From: an uncultured SAR86 cluster bacterium | Lineage (GTDB): Bacteria; Pseudomonadota; Gammaproteobacteria; Magnimaribacterales; D2472 | Assembly: GCA_902630885.1 (NCBI GenBank) | Contig: CACOWI010000009.1 | Span: 1-52,374, forward strand | Reading direction: 5' to 3' | DNA length: 52,374 bases | Shown here: one piece after another, positions 1 through 52,374 of the stretch | How positions within the stretch are numbered: position 1 is the stretch's first letter | Layout: every line of letters begins with the position of its first letter | The notes under the pieces: model-generated | What the model was told of the DNA's origin: nothing | The model's database searches: none | What the model saw: only the letters and a program-made list of their open reading frames with translations | Program-made: the position numbers and the translations under genes

Positions 1-746
1 TTTGTGAGGATAATGATGTCGCTGGCACTGCTTTTTTTGTAATGGACTTCTTAGATGGAGATCTTTTTTGGGATCCAATGATTCCCTCAATGACAAATAA
101 AGATAGAACAGAAATATACAAAAATAAGAATAAAACTTTAGCAAAACTGCATAGCGTCGATTTTAAAAAGATTGGCCTTGAAGATTATGGTAAGCCAGGT
201 AATTACGTTGCTAGACAAGTATCGAGATGGTCTAAACAATATAGGGCATCAGAAACAGACAATATTGAGGCCATGAATAACCTTATCGAATGGTTGCCAA
301 AAAATATACCTGATGATGATGAGACAACCATCGTTCATGGTGATTACAGATTAGATAATATGATATTAAAAAATAATGAAGTAATTGGTATTTTAGATTG
401 GGAATTATCAACTCTAGGTCATCCCATTGCAGACTTTAGCTATCACTGTTTGTCATGGAGAACTCAGGAAGCCTTTTGGGACGAAGCTAAGCTCAAAGAA
501 CTTGGTATACCCTCTGAAAAAGAATATATGGAAATGTATTGTGAAAATTCTGGTAAAGATTTGTCTAAAAATTGGGAGTTTTATATGGCTTTTAATATGT
601 TTAAGATTGCTGGAATTTTACAAGGAATACTTGGAAGAGTAAGGGATGGAACAGCTGCATCAAAACATGCTGAGGAAAGAGGTAATATGGTCTTCCCACT
701 TTCACAAGCAGCATGGACCACAATTGAGGATAATTTTCTTAAATAA
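1..746 (+). CDS. Phosphotransferase (APH / ACAD10-N-like) family protein, 5' partial
   Basis: The reading frame is open from base 3, upstream of the first internal ATG at 42, so the gene starts before the window and only its C-terminal ~247 residues are here. The aminoglycoside-phosphotransferase fold is shown by the catalytic-loop motif HGDYRLDNMIL followed by the metal-binding motif GILDWELSTLGHP, and by the family's FVMDFLDGDLFWDP stretch near the left edge. This branch resembles the kinase-like N-terminal domain of ACAD10 proteins, which in bacteria often sit beside acyl-CoA dehydrogenase genes and probably phosphorylate a small hydroxylated metabolite, not an antibiotic. The substrate is not known. 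It ends 5 bases before the convergent PepSY gene. Confidence 0.85.
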   Translation, partial: CEDNDVAGTAFFVMDFLDGDLFWDPMIPSMTNKDRTEIYKNKNKTLAKLHSVDFKKIGLEDYGKPGNYVARQVSRWSKQYRASETDNIEAMNNLIEWLPKNIPDDDETTIVHGDYRLDNMILKNNEVIGILDWELSTLGHPIADFSYHCLSWRTQEAFWDEAKLKELGIPSEKEYMEMYCENSGKDLSKNWEFYMAFNMFKIAGILQGILGRVRDGTAASKHAEERGNMVFPLSQAAWTTIEDNFLK

Positions 747-751
747 ATCTT

Positions 752-1357
752 CTATCTTTTAACGAAGAACAGCGTTATACCTGAAATTGACGTCACCAAA
801 GCAAGTACTGATAAAATTTGAAGCAAAATATTATTAATATTATCTCGTTCACGATAATCCATGATATGCAGGGACCATAAAAAATCCCAGATTCTCCAAG
901 AGTCTGATCTTATTGATCCTATATCACCCGTCATATATCCAACATAAACATTAATACCATCTTTTGTATCCGTTATAACTTTATATGCTGGCAAATCTCC
1001 TCGATATTCATCGCCAGGATAGAATTCTGTAACTAAACTAACATCTATTGGATTTAGAGTAGTTTTTTGGGCAGTAATTTTAATAGCCTCTTCCTCAGTA
1101 AGAGGTTTAATGGCATCACCTTCTGGATAAGTTTTGTAAGTCTTTTTACCCTCTTCAATGGTTTCAATAACTGATATACCAAGCCTATCAAAAATTCTGT
1201 ACTCTACATCTTTTGGGAGACGATACTGCTCACCTCTTACTAATTCAATTTTGTTATATGCAAAATAAATTCCTGATATTGTCCACAACAATAGTTGTAT
1301 TGATACAAATATGCTCAAATATCTATGAAAGTTTCTAAAAAATTTTTTTGTTCTCAT
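752..1357 (-). CDS. PepSY domain membrane protein
   Basis: This ~201-residue protein has an N-terminal transmembrane helix (about residues 15-35, preceded by a basic RTKKFFRNFHRYLS stretch), a periplasmic middle with a PepSY-like LTEEEAIKIT segment, and a second hydrophobic helix at the C-terminus (LLQILSVLALVTSISGITLF). The HRYLS and SLHIMD motifs are typical of PepSY-associated TM proteins, which are often linked to iron reductases. The role here is unknown. I chose the ATG at 1357, which overlaps the folK stop as TGATG; a TTG lies one codon upstream. It is the last gene of the tsaD-folB-folK minus-strand run, so it is probably translationally coupled to folK. Confidence 0.75.
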   Translation of the reverse strand: MRTKKFFRNFHRYLSIFVSIQLLLWTISGIYFAYNKIELVRGEQYRLPKDVEYRIFDRLGISVIETIEEGKKTYKTYPEGDAIKPLTEEEAIKITAQKTTLNPIDVSLVTEFYPGDEYRGDLPAYKVITDTKDGINVYVGYMTGDIGSIRSDSWRIWDFLWSLHIMDYRERDNINNILLQILSVLALVTSISGITLFFVKR

Positions 1358-1734
1358 CAAATTAATTCTTTTAAAGGTGTAGATACGAAACTATATTTCT
1401 GAATTTCATCACTTTCAAATAATATCTCATCGTTATCATCAATTTGAAGCACAATATCTATATCAAGTGTTCTAGCGCTAAACTTTGGAACATTTCTGTT
1501 TCTTCCAGCATTGTCTTCAATTAACTTTAGCTTCTTATTAAGGTTCTTAAAATCTAGTTCAGAATTTCCACAAACTACTGAGTTTAGAAAATCATCACCT
1601 TCAAAGCCTTCAGCTTTTGTTTGATGAATTGATGAAGACTGAATGTTTGAAAGTATTTTTTTTAGCTCTTCTAAAGCAAATTCTAAATTTTTCTCAGCAT
1701 TAATGTTGCTGCCTAGGGATAAGAAATATTTCAT
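1357..1734 (-). CDS. folK: 2-amino-4-hydroxy-6-hydroxymethyldihydropteridine diphosphokinase (HPPK)
   Basis: HPPK transfers pyrophosphate from ATP to 6-hydroxymethyl-dihydropterin in folate synthesis. The start FLSLGSNINAEKNLEFAL and the signature ARTLDIDIVLQID (metal-binding Asp pair) are clear. The C-terminal SFVSTPLKELI matches the family's usual ending. At 125 residues it is shorter than typical HPPK (about 160), mainly because the loop between the catalytic strand and the C-terminus is reduced. It follows folB with a TAATG overlap, so the two preceding steps of the same pathway are cotranslated. Confidence 0.93.
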   Translation of the reverse strand: MKYFLSLGSNINAEKNLEFALEELKKILSNIQSSSIHQTKAEGFEGDDFLNSVVCGNSELDFKNLNKKLKLIEDNAGRNRNVPKFSARTLDIDIVLQIDDNDEILFESDEIQKYSFVSTPLKELI

Positions 1735-2081
1735 TATCTATGAATTATGAGCCCAACATCTTTAGCGCCTCGAAGTGCTCCAGGCTTAGATACACGTAAT
1801 TTGATCGATTCAACTCCGTATGTATCTTTTACTAGCGACGCGATTCCCTCAGCAAGTGATTCTTGGAGTTGAAAGGAGGACTCCTCAACAAACTTAATTA
1901 CTCCTTTGCAAATGGTTTTGTAATCAATAGTATCTTCAATCGAATCAGTCTTTGCAGCTCTTTTGCAATCAAAGGGAAATTCCATATCAATACTAACTTC
2001 TTGTTTAACTTTCCTTTCCCAGTCAAAGATACCAATAATTGTTTTTACTCTTAAGTCTTTTATGTAAATTATATCTTTCAT
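1734..2081 (-). CDS. folB: Dihydroneopterin aldolase
   Basis: FolB converts dihydroneopterin to 6-hydroxymethyl-dihydropterin and glycolaldehyde, feeding FolK directly. The 115-residue length is normal. The opening IYIKDLRVKTIIGIFDWERKV and the DTIDYKTICK segment are family hallmarks, as is the C-terminal lysine-containing RVSKPGALRGAKDVG region. Its ATG overlaps the tsaD stop (ATGA), placing it in the tsaD-folB-folK-PepSY unit. Confidence 0.95.
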   Translation of the reverse strand: MKDIIYIKDLRVKTIIGIFDWERKVKQEVSIDMEFPFDCKRAAKTDSIEDTIDYKTICKGVIKFVEESSFQLQESLAEGIASLVKDTYGVESIKLRVSKPGALRGAKDVGLIIHR

Positions 2082-3082
2082 TCTTTCAACTCATCTAACG
2101 GCCACCGAGCTCTTGCGCTTGAGGATCTGTCATTTTCAACTGATGGTTTCATCATAGATCCTACAAATGCAATCATTGCAGCATTATCGCCACAATATTT
2201 CATATCTGGATAATACACTGTTATGTTATGTGATTCTTCAAGCTTTTTAAATTCACCTCTTAAAAACTTATTTGCAGCAACACCTCCAGCAACAATAACC
2301 TCTTTTCTTCCAGTTATTTCAATCGATTTCTTAATCTTTGCAACCAAAACATCTGAAATTGCTTGTTGGAATGATGCAGCTATATCTGCTTTTACTTCTT
2401 TTGTTAGGTTAGATATTTTTTGAACTGTGTATAAAACTGATGTCTTAAGACCACTCAAGCTCATATTTAAGTTATCGCTATTTTTCATCGGTCTTGGGAA
2501 ATCAAACGCATCTGATTTTCCTTCAAGTGCTAGTCTCTCAATATGAGGGCCGCCTGGATAAGGTAAATCTAGCAACTTAGCTACTTTATCAAAAGCTTCT
2601 CCAACTGCATCGTCTTGAGATTGACCAATAATTTCATATTGTCCTTTATCTTTAACATCAACGATCATGCTGTGACCTCCTGAAACAAGTAAACATATAA
2701 ATGGCATGCTTATCTGAGGAAATTCCATCATAGGCGACATCAAATGTCCCTCCAAATGATTTATTGGTATTAAGGGAATATTGAGAGCTGTTGAAAGTCC
2801 CTGAGCAAAACTCTCACCAATCAAAAGAGCGCCTAATAGACCTGGTCCAGATGTATAAGCAATCTGATCAATGCTATCGAGAGAAATATTTCCTAAAGCA
2901 TCTTCAAGTACATCTACAATTTTTAAACAATGGTCTCTTGAAGCTAACTCCGGGACTACTCCTCCATATTCAGCATGCATTTCCATTTGACTATGTATAG
3001 ACTCACCAATAATTCCATCTTTAGAATCATAAATAGCTATTGCTGTCTCATCGCAGGATGTTTCAATTCCTAAAGTTTTCAT
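2078..3082 (-). CDS. tsaD: tRNA N6-adenosine threonylcarbamoyltransferase TsaD
   Basis: TsaD transfers the threonylcarbamoyl group to A37 of ANN-decoding tRNAs, working with TsaB, TsaC and TsaE. The ASKHA-fold protein starts LGIETSCDETAIAIYD and carries the metal-binding HLEGH motif, the glycine-rich VSGGHS nucleotide motif, and the C-terminal VAGGVAANKFLR and DNAAMIAF motifs. Its length of 334 residues is standard. It is divergent from rpsU, the same tsaD/rpsU head-to-head layout seen in many gammaproteobacteria. tsaD heads the minus-strand folate genes. Confidence 0.97.
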   Translation of the reverse strand: MKTLGIETSCDETAIAIYDSKDGIIGESIHSQMEMHAEYGGVVPELASRDHCLKIVDVLEDALGNISLDSIDQIAYTSGPGLLGALLIGESFAQGLSTALNIPLIPINHLEGHLMSPMMEFPQISMPFICLLVSGGHSMIVDVKDKGQYEIIGQSQDDAVGEAFDKVAKLLDLPYPGGPHIERLALEGKSDAFDFPRPMKNSDNLNMSLSGLKTSVLYTVQKISNLTKEVKADIAASFQQAISDVLVAKIKKSIEITGRKEVIVAGGVAANKFLRGEFKKLEESHNITVYYPDMKYCGDNAAMIAFVGSMMKPSVENDRSSSARARWPLDELKE

Positions 3083-3090
3083 AAAAAGTT

Positions 3091-3119
3091 TTGCAAAAAT
3101 GTTAATAAAAGCCTAAACT
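3091..3119 (+). promoter_or_regulatory. Probable sigma-70 promoter of rpsU
   Basis: TTGCAA at 3091-3096 and TAAACT at 3114-3119 are separated by exactly 17 bases in the tsaD-rpsU divergent gap. Transcription would start near 3126, only about 6 bases before the rpsU ATG. Hexamers are imperfect and nothing here tests activity. Confidence 0.5.
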
Positions 3120-3131
3120 ACGCGTCACATT

Positions 3132-3347
3132 ATGCCTTCAATTATTATAAAAGATACAGAACATTTTGATATTGGTTTGAGAAAATTCAAGCGTGCTTGT
3201 GAAAAAGCAGCTATTGTTCCTGAAATAAGAGCAAGAGAATTTTATGAAAAGCCAACTGAGAAAAGAAAACGTCTTATGGCTGCTGCAGTTAAAAGAGCAA
3301 AAAAAACCAACAGAAAGTTTTCATTCCCAAGACAAAGATCTAGATAG
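3132..3347 (+). CDS. rpsU: 30S ribosomal protein S21
   Basis: S21 is a small basic protein of the 30S platform near the anti-Shine-Dalgarno region and aids initiation. The 71 residues show the family layout: [15 protein letters not shown] near the N-terminus, [13 protein letters not shown] in the middle, and a lysine/arginine-rich tail ending RQRSR. It leads a plus-strand run (rpsU, yqeY, rph, pyrE, ribE). In enteric bacteria rpsU is followed by dnaG and rpoD; here it is followed by a YqeY gene and no dnaG. Confidence 0.97.
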
Positions 3348-3349
3348 TT

Positions 3350-3793
3350 TTGGCTCTTTTATCAGATATCAAAAACGACCTTAAACAAGCTATGCTTGAT
3401 AAAAACGACTTGGTAAGAGATACCATCAGAATGCTTTTGTCAGAAGTCCAAAGATTTGAGATTGATAACAAAGAAGAGGTTGATGACGCAAAGGCATTAC
3501 AAATCATTAACAAAATGATTAAACAAAGAAATGATTCTATTTCACAGTTTAAAGAAGGTGGAAGAGAAGATTTAGCTGATAAAGAGCAACAAGAAGTAGA
3601 AATCCTTTCAAAATATAAACCAGAACAATTAAGTGAAGAAGAAATTACTGAAAAAGTCAAAAGCGCAATTCAAGAAAGTGGTGCTGAATCAATGCAGGAT
3701 ATCGGTAAGGTAATGGGGATTTTAAAATCAGCATTGGCTGGCTCAGCAGATATGGGACTAGTCAGTAAAATAGTTAAGGATCAGCTTACTTAA
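3350..3793 (+). CDS. yqeY: GatB/YqeY domain protein
   Basis: This 147-residue helical protein matches the YqeY family, related to the tail of the GatB amidotransferase subunit and thought to bind tRNA. The N-terminal DLKQAMLDKNDLVRDTIRML, the middle RNDSISQFKEGGREDLADKE and the C-terminal DIGKVMGILKSAL are typical. The start used is TTG at 3350, two bases after the rpsU stop. No ATG lies near the expected N-terminus and the translation from this TTG aligns with the family start. Tight spacing argues for cotranscription with rpsU. Confidence 0.92.
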   Translation: MALLSDIKNDLKQAMLDKNDLVRDTIRMLLSEVQRFEIDNKEEVDDAKALQIINKMIKQRNDSISQFKEGGREDLADKEQQEVEILSKYKPEQLSEEEITEKVKSAIQESGAESMQDIGKVMGILKSALAGSADMGLVSKIVKDQLT

Positions 3794-3809
3794 TAATTTT
3801 TTATAAAGC

Positions 3810-4514
3810 ATGAAAAGAAATCAAGATCGTAGTAATAATCAACTAAGAGATATTACTATTGAGCCAAACATTAATATTCATGCCGAAGGCTCTGTCCTAA
3901 TTTCATTTGGCAATACAAAGGTTATTTGTAATGCGTCTATAGAAAATAATGTTCCTAGATGGATGAAAAATTCAGATGAAGGTTGGGTAACTGGTGAGTA
4001 TGGAATGCTACCAAGATCTACTAATGAAAGAATGAGTAGAGAAGCTGCAAGAGGAAAACAAAGTGGCAGAACGCAAGAAATACAAAGACTCATTGGAAGA
4101 TCCCTAAGACAAGCTGTTAATCTGAAATATCTTAAAGGAAAAACTATCAACGTAGATTGTGATGTAATTCAGGCTGATGGTGGAACAAGAACTGCTTCAA
4201 TAACTGGTGGTTGTGTTGCACTTTTCCTAGCTATCAAAAATCATCATGATGATCAAAGAGCGATTAAATCATTTGTTGCAGCTGTATCAATGGGAATTAA
4301 AGATGGTCAAGTTTTACTTGATTTAGATTATGATGAAGATAGCACCGCAGATACTGATCTAAATATTGTTATGAACGATAAAGATGAATTGATAGAAATT
4401 CAAGGAACTGCAGAAGATGCTCCTTTTTCAAAGCAGGAGCTTGATGATATGCTTGTTATGGGCAGTGCAGCAATAGCTGACATTATAGAAAAACAAAAAG
4501 CTTGCATTGAATAA
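3810..4514 (+). CDS. rph: Ribonuclease PH
   Basis: RNase PH is a phosphate-dependent 3'-5' exoribonuclease that trims tRNA 3' ends. The 234-residue sequence has the GYEGMLP-type segment (here [17 protein letters not shown]), the [14 protein letters not shown] phosphate-binding region, and [17 protein letters not shown], all standard. The C-terminal [19 protein letters not shown] also fits. pyrE starts at the base after its stop, the same rph-pyrE pairing known from E. coli. Confidence 0.97.
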
Positions 4515-5153
4515 GTGAAAGATTATCAGAAGTCATTTTTAAATTTAGCAATAGAATCTCAGGCACTTCAATTTGGAGAATTTACTCTTAAGTCAGGCCG
4601 ACAAAGCCCATATTTTTTTAATGCTGCCAATATGCTTAAAGGTTCAAATTTATATCAACTTGCTAAGTGCTATGTTGATGCTATAACTGATAACGGTATA
4701 GATTTTGACTGTATATATGGTCCAGCATACAAAGGCATTTTTCTTGGATCTATTGTTGCTACAGTCTTCAGTGAACAAGGTAAAAATTATCCTATCTCAT
4801 TTAACAGAAAAGAAGAAAAAGGCCATGGCGAAGGTGGAAATATTATTGGAGCTAACCCAGCTGGAAAAGTACTGATTATTGATGATGTTTTATCTGCAGG
4901 AACTGCTGGTAGAGAATCAATTAATTCGATAATTGCTAGTAAAGCTTTTCCTTCAGGTTTTATTGTAGGTCTCGACAGACAAGAGAAAGGAGTTTCTGAT
5001 AAGTCAGCTAGTAAAGAACTAGAAGATGAATTCAATCTAAATGTTACTTCAATTGTAAATCTTGACTCATTGATTACATACGTTGAAGATGAGTCAAACT
5101 TTTCGAGTCATCTTGAAAGTTTAAGTAACTATAGAGAAACTTGGGGCGCATAA
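4515..5153 (+). CDS. pyrE: Orotate phosphoribosyltransferase
   Basis: PyrE makes orotidine 5'-phosphate from orotate and PRPP in pyrimidine synthesis. The PRPP-binding motif VLIIDDVLSAGTAGRES is intact. So are the N-terminal GEFTLKSGRQSPYFFN and the flexible-loop FNRKEEKGHGEGG with its catalytic lysine. It starts with GTG directly after the rph stop. The length of 212 residues is normal. pyrB lies 0.6 kb away on the other strand, so two pyrimidine genes are near neighbours but not in one operon. Confidence 0.97.
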   Translation: MKDYQKSFLNLAIESQALQFGEFTLKSGRQSPYFFNAANMLKGSNLYQLAKCYVDAITDNGIDFDCIYGPAYKGIFLGSIVATVFSEQGKNYPISFNRKEEKGHGEGGNIIGANPAGKVLIIDDVLSAGTAGRESINSIIASKAFPSGFIVGLDRQEKGVSDKSASKELEDEFNLNVTSIVNLDSLITYVEDESNFSSHLESLSNYRETWGA

Positions 5154-5768
5154 ATGTTTTCAGGAATTGTTCAAGGGGCAGGAAAAGTATCGAAGATAAT
5201 TTCAAAAAAGAATCATATAACTTTAGAGATATCTGCACCAAAAAATTTCAGTAAAAATCTCAAAAAAGGCGCAAGTGTTTCAGTAAATGGTATCTGCTTA
5301 ACCTCACTTGATGATGGCAAAAAGAAATTAAAGTTTGATGTGATAAATGAGACTCTATCAAAAACAAATATTGGGAAAGCTAAAAAAGGCTCTTTAGTAA
5401 ATTTAGAGAGATCAATTACAGCATCTACAGAGATAGGTGGTCATTTAATGTCAGGACATATACATTTTGCTGGAAAAGTTGAAAAGATCTCAACAAAAAA
5501 TACCAATAAGGATATTCAAATTAAATTTCCTAAAAAATATAAGCAATATATTTTTGAAAAAGGTTATATCGGTGTAAATGGATGCAGTTTAACTCTTGGT
5601 AAAGTTAATCGTGATTCCTTTTTTGTACATTTAATACCTGAAACCCTTTCTGTCACAAATCTAGATGACTTAAAAAAAGGTTCTTTTGTAAATATTGAAA
5701 TTGATCAAAATACAATTGCTATTGTTGAAACGGTAAAAAATACTTTAGCTGCCCAAAAATCGAGATAA
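5154..5768 (+). CDS. ribE: Riboflavin synthase, alpha subunit
   Basis: The enzyme dismutates two 6,7-dimethyl-8-ribityllumazines into riboflavin and a pyrimidinedione. Two tandem lumazine-binding barrels are visible: the first begins MFSGIVQGAGKV and holds SVNGICLTS; the second begins after GHLMSGHIHFAGKV and holds GVNGCSLT. The 204-residue length fits. It starts at the base after the pyrE stop, and its 3' end overlaps the convergent pyrB by about 24 bases. No FMN riboswitch is possible in the zero-base gap to pyrE. Confidence 0.96.
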   Translation: MFSGIVQGAGKVSKIISKKNHITLEISAPKNFSKNLKKGASVSVNGICLTSLDDGKKKLKFDVINETLSKTNIGKAKKGSLVNLERSITASTEIGGHLMSGHIHFAGKVEKISTKNTNKDIQIKFPKKYKQYIFEKGYIGVNGCSLTLGKVNRDSFFVHLIPETLSVTNLDDLKKGSFVNIEIDQNTIAIVETVKNTLAAQKSR

Positions 5769-6650
5769 AACAGCCATTCTTATTGCAACACCGTTTGCTA
5801 CCTGCTGTCTGATAACTGAATTTTCTGAATCATAAACAGCTTCAGTTATTTCAACATAATTTACTGGTCCTGGGTGCATTACTATTGCATCACCTTTGGC
5901 GGATTCAAGCTTTTCAGATGATAGTTGATATTCAGACTTATATGTTTCAAGGTCTAGATTGAGCTCTTTCTCAAATCTTTCATACTGAATTCTTAGAGTC
6001 ATCACGACATCTGCATTTTCAAGAGCTTTTACTAAATTAGGCTCATATTTTCCAATTTTGGGATTTTGATATTTGGTACACATTTCTGGATGTCCGCAAA
6101 AAGTCATTGATCCAAGCTCAAAATTAGAAACTCCCTCAATGAAAGACGAGGTAACTCTTGAGTGATCAAGATCTCCAACAATAACAATATTTAGTCCTTC
6201 TAAAGTTTCTTTATGATCCATAATTGTCTTTATATCTAAAAGTGCTTGTGTTGGATGAGAAATTGAACCTTCCCCTGCATTAACGAAAACCATTTTTGGC
6301 AAACATTCAGCAAGTTCTCTGATTACAGAATCAGGGTGTCTAAGAACACATAAATCTACTCCCATGAGATTTAAAGCATCTACAGTTTCAAAAATAGATT
6401 CTCCTTTTTGAATTGAAGAACTTTCAATATTGAAGTCTATTACTGAACAGCCCAGATTTTTTGCAGCTATTGCGAAAGATGATTTAGTTCGGGTACTTGG
6501 CTCACAAAAAACATTTGCGACAATTTTGTCTGGAAAAAGATTTTCTTTCCTAAAGTTCCCTTCATCGTCAATAAAATTATTTGCAAATTCTATTAAATCA
6601 AGCATATCTTTTTTTGAAAGATCATTAATTGATAAAAGATTGTTAGCCAT
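5745..6650 (-). CDS. pyrB: Aspartate carbamoyltransferase catalytic subunit
   Basis: PyrB condenses carbamoyl phosphate with aspartate. The carbamoyl-phosphate motif STRTKSSF, the HPTQALLD motif and the aspartate-side MHPGPVNY motif are all present in a 301-residue protein of normal length. No pyrI regulatory subunit lies beside it; the next gene upstream is ridA, which overlaps its start by a few bases. RidA-family proteins clear reactive enamines, and pairing with pyrB is common in several proteobacteria. Confidence 0.97.
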   Translation of the reverse strand: MANNLLSINDLSKKDMLDLIEFANNFIDDEGNFRKENLFPDKIVANVFCEPSTRTKSSFAIAAKNLGCSVIDFNIESSSIQKGESIFETVDALNLMGVDLCVLRHPDSVIRELAECLPKMVFVNAGEGSISHPTQALLDIKTIMDHKETLEGLNIVIVGDLDHSRVTSSFIEGVSNFELGSMTFCGHPEMCTKYQNPKIGKYEPNLVKALENADVVMTLRIQYERFEKELNLDLETYKSEYQLSSEKLESAKGDAIVMHPGPVNYVEITEAVYDSENSVIRQQVANGVAIRMAVLSRFLGS

Positions 6651-7029
6651 TTATTAACACTATTGCCTCTATTTCAACATTAACACCAAGCGGAAGGCCT
6701 GAAACTTCTACTGTAGCTCTAGCTGGGTATGGTTCGGAGAAATACTCTTTCATTACATCATTTACAGTTGCAAAATTACCCAAATCAGTAAGAAAGATTG
6801 AAATCTTTACAACATCATCAAGACTTTTTCCTGCAGCTTCACAGATACTTTTAACATTATCTAAAACTTGTCTGGCCTGATCTTCTATTGATTCAGATAC
6901 CAAGTCTCCTGTTTCAGGATTAAGAGGTATTTGGCCTGATATAAACATCAAATTTCCTGCCTTTACGGCTTGCGAATAAGGGCCAATCGCCTGTGGTGCA
7001 TTTTTTGTAGAAATAATTTCTTTTGTCAT
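6643..7029 (-). CDS. ridA: RidA family reactive intermediate deaminase
   Basis: RidA hydrolyses 2-aminoacrylate and related enamines that damage PLP enzymes. The 128-residue protein has the QAIGPYSQAV opening, the SGQIPLNPETG segment and the catalytic arginine in PYPARATVEVSGLP. It ends inside the pyrB start (ATG of pyrB precedes the ridA stop), so the two are likely coupled. The upstream gap to spoT is only 35 bases, so it probably belongs to the yicC-gmk-rpoZ-spoT-ridA-pyrB run. Confidence 0.95.
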   Translation of the reverse strand: MTKEIISTKNAPQAIGPYSQAVKAGNLMFISGQIPLNPETGDLVSESIEDQARQVLDNVKSICEAAGKSLDDVVKISIFLTDLGNFATVNDVMKEYFSEPYPARATVEVSGLPLGVNVEIEAIVLING

Positions 7030-7064
7030 TTTAATGTTCTCCTTTAAAAAGATACTCTATTTTA

Positions 7065-9248
7065 CTACTTATCATTAATATTTCTTTTGCAGCTTGTTGT
7101 AAATTTTAATGATCTTACTTTTTGAAGAATGCTTTTAAGTTCATCTTTATTTTTTACTTCGATTTGTATCTCAAAACCTGCAAACTTTTTATCAATTGTT
7201 TTAGTATTAACAGACCCTATATTTATGCCTGATTTTGCAAATACAGAGCCCAAGTCAGATAAAACTCCAACTTTATCTTCAGTACTAACATCGATTTTTA
7301 CTTTATAAGAGTGCTCTTTTTTATTTTCTCCCCATATAGCTGGCATATATCTTGGATCTTTATTGAGGAAAGGTTTCACCTGTTTACATTTTTTATTGTG
7401 TATAACCATACCTCTTTCTGTATCGGAATGAGCAACAACATCATCTCCGTGAACAGGGAAACAACATTTTGCAAACCTTACTGTCACACTTTCAATTTTA
7501 TTATCAAGAATTAATACTGGTTTAGGTTCTTTTATTCCTTCCCTTATTTGAAGCCCAGAATAAAATCTTTCAGCAATGATGCTACCAGTTCGTTTTCCTA
7601 ATCCAAGATCGGTAAGAAGTTTGTTAAGAGAAGTAACGCCGATTGAATCTAGAATTTTTTTAAGAGAACTTCCTCTATATTCATCTAAACTAGATCCAGC
7701 TCTTTTTAGCTCAGTTTCAAGCATAACTTTGCCAGCCTTTCGTGCATCGGAAACTTTTTGTTTTCTTAAACGAGACCGAATTGCACTTCTAGCCTTACTT
7801 GTTGCCACATAATTTAACCAAGATGGATCAAGATAAGATTCTTTTTTAGATGTAATAATCTCAACAGTTTGTCCGGATTCTAGCTCTATATTAAGAGGTA
7901 CTTCACTTCTATTGACCTTACATCCGATAATTGTATCTCCCAGATCAGTATGAACCTCATAAGCGAAATCTATGGGAGTTGAACCCCTTCTTAAAGCATA
8001 TATGTCACCTTTTGGTGAGAATAAAAAGACTTCTTCAGAGCTAAGGTCTGTTTTGATTGACTTTGCAAATTCTGAGGGATCTTTAGTTTTCTTTTGAAGA
8101 TCACCTAAACCCAATAACCATCTAGATGCTCTCAACTCTGAACCTTGTTTTTTATCTTCAGTTTTATACTGCCAATGAGCCGCAATACCAAAGTTAGCAA
8201 TTTCTGCCATATTTCTTGTTTGAATTTGAACTTCAATAGGAAAAGCATTAAGTGCTAAGAGACTGGTGTGAAGAGCTTGATAACCATTACTTTTAGGAAT
8301 GGCGATATAGTCCTTAAACCTATTTTCTATTGGAGAAAAGTAATTATGAATAATACCCAAAGCTCTATAACATTCATCAATAGAATCCACTAATATTCTA
8401 AATCCATATACGTCTAATATTTCAGAGAAAGGTTTGTGTTTAGATTTAATTTTTCTGTAAATACTGTAAATGTTTTTTTCCCTTCCTTTTACTCCTACTT
8501 GCTCAATTCCATTTGATTTAAGCTTACGTTTTAGCTCTTTTCTTATTTTTGAGACTATTCTTTTTCTCCCACCACTTGATTTATTGATTGCACTCTCAAG
8601 CATGGAAGCCCTTAACGGATGAATACATCTAAATGCTAGGTCTTCTAACTCAGATCTAATTTCTTGCATGCCTATTCTTAATGCTAAGGGGCCATATAAC
8701 TCAATTGTTTCTCTAGATTTTCTTATTTGTTTTGATCTTGGTAAATGTTCAATTGTTCGCATGTTATGCAGGCGATCACAGATTTTTACAAGAATTACTC
8801 TTACATCTTTTGATATAGCTAACATCATTTTTTGAAGATTATTCGCATCTCTATCCGAACTAGTAGATATATCAAGCTTACCCAACTTGCTTACTCCATC
8901 TACTATGTTTGCAACATCACTGCCAAACAAATCAACTAAATTTTTTTTAGTAACATCACAATCTTCTAAGACATCATGCATTAGAGCAGCACATATAGAA
9001 TCTGGATCCATTCTCAAATCAAGTAATATTGTTGCAACCGCAAGAGGATGAGTAATATATTTTGAGCCATCCATTCTGTCTTGGCCATCATGAGCATAAA
9101 AAGCTAAAGTATATGCTGTCTGAATTTTCTTAATTTCGTCTTTATTGAGATATTGTTTTGAAGATTTATAAAATTTTGATGGCAACCTCAAAAGGCTCGC
9201 TTCATTAAAATTTTTTAGTAATGTGTTTGGGAGCACATGTTCGCTCAA
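7065..9248 (-). CDS. spoT: Bifunctional (p)ppGpp synthetase/hydrolase (RSH, SpoT-type)
   Basis: This 727-residue RelA/SpoT homologue sets alarmone levels. The hydrolase domain is intact, with HPLAVATILLDL and the HD-motif HDVLEDCD, so it should degrade ppGpp. The synthetase region contains the DYIAIPKSNGYQALHTSL motif, then a TGS domain (from VFLFSPKGDIYAL) and a C-terminal ACT domain (GVLSDLGSVFAKSGINIG). The start used is TTG at 9248 behind a GGGGGG stretch; no better ATG is in frame nearby. The gmk-rpoZ-spoT order is the classic gammaproteobacterial one and supports SpoT over RelA. Confidence 0.95.
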   Translation of the reverse strand: MSEHVLPNTLLKNFNEASLLRLPSKFYKSSKQYLNKDEIKKIQTAYTLAFYAHDGQDRMDGSKYITHPLAVATILLDLRMDPDSICAALMHDVLEDCDVTKKNLVDLFGSDVANIVDGVSKLGKLDISTSSDRDANNLQKMMLAISKDVRVILVKICDRLHNMRTIEHLPRSKQIRKSRETIELYGPLALRIGMQEIRSELEDLAFRCIHPLRASMLESAINKSSGGRKRIVSKIRKELKRKLKSNGIEQVGVKGREKNIYSIYRKIKSKHKPFSEILDVYGFRILVDSIDECYRALGIIHNYFSPIENRFKDYIAIPKSNGYQALHTSLLALNAFPIEVQIQTRNMAEIANFGIAAHWQYKTEDKKQGSELRASRWLLGLGDLQKKTKDPSEFAKSIKTDLSSEEVFLFSPKGDIYALRRGSTPIDFAYEVHTDLGDTIIGCKVNRSEVPLNIELESGQTVEIITSKKESYLDPSWLNYVATSKARSAIRSRLRKQKVSDARKAGKVMLETELKRAGSSLDEYRGSSLKKILDSIGVTSLNKLLTDLGLGKRTGSIIAERFYSGLQIREGIKEPKPVLILDNKIESVTVRFAKCCFPVHGDDVVAHSDTERGMVIHNKKCKQVKPFLNKDPRYMPAIWGENKKEHSYKVKIDVSTEDKVGVLSDLGSVFAKSGINIGSVNTKTIDKKFAGFEIQIEVKNKDELKSILQKVRSLKFTTSCKRNINDK

Positions 9249-9268
9249 GATAACCCCCCTATAGTCAT

Positions 9269-9538
9269 CTATCCTATGTTATCGTCTTCTTTATTGCTTG
9301 GAGCAGAGAATTCGTCTAACAAAACATCTTCCTCAAGAGTTTGTTCAAGAGTTTCTCTATCAAGAAGCCCCTCTTCTATTTCTCTTAATGCTACAAGTGT
9401 TGGCTTATCGTTATCCCACTCTACAAGGGGATCTCGACTTGTTGTTGACAACTGTCTTGCCCTTTTTGATGCCATAAGAATTAGATCAAATCTACTAGGA
9501 ATTTTTTCTAAACAATCTTCTACAGTAATTCTTGCCAT
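9269..9538 (-). CDS. rpoZ: RNA polymerase omega subunit
   Basis: Omega assists beta-prime folding and contributes to the ppGpp site. The 89-residue protein begins [20 protein letters not shown] and contains ASKRARQL and the [13 protein letters not shown] stretch, all diagnostic. An AGGAG ribosome site lies just before the ATG. The acidic tail is variable in the family. It sits between gmk and spoT, linking alarmone synthesis and its target in one operon. Confidence 0.97.
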
Positions 9539-9581
9539 TTAATAATCTCCTGGGACGAGTATTCTAATTCCAATTACCCCA

Positions 9582-10202
9582 TTAATCCAATAAATCTTCT
9601 AATATATTTTTTATATTTGTATCATTATATTCATAATTCTTATCAAATATAATAGAAGTTATTTGATTAAAAGCTCTATTAAAATCATCATTTAAAACAA
9701 TATGATCAAAAAATTCTGCATGTTTTAATTCCTTTTTTGCATTTATCAATCTTTTATTAATTACTTCTTCAGTATCAAGACCTCTTAAAACTAATCTCTT
9801 TTTTAATTCATCTAATGATGGAGGAATGATAAAAATAGAAATGATATCTTTTATTGATTCACTTATTTGACTAAAGCCTTGAACATCGATATCCAAAACA
9901 ACACTTATATTATTTTCTAGCTTCTCTTCAACAAATGTTTTTAACGTACCGTATTGATGTCCATGAACATTAGCGCTCTCAATAAATGCTTCTTTTTCCT
10001 TTAAATCATTAAATTCTTTATCAGAAATAAAAAAATAGTCTTTGCCATGCGTCTCTCCCTCTCTCGGGGTTCTTGTGGTCGCAGAAACTGATAATTCAAT
10101 ATTCTCATTATTACTAACAATTTCTTTTATGAGAGATGACTTTCCTGCACCAGAGGGTGCAGCAAAAACAATCAACTCACCTCTTTTTAAATCATTCAAC
10201 AT
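9582..10202 (-). CDS. gmk: Guanylate kinase
   Basis: Gmk phosphorylates GMP to GDP. The P-loop FAAPSGAGKSSLIKEI, the GMP-binding SATTRTPREGETHGKDYFF and the DIDVQGF segment are clear. The 206-residue length is normal. Its start overlaps the yicC end by about 11 bases, so expression is coupled to that gene. Confidence 0.97.
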   Translation of the reverse strand: MLNDLKRGELIVFAAPSGAGKSSLIKEIVSNNENIELSVSATTRTPREGETHGKDYFFISDKEFNDLKEKEAFIESANVHGHQYGTLKTFVEEKLENNISVVLDIDVQGFSQISESIKDIISIFIIPPSLDELKKRLVLRGLDTEEVINKRLINAKKELKHAEFFDHIVLNDDFNRAFNQITSIIFDKNYEYNDTNIKNILEDLLD

Positions 10203-11040
10203 TTTGAGTTTGTTCTCTCATTTCTTCAATTAGTAACTTCATATCAAGTGCCAAATCTTTTAATTTTGAGTCATCTATTTTTACTGATAGAGTATTTGAC
10301 TCTCTAAAGAGTTCTTGAAGTATGAAGTCAATTTTTTTGCCACTTGACATTTTCTTTTTAAACTCTTCTTTAATGCTCTTGGTATGAAAAAAAATTCTGT
10401 CTAATTCCTCTGAGATATCATGCTTCAAAGCCAGCATAGCAACCTCTTGATCTAATCTTGTTTCATCAAAATCTTCTATAAGTTTTTTTATTTTATTTTT
10501 ATAATTTTTTATTTTTTTACTTAGAGTTTTTTTCTCAAGTTTTTGAATTCTTAAGGCTATAAATTCAATGCTCTTAGTTTTTTTTAATAATACGTTTTCG
10601 ATTCTTTTGCCTTCTTTTTTTCTTGAATCAACAAATGCTCTTAAAGCTTTATTAAAGCAATTTTTTATAAGTTTTCTATTAATGCTTTTGGATGTTTCAA
10701 TATTGAAAATTCCAGGGACATCTTTTATATCTGAGAAATTTAAATTAACTTTATCTTTTAAAGCTGACTCAAGAGACTTTTCAAGCATTTTGAGCAGTTC
10801 TTTGTTGATGTCATATTTTGTTTTTGATGATGAATTATCCTTTATTTTTACCTCTATTTTGCCTCTATTAATACTTTTAGATATCCCCTCTCTAATAAAA
10901 TCTTCGATATCATTGCCTAATTCACTTGATTTTATCGATAGTTCAAGGAATCTATGATTTACACTTCTAATTTCAATTGAGATATTAGATGTTTTATCAA
11001 AAGATTCAGACAAGCCGAATCCAGTCATGCTTCTAATCAT
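10192..11040 (-). CDS. yicC: YicC family endoribonuclease
   Basis: The 282-residue protein opens with MIRSMTGFG and has the RSVNHRFLEL segment, both hallmarks of YicC. The family's C-terminal DUF1732 region is seen in KIDFILQELFRESNTL and the nearby glutamate-rich helix. YicC proteins have been reported to cleave RNA in E. coli. The middle is lysine-rich and probably coiled. It leads the minus-strand unit that continues into gmk. Confidence 0.93.
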   Translation of the reverse strand: MIRSMTGFGLSESFDKTSNISIEIRSVNHRFLELSIKSSELGNDIEDFIREGISKSINRGKIEVKIKDNSSSKTKYDINKELLKMLEKSLESALKDKVNLNFSDIKDVPGIFNIETSKSINRKLIKNCFNKALRAFVDSRKKEGKRIENVLLKKTKSIEFIALRIQKLEKKTLSKKIKNYKNKIKKLIEDFDETRLDQEVAMLALKHDISEELDRIFFHTKSIKEEFKKKMSSGKKIDFILQELFRESNTLSVKIDDSKLKDLALDMKLLIEEMREQTQNVE

Positions 11041-11072
11041 TTAAATATTGTATTTTGCATAGGGATTGAGTT

Positions 11073-11747
11073 CTAGTCGTATTCATTAAAAATAAAACCA
11101 AACTTTTTTAATTTTGAGTTAGAAATATTACTTTGTTGATCATTTCTGTCTTCAGAGCAATTAAATATTTGATGTTCATCTGAATTAAACTCATTCTCTA
11201 TAAAAAATTGAATAATTTTAGCGGCATTATTTCTATGTAAGTGATTTACAAAATTTCTTTGAGATATTGATTCATATAAACCAGCAAATCTTAAAATTAT
11301 TAAATCACTGCCATAATTCATTATTTGATTTTTTTCATAATTAATTAACGCCTTACTCCTAAAATCGTCTTCCTTTAAAGGATCTGATTCTTTAAAAATA
11401 CCACTTTTATTTTTTCCATAAACTCTTGTTGATGAGATGGTAATAAATTTTTTATAAGATAATTCACTAGATAATTTAAAAACATTAGCAGATGAATAAA
11501 TGAAGCCCTTATCATATCCGTCTTCGTCAAATGAGCTTGGTTTTGGTATAAAAATTATCGAATCAAATTCAGTAATATCTAATTTTGGAATTTCACTTGA
11601 AAGCCAGTCCCACTCTTCATAATTTTCTATACCTGACCTATTATTACCTCTTGAAATTGCATGCGGCTGATATTCATCTTCATTGATTATATGACAAACT
11701 CTTTGAGCAATATCGCCAAAGCCTATAAATAGGATATTTTTTTTCAT
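11073..11747 (-). CDS. NAD(P)-binding epimerase/reductase-like protein
   Basis: The Rossmann start ILFIGFGDIAQRV (GxGxxG) and the SSTRVYGKN stretch show an extended-SDR / nucleotide-sugar-epimerase-like fold, similar to the YeeZ group. At ~224 residues it is shorter than a sugar epimerase. The catalytic YxxxK is not obvious; the nearest candidate is in ALINYEKNQI. Substrate unknown. I chose the ATG at 11747; an ATG at 11756 (three codons earlier) is equally possible and neither has a clear ribosome site. It lies after the hppA terminator and 32 bases before yicC. Confidence 0.7.
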   Translation of the reverse strand: MKKNILFIGFGDIAQRVCHIINEDEYQPHAISRGNNRSGIENYEEWDWLSSEIPKLDITEFDSIIFIPKPSSFDEDGYDKGFIYSSANVFKLSSELSYKKFITISSTRVYGKNKSGIFKESDPLKEDDFRSKALINYEKNQIMNYGSDLIILRFAGLYESISQRNFVNHLHRNNAAKIIQFFIENEFNSDEHQIFNCSEDRNDQQSNISNSKLKKFGFIFNEYD

Positions 11748-11766
11748 GCAATGCATACATTAACTC

Positions 11767-11798
11767 AAAAAAAATCCAGGGCTGCAACCCTGGATTTT
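11767..11798 (-). terminator. Rho-independent terminator after hppA
   Basis: A perfect 11-base inverted repeat (AAAATCCAGGG at 11771-11781 and its complement at 11788-11798, 6-base loop) is followed on the minus strand by a run of eight T. It lies 18 bases past the hppA stop and before the next minus-strand gene, so it should end the hppA transcript. Confidence 0.88.
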
Positions 11799-11815
11799 AA
11801 TTATAAGTTCCTTAA

Positions 11816-13798
11816 TTAAATACTTAAAAGAGGAGCAATAACCAAACTAACTATAGCCATCACATTTATAAGTATATTCATCGAAGGTCCAGAAGTATCC
11901 TTAAATGGATCTCCAACTGTGTCTCCTACTACAGTAGCAGCATGTGTGTCAGATCCCTTTCCTCCCAAGTTGCCTTTTTCAACATATTTCTTTGCATTAT
12001 CCCAAGCGCCGCCAGCATTAGCCATCATAAGTGCAAGTGATACACAACCAAGTAATCCTCCAGCCAGCATGCCTCCTAAGGCTTGAGCACCAAGACCAAA
12101 ACCAATAATAGCTGGCATTGATACTGCAATCACCCCTGGTAACATCATTTTCTTTAAGGCTGCTTCGGTGGCAATTTCAACGCATTTTTCTGAATCAGGT
12201 TCTGCAGTGCCTTCCATTAAGCCAGATATCTCTCTAAATTGTCTTCTTATTTCATTAATCATTTCAAAAGCAGCATCGCCAACAGCCGTCATTGTTATTG
12301 AAGAAACTAAAAAAGGTATACAAACTCCAATAAACATTCCAACTAAAACAATTGGCTCTGTCAGTGCCAATGAAAATTCAGGATTTGCTACCCCTACTAC
12401 AGCTGAAAAAGCTGAAATTATTGCTAAAGCAGCCAACGCTGCAGCTCCAATTGCAAAACCTTTTCCGATTGCAGCAGTAGTATTTCCTAATTCGTCAAGA
12501 GAGTCAGTAATCTCTCTAACTTCCTCACCCATACCTGACATTTCAGCTATACCGCCAGCATTGTCAGCAACCGGTCCATACGCATCTATTGCCATTGTTA
12601 TTCCAACAGTAGCAAGCATACCAACAGCAGCAATCCCTACACCATAAATGCCCGATAGTTGAGTTGAAGTAAGGATGATGCCGGCTAGGATAACAATAGG
12701 TATTACAACTGATTGCATTCCTACTGATAAACCTGAGATCATTACTGTTGCAGAACCAGTTTCTCCTGATTCAGCAATTTTCTTAACCGGGCCTCCACCT
12801 GTGTAATATTCTGTAATAAGCCCAATCAATACACCGCCAACAGCTCCAGCAATAACACACCACCATACATTCATTCCAACTCCATCAAACGAATTAATTA
12901 TGAAATAGGCCATAGCCACAAATATTACTGGCGCTAAAAGAGTTCCAGATCTCAATGCACTTGCAGGTGCTTTTGCAGACTGAAGCTTAACTATAAATAT
13001 TCCAATTATTGAAGCTATTAGGCCAGTCGCAGCTAAAGCAAGTGGAAGCATCATCATATCTTGGTTGCCAAGCGTATAAGCTATAGCTATTGATGCAATC
13101 ATAGAGCCGCAATATGACTCAAATATATCTGAACCCATTCCAGCAACATCACCAACATTATCACCAACATTATCGGCAATAACGCCTGGGTTTCTTGGAT
13201 CATCTTCAGGAATACCAGCTTCAATCTTACCAACAAGATCAGCTCCTACATCAGCACTCTTTGTAAAAATTCCTCCGCCTACTCTGGAAAAAAGCGCTAC
13301 AACAGACGCTCCCATAGCAAAGCCTTCAAGCTTATGAGGGTCAATTTCAGCTGGGATATAGAAATAATATAATCCACCTAAACCAATAAGACCCAGTGAT
13401 GCAACACATAGACCCATTATAGAACCACCATAAAAAGAAACCGATAAAGCTGCTGCTGGACCGTCTTTTTGAGCTGCAGTTGCAGTCCTAACATTTGCTT
13501 TTGTGGCTGCATACATACCAATAAAACCTGCAACAGATGAGCATATTGCTCCAACAACAATAGAAATTGCTGTGTAAGGTCCCAATGCATACCATGCTAG
13601 TAATACTATTACCGCAATAAATATGGATAAATATTTATACTCTGTTTTCATGAAAGCGAGAGCTCCAGCATGAATCTGGTCGCCTATTTTTTTTACATTA
13701 TCTTCGCCATCGGGATATTTCATGACAAGCTTGTAAACAACAAATGCCATTACCATACCCAATATGCCAAGAGCTGGTGGAATGATTAAATTATCCAT
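11816..13798 (-). CDS. hppA: Membrane-bound ion-translocating pyrophosphatase
   Basis: HppA hydrolyses pyrophosphate and pumps H+ or Na+ across the inner membrane. About 16 hydrophobic segments run through the 660 residues. Substrate-site motifs DVGADLVGK with [33 protein letters not shown] and [13 protein letters not shown] are intact. Alanine follows GNTT in [10 protein letters not shown], where potassium-independent enzymes have lysine, so this is probably the K+-dependent class; the pumped ion is not settled. I start at the ATG at 13798, preceded by AAGGGG, and not at the TTG/ATG 36 bases upstream. A terminator follows. Confidence 0.96.
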
Positions 13799-13863
13799 AT
13801 GAAACCCCTTAATTTTAATAAAGCATTCTAGCAAATTATTCGAAACAAAAGCGTATTTTTTCT

Positions 13864-15120
13864 CTATTTATTGAATATGTTTTTGTCTAAAAGTTCTTCT
13901 GAATTTGCAACAACGCATGCCACCGCTGCATCACCAGAAACATTTACTGATGTTCTGATCATATCGAGAATTCTATCAACCGCCAATATTAATCCTATTG
14001 CATCAAGTGGAAGCCCTAATGAGCTCAAAATAAGAGCTAATGTAATAGTTCCAGCAGATGGAACAGCAGCTGCACCAATAGAAGCCACCATTGCAAGAAG
14101 AACTATTTGAATATATTCAATCATTGATAGGTCTACACCAACAGTGCTTGCAATGAACATAGTTGCTAGTCCCTGCATAATTGCAGTGCCATCCATGTTT
14201 ATCGTGGCTCCAACAGGAATTACAAATGAAGAAACATCCTTTTTAACGCCTAACTCATCAGTTACTGTCCTAAGAGTTACTGGAATAGTTGCTGCACTTG
14301 ATGATGTTGTAAAAGCAAATAAAGCAACATTTCTCATTTTTTTAAAGAAAATAATTGGATTTAAATTAGCAAATATTTTTAGTACTAAAGAATATGTAAA
14401 AAATAAATGAAACAGTAAAACAAAAATTAGTATCAAGACGTATTGGATTAAATCTCCGAAAATATTTAACCCTTTATCCATTACATAACTACCCATCAAA
14501 CAAAAAACTCCAATAGGCGCAAAACTCATTATGATTAAAACTATCTTCATAAAAACTATATTTAATCTTTCAAAATTTTTAGAAAGATTATCAGTAAGAT
14601 TGTCAGTAAGATTTAGAGCGATGCCAAACAAAATACTTATGAAAACAATTCCCAGCATATTGTTTTCAACAAAGGCCCCAAAAATATTATTAGGAAAAAC
14701 TTTTAAAACAGTATCATATAAACTGGCTTCGCCTGAGGGTGCATTAAATGAGGTAACTTCACCCTCATATCCAGAAATGTTGAAAACCCATCCAAAAAAT
14801 ATTGCAATCACAACAGCAAAAGCGGTAGTTAATAAATAAAGCAGCACTGTTTTTGAAGCTATTGATCCAAGCTTAACCATATTCGATAAAGAAGAAATGC
14901 CAGAAACTAGAGAAAAGAAAACCAGAGGAACTACTATTAACAAGAGGAGGTTCTTGAAAATTTGTCCGCCTAAGTTAAAAAGATATTTCTCTATGCCTAG
15001 AAAAACCGATTGTGAAATTGAGTCTTGAAAATAAAAGAAAATAGAAGCTAAAAGTACACCTGAGAACATACCCACCAAAACATTTCTAGTAAGATTTTTT
15101 GGAGGATCTAATTGACTCAT
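13864..15120 (-). CDS. Dicarboxylate/amino acid:cation symporter (DAACS, GltP/DctA-like)
   Basis: This 418-residue protein has the transporter fold of Na+- or H+-coupled glutamate/C4-dicarboxylate carriers. The serine-rich re-entrant loop [14 protein letters not shown], the TM7 motif [14 protein letters not shown] and the HP2 region [17 protein letters not shown] are all present, followed by the [18 protein letters not shown] motif that holds the substrate and ion ligands. A short tandem repeat (LTDNLTDN) sits in a loop. Which substrate it carries cannot be read with confidence. Its ATG overlaps the rubredoxin stop (ATGA). Confidence 0.92.
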
Positions 15121-15290
15121 GTTATCTCTATCATATCAAAGTCTTCTTTTCCGACACCGCACTCAGGACATAACCAATCCTCGGGAACATCTTCCCATGC
15201 AGTTCCAGGCTCTATTCCATCATCAGGCCAACCTAATTCTTCGTCATATATTAGTCCGCAGACAATACATTCCCATTTTTTAAATTTCAT
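15117..15290 (-). CDS. Rubredoxin (57 residues)
   Basis: Translation on the minus strand from the ATG at 15290 gives a classic rubredoxin. Two iron-binding CxxC pairs are present, CIVCG (Cys8, Cys11) and CPECG (Cys41, Cys44), with the conserved YDE, GWPDDGI and FEDVPEDW-like (WEDVPEDWLCP) elements between them. It is a one-iron electron carrier. The usual partner (alkane hydroxylase or rubredoxin reductase) is not nearby. Its stop overlaps the start of the symporter gene by 4 bases, suggesting cotranscription. No strong ribosome site is visible. Confidence 0.95.
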   Translation of the reverse strand: MKFKKWECIVCGLIYDEELGWPDDGIEPGTAWEDVPEDWLCPECGVGKEDFDMIEIT

Positions 15291-15360
15291 AAAGTGCTAA
15301 AAATTAAGTTATTTCGTTTATAACAAGGAGGCTATAATATCAGATTTAACCATTAAATTA

Positions 15361-15852
15361 ATGAAGCTAAAGCAAAAATCTTCTTGGATAAATTATAAAG
15401 AAATGGCAGAACAGGTCTCTGATGAGATTATAAAGTCTTGGCTGACCGAAAATGGGCCAATAACTAAACGAATTTCAGCTAAGGAAGATTTTGAGTTGAA
15501 TCTTATTCGTGACGAAATTGATGAAGTCGATGAAGCAGATAAAAAATATTTAGGTGATGATATTGGAGAGATTAAAGTAAGAGAAGTTATTCTGTTTGGT
15601 AATAAAGTTCCAAAAGTTTACGCGAAGTCTTTAATACCAGTTAAAACAATTGAAAAAGGGTTTTCAAAACTAGGAAGTCTTGAAACAAAACCTCTAGGTG
15701 ACATATTATTCGAAAAGGATATCTTCGATAAAATTGATGTCATTTACTCTACTTTTTCCAGTGAAATGAATGTATTTTGGGGAAGAAAAACAAAATACTT
15801 AGTTAAAGATCTTCCCTTTTCAGTAATGGAAATTTTTTTAATAGATCAATGA
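15361..15852 (+). CDS. ubiC: Chorismate lyase (UbiC-like)
   Basis: UbiC removes pyruvate from chorismate to give 4-hydroxybenzoate, the ring precursor of ubiquinone. The 163-residue protein shows the family's SWLTENGPITKRI, VREVILFG and SLETKPLGDILF segments, with the arginine of VREV expected in the active site. It is a divergent member, and assignment leans on its 4-base overlap (ATGA) with ubiA, the next enzyme. A TATAAT at 15333-15338 could serve as its -10 box. Confidence 0.85.
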   Translation: MKLKQKSSWINYKEMAEQVSDEIIKSWLTENGPITKRISAKEDFELNLIRDEIDEVDEADKKYLGDDIGEIKVREVILFGNKVPKVYAKSLIPVKTIEKGFSKLGSLETKPLGDILFEKDIFDKIDVIYSTFSSEMNVFWGRKTKYLVKDLPFSVMEIFLIDQ

Positions 15853-16703
15853 TAGATAAAATTCGTTCTTTTATAGAGCTTGCAAGACTAGATAAACCTA
15901 TTGGGATCTATCTCCTATTATGGCCATCATTATTAGGTTATGTTTTGGCAGGAATAAATTCAGAGCTTAAGTTAAAAAACTTTTTGATTGTAGTCATTGG
16001 CTCAATCATAGTTAGGTCCTGTGGTTGCGTTATTAATGATATCAGTGATTATAAAATTGATAAGCTTGTCAAAAGAACTTTGAATAGACCTCTTGCGTTG
16101 GGTTCAATCTCCCTAATCGAAGCATGGTTATTTTTCCTTTTACTGGCTATATCATCGCTTATGCTTCTCTTTCAAACAAACCCTCTGACAATAAAAATAG
16201 CAATATTTTTTGCTTTTTTAATAATGTTATACCCGCTTACAAAAAGATTCTTTGTTGCCCCGCAGTTCATTCTTGGAATCACATTTGGATCTGGTTCAAT
16301 CATTGCGTATACACTAGAGTCTAATATTTTTACAATGTCACTTGCGATTTTATATTCTGGAATAATCGCTTGGATAATAAGCTTCGATACTTATTACGCT
16401 TTAGAAGATAAAGATGATGACGAACGCATAGGAGTAAATTCTACAGCAATTTTATGGGGAAATAATTCAATAATATATTCAAAAATACTCCACATATTTT
16501 TTTATGTATGTCTTTTAACCATTGGAATCATAAATAGTTTTTCAAACCTTTTTTACATATTTTTTTTCTTGCTGGTATATCTTTTTATTCATCAGGCAAA
16601 AATAATTAAGAAAAAGAAATATATTGAAGCATTCAAAATAAACAATTGGATAGGTATTGTTGCCCTTGTTAGTTTCGTGTTCGAAATTATTTACTTAAGT
16701 TAA
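15849..16703 (+). CDS. ubiA: 4-hydroxybenzoate polyprenyltransferase
   Basis: UbiA attaches the isoprenoid chain to 4-hydroxybenzoate in the inner membrane. The first aspartate-rich motif is NDISDYKIDKLVKRT and the second is YALEDKDDDERIGV; both bind Mg-diphosphate. The DKPIGIYLLLWPSLLGY opening is typical, and eight or so hydrophobic helices follow. Length 284 residues is normal. The ubiC-ubiA overlap confirms the quinone role. Confidence 0.96.
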   Translation: MIDKIRSFIELARLDKPIGIYLLLWPSLLGYVLAGINSELKLKNFLIVVIGSIIVRSCGCVINDISDYKIDKLVKRTLNRPLALGSISLIEAWLFFLLLAISSLMLLFQTNPLTIKIAIFFAFLIMLYPLTKRFFVAPQFILGITFGSGSIIAYTLESNIFTMSLAILYSGIIAWIISFDTYYALEDKDDDERIGVNSTAILWGNNSIIYSKILHIFFYVCLLTIGIINSFSNLFYIFFFLLVYLFIHQAKIIKKKKYIEAFKINNWIGIVALVSFVFEIIYLS

Positions 16704-17840
16704 ATGAATAAAAATTTAAATTTTATTGATAGTTTTGATTCGATAGATGAATCTCAGTTTAATAAATTAATTCATGAAGATGATGCTCCCTTTATTCAAT
16801 ATTCTTTTTTAAAGGCGCTTGAAAATTCAGGATGCGTGGGAAGAGATTTTGGCTGGACTCCAAAACATCTGATTAAATCAAACAAAAATATTTTGAGTGG
16901 CTTTCTACCAATATATATAAAAAATAATAGTCATGGAGAGTTTGTTTTTGACCACTCATGGTCATATGCATTAAACAGAGCTGGAAGAAATTACTATCCT
17001 AAATTACTTACAGCTATACCCTTCACTCCATGTGAAACAAGAAAAATAATCACCGAATCTGATTCTGATGAATATATTGAAAAAGTGGTTGATCTTATGG
17101 AGGAGAAAAATATTGAAACTTGGCATGTCCTTTACCCAGATTCAAATTTAAAAGAATTATTTCTAAAAAATAATCTTATAGAACGTTTTGGATATAAGTT
17201 TATATGGAGGAATAAAGGATATGAAGAGTTTGACGATTACCTTAGTATTTTTAAATCAAGACAAAGAAAAAATATAAAAAATGAAAGAAAAAAAATATCT
17301 GACTTAAATATCACTTTTCAAATAAAAGAAAGTGACTCTCTAACGGCTAAAGATTGGGATGATTTTTTTAAATTTTACAGAAATACATATGAGGAAAGAT
17401 TGCAAAGACCCTATTTGAATATAGATTTTTTTAAAGAAATACATAAATTCAGAGAAACTTTAAGGCCTGTTATTTTTTTTGCATTCCATGATAATAAAAA
17501 AATAGCTGGATCATTGTGCTTCGCTGGCAATGACACTCTCTATGGAAGGCATTGGGGGTCATCATACAATATTGACTCTCTTCATTTTGAAACTTGTTTT
17601 TATCAAGGAATTGAGTTCTGTATTAAAAATAAGCTTAAATTCTTTGATCCTGGTGTTCAAGGTGAACATAAAATAAGAAGAGGATTTGAACCAAAAAGAA
17701 CTAGTTCATTCCATTATATTAAAGAGAAAGACTTTAGAGGAGCCATACTAGAATTTTGTGAAAAAGAGCAAGATGAAATTAATAGATATTTAAAAGCATG
17801 TGAGAGATATACACCTTTTAATAAAGAATATAAAATTTAA
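16704..17840 (+). CDS. GNAT/FemAB-like family protein (PF04339 type)
   Basis: A 378-residue soluble protein of the peptidogalycan/GNAT-like family. Recognisable blocks are FSWSYALNRAG-like (FDHSWSYALNRAGRNYYPKL), YKFIWRNKGYEEFDDYL, SRQRKNIKNERK, and the C-terminal GRHWGSSY ... LHFETCFYQGIEFCI, KFFDPGVQGEHKIRRGFEP. These are conserved across proteobacterial members whose biochemical role remains unproved; an acyl or aminoacyl transfer is likely from the fold. It starts at the base after the ubiA stop. Confidence 0.82.
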   Translation: MNKNLNFIDSFDSIDESQFNKLIHEDDAPFIQYSFLKALENSGCVGRDFGWTPKHLIKSNKNILSGFLPIYIKNNSHGEFVFDHSWSYALNRAGRNYYPKLLTAIPFTPCETRKIITESDSDEYIEKVVDLMEEKNIETWHVLYPDSNLKELFLKNNLIERFGYKFIWRNKGYEEFDDYLSIFKSRQRKNIKNERKKISDLNITFQIKESDSLTAKDWDDFFKFYRNTYEERLQRPYLNIDFFKEIHKFRETLRPVIFFAFHDNKKIAGSLCFAGNDTLYGRHWGSSYNIDSLHFETCFYQGIEFCIKNKLKFFDPGVQGEHKIRRGFEPKRTSSFHYIKEKDFRGAILEFCEKEQDEINRYLKACERYTPFNKEYKI

Positions 17841-17842
17841 AG

Positions 17843-18265
17843 ATGATTAAGTCTTTACCAAAAACCAGTCATCAGCTTGCTGTTTGCGAGGCAAACTTTT
17901 TGAGATTAAAGAAAATCCTTAACGATTTTTCAAAAAATAAGTATTCGTTTGAGACGATAAATCCAGACTCTTCATCTAATCCAATATCCTTTCATGTAAT
18001 ACATAGAACATGCCATACATTAATTATTGAGGCTAAGCAGAAAATTAAACTTAAGAGGATAGAAAGTCTTATTATCAGAATACAAATTTCCTTAGATGCT
18101 AAATTAGCAGAAGTCGTATCTTTTCAAGGAGAAAGAGCAGTGCCTTATTTTATGAAAGTGCTTAAAACACAATCTAGAGATGAAAAAATTCAACAAAATA
18201 GATTTTTAACTGAATGGCTGGAGACCATTTTTGCGAATGGTATAAACCCTGAAGTTAAAATTTGA
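17843..18265 (+). CDS. yqiB: DUF1249 family protein (YqiB-like)
   Basis: A 140-residue soluble protein with the family features CEANFLRLKKIL near the N-terminus and VIHRTCHTLIIEAKQ in the middle, ending with NRFLTEWLETIFANG. Function is unknown. In E. coli yqiB lies near yqiA, and here yqiA follows with a 1-base overlap, so conserved neighbourhood supports the call. Confidence 0.85.
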   Translation: MIKSLPKTSHQLAVCEANFLRLKKILNDFSKNKYSFETINPDSSSNPISFHVIHRTCHTLIIEAKQKIKLKRIESLIIRIQISLDAKLAEVVSFQGERAVPYFMKVLKTQSRDEKIQQNRFLTEWLETIFANGINPEVKI

Positions 18266-18837
18266 TGGTAAAAACAATTTTATATTTTCACGGCTTTGCC
18301 TCATCATCAGATTCAGACAAAGCAAAAATTATTAAAAAGCACATATCTAAAGTTTCTAAAAAGATAAAAATATTTACTCCAGATCTTAGTAACGAATTTA
18401 AAGAAGCAAATAGTCAAATACAGAAACTTATTGACGAAAATGAAAAAGACTTTGTATTTATGGGTAGTTCTCTTGGGGGATACTATGCAAATTTTTATGG
18501 AAATATTTATAACTCAAAAGTAATTTTAATAAATCCAGCAATTCCCCCATTGAAGGGTTTCGAGGAGTATCTTGGTGAAAATGAAAATTATTCTACAGGA
18601 GAAAAATTTATTGTTACCAAGGATGATATAAAATTTCTAAGAACTCTTGTGGCTAAAAAATCTAATAACCAAAATAATACATTGATCTTACTAGAGTCTG
18701 GAGATGAGGTTCTTAATTACATTGAAACTGCAAAATACTTTCAAGGTTCGAATATAGATATAACATTTGGTGGAAGTCATTCATATGAGTCAATTACTGA
18801 TAAGTTAGAGAAAATCGTCAAATTCCTAGAAATTTGA
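18265..18837 (+). CDS. yqiA: YqiA-type alpha/beta-hydrolase esterase
   Basis: The opening TILYFHGFASSSDSDKA holds the oxyanion HGF motif, and the nucleophile elbow is GSSLGGYYA (Ser in GxSxGG). A catalytic His is likely in the C-terminal GGSHSYES. At 190 residues it matches the YqiA/YcfP esterases, whose natural substrate is not established. I use the ATG at 18265, overlapping the DUF1249 stop; a TTG sits one codon upstream. Confidence 0.9.
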   Translation: MVKTILYFHGFASSSDSDKAKIIKKHISKVSKKIKIFTPDLSNEFKEANSQIQKLIDENEKDFVFMGSSLGGYYANFYGNIYNSKVILINPAIPPLKGFEEYLGENENYSTGEKFIVTKDDIKFLRTLVAKKSNNQNNTLILLESGDEVLNYIETAKYFQGSNIDITFGGSHSYESITDKLEKIVKFLEI

Positions 18838-18872
18838 TAAATTGAACTAAAATTGAACAAAAAACTTTATTT

Positions 18873-18889
18873 TGCACAAAATTAATGCA
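18873..18889. promoter_or_regulatory. Putative NtrC-binding site upstream of glutamine synthetase
   Basis: The 17-base sequence TGCACAAAATTAATGCA has the TGCAC/TGCA ends and exact length of enterobacterial NtrC sites (TGCAC-N7-GTGCA type). It lies 77 bases before the glutamine synthetase ATG, and an ntrB-ntrC pair follows that gene, so autoregulation of the cluster is likely. I do not see a clean -24/-12 sigma-54 promoter in the remaining leader. Confidence 0.5.
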
Positions 18890-18907
18890 TAATAATATCA
18901 ATATATG

Positions 18908-18933
18908 TGCAATTACATCACAAAATAATTGCA
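18908..18933. promoter_or_regulatory. Inverted repeat in the glutamine synthetase leader
   Basis: TGCAATTA (18908-18915) and its exact complement TAATTGCA (18926-18933) flank a 10-base centre. TGCA half-sites recur at 18873, 18886, 18908 and 18930. The last two intervals are 22 bases, about two helical turns. It may be a second regulator site overlapping the promoter. Confidence 0.35.
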
Positions 18934-18965
18934 TTTAATTTTTTTGATTAATATTTTTAGGAGAA

Positions 18966-19982
18966 ATGATGACTGATATTAAAACATACGAATACATCTG
19001 GTTAGATGGCTATAAGCCTGAGCCCTCAATGAGGAGCAAAATTAAGGCTACCGACCTAAGAGGAACTGATAAAGGAGAGGATAATGATAATATGCCTCCA
19101 AAATGGTCATTTGATGGATCATCAACACAACAAGCAGAAGGAGATAGTTCAGACTGCTTACTAATTCCTGTTCAAATATATGACAATCCAACAACACCCG
19201 ATCACTTAGTAATGTGTCAGGTTTTGGCTGCTGATCAAACAATACATCCTTCTAATACAAGATCTGCTGCTGCTGAAGTTGTAACTGATGAATGGTGGTT
19301 TGGTTTTGAACAAGAATACTTCTTTACTGATCCTGAAACAGGAGAACCACTAGGATGGGAGAATGGTGAGCCTGGTCCTCAAGGCCCATATTATTGTGCA
19401 GTTGGTACTGGAAATGTTTCAGGTAGAGAAGTATCTGAAGTGCATCTTCAAGCATGTATTGATGCAGGTATAAATCTTACAGGTACTAATGCTGAAGTTG
19501 CTATTGGACAGTGGGAGTATCAATGTTTTGGTAAAGGCATAAAAGCTGCAGACGACCTTTGGGTTTCAAGATATCTCTTATATAAAATTGCTGAAGAATT
19601 TGGTGTTGGTGTGAATATACATCCAAAACCAAAAACTGGAGACTGGAATGGATCAGGAATGCACTGTAACTTTTCTAATGAAGAAATGAGAACATCAGGA
19701 TCTGAAGAATTATTTTCATCTATGTGCGATAAACTTGGTGAGGTTCATGAAGAAGGAATAGCTGCATATGGTTCAGATAACGATATGAGATTGACTGGTC
19801 TTCATGAAACTCAAAGTATTGATAAATTCTCATATGGTGTGAGTGACAGAGGCGCAAGTATTCGTATACCTGTATACACCGTTGAACACAATTGGAATGG
19901 CTACCTCGAAGATAGAAGACCTGCATCAAATGCAGATCCCTATAAAATCTTATCTCATATAGTAGGAACTCTTACAAAGTAA
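18966..19982 (+). CDS. glnII: Glutamine synthetase, type II (eukaryote-like)
   Basis: The enzyme makes glutamine from glutamate, ammonia and ATP. At 338 residues it is far shorter than type I GlnA (about 470). It carries the type II signatures WSFDGSSTQQAEGDSSD (about 47-63), FGFEQEY (113-118), NGSGMHCNFS (228-237) and the diagnostic EDRRPASNADPY (315-326). Type II enzymes lack the adenylylated tyrosine loop, so GlnE control would not apply. A second ATG one codon in is possible; a GGAG precedes the first. It is followed by a hairpin and then ntrB-ntrC, the position glnA holds in the enteric glnALG operon. Confidence 0.95.
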   Translation: MMTDIKTYEYIWLDGYKPEPSMRSKIKATDLRGTDKGEDNDNMPPKWSFDGSSTQQAEGDSSDCLLIPVQIYDNPTTPDHLVMCQVLAADQTIHPSNTRSAAAEVVTDEWWFGFEQEYFFTDPETGEPLGWENGEPGPQGPYYCAVGTGNVSGREVSEVHLQACIDAGINLTGTNAEVAIGQWEYQCFGKGIKAADDLWVSRYLLYKIAEEFGVGVNIHPKPKTGDWNGSGMHCNFSNEEMRTSGSEELFSSMCDKLGEVHEEGIAAYGSDNDMRLTGLHETQSIDKFSYGVSDRGASIRIPVYTVEHNWNGYLEDRRPASNADPYKILSHIVGTLTK

Positions 19983-19997
19983 TTTTGGTTATTTATA

Positions 19998-20024
19998 TCT
20001 GCTCTATTTCTATAATAGAGCAGA
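19998..20024 (+). terminator. Hairpin between glutamine synthetase and ntrB
   Basis: A perfect 11-base stem (TCTGCTCTATT and its complement) with a 5-base loop sits 15 bases past the synthetase stop and 12 bases before the ntrB ATG. The following bases TTATT are only a weak U-tract, so it may act as an attenuator or mRNA 3'-end stabiliser, letting the synthetase be made in excess of NtrBC as in the enteric glnA-glnL gap. Confidence 0.6.
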
Positions 20025-20036
20025 TTATTAAAAAAA

Positions 20037-21113
20037 ATGAATTCTGAGAAACTATCTTTTTTAAATCAACTTGAAACTGAAATTATTATTCTAGATAGAG
20101 ATCTATTCGTAATATGGTTAAATGATTCCGCTCTTAACAAAGGTTGGGTTTTAAATTCGAAAAAAAATCATAATCTAATAACTGATCAATTTTCAGAAGA
20201 AACAAATGGGTCTCTGATAAATCTTTTGAAGAAGACAGTAAACGAAGATGGCGCCAAAACTAAAAGAGACTTTGAGATAATTACTGTTGCAAATACTAAA
20301 AGAGTCATAGACTTAACCGTATCTTGGAATAATGAAAATGAGTGTTTGATCCTTGAGATATTATGTGTAGATAATCTAAATAAAATAATTGACTCTACAA
20401 AAACATTTTCAACACAAAAAATTGCTGCAAATTTAGCTAGAACACTTGCTCATGAAGTTAAAAACCCACTTTCAGGTATCAGGGGAAGTGCACAAATTTT
20501 AAGAAAAAAACTAACAGATGATTACTCTGAAAAATTTCTAAAAATAATTATTGATGAGACTGATAGATTGAACTCTATTGTAACTAAAATTTTAACGCCG
20601 CCCTCAAAGCCAAATTTCAGTTTATTCAATATTCATTCCGCACTTGAAAAAGTTTATGCTCTTTCGGAAGCAGACAAGGATAATGAAATTATTCTTACAA
20701 GAGATTATGACCCTAGCATTCCTGAAATAAATGGAGATGAAAACTTATTTGTTCAAGCTATTTTAAATATTGTTAAAAATGCTCAACAAGCAATAGAAAA
20801 TATTCAAAATCCAGCTATCAAAATTAAATCAAGAATTGAATACAGTAAGCCAATTAATGGAGTAGTTCACCAAACAATTTGTAATATTGAAATTATTGAT
20901 AATGGTCCTGGAATACCCCAGGAACTTCATGACCAGGTATTCTTTCCAATGGTTTCTGTAAAGGAAAATGGATCGGGTTTAGGCTTAACAATAGCTCAAG
21001 ATATAATAAGAATTCATGGAGGTGGAATTATTTTTAAATCAAATCCTGGAAAAACGATTTTTGCAATTCAAATTCCTATCAGAATAGAAAATAAAGAGGC
21101 AAAAATTGCATAG
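20037..21113 (+). CDS. glnL: Nitrogen regulation sensor kinase NtrB
   Basis: NtrB (GlnL) phosphorylates or dephosphorylates NtrC according to PII state. The 358-residue protein has a PAS-like N-terminus (about 10-110, no membrane segment, so cytosolic), the phospho-acceptor H-box LAHEVKNPLSGIRGSAQIL with His139, and an ATPase domain with the N-box NIVKNAQQAIEN and G-boxes DNGPGIP and NGSGLGLTIAQDI. The HEVKNPLxGIRGxAQ form of the H-box is specific to NtrB. Its stop overlaps the ntrC start. Confidence 0.95.
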   Translation: MNSEKLSFLNQLETEIIILDRDLFVIWLNDSALNKGWVLNSKKNHNLITDQFSEETNGSLINLLKKTVNEDGAKTKRDFEIITVANTKRVIDLTVSWNNENECLILEILCVDNLNKIIDSTKTFSTQKIAANLARTLAHEVKNPLSGIRGSAQILRKKLTDDYSEKFLKIIIDETDRLNSIVTKILTPPSKPNFSLFNIHSALEKVYALSEADKDNEIILTRDYDPSIPEINGDENLFVQAILNIVKNAQQAIENIQNPAIKIKSRIEYSKPINGVVHQTICNIEIIDNGPGIPQELHDQVFFPMVSVKENGSGLGLTIAQDIIRIHGGGIIFKSNPGKTIFAIQIPIRIENKEAKIA

Positions 21114-22482
21114 TATTTGGATTGCTGATGACGATGAGGCTATTAGATTAGTCCTAGAAGAAAGTCTTTCATCCGCTGGCTTTAAAACAAAAAGTTTCTC
21201 AAGTGGAGAAGCATTAGTTTCTGATCTAGAGAACTCTCAACCAGATTTAATAATTACTGATGTTCAAATGCCTGGAATGCTTGGCTATGATCTTTTAAAA
21301 CATATTAATAATAATTTTGAAGACCTTCCTGTAATTGTAATGACCGCTTTTGCCGATATGCAAGCGGCTGTTGAGTCATTTGGTGGTGGAGCCTTTGAAT
21401 ATATTCCTAAGCCTTTTGATCTTGAGGATGCAATAAAGATAATTGAAAGAGCTTTAGAGGAAAAGCCAAAGACTAAAGGCTTAAAACAAGATACTAAACT
21501 GGATATTATTGGCGAATCTCAGGCAATGCAAAATGTTTTTAGAGCTATTGGAAAGCTCTCAAATACAATTGCAACCGTTTTGATTCAAGGCGAATCTGGA
21601 ACTGGTAAAGAGTTAATTGCAAAGTCACTTCATAAGAATAGTCCAAGGCATGATATGCCATTCATAGCATTAAACATGGCAGATATTCCAAAAGAACTTG
21701 TTGAATCAGAGCTCTTTGGACATGAGAAAGGATCATTTACTGGTGCGGTTGAGAAAAGAATTGGAAGGTTTGAACAAGCAAATGGTGGAACGCTTTTTCT
21801 TGATGAAATTGGCGATATGCCTTTAGATTCTCAAACTAGGCTTTTAAGAGTTTTATCTAATAAGGAATTCTATAGAGTTGGCGGTGATAAGCCTATAAAA
21901 GTTGACGTTAGAATAATTGCAGCAACTCATCAAAATCTAAATAATTTAGTCTCTCAGAAAAATTTTAGAGAAGATCTTTTTTACCGACTTAATGTGATAA
22001 AAATTGAAGTGCCTCCACTTAGAGACAGAAAAGAAGATATTAGTGATCTTTCTAAATACTTTTTAAAGAATTATTCTAGCTCTCTAGATGAAGATTTAAG
22101 AGTAATTTCTAATGAAGCAATGAACTTAATGAATAGATATGACTGGCCAGGAAATGTAAGACAGTTAGAAAATGTTTGTTACTGGTTAACTCTCATGTCT
22201 CCATCACAAAATGTAAAGTCGCAAGACCTTCCGACTGAAATTAAGGAATTTGAAGTCACAGATATCCCAACCTCTTCATGGGAAGACGGAATGCAGAATT
22301 GGCTTAAAAATGTCTCAATGAATATAGATTCAGGTTTGTCTGAGATAGCAATAACAAAAATTGAAAAAATGTTAATTAAAACTGCATTGGAAAGATCAAA
22401 CGGTAAAAAAAATGATGCTGCCCAAATTTTAGGATGGGGCAGAAACACGCTATCAAAAAAAATGAAAGAACATGGTATTTAA
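21106..22482 (+). CDS. glnG: Nitrogen regulation response regulator NtrC
   Basis: NtrC activates sigma-54 promoters under nitrogen limitation. The receiver domain has acidic residues DDD at 8-10, phospho-acceptor Asp52 in TDVQMPG and the conserved lysine in PKPFD. The AAA+ domain has Walker A GESGTGKE, and the sigma-54 contact loop reads GSFTGA where most have GAFTGA. A Fis-type HTH closes the 458 residues (NDAAQILGWGRNTLSKKM). The start is TTG at 21106, overlapping ntrB by 8 bases; no ATG fits the N-terminus. The intact contact loop implies rpoN exists elsewhere in the genome. Confidence 0.95.
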   Translation: MHSIWIADDDEAIRLVLEESLSSAGFKTKSFSSGEALVSDLENSQPDLIITDVQMPGMLGYDLLKHINNNFEDLPVIVMTAFADMQAAVESFGGGAFEYIPKPFDLEDAIKIIERALEEKPKTKGLKQDTKLDIIGESQAMQNVFRAIGKLSNTIATVLIQGESGTGKELIAKSLHKNSPRHDMPFIALNMADIPKELVESELFGHEKGSFTGAVEKRIGRFEQANGGTLFLDEIGDMPLDSQTRLLRVLSNKEFYRVGGDKPIKVDVRIIAATHQNLNNLVSQKNFREDLFYRLNVIKIEVPPLRDRKEDISDLSKYFLKNYSSSLDEDLRVISNEAMNLMNRYDWPGNVRQLENVCYWLTLMSPSQNVKSQDLPTEIKEFEVTDIPTSSWEDGMQNWLKNVSMNIDSGLSEIAITKIEKMLIKTALERSNGKKNDAAQILGWGRNTLSKKMKEHGI

Positions 22483-22883
22483 ACTAATGGCAGATTATCC
22501 ATTCTCCACTGATTAATCCCACCTCTTAAAATAAAAATATTTTTTAATCCCTCTTTTTTTAAAGTTTCGCCTGCATTTGGAGATAAATTACCCATTTCAC
22601 ATACAAGCACAACAGACTTAGTAGACTTAATAATTTCGTTTGATCTTCTCGAAAGATCGTTCATAGGAATATTGGTTGAAGCTGTTATATGACCAGAATT
22701 AAAATCTTCAGAGCTTCTAAGATCAATAATAAATGCCTGATCTTGGTTGGAAAGACTAATTAATGATTGGCAAGATATTTTTGTACCGCCTTTTTTAGAA
22801 TTTGAAATCAAAAATAATATCAAAACAATTACAAGCGGCGCAGAAAAATAATAATGCTCTATTAAAAAATTAATTAGTTCCAT
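22479..22883 (-). CDS. Membrane-anchored rhodanese-like protein (YibN-like)
   Basis: A single N-terminal transmembrane helix (YYFSAPLVIVLILFLISN) anchors a cytoplasmic rhodanese domain with the DLRSSEDFNSGHI motif and active-site loop VCEMGNLS, where Cys in VCEMGN is the sulfur-carrying residue. The 134-residue layout matches E. coli YibN, which is likewise near gpm genes. Here gpmA is divergent, 46 bases away. It overlaps the ntrC end by 4 bases. Confidence 0.88.
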   Translation of the reverse strand: MELINFLIEHYYFSAPLVIVLILFLISNSKKGGTKISCQSLISLSNQDQAFIIDLRSSEDFNSGHITASTNIPMNDLSRRSNEIIKSTKSVVLVCEMGNLSPNAGETLKKEGLKNIFILRGGINQWRMDNLPLV

Positions 22884-22929
22884 ATGTATATTATCTATTA
22901 AAATGGTGAAGATTAATTAAAAAATATAA

Positions 22930-23553
22930 ATGAAAAATATAAGTTTAATTTTAGTTCGACATGGTCAAAGTGAATGGAATGAAAAAAATCTTTTTACTGG
23001 TTGGGAAAATCCTGGACTTACTGAAAAAGGTGCTAATGAAGCAAAAAATGCAGGAATGTTAATAAATAATCTTAATATTGAATTTGATCATTTATTTACT
23101 TCTGTATTAGATAGAGCAAAACTTACCGGAACAATTATATTAGAAAATATAAATCAAAAAGATATAGATATAATCGAAAATAAAGCACTAAATGAAAGAT
23201 TTTATGGCGACCTTCAAGGCCTTAATAAGGACGAGTGCAGACAAAAATGGGGCGCAGAACAAGTTCAAATATGGAGAAGATCATATGATGTGGGACCACC
23301 AGGAGGAGAATCACTAAAGGAAACTGGGGAGAGAGTTTTGCCATACTACTTAAGTGAAATTTATCCACTTATCCTTGATGGCAAAAATGTTTTAGTTGCA
23401 GCTCATGGAAATTCTCTTAGGTCATTGATAAAGCATCTGGACAAATTGTCAGCTGACGAAATTGTTAAATTAGAAATACCAACTGGAGCTCCTATTCAAT
23501 ATATTTTTAATGATCAAGGAGATGTATTAACTAAAAAAAACCTAATTGAATAA
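22930..23553 (+). CDS. gpmA: 2,3-bisphosphoglycerate-dependent phosphoglycerate mutase
   Basis: Interconverts 3- and 2-phosphoglycerate in glycolysis. The phosphohistidine motif LVRHGQSEWNEKNLFTGW and the LTEKG segment are canonical. The second histidine lies in VAAHGNSLRSLIKHLD. At 207 residues it belongs to the short dPGM form found in many proteobacteria, not the 250-residue enteric form; the C-terminal tail is missing. It overlaps mutY by 8 bases. Confidence 0.95.
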   Translation: MKNISLILVRHGQSEWNEKNLFTGWENPGLTEKGANEAKNAGMLINNLNIEFDHLFTSVLDRAKLTGTIILENINQKDIDIIENKALNERFYGDLQGLNKDECRQKWGAEQVQIWRRSYDVGPPGGESLKETGERVLPYYLSEIYPLILDGKNVLVAAHGNSLRSLIKHLDKLSADEIVKLEIPTGAPIQYIFNDQGDVLTKKNLIE

Positions 23554-24565
23554 TTTGAAGCAAAACAACGAAAATTTTTCTCAAATAATACCTCAATGGT
23601 ATTTAACTCAGGGCAGAAATGGTTTGCCTTGGAGAAAAAAGATTTCTCCATACAGGATATGGATATCTGAAATCATGCTTCAACAAACACAAGTCAAAAC
23701 TGTAATCCCTTTTTTCAATAAATTTATAAAAAAATTCCCAAACCTAAAATCAATATCTAAAGCATCCGAAGACGAAATTCTAGCGCTTTGGTCAGGCTTA
23801 GGATTTTACAGAAGAGCAAAGAATATATACAAGACAAAAGAAATTATTAAAAGTGAGTTCAAAAATAGATTTCCAAAAAAATTTGAGGAATTGATTCTTT
23901 TACCTGGCATCGGTCGGTCTACAGCTGGTGCGATCATGTCAATTGCATATAACAAACCATATCCAATACTTGATGCAAATGTTAAGAGAGTTATATCTAG
24001 GTATAAAAATATAAATCTTGAACAAAAAGACGCAATAAAATCACTTTGGTCGCTATCAGATATTTACACTCCTTCAGAAAATGTCTTTGAGTATACACAA
24101 GGCATCATGGATTTAGGCGCAACAATTTGTCACCTAAGGTCTCCGATGTGCTCAGAGTGTCCTTTAAATCTTTCATGCGAAAGTGCTTTTAAAGAATTTG
24201 ATGTTAATAAAAGAAATAAAAGACAAAAATTAACTAAGAGAATTAATTTTACGTTAGCACATTCAAATCAATCTTTTCTCTTATTTAAAAAAAATGAACA
24301 AAGCTTTTGGGAGAGTTTATGGATACCATATGACAATCAATACCAAGATTTCGATAGGATATTCAAAGAACCAAGAAAAACAAAGACTCAAAATCTCTTT
24401 CATCCTTTATCTCATATTGATCTAGAAATTACCGTTAAAATTTTTGACTATGACAAACCATTCAATATTGATACAAATTTAGAGCATCAATGGATTAACA
24501 AATCTCAAATTAATGATTTTGGTTTGCCCAAGCCCATAAAGGCTATAATAGATACATATGTCTAA
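23546..24565 (+). CDS. mutY: Adenine DNA glycosylase MutY
   Basis: MutY removes adenine mispaired with 8-oxoguanine. The N-terminal LPWRKKISPYRIWISEIMLQQTQV is diagnostic, followed by the helix-hairpin-helix LPGIGRSTAGAIMSIAY with catalytic Asp in YPILDANVKRV. The 4Fe-4S cysteines are in CHLRSPMCSECPLNLSC (C-x6-C-x2-C-x5-C). A Nudix-like C-terminal domain reads the 8-oxoG. The start appears to be a TTG (23546 or 23555). yggX overlaps its end, as in E. coli. Confidence 0.96.
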   Translation: MNNLKQNNENFSQIIPQWYLTQGRNGLPWRKKISPYRIWISEIMLQQTQVKTVIPFFNKFIKKFPNLKSISKASEDEILALWSGLGFYRRAKNIYKTKEIIKSEFKNRFPKKFEELILLPGIGRSTAGAIMSIAYNKPYPILDANVKRVISRYKNINLEQKDAIKSLWSLSDIYTPSENVFEYTQGIMDLGATICHLRSPMCSECPLNLSCESAFKEFDVNKRNKRQKLTKRINFTLAHSNQSFLLFKKNEQSFWESLWIPYDNQYQDFDRIFKEPRKTKTQNLFHPLSHIDLEITVKIFDYDKPFNIDTNLEHQWINKSQINDFGLPKPIKAIIDTYV

Positions 24566-24827
24566 AAAAATTTTTTGTAAAAAACTTAATAAGGAATTAC
24601 CTGCTCTAACTATTCCGCCAATGCCTGGTCCAAAAGGTATTGAAATAATGAATTCCATCTCTGAAGAAGCATGGGAAATGTGGAAATCTCATCAAACTAC
24701 GCTCATCAATGAAAAGCATTTAGATATGTCAGATCCTGAAAATAGAATATGGCTTCAAGATCAGATGGACAAATTTTTCAATAATGAAGACTACGAAAGT
24801 GCTGCTGGATTTAAGGCGCTCGACTAG
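24558..24827 (+). CDS. yggX: Probable Fe(2+)-trafficking protein YggX
   Basis: YggX protects iron-sulfur clusters and supports repair enzymes such as MutY. The 89 residues include the iron-related FCKKLNKELPALTIPPMPGPKG opening and the C-terminal DQMDKFF, both standard. The mutY-yggX pair with 8-base overlap is a conserved gammaproteobacterial arrangement. Confidence 0.95.
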   Translation: MSKKIFCKKLNKELPALTIPPMPGPKGIEIMNSISEEAWEMWKSHQTTLINEKHLDMSDPENRIWLQDQMDKFFNNEDYESAAGFKALD

Positions 24828-24923
24828 TAATCTTTTTGCTAAAAAATCTTAAAATTTTTTGATTTACAAAGTAAATAAAATAGAGTTTAATTTTCTTAAA
24901 TAATAGCCTTTGAGAAAAATTCT

Positions 24924-27527
24924 ATGACTGAAAATTCACATTCAAAATTTCCATCTGAAGCTGACATTGTTATTGTTGGTGTTGGAGGTATCGTTGGTTC
25001 TATGTTGGCTTATTGGTTGGCTGAGCTTGGGCAAAAAAATATTGTAGGGCTTGAAAAATCAACCATAATTCCATCGGATATTGCATCAACAGCTCATGCC
25101 TCTGATTTTGTATATAACACAACACACGATAAGTTAGGTTGTTGGACTACCGCGTTTAGTAGAAAGTTTTATGAGGATAACGGTTTCTTCTTGAAGAAAG
25201 GTGGACTTGAAATCTGCAGAAAAGGTGACGATGAGCGATGGGAAGAACTAAAACGAAAAGTTGCATCAGGAAAAGCATTTGGTACAAATGTTAGATTAAT
25301 ATCTGCTGCTGAGGCAGTTGAAAAATTTCCCTTACTTGAAGAAGATTCTATGATCGGTGCTATGTGGGATCCAGATGCAGGTCTTGTAGTTCCAAGATCG
25401 CAAGAAGTTGTCAACTTTGCTGTTGAAACTGCAAAAGAAAAAGGAGCATTAAAAACATTTACTAATACTCCTGCAACAGGATTTGAGACAGAAAATGGAA
25501 AAATTGTTGCAGTGAAAACTGATAAAGGAACTATAAAGACAGACAAAGTTGTAATTGCTTCAGGAATTTGGGGACCATTAATGGGTGATATGGCTGGTGT
25601 TGGTGTTCCACTGATGCCCGTTGAACATCCATTATTATTTTTCGGGCCATACGAAGAAATACAAGATACTGAAGAAATGCTTGTTTATCCCCTTCTAAGA
25701 GATCAAGGCAATTCAGCTTATGTTAGAGATACAGGAAAATTCCATGGTGGTATGCTCGAGTGGGGTTTTTATGAAGACAAAAATCCTAGATTAGTTGATC
25801 CTGAGGATATAGGTAATCCTGATAAAACCATGTTATCTGATTCAATGAGATATTTAGAGTTAGATGAGATCGCAGAGCCATTAGAAAAAGCTTTTGAAAC
25901 AACACCAATTCTTAGCGAATTAGGCTGGGACGAAAAAAGCTCATTCAACGGTCTTCTTTCTGTAACTGCTGATGCAGGTTCATTAATTGGTGAAAGTCCT
26001 GAGGTAAGAGGTTTTTGGTTGTGTGAAGCTGTTTGGGTGAAAGATGGTCCTGGTTGCGCCAGACTTTGTGCAGAGGCCATGGTTAATGGAAAAACTCAAG
26101 TAGACATGCATTCTTTTGATATCTCAAGATTCTACCCACATCAAAAAGAAAAAGAGTTTGTTAAAACAAGAGCGTTTGAAAACTCTCAAACTATATATAC
26201 ACCTGCTGTTCATCCTAGAGAGCCTTACATTACTCAAAGAGAAATGTTTGTAAGTCCATTTTATGAGAGAGAAAAAGAATTAGGTGGACACTTTGAAAAC
26301 GAAGTAGCTGGTTGGGAAAGAGCTTTAGCCTATATTAGCAATAGGGAAAAGCTTGATAATTATATTAAAGAAGTACCTTTACGAGAAAATGAGTGGGACA
26401 CGCGACATGTTCCATATGATGTTGCTAATGCTGAGCATCTTGCGATGAGTGATTCTGTTGGCATGATTAATTTATCTCATTTTCCAATAATGGATATAAA
26501 GGGTCCAGATGCTGAACGCATGCTGGAATACTTATCAGTAGCTAAGGTTGGTGGTAATACTCCTGAAGGTAAAGTTATTTACACAAACTTCTTAGATGAA
26601 GATGGTGGAGTACATGCAGATCTTACTATTTCACGATTAGGTGCTGATAGTTACAGAGTTGTAACAGGTGGTGCTGATGGAAATCGTGACTGGGTTACGT
26701 TAAGAAATTACAGAGACGATAATGGATTAGATGCAGACATAAATATCAGAACTCACGATATTGCAACTTTAGGTTTGTGGGGACCAAAAGCTGCTAGTGC
26801 TTTGGGAAATTTTATAGATCCTAATGAAATTGATATTAGTAATTTTCCATTTGTAACTGCAAAAAACTTAACTCTCAATTTATCAGGCGGTAAGAAAGTT
26901 GATGTTTGGGCGGCTCGAATCTCATATGTTGGCGAAAGCGGATGGGAAATATACTTTAATAATAATAAAGAAGATGGTTTAGCCCTATATGATTCGTTGC
27001 TTGAAGTTGGTGTTGTTCCAGTAGGAATTGAAACATATGCTAATAGCAGAAGACTTGAGAAAAGTTTCAGACTTCAAGGTGCAGATCTGGAAACAGAATA
27101 CACAGCCATTGAAGCAGCCATTCAAAGACCTCTTGTAAAAGAAGCTGATTTCCATGGTAAAGCAGCTCACCTTTCTCAAAGAGAAGAAGATCCATGTGCA
27201 ATTCTATGCACAATGACATTAGATGACCTCAATGTGTCTGGAAAAACAAGATACCCTGTTGGCATATCACCAATTATTGATCCTGCAACAGGTGAAGTAC
27301 CAATAGATAGCAAAGGCAGAAGGTCATACACAACTGGTATGTCTTATTGCCCATCTCTAAAGAAATTTGTAGTTATGGGCTATCTTCCAAAAGAAATTGC
27401 TGTCCAAGGAAAGTCACTATTAATCGAATACTTTAATGAAGGTGATGATGGTCTCTATCCTATGACTGTTCAAATAGTTGGCAAAGGATCTCTTTATGAC
27501 CCTAACAACGAAAGAGTTCGTGCTTAA
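24924..27527 (+). CDS. FAD-dependent dimethylglycine/sarcosine dehydrogenase-like protein with GcvT domain
   Basis: The 867-residue protein combines an N-terminal DAO/FAD oxidoreductase (Rossmann IVIVGVGGIVGSMLAYWL, about 15-35), an FAO_M middle domain, and C-terminal GCV_T plus GCV_T_C folate-binding domains (from about residue 470). In this family FAD is often bound covalently to a histidine, probably His in STAHASDF. It would oxidatively demethylate an N-methylated amine (dimethylglycine or sarcosine type) and pass one-carbon units to tetrahydrofolate. The neighbouring genes do not confirm the substrate. It stands alone between yggX and tRNA-Phe with its own 96-base leader. Confidence 0.88.
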   Translation: MTENSHSKFPSEADIVIVGVGGIVGSMLAYWLAELGQKNIVGLEKSTIIPSDIASTAHASDFVYNTTHDKLGCWTTAFSRKFYEDNGFFLKKGGLEICRKGDDERWEELKRKVASGKAFGTNVRLISAAEAVEKFPLLEEDSMIGAMWDPDAGLVVPRSQEVVNFAVETAKEKGALKTFTNTPATGFETENGKIVAVKTDKGTIKTDKVVIASGIWGPLMGDMAGVGVPLMPVEHPLLFFGPYEEIQDTEEMLVYPLLRDQGNSAYVRDTGKFHGGMLEWGFYEDKNPRLVDPEDIGNPDKTMLSDSMRYLELDEIAEPLEKAFETTPILSELGWDEKSSFNGLLSVTADAGSLIGESPEVRGFWLCEAVWVKDGPGCARLCAEAMVNGKTQVDMHSFDISRFYPHQKEKEFVKTRAFENSQTIYTPAVHPREPYITQREMFVSPFYEREKELGGHFENEVAGWERALAYISNREKLDNYIKEVPLRENEWDTRHVPYDVANAEHLAMSDSVGMINLSHFPIMDIKGPDAERMLEYLSVAKVGGNTPEGKVIYTNFLDEDGGVHADLTISRLGADSYRVVTGGADGNRDWVTLRNYRDDNGLDADINIRTHDIATLGLWGPKAASALGNFIDPNEIDISNFPFVTAKNLTLNLSGGKKVDVWAARISYVGESGWEIYFNNNKEDGLALYDSLLEVGVVPVGIETYANSRRLEKSFRLQGADLETEYTAIEAAIQRPLVKEADFHGKAAHLSQREEDPCAILCTMTLDDLNVSGKTRYPVGISPIIDPATGEVPIDSKGRRSYTTGMSYCPSLKKFVVMGYLPKEIAVQGKSLLIEYFNEGDDGLYPMTVQIVGKGSLYDPNNERVRA

Positions 27528-27540
27528 CTAGTTAGACTTA

Positions 27541-27569
27541 ATGACAACAGTTGTAAACTTGCCTATAAT
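27541..27569 (+). promoter_or_regulatory. Promoter of tRNA-Phe
   Basis: ATGACA (27541-27546) and a perfect TATAAT (27564-27569) are spaced by 17 bases, and transcription would start about 9 bases before the mature tRNA. This is a near-consensus sigma-70 promoter in the 58-base gap after the dehydrogenase gene. Confidence 0.8.
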
Positions 27570-27585
27570 CCAAAGTTCATTTTAA

Positions 27586-27661
27586 GCCCAGATAGCTCAG
27601 TTGGTAGAGCAAAGGACTGAAAATCCTTGTGTCGGTGGTTCGATCCCACCTCTGGGCACCA
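27586..27661 (+). tRNA. tRNA-Phe (anticodon GAA)
   Basis: The 76-base gene folds as a cloverleaf: acceptor GCCCAGA pairing with TCTGGGC, D arm with GCTC, anticodon stem AAGGA/TCCTT around loop CTGAAAA (anticodon GAA at 27619-27621), T arm GGTGGTTCGATCCCACC. CCA is encoded at 27659-27661. It directly precedes the accessory island, a common integration position, but I see no repeat of its 3' end downstream in the window. Confidence 0.97.
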
Positions 27662-27690
27662 CTCTATATATCCTTTTGAATTATAGAAAT

Positions 27691-27705
27691 TCTCAAATTA
27701 TGAGA
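27691..27705. promoter_or_regulatory. Short inverted repeat before the methyltransferase gene
   Basis: TCTCA and TGAGA flank AATTA, ending 10 bases before the methyltransferase ATG. Restriction-modification genes are often controlled at such operators, but the arms are only 5 bases and chance cannot be excluded. Confidence 0.25.
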
Positions 27706-27715
27706 TAATTAACCT

Positions 27716-28921
27716 ATGCCCTCAAAAAGAAAAAAACCAAGCGTAGTAGGATTATTTTCTGGCTGTGGAGGACTTGATTTGGGCTTTAAGCAAGCTGGTT
27801 TTGATATTCTTTGGGCTAACGATTTTGATGCTGACAGCGTTAAAACATATAAAGAAAATATTGGCGATCATATTGTTCTTGGAGATATCACCAAGATACC
27901 TAACAAAGAAATTCCTTCAAATTTTGATGTTCTTCTTGGAGGCTTTCCATGCCAAGGTTTCAGCGTTGCAAATGTAAAAAGAAGTATGAAAGATAAAAGA
28001 AATTTTCTTTATTTGGAGATGTTAAGAGTAATTAAAAATAAGAAACCAAAGTTTTTTGTTGCTGAAAACGTTAAAGGACTTTTATCAATGGAAAAAGGCG
28101 CTGTTATAGAAATGATTGTTAAAGATTTTGAGAAAATTGGATATAAGGTTGATTATAGATTATTAACAGCAAGCGATTACGGAGTTCCTCAACATAGACA
28201 AAGAGTATTCATTATTGGAAATAGAATAGGTAAAGAAAACCCCTATCCAAAGATGACTCATGGATTAAAAAATGATTTATTTAATCCAAAGTTAGAGCCC
28301 TATATATCGACTAAAGATGCTATTGGCCATCTTGCATCCGTTAGAACCAGAGATAAACCCTTTAGACACAAAAACGTGACTATATATAATCACGTTGCAC
28401 GAATGAATGTCAGTGACAAATTTTGGGGGAGGAAACATGACGTTAACCAATTTGACATATGTGATTACCTAAAAAAATGGCGGGAAGGAAGCGGTTGGTC
28501 AACAAAAAAAATTGATGAGCATTTTGGATATGCTCATACTGCGGGTCATTGGTTTAGAAAAGATAATAACTCTGGATCTATTCCAAATCCTGATGATTGG
28601 CGAGAACTTAAAAAACTTCTAAAATTTGATAATAAGTACGATAAACAAGTTACCGAACTTGAAGAAAAAACTATAGTCTTTGAACAGTCTTTAAGAATTA
28701 GTAATTGGGAAGAACCTAGCGATACTATTACTGCAACGGGACCTGAAATTCATCCAAATAAAAAGAGAAGATTGAGCGTAAGAGAATGTGCAATTCTTCA
28801 GACCTTCCCAGATGATTTTATCTTTCATGGCGCTATAGGAAGTATGTATAAGCAAATAGGTAATGCAGTCGCAGTAGATTTGGCATATCAAGTTGCTAAA
28901 TTGATTAAGAAAAGTTTGTGA
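27716..28921 (+). CDS. DNA (cytosine-5)-methyltransferase, type II R-M
   Basis: Methylates cytosine C5 in a specific site. Ordered motifs: I (LFSGCGGLDLG, about 13-23), IV (GGFPCQGFS, nucleophile Cys79), VI (ENVKG, about 117), VIII (QHRQRVFIIG, about 159) and X (IGNAVAV near the C-terminus). The target-recognition region between VIII and IX (about 185-340) is large, so recognition could be 5-6 bases; the site cannot be read from sequence. It starts 54 bases after tRNA-Phe and ends flush against the convergent gene below, the common layout of a methyltransferase with its restriction enzyme. Confidence 0.94.
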   Translation: MPSKRKKPSVVGLFSGCGGLDLGFKQAGFDILWANDFDADSVKTYKENIGDHIVLGDITKIPNKEIPSNFDVLLGGFPCQGFSVANVKRSMKDKRNFLYLEMLRVIKNKKPKFFVAENVKGLLSMEKGAVIEMIVKDFEKIGYKVDYRLLTASDYGVPQHRQRVFIIGNRIGKENPYPKMTHGLKNDLFNPKLEPYISTKDAIGHLASVRTRDKPFRHKNVTIYNHVARMNVSDKFWGRKHDVNQFDICDYLKKWREGSGWSTKKIDEHFGYAHTAGHWFRKDNNSGSIPNPDDWRELKKLLKFDNKYDKQVTELEEKTIVFEQSLRISNWEEPSDTITATGPEIHPNKKRRLSVRECAILQTFPDDFIFHGAIGSMYKQIGNAVAVDLAYQVAKLIKKSL

Positions 28922-29866
28922 TTAAATTTGCCATGTATTCACAGCATCCCATGTATTACTCTTTGAGTCATACCTTGTTTTTAAATTACTAAATTGTATT
29001 CTACAAGTTTGAGCTGATAACGTACGTCTGTATTCTTTAGGTTTATCTGTTGGATATGGAAGCCAAGTTTCATTATTATTTGGAACATACCAGCCCACTC
29101 TATCTCCAACCTCTACTTTAAACGAATTATTTGAGAATGTATGACTAAGGGGTAATGTATGGAATATATCATTTCCACCTAGAGGATTAGGTATCTTTTC
29201 ATAATTATAAGTTTTTGCACCTTTTATGCCTAAATCATTATTGAATAAATTTGATAAATCTCCGTTAGGTATGCATATAAACTTCACGTTTGGTTCTTCT
29301 TCATTCCTAAACCAACTAAAACTAGTTCCATTATCAAAATATTTGTACATAATAAAAAAAGTAAGAATAGGTTTTTTTGTTGATGGATCAATTGGTGGAA
29401 TAGCAAAGTTAATGGGCATCCCAGGGTAAGTATTTGAGCTACTAAGAGCATTGCCAAATCCTTTATGATTGAATGATGCCTGGTTGGGACTAAAAAACAA
29501 ACTCCTAAAATCTCCTTTATTGCCGGTTTCAGAAACTGTTTTTGAATCGATATTTATAATTGCATCGTTAGTTTCAAAAGCAATATCGCTACTTATAGGT
29601 GAAACATAAATTTTTGAAAAATGTTGGTAATTTGCATAGCAATAATTTGCAATTAATCTTTGAACGGCTAATTTAACTTTATTTGGACTTTTCCATGCAC
29701 CGAATAACGAATAATTTGATTGTATCCATTTTTCAATACCTAGGAGACTTTTGTTATATGTTTGATCTGTCTTAAATTCATTCAATAAATCATCATAGTA
29801 GAACTGTTCAATATCTGAAATATGAATCTCATTATTTTGCGTTGGTGCTAAAGCTTGTGCTGACAT
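28922..29866 (-). CDS. Probable type II restriction endonuclease (PD-(D/E)XK)
   Basis: I do not recognise a named family. The 314-residue protein has no signal peptide or membrane segment. It has a convincing nuclease core: SSDIAFETNDAIINIDSKT (residues 92-110) gives Asp94, a hydrophobic strand, then Asp107-x-Lys109, the PD-x(n)-(D/E)xK pattern. It lies tail to tail with zero gap against a C5 methyltransferase, which supports the role of cognate restriction enzyme. The C-terminal half, rich in aromatic and asparagine residues, may read DNA. Alternatives: a degenerate or unrelated nuclease. Confidence 0.72.
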   Translation of the reverse strand: MSAQALAPTQNNEIHISDIEQFYYDDLLNEFKTDQTYNKSLLGIEKWIQSNYSLFGAWKSPNKVKLAVQRLIANYCYANYQHFSKIYVSPISSDIAFETNDAIINIDSKTVSETGNKGDFRSLFFSPNQASFNHKGFGNALSSSNTYPGMPINFAIPPIDPSTKKPILTFFIMYKYFDNGTSFSWFRNEEEPNVKFICIPNGDLSNLFNNDLGIKGAKTYNYEKIPNPLGGNDIFHTLPLSHTFSNNSFKVEVGDRVGWYVPNNNETWLPYPTDKPKEYRRTLSAQTCRIQFSNLKTRYDSKSNTWDAVNTWQI

Positions 29867-29915
29867 TACAAAAAATATAATAACATTTTTTGAAAGACTA
29901 TTAATTTAAGGACAA

Positions 29916-29934
29916 TGGCGGCATTTAGCCGCCA
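29916..29934 (-). terminator. GC-rich hairpin after the 85-residue gene
   Basis: A perfect 7-base stem (TGGCGGC/GCCGCCA) with a 5-base loop lies 6 bases past the stop of the minus-strand gene ending at 29940 and about 50 bases before the restriction gene start. There is no clear T-run, so it may be a weak terminator or 3'-end stabiliser. Confidence 0.45.
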
Positions 29935-29939
29935 AATGA

Positions 29940-30197
29940 TTAGTTAAGGCCTGATCTTCTTCTTTCGGTCATTGAATCAAGCAGTGAAGTAATTTGTTCA
30001 ACTGCTATGAAAATGTCTTCAGAATTAACTTCAGCCTTATGATTTGGAATTGCAAGCCTTAAAAGAAGCTCTGATATTGGCATAACATTACTTCTCTTTC
30101 CATCAATAAATCCACAAAGTTTTTGTGAGATGAAAGCTAGTCCATCAACTAGCGCTTCTTCTGGTTTAATTTCAAATCTTTTGTTTTTATCTTCCAT
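29940..30197 (-). CDS. Small conserved-looking hypothetical protein (85 residues)
   Basis: Not recognised. I start at the ATG at 30197, which has a strong AAGGAG five bases upstream, and not at the TTG-like start 21 bases earlier. The product is soluble and helical, with a lysine-rich start (EDKNKRFEIKPEEAL), a hydrophobic middle and a C-terminal RRRSGLN tail. Its ribosome site begins in the stop codon of the 53-residue gene upstream, so the two form an operon. It sits in the accessory block, divergent from the AlbA_2 gene. Possible roles include antitoxin or regulator, but nothing proves one. Confidence 0.6.
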   Translation of the reverse strand: MEDKNKRFEIKPEEALVDGLAFISQKLCGFIDGKRSNVMPISELLLRLAIPNHKAEVNSEDIFIAVEQITSLLDSMTERRRSGLN

Positions 30198-30205
30198 AAA
30201 ACTCC

Positions 30206-30367
30206 TTATAAGTGCCACATAAATGCAGCAAAATTAATATAATTTTGTTTGATTCGTTCGTCGTTATTCTTTATTCGGTCATGGATTGCTGAGTTATACT
30301 TTGGCTGCTTACCAGGGCAGTCTTTGGTTGTAATTTCTACGAACTCAGTTCTGTTAAATGTTATCAT
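30206..30367 (-). CDS. Small hypothetical protein (53 residues)
   Basis: An ATG at 30367 opens 53 codons ending in TAA at 30206. The product begins MITFNRTEFVEITTKDCPG and ends INFAAFMWHL. It has a charged middle (RIKNNDERIKQN) and one cysteine. Support comes from its neighbours: the stop codon forms part of the AAGGAG ribosome site of the next gene (TAAGGAG), which is tight coupling seen in real operons. It fills what would otherwise be a 170-base gap. No family recognised. The start is only 25 bases from the divergent AlbA_2 gene start. Confidence 0.55.
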   Translation of the reverse strand: MITFNRTEFVEITTKDCPGKQPKYNSAIHDRIKNNDERIKQNYINFAAFMWHL

Positions 30368-30392
30368 CTATTGCTAGCAAAAATAAATAAAT

Positions 30393-31658
30393 ATGTGGTT
30401 TTTAAAAAGAAAAAAAACAAATTATAAAAATACAGGTAAAAAATGGACTGATAAAGAAGAATCAATTCTTCTAGAAGGAATGAGAGCCGAGGCAACATCA
30501 GAAGAGATAAGTAAAATATTACAAAGAGAACCATCTGCAATAGCAGCCAAATATAATCAAATAAATAAAAAAAGAAGATCCGGTAGTTGGAGTGAGGAAG
30601 AAACAAAATTACTTATTGCTCTTTGGAATGATGGAGCGTCACTTGAGTCTATTGGTCAATCACTAAATCGAAAGAGAAATTCAATACTTGGTCGTTTAAA
30701 TTCTTTGTCATCTTGGGGATATCCAGGAAAAATAAAACAAAACTTAAGCATTGGCAAAACTTCCAATAATTCAGAGATAATATTTGACATGGATGAGGCT
30801 ATTTTAAACTTCCAAAATAGAAATTTTACTCCATCATTAAAACTATCTGACATTGATAAAGATAGCTTTGGAAATACGATCTTAAAAGATGAGACAACAT
30901 CTTCACCTAAAGATAAGATAAAAGAATATGCACTAAAAGGATATGAAATTGAACATATTGCAGAACAAACTAACCTCAGCGCTAAGAATGTTGAAGAAGT
31001 TATGGATGAAATAAAAATATGGGATAAATACGATTCAATTATGCTTAAAAAAGCCGAAGATAGATGGGGTAGACAGCCAAAAAAAGGAAATGAAAAAAGT
31101 ATATTTGATGAACTTATGATAAAAAGAGAGCAAGAAGAAAATAAAGCAAAGGATTACGTCAGACGACTAATATCTTCTCCTGAGGGTACTCAGACTGAAT
31201 TTAAAGAAACATTTTGGCGATGTACAAGAACAAAAGAAAATAATAATAAAGATGTCATTCACTCTTCTATGAAGAATATAAATGCTTTCTTTAATACAAA
31301 AGGTGGGGATTTAGTTATTGGTGTAAGAGATTATGATCGGGATGTTGTTGGCATAACCTTTGACGGATACAAAGATGACGAGACATATACAAGAAGAATA
31401 AGAGATAGAATAAAAAACTCAATGAAAGGTAAGTTCTCACATTTATTTAATATAACTATTGTTGAAATAAAAAAACAAAAGTTATGCCTAATTACAGTTG
31501 AAGCCTCAGATGAGCCCATCTTTCTTCATGATAAAAAATATAAAGATAGGGAACTATTTTATGTCAGAGAAGGAGATAGTGCTGTCTTATATGATGGGAG
31601 GAATATGATAAATTATATTCAAAATACTTTTAGTTCAAATAATGATAAAAATAAGTAG
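30393..31658 (+). CDS. Tandem HTH (GcrA/Myb-like) - Schlafen AlbA_2 domain protein
   Basis: The 421-residue protein has two similar N-terminal HTH units, WTDKEESILLEGMRAEAT (about 18-57) and WSEEETKLLIALWNDGAS (about 66-105). The second ends RNSILGRLNSL, close to the GcrA/SANT pattern. A third HTH-like stretch (about 174-208) precedes a charged linker. Residues 257-410 form a Schlafen AlbA_2 domain: GTQTEFKETFW, NINAFFNTKGGDLVIGVRD, GI, and REGDSAVLY. AlbA_2 domains occur in transcription regulators and in nucleases acting on RNA or DNA. Its end overlaps the next gene by 17 bases. Probable role: DNA-binding effector or sensor of a defence unit (inference). Confidence 0.8.
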   Translation: MWFLKRKKTNYKNTGKKWTDKEESILLEGMRAEATSEEISKILQREPSAIAAKYNQINKKRRSGSWSEEETKLLIALWNDGASLESIGQSLNRKRNSILGRLNSLSSWGYPGKIKQNLSIGKTSNNSEIIFDMDEAILNFQNRNFTPSLKLSDIDKDSFGNTILKDETTSSPKDKIKEYALKGYEIEHIAEQTNLSAKNVEEVMDEIKIWDKYDSIMLKKAEDRWGRQPKKGNEKSIFDELMIKREQEENKAKDYVRRLISSPEGTQTEFKETFWRCTRTKENNNKDVIHSSMKNINAFFNTKGGDLVIGVRDYDRDVVGITFDGYKDDETYTRRIRDRIKNSMKGKFSHLFNITIVEIKKQKLCLITVEASDEPIFLHDKKYKDRELFYVREGDSAVLYDGRNMINYIQNTFSSNNDKNK

Positions 31659-32361
31659 AACTAGCGTAGAAAAATATATTAATTGCAAGAGATGTTGTGT
31701 TTTAGAAGTTAAATATAAAATCAGGCCTCGTTCTCTTCCTTTTACTCTGAACATTGGTATCGATAATCTTTGTAAGAATGAATTTGATCATTATCGAGAA
31801 AAACAAGAACCCCACCCTCTTTTTGAAAAACACAATATAGATGCCGTTCCCTTTAAACATCCAGATATAGATGAATGGAGAAGTAATTTCAAAGGTATTA
31901 GATATATATCTGAAGAACATCAATATAATTTTGGCGGTGCGATCGATGATGTTTGGGAGAAACCTAACGGACAATTAATTATTTCGGATGTAAAAACGAC
32001 TGCAAAAAATGAGTTTGATTGGGAAGATACATATAACAAATATGATTACGCAAAAGGTTATCAACGTCAGTTAGAAATGTATCAATGGTTATTTAAGATG
32101 AATGGTTATGATGTAGCGCCTGAGGCATATATCATCTATTACAACGGCAAAAAAAATGAACCTTTCTTTGATAAGAAGTTAGAATTTGATGAGTATGTAA
32201 TTAAGCTCGATTGCTCTACTGATTGGGTAGAGGAAAAAGTCATTGCCACAGCAAATTTAATCCGCTCTGATGAATTTCCAAAACCATCAAGTACATGTGA
32301 AAACTGTAATTATTTGAAAAAAAGATGGGAGCTCTCACAAAAAATAAATAATGAAAGATAA
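31642..32361 (+). CDS. PD-(D/E)XK nuclease, Cas4/RecB-like
   Basis: A 239-residue nuclease of the PDDEXK_1/RecB family. Motifs appear in order: SRTSVEKYINCKRCC (cysteines 15, 18, 19), GGAIDDVW (Asp102), ISDVKTT (Asp116, Lys118) and YQRQLEMYQWL (the Q-x-x-x-Y helix). CENC (219-222) lies near the C-terminus. N-terminal plus C-terminal cysteines are the layout of the iron-sulfur cluster in Cas4 and AddB, though here one C-terminal cysteine of the usual three is not evident. No CRISPR array or cas genes are in the window. It overlaps both neighbours, so it belongs to one operon with the AlbA_2 gene. Confidence 0.82.
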   Translation: MIKISRTSVEKYINCKRCCVLEVKYKIRPRSLPFTLNIGIDNLCKNEFDHYREKQEPHPLFEKHNIDAVPFKHPDIDEWRSNFKGIRYISEEHQYNFGGAIDDVWEKPNGQLIISDVKTTAKNEFDWEDTYNKYDYAKGYQRQLEMYQWLFKMNGYDVAPEAYIIYYNGKKNEPFFDKKLEFDEYVIKLDCSTDWVEEKVIATANLIRSDEFPKPSSTCENCNYLKKRWELSQKINNER

Positions 32362-32611
32362 GCTCTTCTTTTTATTATTGAGAATACTTAGAAAAATTCC
32401 ACTTATAAGGAATATTGATTTTATTGATAGTTTTTTAATGGAAAGGGTTGGAGAGCTTGAAGATGATTCAGAGGTTCTCTGGATATCTGATCCTCATACA
32501 AATATTCACTTTTGGAAAGAAAATGGCAAATTTTATACCAGTAAAGAATTTCATCTTTCTAAAGGAGGTCTTGAAGAGGATTTTGAAGAGTGGTCAAAAA
32601 AAAGTAGATAG
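32351..32611 (+). CDS. Small hypothetical protein (86 residues) in the nuclease operon
   Basis: Not recognised. The N-terminus (KLFFLLLRILRKIPLIRN) is hydrophobic and basic, compatible with an amphipathic or membrane-associated helix. The rest is acidic and aromatic-rich (VLWISDPHTNIHFWKENGKFYTS). It overlaps the nuclease gene by 11 bases, which argues it is translated with it. It could be a membrane-acting partner or an immunity factor; both are guesses. Confidence 0.6.
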   Translation: MKDKLFFLLLRILRKIPLIRNIDFIDSFLMERVGELEDDSEVLWISDPHTNIHFWKENGKFYTSKEFHLSKGGLEEDFEEWSKKSR

Positions 32612-32659
32612 TATTTCTGAATAAGCTATTTCAAAATTCATACAGAAGTGTATATTTGA

Positions 32660-33064
32660 ATGATGTCTAATGTCGTGAGTATTTTTGGTGAAACCGTAAA
32701 CCCTAAAGCCAAAGATTTCGAAAAATTAATAAATGAAGAGATTAAAGAAAGCCTTGAACACTTTCGAGGCCTAATGAAAACTCTTATATTTGAAGATAAA
32801 AGATCATTAAGAAAAAAACCTCATTTAAATTCAAAAGCTGTTACAACCGACTTTATGGTTTTACATATGATTAATGTAGAATTAATTGAATCAATGTTTG
32901 AAGAATACCTATTAGATTATGGTAAAACGAAGTACATTAAGTCAAAAAAGGCATATTTTTATAGCAGAGTTATGCCCTTCTTTGATAAAAATCTTCAAGA
33001 CTATGATCATTTAATAGACATGAATCTATGCACCAAAAAATTTAATGATTTTTGGCGACGTTAA
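32660..33064 (+). CDS. Hypothetical protein (134 residues)
   Basis: Not recognised. It is a soluble, largely helical protein: an acidic/basic N-terminal half (EKLINEEIKESLEHFRGLM) is followed by VTTDFMVLHMINVELIESMFEEYLLDYG and a lysine/aromatic-rich end. Two ATGs at 32660 and 32663 are possible starts. A 48-base gap separates it from the 86-residue gene, so it may be the fourth gene of the same unit. It ends 6 bases from a convergent small gene. Confidence 0.6.
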   Translation: MMSNVVSIFGETVNPKAKDFEKLINEEIKESLEHFRGLMKTLIFEDKRSLRKKPHLNSKAVTTDFMVLHMINVELIESMFEEYLLDYGKTKYIKSKKAYFYSRVMPFFDKNLQDYDHLIDMNLCTKKFNDFWRR

Positions 33065-33070
33065 AAAAAA

Positions 33071-33373
33071 TTAGAACCAATTATCAGTAGAGTATTCTAT
33101 TTCATATTCGTCGCATAATTCTCTTAGATCTTTGACAGTAAATCTTTCTTCAAAAGTAAAACCTTTCCAAAAAGAACAAAGAATAAATTTTGCGACATCC
33201 TTTTGATGAATCATCATAAAGTATTCATACTCATCAGTGCCCCAAAATTCTTTAACGCCCTCTCCAAGATCATGTTCACAGAAATGAAGGTTACCTTGGT
33301 CATCCCAATCACAATGAACGTTATGGTTAATTTTTCCATTAGGATTATTAATCTCACATTTAAATACTTGCAT
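33071..33373 (-). CDS. Hypothetical protein (100 residues)
   Basis: Not recognised. I start at the ATG at 33373, with GGAG six bases upstream, and not at the earlier in-frame codon giving nine more residues. It is acidic and aromatic, with repeated cysteine/histidine pairs (HCDWDDQGNLHFCEHDLGEG), which could bind metal. The C-terminal half reads FTVKDLRELCDEYEIEY. It is convergent with the 134-residue gene and closes the accessory block. No signal peptide. Confidence 0.6.
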   Translation of the reverse strand: MQVFKCEINNPNGKINHNVHCDWDDQGNLHFCEHDLGEGVKEFWGTDEYEYFMMIHQKDVAKFILCSFWKGFTFEERFTVKDLRELCDEYEIEYSTDNWF

Positions 33374-33508
33374 ATCTTTCTCCATAAAAAACGCACCCAA
33401 AATTAGGTGAGTTGAAGTGAGTAATGGAATCTGAAATAAGGAATTTATTTCTTTCTTTACACTTATTTATGTGGGGATTTTATTGAAAATTTCAACCTTA
33501 AGATTACT

Positions 33509-34660
33509 TTAGCTCCATGATTTATCAATTTTAATTTTGGCATCCTCCATACCGAATGATCTATAAATTTCCATTAAAAGTTTTTTATGATCAATAAAAT
33601 TACTTTCAGGCGCAACTACTCCTGTTGCTGATATTTCTTTATTAAGAAACATTTTTAGGCCTATTGAAAGAGGATTACCCGTTGCTTCACCCATAGTTAA
33701 ATCTCTAGTTAATGTTCCATCAAGCGATACTCCAACAGTTTCCTCATTGCCATTCTTAAGCCCAACCGCTAAAGCATAAATCTCTGGTAGAGAGTTTTCT
33801 TGAATATGATTTTGAGAACTTCCTTTTCTTTCAAGCCATTCTAAAAATCTTGCGGCAAGATTTTTTGTCATTACTTTTAAATTAATTAGTTGTCTTATAA
33901 TTCTCAAAACTAATATAGTGGATTTGTTTCCATGGGCGAGATTGACTGAGTTTGTAATATCTTTGTGATGATATGGAAATGTTATTGCCTCAGGATGGCC
34001 AAAAATATATGCATTATATGTTCCATGATTAGGGTATGAAATTTTTAATTTTTTTAAAGGGCTAACCATCTTAAAACTATTATCCTTAAATATCTTAACT
34101 TTTCCTGAAATTTGCTCGATGCCATGAATCATGGCAGCATTTGTCTCTTTTTGTGAAGATATGTCCTCTGGTTGGGCCTCCTCTAGATTCCAGCCAGTAT
34201 AAATTGTATGAGCCTTATCAAGATTATCTATTGCAATTTTTCCTAATAAATTTGTAATCCCTGGACTAGCTCCAAGACCTAATATAGCTAAAAGATCCTT
34301 TTCTTTTGCTTTACTGTTGAGCTCTAGCATCTTCTCTGTTGGCTCCCAGTCATCACAAATATCCATATAATGACAGTTAGCATCAAGAGAAGTTTGGAGT
34401 ATTTTATAGCCAAACTTAAAGAATGGTCCTACAGTGTTTAGTACAACATCATAATCAAATAAGATGCTTAATAATTTTTCAGTATCATTGATATCAACTC
34501 CGATTCCTTTTGTATGAGAGCCTAACTGAGAAGCAAGGATCTCAGCATCTTCTTTATTCAAATCTGCAATACCAAGATTATCAATTTCTTTAAATGATGA
34601 GATTGATTTCGCAACATACCTACCCATTCCACCGCAGGCACCTAAAATTATTACTTTCAT
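33509..34660 (-). CDS. Saccharopine dehydrogenase family protein
   Basis: The Rossmann start VIILGACGGMGRYVAKSI and the GLGASPGITNLL motif place this 383-residue protein in the saccharopine-dehydrogenase-like NAD(P) reductases. Members act in lysine degradation, carboxyspermidine formation or lipid reductions, so the substrate is open. The C-terminal part contains a VVAPESNFID stretch common to the family. It is divergent from the SDR gene with a very short gap, so the promoters overlap. Confidence 0.82.
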   Translation of the reverse strand: MKVIILGACGGMGRYVAKSISSFKEIDNLGIADLNKEDAEILASQLGSHTKGIGVDINDTEKLLSILFDYDVVLNTVGPFFKFGYKILQTSLDANCHYMDICDDWEPTEKMLELNSKAKEKDLLAILGLGASPGITNLLGKIAIDNLDKAHTIYTGWNLEEAQPEDISSQKETNAAMIHGIEQISGKVKIFKDNSFKMVSPLKKLKISYPNHGTYNAYIFGHPEAITFPYHHKDITNSVNLAHGNKSTILVLRIIRQLINLKVMTKNLAARFLEWLERKGSSQNHIQENSLPEIYALAVGLKNGNEETVGVSLDGTLTRDLTMGEATGNPLSIGLKMFLNKEISATGVVAPESNFIDHKKLLMEIYRSFGMEDAKIKIDKSWS

Positions 34661-34694
34661 TTTTATGTATCTTAAAGAAGGTTACAATAGATAC

Positions 34695-35672
34695 ATGATA
34701 TCAAAACAACAAAAACCAACAAACTCCGGATTTCACTCAAAAACAAATGCTGATGAAATTACAAAAGGAATAGATATTAGTAATAAAATTGCTATTGTAA
34801 CTGGTGGATATTCAGGAATTGGTCTTGAAACTACAAGAGCACTAGTTAATGCAGGAGCAAAAGTCATTATACCTGCTAAAAGAACAGAGATAGCTTGTAA
34901 AAATCTTCAAGGCATTGTTCCAAATGAAGATATAGTTGAAATGAATCTTGAAAATCTAAATTCTGTTAAAAAATTTACAGAAGATTTTAAAGAAAACTTT
35001 AAGAAATTAGATCTATTGATTAACAATGCTGGCATTATGGCCTGCCCAGAAACTAGGATAGGCAATAATTGGGAAAGTCAATTTGCTGTAAATCACATTG
35101 GTCATTTTTTACTAACAAAAGAATTAATGAGCTCAATGGCTGAAAATGATGGTGCTAGATTTGTTAGCCTTTCATCCTCAGCGCATTCTCTTACCGGAAT
35201 ACTTTGGGATGATATTCACTTTGAAACTAATTCATACGACAAGTGGATGGCATATGGTCAATCTAAAACAGCATCTTCACTAATTGCAATTGAATTTCAT
35301 AAAAGAATGATAGATAAAGGTGTATCTGGTTACTCCGTTCATCCAGGGGGTATTCTTACACCTCTTCAACGTCATCTTCAAAAAGAAGAAATGGTGGCTT
35401 TAGGTTGGATGGATGAGGATGGAGCACCATCAGAAATGGCAAAGAATTTCTTTAAAACAACCAGTCAAGGTGCATCAACTACTCTTTGGTGTGCTACAAG
35501 CTCAAGTCTAAATGAAATTGGCGGAGTGTTTTGTGAAGACTGTGATGTTGCCAAAAGAAAAAATGAGGTAGATGAATCTCTTCAAAGATATTTTGGTGTA
35601 GCCGATTGGGCAATAGACACCGATGAGGCATCAAAATTATGGGATATCACTGAAAAGATGCTTGCATCGTGA
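34695..35672 (+). CDS. Short-chain dehydrogenase/reductase (retinol dehydrogenase-like)
   Basis: A 325-residue SDR with the cofactor motif TGGYSGIGLET, the NNAGIMA motif, catalytic Ser in VSLSSSAHS and the YGQSKTAS (YxxxK) active site. Its length and GYSVHPGGILTPLQRH segment fit the retinol dehydrogenase/WWOX-like SDRs, which reduce aldehydes or ketones. I start at the ATG at 34695, just after a TACAAT (34683-34688) that would give a leaderless mRNA. An ATG 30 bases upstream is in frame but would sit only 4 bases from the divergent gene. Its stop overlaps the pip start. Confidence 0.88.
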   Translation: MISKQQKPTNSGFHSKTNADEITKGIDISNKIAIVTGGYSGIGLETTRALVNAGAKVIIPAKRTEIACKNLQGIVPNEDIVEMNLENLNSVKKFTEDFKENFKKLDLLINNAGIMACPETRIGNNWESQFAVNHIGHFLLTKELMSSMAENDGARFVSLSSSAHSLTGILWDDIHFETNSYDKWMAYGQSKTASSLIAIEFHKRMIDKGVSGYSVHPGGILTPLQRHLQKEEMVALGWMDEDGAPSEMAKNFFKTTSQGASTTLWCATSSSLNEIGGVFCEDCDVAKRKNEVDESLQRYFGVADWAIDTDEASKLWDITEKMLAS

Positions 35673-36631
35673 GTCAAACAAATACACTTTTTAAAAATAT
35701 CGAGCCATATTCAACAGGTTTTTTAGAGGTTGATGAGCACAAGATTTATTATGAAGAATGTGGAAATCCTGACGGAAAGCCAGCTGTTTTTCTTCATGGA
35801 GGTCCTGGTGGTGGAGGAAGCACAAAAGTAAGAGGATTTTTTAATCCCGACTTATTTAGAATCATAATATTCGATCAACGTGGCTGTGGCAGGAGTCAGC
35901 CTCATGCTTGTTTAAACAATAATACAACTTGGGATTTGGTCGAAGATATTGAAAAGCTTAAAGAACAATTAGAAATAAAAAAATGGCTTGTTTTTGGTGG
36001 TTCTTGGGGAAGTACACTTTCATTAGCATACGCTCAAACATATCCTAATTCAGTTTCAGAACTGGTTCTAAGGGGTATCTTTATGTTGAGAGATAAGGAA
36101 TTAAAATGGTTTTATCAGGATGGAGCTAGCAGAATATTTCCAGAGGCCTGGGAAGGATTTTTGAAACCAATTAAAGAAGAAAATAGACATGATTTAATGG
36201 ATGCATACTACAAAATTTTCATAGGAGATGATGATCAAAAGAAAATGGAAGCAGCAGTAGCATGGTCAAAGTGGGAGGGATCTGTAAGCACACTTAGTTA
36301 TAAGCCTGACATGATCTCATCATATTCTGAATCTAAATTTGCTCTAGCCTTTGCGCTTATTGAAAATCATTATTTTGTTAATAGAGGTTTTCTTAAAAGT
36401 GAAAATCAGTTAATTGCATCAGAATCTATTGATAGAATTCGTCATATACCTGCGAAAATAATTCAAGGTAGATATGATATTGTTTGTCCTATGGAAACGG
36501 CATGGGAACTTTCAAAGAATTGGCCTGAAGCAGAGTTAATAGTAGCGCCCTCTTCAGGGCATAGTGCATTTGAAAAGGAAATAACTCATGAACTAATTAA
36601 GGCAACTGAGGAATTTGCCAAAAATGAATAA
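35669..36631 (+). CDS. pip: Prolyl aminopeptidase
   Basis: Releases N-terminal proline from peptides. The 320-residue alpha/beta hydrolase has the HGGPGGGGSTKVRGFFNP oxyanion motif, DQRGCGRSQPHA, and the nucleophile elbow GGSWGSTLSL. The acid residue is in QGRYDIVCPM and the His in SGHSAFE. These mark the S33 prolyl aminopeptidase family. Start is GTG at 35669, overlapping the SDR stop. Confidence 0.96.
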   Translation: MSQTNTLFKNIEPYSTGFLEVDEHKIYYEECGNPDGKPAVFLHGGPGGGGSTKVRGFFNPDLFRIIIFDQRGCGRSQPHACLNNNTTWDLVEDIEKLKEQLEIKKWLVFGGSWGSTLSLAYAQTYPNSVSELVLRGIFMLRDKELKWFYQDGASRIFPEAWEGFLKPIKEENRHDLMDAYYKIFIGDDDQKKMEAAVAWSKWEGSVSTLSYKPDMISSYSESKFALAFALIENHYFVNRGFLKSENQLIASESIDRIRHIPAKIIQGRYDIVCPMETAWELSKNWPEAELIVAPSSGHSAFEKEITHELIKATEEFAKNE

Positions 36632-36689
36632 ACTGAAAGATTATTTAAAACAATTCGAAGAATATCCTATTAATAACAATAATGAATAA
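36624..36689 (+). other. Possible 21-codon linking ORF between pip and the shikimate kinase-like gene
   Basis: An ATG inside the end of pip opens 21 codons (begins MNKLKDYLKQFEEYP) and stops inside the next gene's ATG (ATGAATAA). Overlap at both ends suggests translational coupling across the 50-base gap. Its short length leaves chance possible. Confidence 0.3.
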
Positions 36690-37176
36690 CATAAGTTTTA
36701 TAGGCATGGCAGCTTGTGGTAAATCTACAGTTGGAAAAGCGGTTGCAGAAAGGCTTAATGATGATTTTGTTGATACTGATTTACTTATTGAGCGAAAACA
36801 TGGTGCGTCTCTTGAAGAGATAAAAAATCAGCATGGTTATAAATTTGTAAGGGCCGAAGAAGAAAGAGTAATACTTGATCTTAATTCTTCAAATAAAATA
36901 ATATCCACTGGAGGCAGCGCAGTCTATTCACCAAAGTCAATGATGCACTTAGGAACATTTTCAAAAATTATATATATTAATACTCCGCTTGAAATAATTA
37001 TGAAAAGAATTGATGTTGGACAAAAAAGAGGTCTTGCGGTGCCTGAAGGGATGCCTATTCCAGATATTTACAATGAAAGAGAACCTTTATATCAAAAATA
37101 TTCTGAGATTACTCTAGATGGGTCAATGACAATTCAAGAGCTTGTTGATGAAGTTTTAAAACATTTTCATGAGTAA
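36682..37176 (+). CDS. aroK: Shikimate kinase-like protein
   Basis: A 164-residue P-loop kinase with Walker A GMAACGKSTV, the shikimate-binding DTDLLIE and the YNEREPLYQKYSEIT motif. It phosphorylates shikimate in aromatic amino-acid synthesis if the call holds. Two positions differ from typical AroK: STGGSAV instead of STGGGAV, and RGLAVPEG where RPLL is usual. It is not next to aroB. It may be a divergent paralogue with another small-molecule substrate. Confidence 0.75.
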   Translation: MNNISFIGMAACGKSTVGKAVAERLNDDFVDTDLLIERKHGASLEEIKNQHGYKFVRAEEERVILDLNSSNKIISTGGSAVYSPKSMMHLGTFSKIIYINTPLEIIMKRIDVGQKRGLAVPEGMPIPDIYNEREPLYQKYSEITLDGSMTIQELVDEVLKHFHE

Positions 37177-37840
37177 AAAAATTTTAATTGTTGGTGCTTC
37201 TGGATTAGTAGGCAGTGAAATACTTAAAAATTTAAAATCAACTAATAATGATCTAATTTTATTAAGTAGAAGAAAACTTTTAGATGAAAATAATATTAGT
37301 CAAATAATTATTGATTTTGAAAATATTGATTCTCTGAGTGCTGACACTGAAATAGATGAGATATATATCGCAATTGGTTTTAGATTAAGCCTTTCTGAGC
37401 TTGTATTTATTAAAAGAGAAAATAGAAAAAATTTCATTGATGTCGATTTTCATTACATCAAAAAAGTTGCAGAATTTGCAAAGCGTTGTGGAGCTAGTTC
37501 AATTGGCATGATATCCGCAATTGGAGCAAATTCTAACTCTTTAAATACATACTTAAAAATTAAAGGTGATGTCGAGAACGAAATTAAGTTAATGGGATAT
37601 AAAAAAATCATAATTGCTCATCCAAGTCATTTGTTAGGCGAGCGTCCCAATGAGGAAATTCCAACAAATATAAAAGTATTTGAAAAAATAACCAACTTTT
37701 TTGGTTTCCTCATGATTGGACCTCTTCAAAAATTTAAAAATATAGACGCAAAAAAAGTGGCTAAAGGAATTATTTCAAAAATGGGTTCAGTTGAAGACGG
37801 CATCCACTATATAGACTATAAATATTTCAAAAATTTTTAA
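37169..37840 (+). CDS. NAD(P)H-binding oxidoreductase-like protein (TIP30/YbjT group)
   Basis: The start KILIVGASGLVGSEILKNL is an atypical-SDR cofactor motif. The middle has SSIGMISAIGANSNSLNTYLKIKGDVE (YxxxK in YLKIK), and the end AHPSHLLGERPNE matches the HTATIP2/TIP30-like group. Its 223 residues are normal. Substrate unknown. It overlaps the shikimate kinase-like gene by 8 bases and the convergent small membrane gene by 14. Confidence 0.8.
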   Translation: MSKKILIVGASGLVGSEILKNLKSTNNDLILLSRRKLLDENNISQIIIDFENIDSLSADTEIDEIYIAIGFRLSLSELVFIKRENRKNFIDVDFHYIKKVAEFAKRCGASSIGMISAIGANSNSLNTYLKIKGDVENEIKLMGYKKIIIAHPSHLLGERPNEEIPTNIKVFEKITNFFGFLMIGPLQKFKNIDAKKVAKGIISKMGSVEDGIHYIDYKYFKNF

Positions 37841-38099
37841 TCCTCTTATTTTTAGTTTTAATAATTTTTTTTATTCCATTGCATGCATTGAGAAGCCAAA
37901 ATGCATTTGCAAAAACAAAATAATACAAACCTAAATATAGTTGAACAATTATTGCGAAAAAGCTGCCAGCAATAACTGCAGAAAGCCCTACCATTCTTTT
38001 TTTAGCTTTTTTTGACACAACAAGAGGTGCGGCTATCAAAGTACCAAAAAAAACACTTAATAATTGAATTAAATCTAGCATATCCATACTAATAAACAT
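37827..38099 (-). CDS. Small two- or three-helix membrane protein
   Basis: About 84-90 residues, with hydrophobic segments LLSVFFGTLIAAPLVVS, LSAVIAGSFFAIIVQLYLGLYYF and FANAFWLLNACNGI, and a lysine-rich C-terminal tail. Not recognised. Internal ATGs at codons 5 and 7 are alternative starts. It is convergent with the NAD-binding gene. Confidence 0.55.
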   Translation of the reverse strand: MFISMDMLDLIQLLSVFFGTLIAAPLVVSKKAKKRMVGLSAVIAGSFFAIIVQLYLGLYYFVFANAFWLLNACNGIKKIIKTKNKRIKNF

Positions 38100-38229
38100 T
38101 CAGAATATGCTCATTAGTATGAATATTGGCGCACATTATGAATACTTAAAATCAAAAGTAAAGATTTTTTTGGAACTTTTATAAAAAGAATGTAACCTAA
38201 TATACATAAATAAATTTGAGGTAATATTT

Positions 38230-38601
38230 ATGAAAAATTTGGTTGTAATATTTAGTTTTTTCCTATGTTTTACAGTTGTCGCAGATGGTCATAAAGATAG
38301 TGAAAAAACTATGAAAGATAAGTTTATGAATAATCCAAACTATCTATTGGATTTTAAAACATGTAAAGAAGTAAAAGATGGAGTATCTGGATTACTATCA
38401 TTGGGTGATTCTATATGGAAAGAGATAGAACTTGATCCGGAAAATGAAGAAAAATGGCTTGAAGTAAGTGTTATGGCAGATATAGCTGCAAATTATTCAA
38501 CTATTTATGACGTGTGGTGTAAAGACATGATAAATCATAGAATGAAAATGAGAAAGATGTCTGAAAAAAAGAGAGGTAAAAAAGAGAAAGAGGATAATTA
38601 A
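38230..38601 (+). CDS. Secreted hypothetical protein
   Basis: A classic signal peptide (KNLVVIFSFFLCFTVVADG, cleavage about residue 19-20) precedes a 100-residue highly charged mature part, with CKEV and WCKD cysteines that could form a disulfide in the periplasm. The tail is lysine/glutamate repeats. Not recognised. A GAGG precedes the ATG at about 10 bases. Confidence 0.65.
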   Translation: MKNLVVIFSFFLCFTVVADGHKDSEKTMKDKFMNNPNYLLDFKTCKEVKDGVSGLLSLGDSIWKEIELDPENEEKWLEVSVMADIAANYSTIYDVWCKDMINHRMKMRKMSEKKRGKKEKEDN

Positions 38602-38822
38602 AATTTTCCTCTTTGAAACCTCATTCTTATTGCATAAACCCTAATGAGAGCAACAACCGTTATTATAAGTTGAACAAACATTGATATTTTTATTGGATCT
38701 GCCCATTGCCAATTATCTATTGTTAGCCACAAAAGATAGGTTTGTAATGGAAAGTTTATAATAGCTCCCATTAAAACTATTATAACTGCTTCTCTTAGAG
38801 CAACTTTTTCTGTTTTATTCAT
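38598..38822 (-). CDS. Small membrane protein (74 residues)
   Basis: Two transmembrane helices (AVIIVLMGAIINFPLQTYLLWL and FVQLIITVVALIRVYAI-type) and a basic C-terminus. AGGAAA lies before the ATG. Not recognised. It follows ybjQ-like on the same strand with 8 bases between, so the two are probably cotranscribed. Confidence 0.6.
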   Translation of the reverse strand: MNKTEKVALREAVIIVLMGAIINFPLQTYLLWLTIDNWQWADPIKISMFVQLIITVVALIRVYAIRMRFQRGKF

Positions 38823-38830
38823 ATTATTTC

Positions 38831-39157
38831 CTATTTAATTTTTACAGCAGTTCCATATGCCAAAATTTCTGCTGCTCCTGCAGCAACTGTGGAGGTTTGA
38901 AAACGGAATCCTAAAATTGCATCTGCTCCTTTTGATTCAGCATCTTCTAGCATCCTAGCATATGCCTGATCCCTCGAAGTCTTTAAAAGCTTTGAATATC
39001 CAACTAATTCTCCACCTATAACATTTTTAAGAAATGCAAAGGCGTCAGCCCCAACATTCCTAGATCTTACAGTACTTCCTTGAACAAGACCTATATGTTC
39101 AAGAATTTCAACATTCGCTATATCGTAAGTTGTAACAACTTTAATATCTTCTCTCAT
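38831..39157 (-). CDS. YbjQ family (heavy-metal-binding, DUF74) protein
   Basis: The 108-residue protein shows the family blocks VEILEHIGLVQGSTVRSRN, FLKNVIGGELVGYSKLL, the AYARMLEDAESKGADAILGFRF stretch and the TVAAGAAEILAYGTAVKI end. YbjQ proteins form pentamers; a metal-binding role is suggested by name but not proven. Ribosome site AGGAAA is present. Confidence 0.93.
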   Translation of the reverse strand: MREDIKVVTTYDIANVEILEHIGLVQGSTVRSRNVGADAFAFLKNVIGGELVGYSKLLKTSRDQAYARMLEDAESKGADAILGFRFQTSTVAAGAAEILAYGTAVKIK

Positions 39158-39193
39158 GACATTTTCCTAATAATGGTTTAAGTTATAAATATA

Positions 39194-39526
39194 ATGCAAG
39201 AGTTAGTAGAAGCAAAGTTTTCGATTGGAAATGTTGTAAAACATAAATTTTTAAATTTTCGAGGTGTTATCTTCGATTTAGATCCTTCTTTTAATAATAC
39301 TGAAGAATGGTACAACTCAATACCAGAAAATTTCAGACCAAGAAAAGATCAGCCTTTTTATCATGTTTTTGCAGAAAACGAAGAAATATTTTATATAGCA
39401 TATGTCTCAGAGCAGAATTTAGTAGATGACTTAGAGAGTGGGCCAGCAAACCATCCTGATATTAAAAAAATTTTTTCACACTTTGATGGAAATTCATACA
39501 TCCCACATAATCTTGCTACAAATTAA
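39194..39526 (+). CDS. hspQ: Heat shock protein HspQ
   Basis: HspQ binds hemimethylated DNA in vitro and acts as a Lon protease enhancer. The 110-residue protein has AKFSIGNVVKHKFLNFRGVIFDLDP, the PFYHVFAENE motif and YVSEQNLVDD, all diagnostic. It is divergent from the YbjQ gene with a 36-base gap and convergent with the aminotransferase gene, overlapping by 4 bases. Confidence 0.93.
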   Translation: MQELVEAKFSIGNVVKHKFLNFRGVIFDLDPSFNNTEEWYNSIPENFRPRKDQPFYHVFAENEEIFYIAYVSEQNLVDDLESGPANHPDIKKIFSHFDGNSYIPHNLATN

Positions 39527-40734
39527 ATATTAATTCCAAAGTGAGCAACTTCGACACAAGTTATAAAAGCATTCATAGCATCAACTAATTCATCTTTGCT
39601 AACAAATGTTGGAGCCAGTCTAATAACGCTATCATTAGGGTCATAGTTTTTTGGAAAAGTTGAACCAGCAGGAGTTATTAATACTCCTAAATCCTTACAT
39701 AACTCAACAACTTTAGATGCAACTGGTTTAGATGTTGAATAAGTTATGAAATATCCACCAGTGGGTCTTGAAAATGAACCACATTCTTTAGGAAGTTTTT
39801 CTAAATATTCATATGCTATTTCAAATTTTGGTCTTACTAATTCAGCATGTTTTTTCATATGGTGCTTGATATTGTCAACATTCTTAAAAAACTCAACATG
39901 TCTTTTTTGATTTAATTTATCTGGACAAATGATCATCGTCGTTCTAACTTTTTTTATTAAATCCAGCGAGTGACCTGAGGTAGCCATAAAAGAAATTCCG
40001 CCACCACCAAATGTAACTTTCGAGAAAGATGTTGTTACTACAGTTTGATCCTGCACCTTTGACTCTTCCACAACTTTCCATAAAGGTTTTTGTTCAGGAG
40101 TTGGTAAAAAATCATGAATCAAATATGCATGATCAAAAAGGAATAAAAATTTATCTGAATAATTAGATCCTAACTCAAACATCTTCTTTAAATTTTCATC
40201 TGAATATATTTCACCAGAAGGATTTGAGTGCTTTGGCACACACAGTATCCCGACGAAATCATCACCAGTTTTTAATACTTCTTCAAACACATTTAAATCT
40301 ATCCCATCATCCAGAAGAGGTATTGGAACTGCTTCGATTCCAAAATCCTCAAGCATCATAAAATGCCGGTCAAAACCGGGTACCGGACATATGATTTTTG
40401 GATTTTCTAAATTTTTCCATGGAGTTGGTTCTGCAAAAAGGAAATTTGAAAGAACAGTTTGATATGTTAGGAGTAAGCTAGACTGTTCTCCAGCAAGAAT
40501 ATTTTCAATTGGGGCATTTAATAACTCTGAGCCAAGCTTTCTTGCTTCAATTATTCCAAAAGGTTCGCCATAGTTTCTAAGGTCAACACCATCTTCAGAT
40601 GAAGTTGGAATTTTGATATCTATAAGGCCGTTAGATAGGTCTAGTTGATCTTTATCTGGCTTTCCTCGAGTAATATCAATAGATAATTGTTTTTCTTTTA
40701 AGGAATTAAATCTTTCTATAATTTCTTGGTGCAT
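39523..40734 (-). CDS. Class I aminotransferase, aspartate type Ic
   Basis: A 403-residue PLP enzyme of the Asp_aminotransf (PF12897) subgroup. PLP-binding features are visible: the lysine in TSFSKVTFGGGG, and NPSGE plus FDHAYLIHDF in the core. The N-terminal IDITRGKPDKDQLDLS is typical of the subgroup, related to the structurally studied Corynebacterium aspartate aminotransferase. It would transfer an amino group between aspartate and 2-oxoglutarate, though substrates vary. Confidence 0.88.
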   Translation of the reverse strand: MHQEIIERFNSLKEKQLSIDITRGKPDKDQLDLSNGLIDIKIPTSSEDGVDLRNYGEPFGIIEARKLGSELLNAPIENILAGEQSSLLLTYQTVLSNFLFAEPTPWKNLENPKIICPVPGFDRHFMMLEDFGIEAVPIPLLDDGIDLNVFEEVLKTGDDFVGILCVPKHSNPSGEIYSDENLKKMFELGSNYSDKFLFLFDHAYLIHDFLPTPEQKPLWKVVEESKVQDQTVVTTSFSKVTFGGGGISFMATSGHSLDLIKKVRTTMIICPDKLNQKRHVEFFKNVDNIKHHMKKHAELVRPKFEIAYEYLEKLPKECGSFSRPTGGYFITYSTSKPVASKVVELCKDLGVLITPAGSTFPKNYDPNDSVIRLAPTFVSKDELVDAMNAFITCVEVAHFGINI

Positions 40735-40762
40735 AATATATGTGTAATTTTATACTAACATC

Positions 40763-41650
40763 ATGATTAATTACTTAATATTTATATCTTTAATTCTTAT
40801 ATTGGGAGTATTAGTCTATCTAATTTTTAGTATAAAAAATAAAGAATCTTCAGAAATTGGTGGTGCTCAAATACTACAGAACAAACTTAATGAAGTTTCA
40901 AATGATATTAATAAGATAGAGATTGATTTAGCTTCTGTAACTACTCCAATTAATGAATTAAATAGATTCTTAGGTGGCAATGTTACAACAGGAAGACTAG
41001 GTGAATGGAGTCTAGAGTCAATTGTTCAAGACATAATGCCAAGTGATAGTTATAAGTTTCAAGCTCAAGTAAATTCTGAAACTTCTGATAGAGTAGATTG
41101 CGCAATAACAAGTGCAGAAGGATTTATTATTCCAATCGATTCAAAGTTCTATGCTGGTCAATACCAAAATTATCAATCAGCTGGAAATGATGCAGATAGA
41201 AAGAAAGTTTTGAGAGATCTTAGAACAGCCATTTTAAGAGATGCCGAAGATATTTCTAGTAAATATATATTACAAAATACAACATCTAACTATGCTGTAC
41301 TATATGTTGCATCAGAAAAACTAGTCGATCTTATTGATACGATTGATGGTTTAAGACAAGAGTGTCTCACAGAAAAAAAAATACTTATTCTAGGGCCCAA
41401 TACCCTTGCAGCTTTCCTTGATACTATTAGAGTTGGGCATCATTATTTAAAATTAAACGAAACAGCTGCAAAAGTTGCTAAAGTTGTAACTGATATCCAA
41501 AAAGAATTTTCTAATTTAGATTTAAGTACCGAATCTGTAATAAAAAGATTAGATGGAGCTTTGAAGGATGTACAAAAACTCCAAACAAGAGTGAATGTTT
41601 TAGGAAACAAGCTTGAAAAAGGTGCTGAAAGTTTAGACGAAGATCAATAA
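40763..41650 (+). CDS. rmuC: DNA recombination protein RmuC (short form)
   Basis: One N-terminal membrane helix and a coiled region precede the RmuC nuclease-like core: TGRLGEWSLESIVQDI, then VDCAIT..FIIPIDSKFY with Asp/Lys of a PD-(D/E)XK type fold, and the ILGPNTLAAFLDTIRVGH motif. RmuC limits sequence inversions at repeats. The 295-residue length is short against the usual 400-500 because the coiled region is reduced. It ends in the start of the next gene (1-base overlap). Confidence 0.9.
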   Translation: MINYLIFISLILILGVLVYLIFSIKNKESSEIGGAQILQNKLNEVSNDINKIEIDLASVTTPINELNRFLGGNVTTGRLGEWSLESIVQDIMPSDSYKFQAQVNSETSDRVDCAITSAEGFIIPIDSKFYAGQYQNYQSAGNDADRKKVLRDLRTAILRDAEDISSKYILQNTTSNYAVLYVASEKLVDLIDTIDGLRQECLTEKKILILGPNTLAAFLDTIRVGHHYLKLNETAAKVAKVVTDIQKEFSNLDLSTESVIKRLDGALKDVQKLQTRVNVLGNKLEKGAESLDEDQ

Positions 41651-43200
41651 TGCAAAATCTAAAATTATGGAAATACATTTCATTGCCATGGATAATCTTT
41701 ACATTTATTTTCTTTATAGTTTTTTTTATTCTTGCTTTTACAAAGGATATTGATATTGAATTCTTATCGAGTACCTATTTATTAGGGCTATTTCGCAATA
41801 CAATTTTATTATCTTTTGGGTCTGCATTTATATCTATGCTTTTGGCAGTTCCTTTAGCAATATTGGTAACTTTTTATAAATTTCCTGGCTGCAATTTTTT
41901 TAGTTGGGCTTTAAGTCTTTCAATAGCTTTCCCTGCATATGTTTATGCGTTTATTTTTGTTGGAATCTTCGAATACTCAAGCCCTGTATCAGAATTTTTT
42001 CGAAATATAGGAATTATCTTGCCATCAATCAAAAATATATTTGGTGCTTCGTTGATAATGTCAATGGCTTTATTTCCATATATTTTTCTAATAACCAAGG
42101 TTCAATTGTCTTCCGTTGGCATAAAAATATTTAGAGCAGCAAAATCTCTTGGCGATTCAAATTTAAGTGCTATCAGAAAAGTAATACTCCCATCACTTAT
42201 ACCAGCAATTATTGGAGGAATGACTTTAGTGATCTTTGAAATAATTGCAGACTTTGGAGGAGTATCAACTTTAAGAATAGAAACATTTACAGTGGGTATT
42301 TATGATGCATGGTTTGGATACCAAAGCTATTACTCTGGAGCTAGATTAGCTGGGTATCTTTTGATATTCGTCTTTTTTATAATGCTACTTTCCAAATATT
42401 TTGTGGAGGGCAATAAGATGGTTGCCCCAAAAACCGCAGAATTAGTTAATAAAGTAGAATTAGCTAAATCTAAACAAATAATATTTACATTGTTAAGCTC
42501 ATTAATATTTTTAATAGTCTTCTGTTTACCATTATTTCAACTTATCTATTGGCAATTATCTGATTTGAGTATAAATCTTATCGATAACTTATATTTATTA
42601 ATAAATTCTTTGATATTGGGTGTTTCTGTTGGAGTTTCCACGATCTTTTTTGCAATCGCCCTTTCGCTTTCTTATAGACAGTCAAAAAGATTGAAATCAT
42701 TAATATCAATTTCAACATCAGGATATGCTATTCCAGGATCCGTCATATCTGCAGGACTTTTAATAGGATTTGATGCAATTTTTAGTACTTCAATAACTTT
42801 TTATGGAATATTTGGTCTAATTATTTGTTTAAGTCTAAGGTTCATGACTCCTGCTTATAATTATTCTGCTTCTTCTTTAACTAATATCTCTAACTCAGCT
42901 GAAAACGCACTTTCACTTATTCCTAGTAATTCTATAAAAGCATTTCGTTCATTTTATTATCCTCAAATGAAGTCGGCGTTATTTTTAGGATTCATGATTG
43001 TGTTTATTGAGTCTGTAAAGGAACAACCAGCAACACTTCTTCTTAGGCCTGTTGGATTCGATACTCTTTCAACAAAAATTTATAATTTCACAAGCGAAGG
43101 TCAATGGGAGATGGCAGCAAGTCCAAGTATTTTGTTAATATTTTTAAGTCTTCTATTTGTATATTTGATTAATAAGAATATTGATCTAATTACTAAATAA
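41650..43200 (+). CDS. Iron(III)-type ABC transporter permease (FbpB/AfuB family)
   Basis: The 516-residue protein has about 12 hydrophobic helices in two halves, each with an EAA-like loop: AKSLGDSNLSAIRKVILPSLIPAI in the first and the NSIKAFRSFYYPQMKSALFLGF region in the second. This fused permease form belongs to Fe3+ or thiamine/phosphonate-type importers; IADFGGVSTLR and KEQPATLLLRPVGFDTLS are typical of the Fbp group. No ATPase or substrate-binding gene is adjacent, so partners must lie elsewhere. Confidence 0.88.
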   Translation: MQNLKLWKYISLPWIIFTFIFFIVFFILAFTKDIDIEFLSSTYLLGLFRNTILLSFGSAFISMLLAVPLAILVTFYKFPGCNFFSWALSLSIAFPAYVYAFIFVGIFEYSSPVSEFFRNIGIILPSIKNIFGASLIMSMALFPYIFLITKVQLSSVGIKIFRAAKSLGDSNLSAIRKVILPSLIPAIIGGMTLVIFEIIADFGGVSTLRIETFTVGIYDAWFGYQSYYSGARLAGYLLIFVFFIMLLSKYFVEGNKMVAPKTAELVNKVELAKSKQIIFTLLSSLIFLIVFCLPLFQLIYWQLSDLSINLIDNLYLLINSLILGVSVGVSTIFFAIALSLSYRQSKRLKSLISISTSGYAIPGSVISAGLLIGFDAIFSTSITFYGIFGLIICLSLRFMTPAYNYSASSLTNISNSAENALSLIPSNSIKAFRSFYYPQMKSALFLGFMIVFIESVKEQPATLLLRPVGFDTLSTKIYNFTSEGQWEMAASPSILLIFLSLLFVYLINKNIDLITK

Positions 43201-43204
43201 ATAT

Positions 43205-43690
43205 ATGCAAGAAAATGAATATAGATTAAACGTTGGTGTAATTATTGCAAATAGGCAAGGTAAATTATTACTCTGTAAAAGAAAAGGTATGAATAGCTGG
43301 CAATTTCCGCAAGGAGGAATTGATTTTGGAGAAAATTCTCTTAAAGCTGCTAAAAGGGAGTTATTTGAAGAAGTTGGAATAAAATCAAAATCAGTAAAAT
43401 TAATAGATTCGATTGATGATTGGCTAAAATATGATATTCCAGAAAAAAGCAGAAGAAAAAAAATATTCAAAACTAACTTTAAGGGACAAAAACAGAAATG
43501 GTTTTTATTTAAGTTAAAAGAGGATGTGGAGATATCTTTTGATAACGATCCTGATAATGAGTTTGATAGTTTTAAATGGGTATCCTACTGGTACCCTCTT
43601 AATGTGATCATTTCATTCAAAGAAAAAGTCTATAGAGAAGCATTAAATAAATTAAAATATTCATTCTGCAGAGAATTTAATAATGTTTGA
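43205..43690 (+). CDS. rppH: RNA pyrophosphohydrolase RppH
   Basis: RppH removes pyrophosphate from mRNA 5' ends to trigger decay. The Nudix box fits GGIDFGENSLKAAKRELFEEVGI (GX5EX7REUXEEXGU), preceded by NSWQFPQGG. The length of 161 residues matches the family. It overlaps the TauE/SafE gene by 8 bases. Confidence 0.94.
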   Translation: MQENEYRLNVGVIIANRQGKLLLCKRKGMNSWQFPQGGIDFGENSLKAAKRELFEEVGIKSKSVKLIDSIDDWLKYDIPEKSRRKKIFKTNFKGQKQKWFLFKLKEDVEISFDNDPDNEFDSFKWVSYWYPLNVIISFKEKVYREALNKLKYSFCREFNNV

Positions 43691-44471
43691 TGAAATTTTT
43701 ATATTTGGAGCGCTAGGAATTCTTTCAGGATTATTGGCTGGTATGTTCGGTATTGGAGGCGGGCTTATTATAGTTCCAGTTCTTATAGGAACATTCATTA
43801 ATCTTGGCTTTAATGAGGAAATTATCGTTCAGCTCGCAATTGGCACATCAATATCATGTATTATCTTCACAAGCCTTTCGTCAGCAAATGCTCATAGGAA
43901 AAAAAATTCAATTGATTTTGATAGCTTGAAACCGGTTGCTACTGGGATAATATTTGGTGCATTTTTGGGAGCATTATTTGCAGTCCAAGTCGATGGAATA
44001 ATATTAAAAATTACAATCGCAACATTCATATTAGTAGTTGGCCTCGATATTCTTTTAAATAAGGACCTCTTGCAAAATATGTTTCGCCTAAAACCTAAAT
44101 CAGTTGTTGTTGGTTCTGGAATTGGTTTCTTATCCTCTATTTTAGGTATTGGAGGAGGAACTTTTTCAGTTCCCTATTTCAAAGGATCTGGACTAAATCT
44201 TACATCTGCAATTGGCACATCAGCTGCGTGTGGAGTACCAATAGCTATTTTTGGGACGCTAGGATATATTTTTGCAGGCATAAATCAGAATATGCTGCCT
44301 AACTTAAGTTTTGGATATATTTATTTACCTGCTCTTTTGGGGGTCTCAATTACAAGTGTTTTTTCTGCAAAATATGGTGCTGATATCGCCCATTATTTGT
44401 CACAAAAAACTTTAAGAAGACTTATGGCGGGTTGGTTTTTTATAATATCAATATATATGTTCATCGTATGA
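43683..44471 (+). CDS. TauE/SafE (TSUP) family membrane permease
   Basis: A 262-residue protein with about 8 hydrophobic helices. The two half-repeats carry GMFGIGGGLIIVPVL and LGIGGGTFSVPYF, the family hallmark. TSUP members export sulfite, sulfoacetate or related anions; substrate undetermined here. Its stop overlaps the lgt start (ATGA). Confidence 0.93.
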   Translation: MFDEIFIFGALGILSGLLAGMFGIGGGLIIVPVLIGTFINLGFNEEIIVQLAIGTSISCIIFTSLSSANAHRKKNSIDFDSLKPVATGIIFGAFLGALFAVQVDGIILKITIATFILVVGLDILLNKDLLQNMFRLKPKSVVVGSGIGFLSSILGIGGGTFSVPYFKGSGLNLTSAIGTSAACGVPIAIFGTLGYIFAGINQNMLPNLSFGYIYLPALLGVSITSVFSAKYGADIAHYLSQKTLRRLMAGWFFIISIYMFIV

Positions 44472-45265
44472 TAATTGAGCTATCAAATTTCTTTAACAAT
44501 CCAACACTAGTTGAGCTAGGGCCATTAAAAATTCAGTACTATGCAGTGACATGGTTGTTATCTGCATTGTTAATTTATATTTTTTTAAAAAATAGTAGAG
44601 CCATGACTGAGATAGGTCTTAATAAAGACGAAATAAACGATATGGTTTTTTTATATGGACTATTCTTTGGAGCAATATGTGGTGGAAGAATAGGATACAT
44701 GTTCATATATGGTTCTGAACAATTAATAAATAATCCCCTATCTTTATTTTATGTTTGGCAAGGCGGACTGAGTTTTCATGGCGGCTTGATTGGAGTAATT
44801 ATTGGCCTCATTGTCTTTTGTCGTAAAAAAAATATAGAGTTTTTAAAATTATTAGATGGTGTTGCATTAGCAATGCCTATCGGTCTTGGCATAGTAAGAA
44901 TTGGTAATTTTCTAAATGGTGAGTTATATGGCAAGGCTACAAAAGGAGATTGGGGCTTTATATTTCCTACTGATCCATTTGGAGTTTTGAGACATCCATC
45001 TCAAATTTATGAAAGTTTTGGTGAGGGATTGTTATTATTCTTAATTTTATTTGTTATTAGTAAACAGACGAATATAAAAGGTATAGTTTCTTCATCATTT
45101 CTTATTTTTTATGGGCTAATAAGATTTATAATTGAATTCTTTAGACAACCTGATGCTCACATAGGTTACATAGCTTTTGAGTCATTAAGTATGGGTCAGA
45201 TTTTATGTATACCAATGATAATAATTGGACTTTTTATGTTGATTTACTCAAGGAACAATACATGA
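44468..45265 (+). CDS. lgt: Phosphatidylglycerol-prolipoprotein diacylglyceryl transferase
   Basis: Lgt attaches diacylglycerol to the lipobox cysteine of prolipoproteins. The signature GRIGNFLNGELYG (here RIGNFLNGELYGKAT), the YYAVTWLLSALL opening and the HGG motif in SFHGGLIG are present, with about 7 membrane helices. I start at the ATG at 44468, overlapping the TSUP stop; an upstream ATG in the same frame would extend into TSUP. thyA follows with ATGA overlap, as in E. coli. Confidence 0.96.
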   Translation: MIIELSNFFNNPTLVELGPLKIQYYAVTWLLSALLIYIFLKNSRAMTEIGLNKDEINDMVFLYGLFFGAICGGRIGYMFIYGSEQLINNPLSLFYVWQGGLSFHGGLIGVIIGLIVFCRKKNIEFLKLLDGVALAMPIGLGIVRIGNFLNGELYGKATKGDWGFIFPTDPFGVLRHPSQIYESFGEGLLLFLILFVISKQTNIKGIVSSSFLIFYGLIRFIIEFFRQPDAHIGYIAFESLSMGQILCIPMIIIGLFMLIYSRNNT

Positions 45266-46125
45266 AAGCATACTTAGACCTTCTTCAATATATTCTAGAA
45301 AACGGAGAAGAAAAAAGTGATAGAACTAATACTGGAACAATATCATCTTTTGGGCATCAGTTTGAGTTTGATTTAGAGAAAGGATTCCCGGCAGTCACTA
45401 CAAAATCTCTTGCATGGAAAGGTGTTGTGTCTGAACTTTTATGGTTTCTTGAGGGTTCTGATGATGAAAGAAGACTTGCTGAAATAAGATTCAACAAAGA
45501 TAGGTCTGAATTAACTGATTTAGAAAAATACTCAACAATATGGACTGATAATGCAGATACCCAAGGCAAAAATTTAGGATATGAAAATTCAGATATAAAA
45601 AAGATACTCGGTCCAGTTTATGGTGTTCAATGGAGAAATTGGTGTGGAATTGATCAAATCAAAGATTTACTAGAAGGATTGAAAGAAAATCCAAACAGTA
45701 GAAGACACGTTCTTTCTGCATGGAATGTTGGTGAATTAGAAAAGATGGCTCTACCGCCATGTCATGTTATGTCACAATTTTATATTCATAATAATTCTAT
45801 AAGCTGTCATATGTATCAAAGAAGTGCCGATATGTTTCTTGGCGTTCCTTTCAATATAGCAAGTTATGCTTTGCTTTTGTGTATTTTTGGAAAGATCCTA
45901 AATCTTAAACCAAAAAGATTTATACATTCTTTTGGTGATGCTCATATATATAAAAACTCAATTGAGCAAGTAAAAGAACAAATATCTAGAGAGCCAAGAC
46001 CGCTTCCAAATCTAAAAATGCCCAAAATTAATTCTCTAGAAGAAATTAATAAATATAGCGTAGATGATTTTAATTTAGTTGGCTATGATCCTCACCCTCC
46101 TATAAAGGCAAAGATGGCAATATGA
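45262..46125 (+). CDS. thyA: Thymidylate synthase
   Basis: Makes dTMP from dUMP with methylenetetrahydrofolate. The catalytic cysteine lies in LPPCHVMSQFY, with SRRHVLSAWNVG, the RSADMFLGVPFNIASYA block and the terminal PHPPIKAKMAI. At 287 residues it is the slightly longer form with an insert (about residues 70-115). I start at the ATG at 45262, with AAGGA ahead and overlapping the lgt stop. folA overlaps its end, so dihydrofolate made here is recycled by the next product. Confidence 0.97.
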   Translation: MKAYLDLLQYILENGEEKSDRTNTGTISSFGHQFEFDLEKGFPAVTTKSLAWKGVVSELLWFLEGSDDERRLAEIRFNKDRSELTDLEKYSTIWTDNADTQGKNLGYENSDIKKILGPVYGVQWRNWCGIDQIKDLLEGLKENPNSRRHVLSAWNVGELEKMALPPCHVMSQFYIHNNSISCHMYQRSADMFLGVPFNIASYALLLCIFGKILNLKPKRFIHSFGDAHIYKNSIEQVKEQISREPRPLPNLKMPKINSLEEINKYSVDDFNLVGYDPHPPIKAKMAI

Positions 46126-46631
46126 AAATAATTATTTCACATGTGGTTGCTCTTTCAAATAACAATGTTATTGGTAAAGATAACAAGCTTCCCTGGAATC
46201 TTAGAACTGATCTCAAGCATTTTAAGGAATACACAACAAATAAAATCATATTAATGGGCAGAAAAACTTTCGAATCTATAGGAAAGCCGCTTCCAAATAG
46301 GCTAAATTTTATTGTTTCGACAAAAATTACTGATATTAAAGGTGCAAGAGTATTCAAAAGTACTCAGAATGGCATAAATGCTGCAATGAGTATATGTAAT
46401 GAAGATAAACAATATAATGAAATTGTAATAATTGGTGGTGGCTACCTCTTCAGAGAAACACTTCAAATAACTAATAAACTGGTTTTAACAAAAGTCGACT
46501 GTGAAATAGAGGGTGATGTTTTTTATCCTGATGTTGATTTAATAGAATGGCGAGAAAAAAGCACAAAAAGTTTTGTTAAAGATTCAAACAATGATTATGA
46601 TTTTGTAGTAAAAGAATACGAAAGATTCTAG
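46122..46631 (+). CDS. folA: Dihydrofolate reductase
   Basis: Reduces dihydrofolate to tetrahydrofolate. The SNNNVIGKDNKLPWNLRTDLKHF start (catalytic Asp in LRTDLKHF), IILMGRKTFESIG and the VIIGGGYLFRE cofactor motif are all intact. The 169-residue length is normal. ATG overlaps the thyA stop. It ends 4 bases into the convergent TPR gene. Confidence 0.97.
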   Translation: MKIIISHVVALSNNNVIGKDNKLPWNLRTDLKHFKEYTTNKIILMGRKTFESIGKPLPNRLNFIVSTKITDIKGARVFKSTQNGINAAMSICNEDKQYNEIVIIGGGYLFRETLQITNKLVLTKVDCEIEGDVFYPDVDLIEWREKSTKSFVKDSNNDYDFVVKEYERF

Positions 46632-48046
46632 GAAGACGAGGATGAGTTCATCTGAATGAAATCCCTTCGCAATGCTAGATTAGCAACTCTTATTTCTTCA
46701 TTCTCAGTATACTTAATCCAGTTATTTGCTTGAGTTTTAATTTTTTTGTCTTTATCTCTAGCAGCTATTCTAAAATTTTTCTTCGCTTCCTCAAATTCCT
46801 GTAATTCAAAGTATGCCTGTCCTAGGGTTAAATAGACCTGAGATAATTTTGTAATCTTTCCTTTATCAAGTCCTTTTTTTATTGCAGTAACCGCTTCGTT
46901 AACTTTATCTTCAGACAAATATAGATTGCCTAAAAGAACATATGATTTTCCGTCTTTAGACATAGCAGCTGCTTTTTCTAAAACAGGAATGGCTTTATCA
47001 ATTTCTTGTGCCATTCTCCATGCATCAGCAAGAACTTTTAGATTTTTTTCGGTGCTCTTTACGACTGGCACAATCTTTTCTTCTTTTGTTTCCTCATCAG
47101 TAATTGTGATCATTTTCTTTTGACCAGAAACAAGAACTTCAGCTGCCCAATATGGATTTTTATTCAATAGAAGAAGTTGAGCTAATGCAAGATATTCTCC
47201 TTCTTTGTTTAGGAAATCTTTTTGATATGCTGTTTTAAGTGTAATCATATAATCTCTTTCCCTGCCAAGAGTTCCGTATGCTCCACCTAATTGAATAAAA
47301 TATAATTTTTTAGGATATAAGTTAACTAGAATTTCATAGATCGGTATTTGCTTGAGAAGTGATTCTCTCTCACCTATTTCATCTTTCAGCTCATTATAGC
47401 AAGCTGCAAGGAGAGAGTACCAACTTTCTCTTGGTTTATAACCCTCTTCCTCTGCCATATCAATTGCAGTTTCAAGGGAATTCATTGATTTTCTGTATTC
47501 TTTTGTTGCGTAATATGCTTGGCCTAGAACTGAATAAGATTGTGCTGTGACTTTTTCTACTTCATCCATCCATTGAAGAATTAATTGGATACCTTTTTTA
47601 TAGTTTTCTTGTGCTAAATTTAATTGAGCCAATGCAAACATTGCTCCATTTCTTAGACCAATAGTTACTTCAGGTTCATTCATTAATTTTGTATATGCAT
47701 CCATTGCTTCAAGGTATTTTTCATCGTTCATATAGACATATGCCCATGCATTCCACATAACAGATCTATCATAACTTTTTAAACTATCTTTATTATTTCT
47801 TAGATCAGTAAGCACCTCTAAAACCGTCTGCATATCAGGAGCAGGTTCTCCTTTGTCATCAACCTCTTCAAGTGCTTCGTAAACTTTTGCCATTTTCTTT
47901 GCAGTTGAGGTTTGAAGAGCGCGAGCTTTTTTATATTTAATTTGTTTCTTTGTCTCTGGCTGAGATTGCGCTTCAATATAATTTGATGAAAATGCGAACA
48001 TCATTGCTAGAGTTGAAAATAAATAAATTGTTAACTTTCTATTCAT
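46628..48046 (-). CDS. Periplasmic TPR protein of the TonB operon
   Basis: A signal peptide (IYLFSTLAMMFAFSSNYIEAQ) precedes 440 residues of helical tetratricopeptide repeats, seen in recurrent AQLNLAQENYKKGI, LGQAYYATKEYRKSM, LYLSEDKVNEAVTAI and LGQAYFELQEFEEAKKNF units. The tail ends in five serines. TPR proteins close TonB2-type operons in marine gammaproteobacteria and Vibrio and are reported to be needed for TonB2 function. It follows tonB by 10 bases. Confidence 0.88.
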   Translation of the reverse strand: MNRKLTIYLFSTLAMMFAFSSNYIEAQSQPETKKQIKYKKARALQTSTAKKMAKVYEALEEVDDKGEPAPDMQTVLEVLTDLRNNKDSLKSYDRSVMWNAWAYVYMNDEKYLEAMDAYTKLMNEPEVTIGLRNGAMFALAQLNLAQENYKKGIQLILQWMDEVEKVTAQSYSVLGQAYYATKEYRKSMNSLETAIDMAEEEGYKPRESWYSLLAACYNELKDEIGERESLLKQIPIYEILVNLYPKKLYFIQLGGAYGTLGRERDYMITLKTAYQKDFLNKEGEYLALAQLLLLNKNPYWAAEVLVSGQKKMITITDEETKEEKIVPVVKSTEKNLKVLADAWRMAQEIDKAIPVLEKAAAMSKDGKSYVLLGNLYLSEDKVNEAVTAIKKGLDKGKITKLSQVYLTLGQAYFELQEFEEAKKNFRIAARDKDKKIKTQANNWIKYTENEEIRVANLALRRDFIQMNSSSSS

Positions 48047-48056
48047 GTTTTATATT

Positions 48057-48758
48057 TTATTCTTCATCTAGTATATAAGTAAATCTATGTAGCACTCCGC
48101 TTACAGGAACTGCTCTACCATCAACAATTTTTGGTTTATATTTCAGCTTCAAAGCAGCTCTCGCAGATGCACTGTTGAACATCGTGCAGGGTCTAAATAC
48201 TGCAGCAGGATCACTTGGATTTGTATTTGAACAATAACCTTCGATAGTATTTGCATCTTCAACACTTCCGGTTTCTGTAATTGTAAATTCAACAAGAGCA
48301 TAACCCATTGTCCCTCTTTCTTGAGCCCTTCTAGGATATATCGGTATAACTTTAAAAAGCGGAATGTATTCACCATCTCTAAAAAAAGAGCCTCCAGTTT
48401 TAAAGTTAGCTTTTGGTTTTGCAACTGAAACATCTAATCCTGTTAAAGGTTGTAAATCTAATTCAGGTTGAGCAATATCTTCTGGTTGCTCTTCAGGCTT
48501 TTCGGGCTTATCTACTTCAGTTAAAAAAGTGTCTATTTGCCTTTCAGGCATTACGACGTCAGCAAGTTTTACAGAAGTGTCTTCTTTGAGACCGCTGTCA
48601 CCTAAAGCTATTAAAATAACCATTATAAAAAATAAAGCTAGAGTAATTAAAGAAGAGAATCCTATGCCAGCAGCATATTTGTTAGCATTAAATGCTTTAA
48701 TATAAATATCATGAATCGGTTTTGTAACAGAATTTATAGCTGCAAAAACTTGGTTCAT
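48057..48758 (-). CDS. tonB: TonB energy transducer
   Basis: TonB links inner-membrane proton flow to outer-membrane receptors. The 233-residue protein has one membrane helix (about residues 31-54, SSLITLALFFIMVILIALGD), a short proline/glutamate-rich spacer (EKPEKPEEQPED), and a C-terminal TonB domain with YPRRAQERGTMGYALVEFTI and GRAVPVSGV. A 30-residue N-terminal extension before the helix is longer than usual. Confidence 0.92.
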   Translation of the reverse strand: MNQVFAAINSVTKPIHDIYIKAFNANKYAAGIGFSSLITLALFFIMVILIALGDSGLKEDTSVKLADVVMPERQIDTFLTEVDKPEKPEEQPEDIAQPELDLQPLTGLDVSVAKPKANFKTGGSFFRDGEYIPLFKVIPIYPRRAQERGTMGYALVEFTITETGSVEDANTIEGYCSNTNPSDPAAVFRPCTMFNSASARAALKLKYKPKIVDGRAVPVSGVLHRFTYILDEE

Positions 48759-48761
48759 AAC

Positions 48762-49172
48762 TTATTTTGGTTCTGATGCAAGAGAAATCGCATTAACTCC
48801 AGCTTCTCTAGCTCCATCCATAACTTTGATTATTGTATCTGCTACTGCTTTTTCATCAGCCTGAATTACAACTGAGCCTTTAGGATTATCAGCAAGCAAC
48901 TTAACAACATTTGCTTTTACCTGTCTTACATCAATTCTTCGTCCATCCATCCAAACCTCTCCGGTAGGACCTACTGCAATTAAGATTGCTGCATTTTCTT
49001 GTGTTTCTGCAGTATCAGAATCAGGCCTATTGATTTCAAGTCCCGGTTCTTTAATAAAATTTGCAGTAACTATAAAAAATATAAGCATGATGAAAACAAC
49101 ATCAAGCATTGGAGTTAAATTAATTTCACTTTCTTCTTCTTTAACAGCGCTGCTGATTGCGTTTCTTCTCAT
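48762..49172 (-). CDS. exbD: Biopolymer transport protein ExbD
   Basis: ExbD forms the proton-conducting complex with ExbB. The 136-residue protein has EINLTPMLDVVFIMLIFFIVTA with the essential membrane aspartate in MLDVV, and a periplasmic domain ending NAISLASEPK. It lies between exbB and tonB with 3- and 11-base gaps. Confidence 0.95.
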   Translation of the reverse strand: MRRNAISSAVKEEESEINLTPMLDVVFIMLIFFIVTANFIKEPGLEINRPDSDTAETQENAAILIAVGPTGEVWMDGRRIDVRQVKANVVKLLADNPKGSVVIQADEKAVADTIIKVMDGAREAGVNAISLASEPK

Positions 49173-49183
49173 TTATAAATCTC

Positions 49184-49714
49184 CTATAATTCTCGTTTAA
49201 TTAAGTCTCTTAAATCGTTTGTATGTCTATCAGATGCACTATTTAAATATATCGTTGCAAATACTCCCGAAAGGGCTACAACCATACCCGCCATAGTAGG
49301 CAAGGTTGCTTTTGATACACCACCAGCCATTGATCGAGCATCACCACCACCATTAAAAGCCATGACCTGAAAAACCTCAATCATGCCAGTGACAGTTCCT
49401 AAGAGCCCAAATAGTGGAGCTAAAACAACACACGTCTGTATTATTGACAAGTTTTTGTTAATTTCTACTTTAGCCTGAGAGAGCATCTTTTCTCTAATCT
49501 GAAGTGCATGCCATGAGGTTTTATCATTTCTATTGTTCCACTTTGAAGATACATCCTGTATATAAAATTCGTGGCCGTGAGAGAAGTACCATATTCTCTC
49601 AAAAATCATTGCCCACATGAAGAATACTAAAATTGCTATCAACCATAAAACGCTACCACCTGCCTCCATAAAATCTCTTATGGATGAAAATGCTTCAGTG
49701 ATGGCAAAAAACAT
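49184..49714 (-). CDS. exbB: MotA/TolQ/ExbB proton channel protein (ExbB)
   Basis: A 176-residue ExbB with a first membrane helix (VLWLIAILVFFMWAMIFERIWYF), then the two-helix channel core VVLAPLFGLLGTVTGMIEVF and MAGMVVALSGVFATIYLNS. The APLFGLLGTVTGM motif is family-defining. This is the shorter of two ExbB-like proteins in the operon. Confidence 0.95.
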   Translation of the reverse strand: MFFAITEAFSSIRDFMEAGGSVLWLIAILVFFMWAMIFERIWYFSHGHEFYIQDVSSKWNNRNDKTSWHALQIREKMLSQAKVEINKNLSIIQTCVVLAPLFGLLGTVTGMIEVFQVMAFNGGGDARSMAGGVSKATLPTMAGMVVALSGVFATIYLNSASDRHTNDLRDLIKREL

Positions 49715-49723
49715 AATCTTTTA

Positions 49724-51112
49724 CTAACTTCCTTCAGCTCTTTCAGCAAGAATACCTGTACTTTGCTCTTCAAGCACACTAATAATTCCTTTAGCTGATG
49801 AAGCTGTAAACGAATGCAACAAAGTTGTTGGTATTGCAACCAATAAACCTAATACTGTAGTTACAAGTGCCTGTGATATACCGCCGGCCATTAATTTAGG
49901 ATCACCAGTTCCATATAAGGTAATCATTTGGAATGTTACAATCATACCTGTAACAGTTCCTAACAGACCTGCAAGAGGCGCCACTACAGAAATTATTCTG
50001 ACAGCACTAATACCTCTTTCGATAGAAGGTCTCTCAGCCATAATTGCTTCAGCAAGTTTAAGCTCTAATGTATCAATATCCTTACTAAAGTTTTCTTCGC
50101 CAACTTTAAGAACTCTACCAAGCGGATTTCTGACATCAAGAGTCTTAGATCCAGCTTGAGCTTTAACTGCCTTTCCAAGAATATAAAGACTATATAACTT
50201 CCAAAATGCAAGTCCAATTCCTATTAAACCAACAAAAATAATTGCATAACCAACCTCTCTCCCTTGCGCAGCTCTCTCCGCTAATGATGGAGTTTGAATT
50301 AGGTTAGCTAATAAACTACCACCAGTTGGTCCAGTTGGATCAACACCAAACCTAACTTGTTCACCAACATCAGCATTTCCAACACTCTTAGCTGTTTTTG
50401 TAAATCTTCCGGCAGGTTGTCTTGGTAAAAATGCGTATTGTCCTGTTGCAGGAACATATTCTAAATATTTTCCATCACATACAGCATTGAATAATCCAAC
50501 CCTTGTAACATTGCATGTAGAAGATTCACCATCTACATCAATGACAGTTGTATCAAAAGAAACCACTTGTCCGCTTGCAACCATTTCTCTTTGTAACTCA
50601 TACCATAGCCCTTCAATTTCTGTGATAGTAGGTAGTTCTGTTGTCTCTGACATTTTTGAAGTCAAATCATTTAAAAAATCGACTCTTTCAACACCATATT
50701 GCGGACTGGTTAATGATCCTGAAAACTGAACAGCTGCTTCACCTGCTGAACTTTGAAGATGACCAAATAACTCAACTAAAGATCCAAGCTCTTTTTGATA
50801 GGCTTCCTCTTTAACTCTAAGAATTTCTTCATTTTTCTTATATTCAGCTTCTAATTGATCTGCAATTCTTTCTTGCCTAGCTAATTCTCTTTTTTCAGTA
50901 GCTAAGATTTCAGCCTGTTTATTTTTGTTTGCCATAAACTCAGCTTCTCGAACTGCATTTTCAGACTGTTCTCTAGTTTTACCTTCTTTTACAAGTAACA
51001 ACAGAGCCTCAACAGTTGAAATTTCTACTTCCTCGCCTTCAGAATCTTGCGCAAAAACAAAAGTATTAATTGTTAAAGAAAGAACAAATAAAATTGATAA
51101 ATACTTTTTCAT
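49724..51112 (-). CDS. ExbB-like protein with periplasmic coiled coil (TtpC-like)
   Basis: A signal peptide (YLSILFVLSLTINTFVFAQ) leads into a coiled coil (about 60-125, rich in Glu, Lys, Gln) and a periplasmic domain. A membrane helix (VGYAIIFVGLIGIGLAFWKL) and the MotA_TolQ_ExbB core then follow, with APLAGLLGTVTGMIVTFQM and TTVLGLLVAIPTTLL. The 462-residue form matches TtpC, the extra subunit of Vibrio TonB2 systems. It begins at the last base of the upstream DUF3450 gene. Confidence 0.9.
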   Translation of the reverse strand: MKKYLSILFVLSLTINTFVFAQDSEGEEVEISTVEALLLLVKEGKTREQSENAVREAEFMANKNKQAEILATEKRELARQERIADQLEAEYKKNEEILRVKEEAYQKELGSLVELFGHLQSSAGEAAVQFSGSLTSPQYGVERVDFLNDLTSKMSETTELPTITEIEGLWYELQREMVASGQVVSFDTTVIDVDGESSTCNVTRVGLFNAVCDGKYLEYVPATGQYAFLPRQPAGRFTKTAKSVGNADVGEQVRFGVDPTGPTGGSLLANLIQTPSLAERAAQGREVGYAIIFVGLIGIGLAFWKLYSLYILGKAVKAQAGSKTLDVRNPLGRVLKVGEENFSKDIDTLELKLAEAIMAERPSIERGISAVRIISVVAPLAGLLGTVTGMIVTFQMITLYGTGDPKLMAGGISQALVTTVLGLLVAIPTTLLHSFTASSAKGIISVLEEQSTGILAERAEGS

Positions 51113-51879
51113 TATACTTCTCCTTTGACAACCGGCATCATCATCATGTCTGTCGGAGCTAATTTCTTAGCAATTCTGATTGCATCCCTGATAGGCTTCC
51201 TATAACTACCGGATAACTCTTCCCAGGTTCCAGTTTCATTATCCCATCTTCCACTAGTCCTTTCGTCTTTCGTTTGATAAAACATCCCTATTCTTCCAAT
51301 CACGAGAATATTTACAACAGTCCCATCTGCTAACTTGTCCTCATAGGTATCAATTTTACGCCCGTACTCTGCCTCAATATTGTATGCTTCAAGAACTTGT
51401 CTTACTTGTTCAGATGCTGTTACTTTTGGTTTTGCCAGAGATGATCTGACCAAATCAACCCTTGCTCTTCTTTCTTCAGCTCTAAAGGGAGTGTCTAAGT
51501 TGATAAAGGTTTCAAGAGTATCGAGCATTTTTTGAGCCAAAGGAGGTATTTGTCTTTGCATCACAACAACTTGAACTAACTGTTCATCAAGCTTATCCAT
51601 TAAATCAAGTTGAGCTTGAATTTGAATTCTTTTTTGAGCGTTGTATAGCTTTAAACCTTCAACTTGTTTATTGACAACTTTATATTCATTCACGAGTTTG
51701 TCAGTTTGTCTTTCTGTTTTATCGATCTTATCCTGTGAGTTGGCAGAAAGGGTTTGGTTTTCTCTACCAACTTCTAAAATACTTTCCATATTTACTTCAA
51801 CATTAGCTTCATTTGCTGAAACCAATACACTTAAGCAAAAAAATACTGGTAAAGATATATTCTTTATATATTTAAACAT
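51112..51879 (-). CDS. DUF3450 family periplasmic coiled-coil protein
   Basis: A signal peptide (NISLPVFFCLSVLVSA) is followed by a long heptad region (about 35-125) and a globular end with NILVIGRIGMFYQTKDE. DUF3450 proteins regularly precede TtpC-ExbB-ExbD-TonB genes, and their role in the complex is not established. AGGGAG lies upstream of the ATG. This is the first gene of the six-gene minus-strand operon. Confidence 0.92.
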   Translation of the reverse strand: MFKYIKNISLPVFFCLSVLVSANEANVEVNMESILEVGRENQTLSANSQDKIDKTERQTDKLVNEYKVVNKQVEGLKLYNAQKRIQIQAQLDLMDKLDEQLVQVVVMQRQIPPLAQKMLDTLETFINLDTPFRAEERRARVDLVRSSLAKPKVTASEQVRQVLEAYNIEAEYGRKIDTYEDKLADGTVVNILVIGRIGMFYQTKDERTSGRWDNETGTWEELSGSYRKPIRDAIRIAKKLAPTDMMMMPVVKGEV

Positions 51880-51923
51880 TGTTTGTACTCCCTAAGGTCT
51901 GAACATGTTAACAGTCCTAAACC

Positions 51924-51942
51924 AATAAATAAAATATTTATT
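51924..51942. promoter_or_regulatory. AT inverted repeat upstream of the TonB operon
   Basis: AATAAATA and its complement TATTTATT flank AAA, 45 bases upstream of the DUF3450 start. In AT-rich DNA such repeats arise by chance, and it does not match the Fur box. The gap 51880-52034 shows nothing else I can support. Confidence 0.2.
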
Positions 51943-52034
51943 AACACCTTATTTAGTATCTAATTCTATCAAAAAGTAAAACATTTCGAGTAATTTTGTA
52001 AATTTTTCTATTTTTGCTTGAAATTTGTAAAAAA

Positions 52035-52115
52035 TTATAATTTAGGAAATAACATTGGGGTATTCTTCTTATAAGACTTATAGCCCTCATCATCAGCCCA
52101 TTTTTTGTCCTCATA
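52035..52115 (-). pseudogene. C-terminal fragment of a DUF1295 (steroid-5-alpha-reductase-like) gene
   Basis: On the minus strand 26 codons end in TAA at 52035. They read EDKKWADDEGYKSYKKNT then PMLFPKL, matching the conserved end of DUF1295 proteins (the KWGDDPxYxxYKxxTPxLIPKL pattern). An in-frame stop at 52116-52118 cuts it off from any upstream part, exactly where an oppositely oriented piece of the same family begins. Confidence 0.6.
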
Positions 52116-52116
52116 T

Positions 52117-52374
52117 CAATCCATTTCGCTAAATTTTGGAAATTTAGTTTTAGTTTTATTTATTTCAATTTGGACAATTAGACTGGGCATGTTTTTATTC
52201 ATGAGAATACATAAAGCTGGAGAGGATAAAAGATTTAGAACAATCAAAACATCTGCTTCTCAGTTTTTTATGACATTCACTATATCAGGGTTATGGGTAA
52301 CACTTTGCTCAATGTGTGCACTCGTAGCCATATCTAGCTCTGAAGGTATAGTTATGAATGCTTTGACTTATACT
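52117..52374 (+). pseudogene. Central fragment of a DUF1295 gene, opposite strand, runs off the window
   Basis: The plus-strand frame (52117 onward, no stop to the window end) encodes ISIWTIRLGMFLFMRIHKAG then EDKRFRTIKTSASQFFMTF, the conserved middle of DUF1295 membrane proteins. The N-terminal 60-80 residues expected before it are missing, and a stop lies at 52081-52083. Together with the minus-strand C-terminal piece it looks like one gene broken and inverted. Confidence 0.6.

Follow-up and report, generated by a model that had tools for sequence, protein, structure and literature searches.

The final stretch of about 270 bases in contig C9, from the draft genome of an uncultured SAR86 cluster bacterium, is almost certainly an artefact of amplification or assembly and not biology. 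At this end of the contig the middle part of a DUF1295 gene (PF06966) lies flipped against the 3' end of the same gene. We consider it very probable that this tail is an inverted chimera that formed in vitro, during multiple displacement amplification (MDA) of a single cell by phi29 polymerase, and was then assembled into the contig end. The window, as we call the whole stretch of DNA analysed, is the entire contig of 52,374 bases, so that the feature sits at a contig end rather than at an edge set by the choice of window. The draft genome has 16 contigs and 1,058,774 bases, and is rated 79% complete with 0% contamination. Judged by matches to the DUF3450 protein encoded near the join, the majority of its named relatives are SAR86 cluster bacteria. 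The features concerned are the following:

51112 to 51879, minus strand: DUF3450 gene, intact (PF11932, 222.7 bits), with a match in 58 of 60 relatives
52035 to 52106, minus strand: forward arm, the 3' end of the DUF1295 gene in its normal place and orientation, 23 codons and the stop
52101 to 52109, no strand assigned: join zone, with TTTTTT at 52101-52106 common to the two arms of L007, the closest relative
52107 to 52374, plus strand: inverted arm, the middle part of the DUF1295 gene, about 89 codons, flipped and reaching the contig end (PF06966, 47.5 bits)

Two pieces of one DUF1295 gene

On the plus strand, a frame at 52105-52374 that stays open to the contig end matches PF06966 over profile positions 37-121 of 235, and its 47.5 bits compare with a curated cut-off of 20.4 bits for this family. 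From 52101 to 52374, 251 of 274 positions agree between the contig and the complementary strand of L007 3050-2777. The intact DUF1295 protein of L007 has 281 amino acids and scores 198.4 bits against the same profile. The minus-strand translation reads ...YEDKKWADDEGYKSYKKNTPMLFPKL* with its stop at 52035; YEDKKWADDEGYKSYKKNTPMLFPKL matches the end of the DUF1295 protein in the relatives, for example ...DKKWANDESYKSYKKSTPMLFPKL in L007, and 64 of the 72 bases at 52035-52106 agree with the intact L007 gene at its 3' end. Compared with L007, the flipped piece carries 16 synonymous base changes and 7 bases in codons with a changed residue. Because it is free of stops and its changes are mostly synonymous, any disruption of the gene would have to be recent.

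By itself the minus-strand piece has no Pfam match, and the equivalent stretch of 27 amino acids in the intact L007 gene (L007:2417-2500) likewise has none, so that the miss is uninformative. The original prediction, which had placed two facing pieces of one DUF1295 gene at the contig edge, is confirmed by the profile match of the plus piece and the base identity of the minus piece. It had also named failure of either piece against a DUF1295 profile as grounds for giving the reading up. The plus piece matches; the minus piece fails in the letter, but since the same 27 residues of an intact relative fail as well, the profile is an unfair test for it.

We rejected the possibility that the tail is a paralogue or a second genomic copy, as a query of the 340 bases matches only itself in the assembly. 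The DUF1295 protein encoded on C3 is a different and distant paralogue, and a third DUF1295 match in the genome, on C8, is weak (20 bits). A phage origin of 52035-52374 was also rejected, there being no match in the phage collection searched.

Gene order in related genomes

The DUF3450 gene at 51112-51879 on the minus strand served as the synteny anchor. Its protein was searched in the 60 relatives, of which 58 matched, and 30 loci were taken, one of these loci being the window itself. A further set of named relatives comprises 80 loci kept out of 107 found, and genomes overlap between the named and congeneric sets. In all 29 congeneric loci and in 75 of the 80 named ones, DUF3450 has a full-length DUF1295 gene upstream of it and on its own strand. 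A search of other assemblies of the lineage for such an intact gene was the check proposed with the original prediction, and its outcome supports the reading given there. The remaining five named loci begin at a contig end, two with a partial gene and three less than 100 bases upstream of DUF3450. Among these 29 congeneric and 80 named loci, none has DUF1295 in the opposite orientation or spread over two strands.

Contig C9 is collinear with four relatives from about 36680 to 52109-52117, and in all four the last 270 or so bases, from 52101, match the minus strand. Between the two arms lie 287 bases in G003 (75476-75762, the arms ending at 75475 and resuming at 75763-76034), 280 in G020, 289 in G012 and 280 in G021. 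The part between the arms, said from the start to be missing, is thus truly missing from the contig.

Position of the join and overlap of its arms

The contig was walked base by base against both arms in seven relatives (L007, L005, L006, L008, L009, L010 and L016). The forward arm is left for good at 52107 in all seven, with a one-base difference at 52104 in three of them. The inverted arm is matched from 52101 onward, and 52096-52100 have no matching base in any of the seven. Read from these relatives, with the two original arms of this genome not both visible, the longest run common to the arms within 52101-52109 is 9 nt in L008, 6 nt in L007 and L005, 5 nt in L006, L009 and L010, and 4 nt in L016; an exact TTTTTT is found in both arms of only one of the seven, the closest relative L007. 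Only L007 and L005 have an inverted arm that agrees with the contig at 52107, so the exact base of the switch within 52101-52109 is not certain. On these alignments the join lies at about 52101-52109 and is best placed at 52101-52106 by L007. An inverted join had been predicted just before about 52117; the inverted join stands, its position moves to the zone read from the seven relatives, and the last few bases formerly credited to the minus piece belong to the plus piece.

In L007 some 560 bases separate the breakpoints, at 2488 and 3050, and position 2777 is the counterpart of the contig end. When 200,000 inverted joins with breakpoints 200-1500 bases apart were drawn at random in these loci, the arms had at least 6 nt in common in 0.27% of draws and at least 4 nt in 2.2%. 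An overlap so rare at random points to the annealing of a 3' end rather than to an arbitrary mis-join.

An inverted segment inside a gene is also the expected product of an invertible (phase-variable) DNA switch, which in this case would act on the DUF1295 gene. The recombinase of such a switch needs inverted repeats of sufficient length at both breakpoints, and the breakpoints here have 4-9 nt in common, without a long inverted repeat of the kind a recombinase would use. No relative is in the flipped state, and the two neighbour genes that were scanned with Pfam, encoding the DUF3450 protein and a MotA/ExbB-type protein, are not recombinases. We regard a switch as exceedingly improbable.

The contig end and the rest of the assembly

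Beyond the join the contig runs on for about 268 bases, and the chance that a random breakpoint falls within 274 bases of an end in this assembly is 0.8%. The bases between the arms are absent from the assembly. Neither this stretch nor the upstream stretch of L007 (3051-3762) has a match in it, save for 43 bases of the C3 paralogue. The contig ends before the point at which a true inversion would show the bases between the arms.

The contig by itself is therefore compatible with a genuine and very recent inversion of about 560 bases between short T-rich and A-rich runs, inactivating DUF1295 in this one SAR86-type cell. A simple inversion would start identically, with the missing bases just beyond the contig end, and the contig alone cannot tell the two apart; the distant paralogue on C3 might soften the loss of the gene. 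Such an event is nevertheless unlikely, and we give it very little weight: the normal order is kept in all 29 congeneric loci and in every named locus that extends into the gene (77, of which 75 have it in full and 2 in part), the inverted repeat common to the breakpoints measures no more than about 4-9 nt in the relatives, the join lies where chance would seldom put it, close to a contig end, and the normal upstream DNA is absent from the assembly. If the tail is instead a chimera made in vitro, as we think, the cell itself most likely carries a normal, intact DUF1295 gene on the minus strand.

Compared with the four relatives, five other contig ends (C10 right, C13 left, C6 left, C11 right and C2 right) and the left end of the window have no fold-back, and in three overlapping pieces covering the window no further contig-end strand flip came to light. 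As the other ends compared are clean, joins of this kind are not common in this assembly. At the left end of C6, the match in G003 falls into two separate places, both on one strand, and three relatives keep this end whole. All 32 contig ends were also screened for open frames and self-inverted 14-mers, with a few hits, at C12 left, C6 right and C7 right.

Other variable regions of the contig

Elsewhere in the window (27586-33069), some 5.4 kb that follow a tRNA-Phe gene (27586-27661) have no counterpart in the four relatives used for comparison. This region encodes a C-5 cytosine DNA methylase (PF00145; 27716-28921), a protein of 314 amino acids without Pfam match on the opposite strand (28922-29866), a Schlafen/AlbA_2 protein with a Myb-like domain (30393-31658) and a PD-(D/E)XK nuclease-like protein (31642-32361). 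The make-up of 27586-33069 suggests a tRNA-borne restriction-modification or defence island. The adjoining 430 or so bases (33069-33511) have a match near the same place in G012 (91%) and one at a distant place and on the other strand in G021 (89%); they are perhaps a small mobile or shuffled segment.

Window 6514-17250 occurs twice in G012 (C2:120030-149662), where the order is window 1-11493 (88%), 11870-17250 (97%), 6514-13989 again (84%) and 14796-20000 (83%). Either a tandem duplication or the joining of two strains in the G012 assembly could account for this.

Origin of the join

The join probably formed as follows. While phi29 polymerase amplified the DNA of a single cell by MDA, a 3' end that had been displaced and that closed with the T-rich run at about 52101-52106 would have annealed to the matching A-rich run, which lies some 560 bases deeper in this DUF1295 gene, on a displaced strand from the same molecule; a switch in the reverse sense, from the other arm, is equally conceivable. 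Extension in the opposite direction would then yield a fold-back join without the intervening DNA. At a contig edge of low coverage, the assembler could have taken this chimeric molecule as a continuation and run out about 268 bases later.

Isolate names with AG-, AH- or SCGC occur in 49 of the 80 named loci by hand count, some of those records being titled MAG, and we take such names among the named kin to be those of single-cell genomes. From the isolate names of its kin we infer MDA for this genome; its status as a single-cell amplified genome and the low coverage at the contig edge are likewise presumed.

The same geometry, at the edge of contig C9, would also arise from a fold-back artefact of another origin (a library-preparation hairpin, an end-repair artefact or an assembler error) in a draft made without MDA, and the amplification history of this genome is not readable from its sequence. 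We find this unlikely, since the MDA pattern is matched by an overlap of around 6 nt and by breakpoints that lie a few hundred bases from each other, and single-cell-like isolate names, as we read them, are carried by more than half of the named kin. Under an MDA origin as under any other artefactual one, the tail holds no biological novelty and is an ordinary artefact.

The terminal 270 or so bases should accordingly be trimmed from contig C9 or flagged. Left untrimmed, they would lead annotation to report a spurious truncated DUF1295 gene on the plus strand and a gene break or inversion that is just as spurious. As an example of a chimera surviving into an assembled draft rated at 0% contamination, the junction is a clean one.

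Comparison with known chimeras

Both arms of the join have the same source, one DUF1295 gene as found in L007. In L007 this gene is intact, whereas the window keeps only the last 23 codons and stop in place and has about 89 codons from the middle in flipped orientation.

Inverted chimeras are described for phi29 MDA in two studies, of which we draw on particular passages. In those of Lasken and Stockwell (2007; PMC1855051), 406 of 475 single-cell MDA chimeras (85%) are inverted, 337 of those 406 have their parts less than 10 kb apart, and most chimeras have 2-21 nt of priming complementarity at short complementary sequences. In those of Tu et al. (2015; PMC4595205), a larger set has about 70% inverted chimeras and an overlap peak of 6 nt; its distance peak of 250-300 nt perhaps uses a measure other than that of our 287-base gap, and we do not lean on the likeness. 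A figure of 1.5 misassemblies per 100 kb is given in a passage of PMC11247762.

As these passages present them, MDA chimeras are seen in single reads, whereas our case lies in an assembled contig end and its amplification method is taken from its kin. The original prediction had preferred a chimeric join, by MDA or misassembly, over an inversion, and the geometry, the distance and the short overlap bear it out. The join in the window is like such chimeras in its inverted orientation. The bases between the arms are absent from the assembly, as they would be from such a chimera, but the contig ends short of the point at which a true inversion would show them. The join is like published chimeras also in proximity, with breakpoints about 560 bases apart and so well under 10 kb, and in overlap, with 4-9 nt in seven relatives and 6 nt in the closest, against 2-21 nt and a peak at 6 nt in the published sets.
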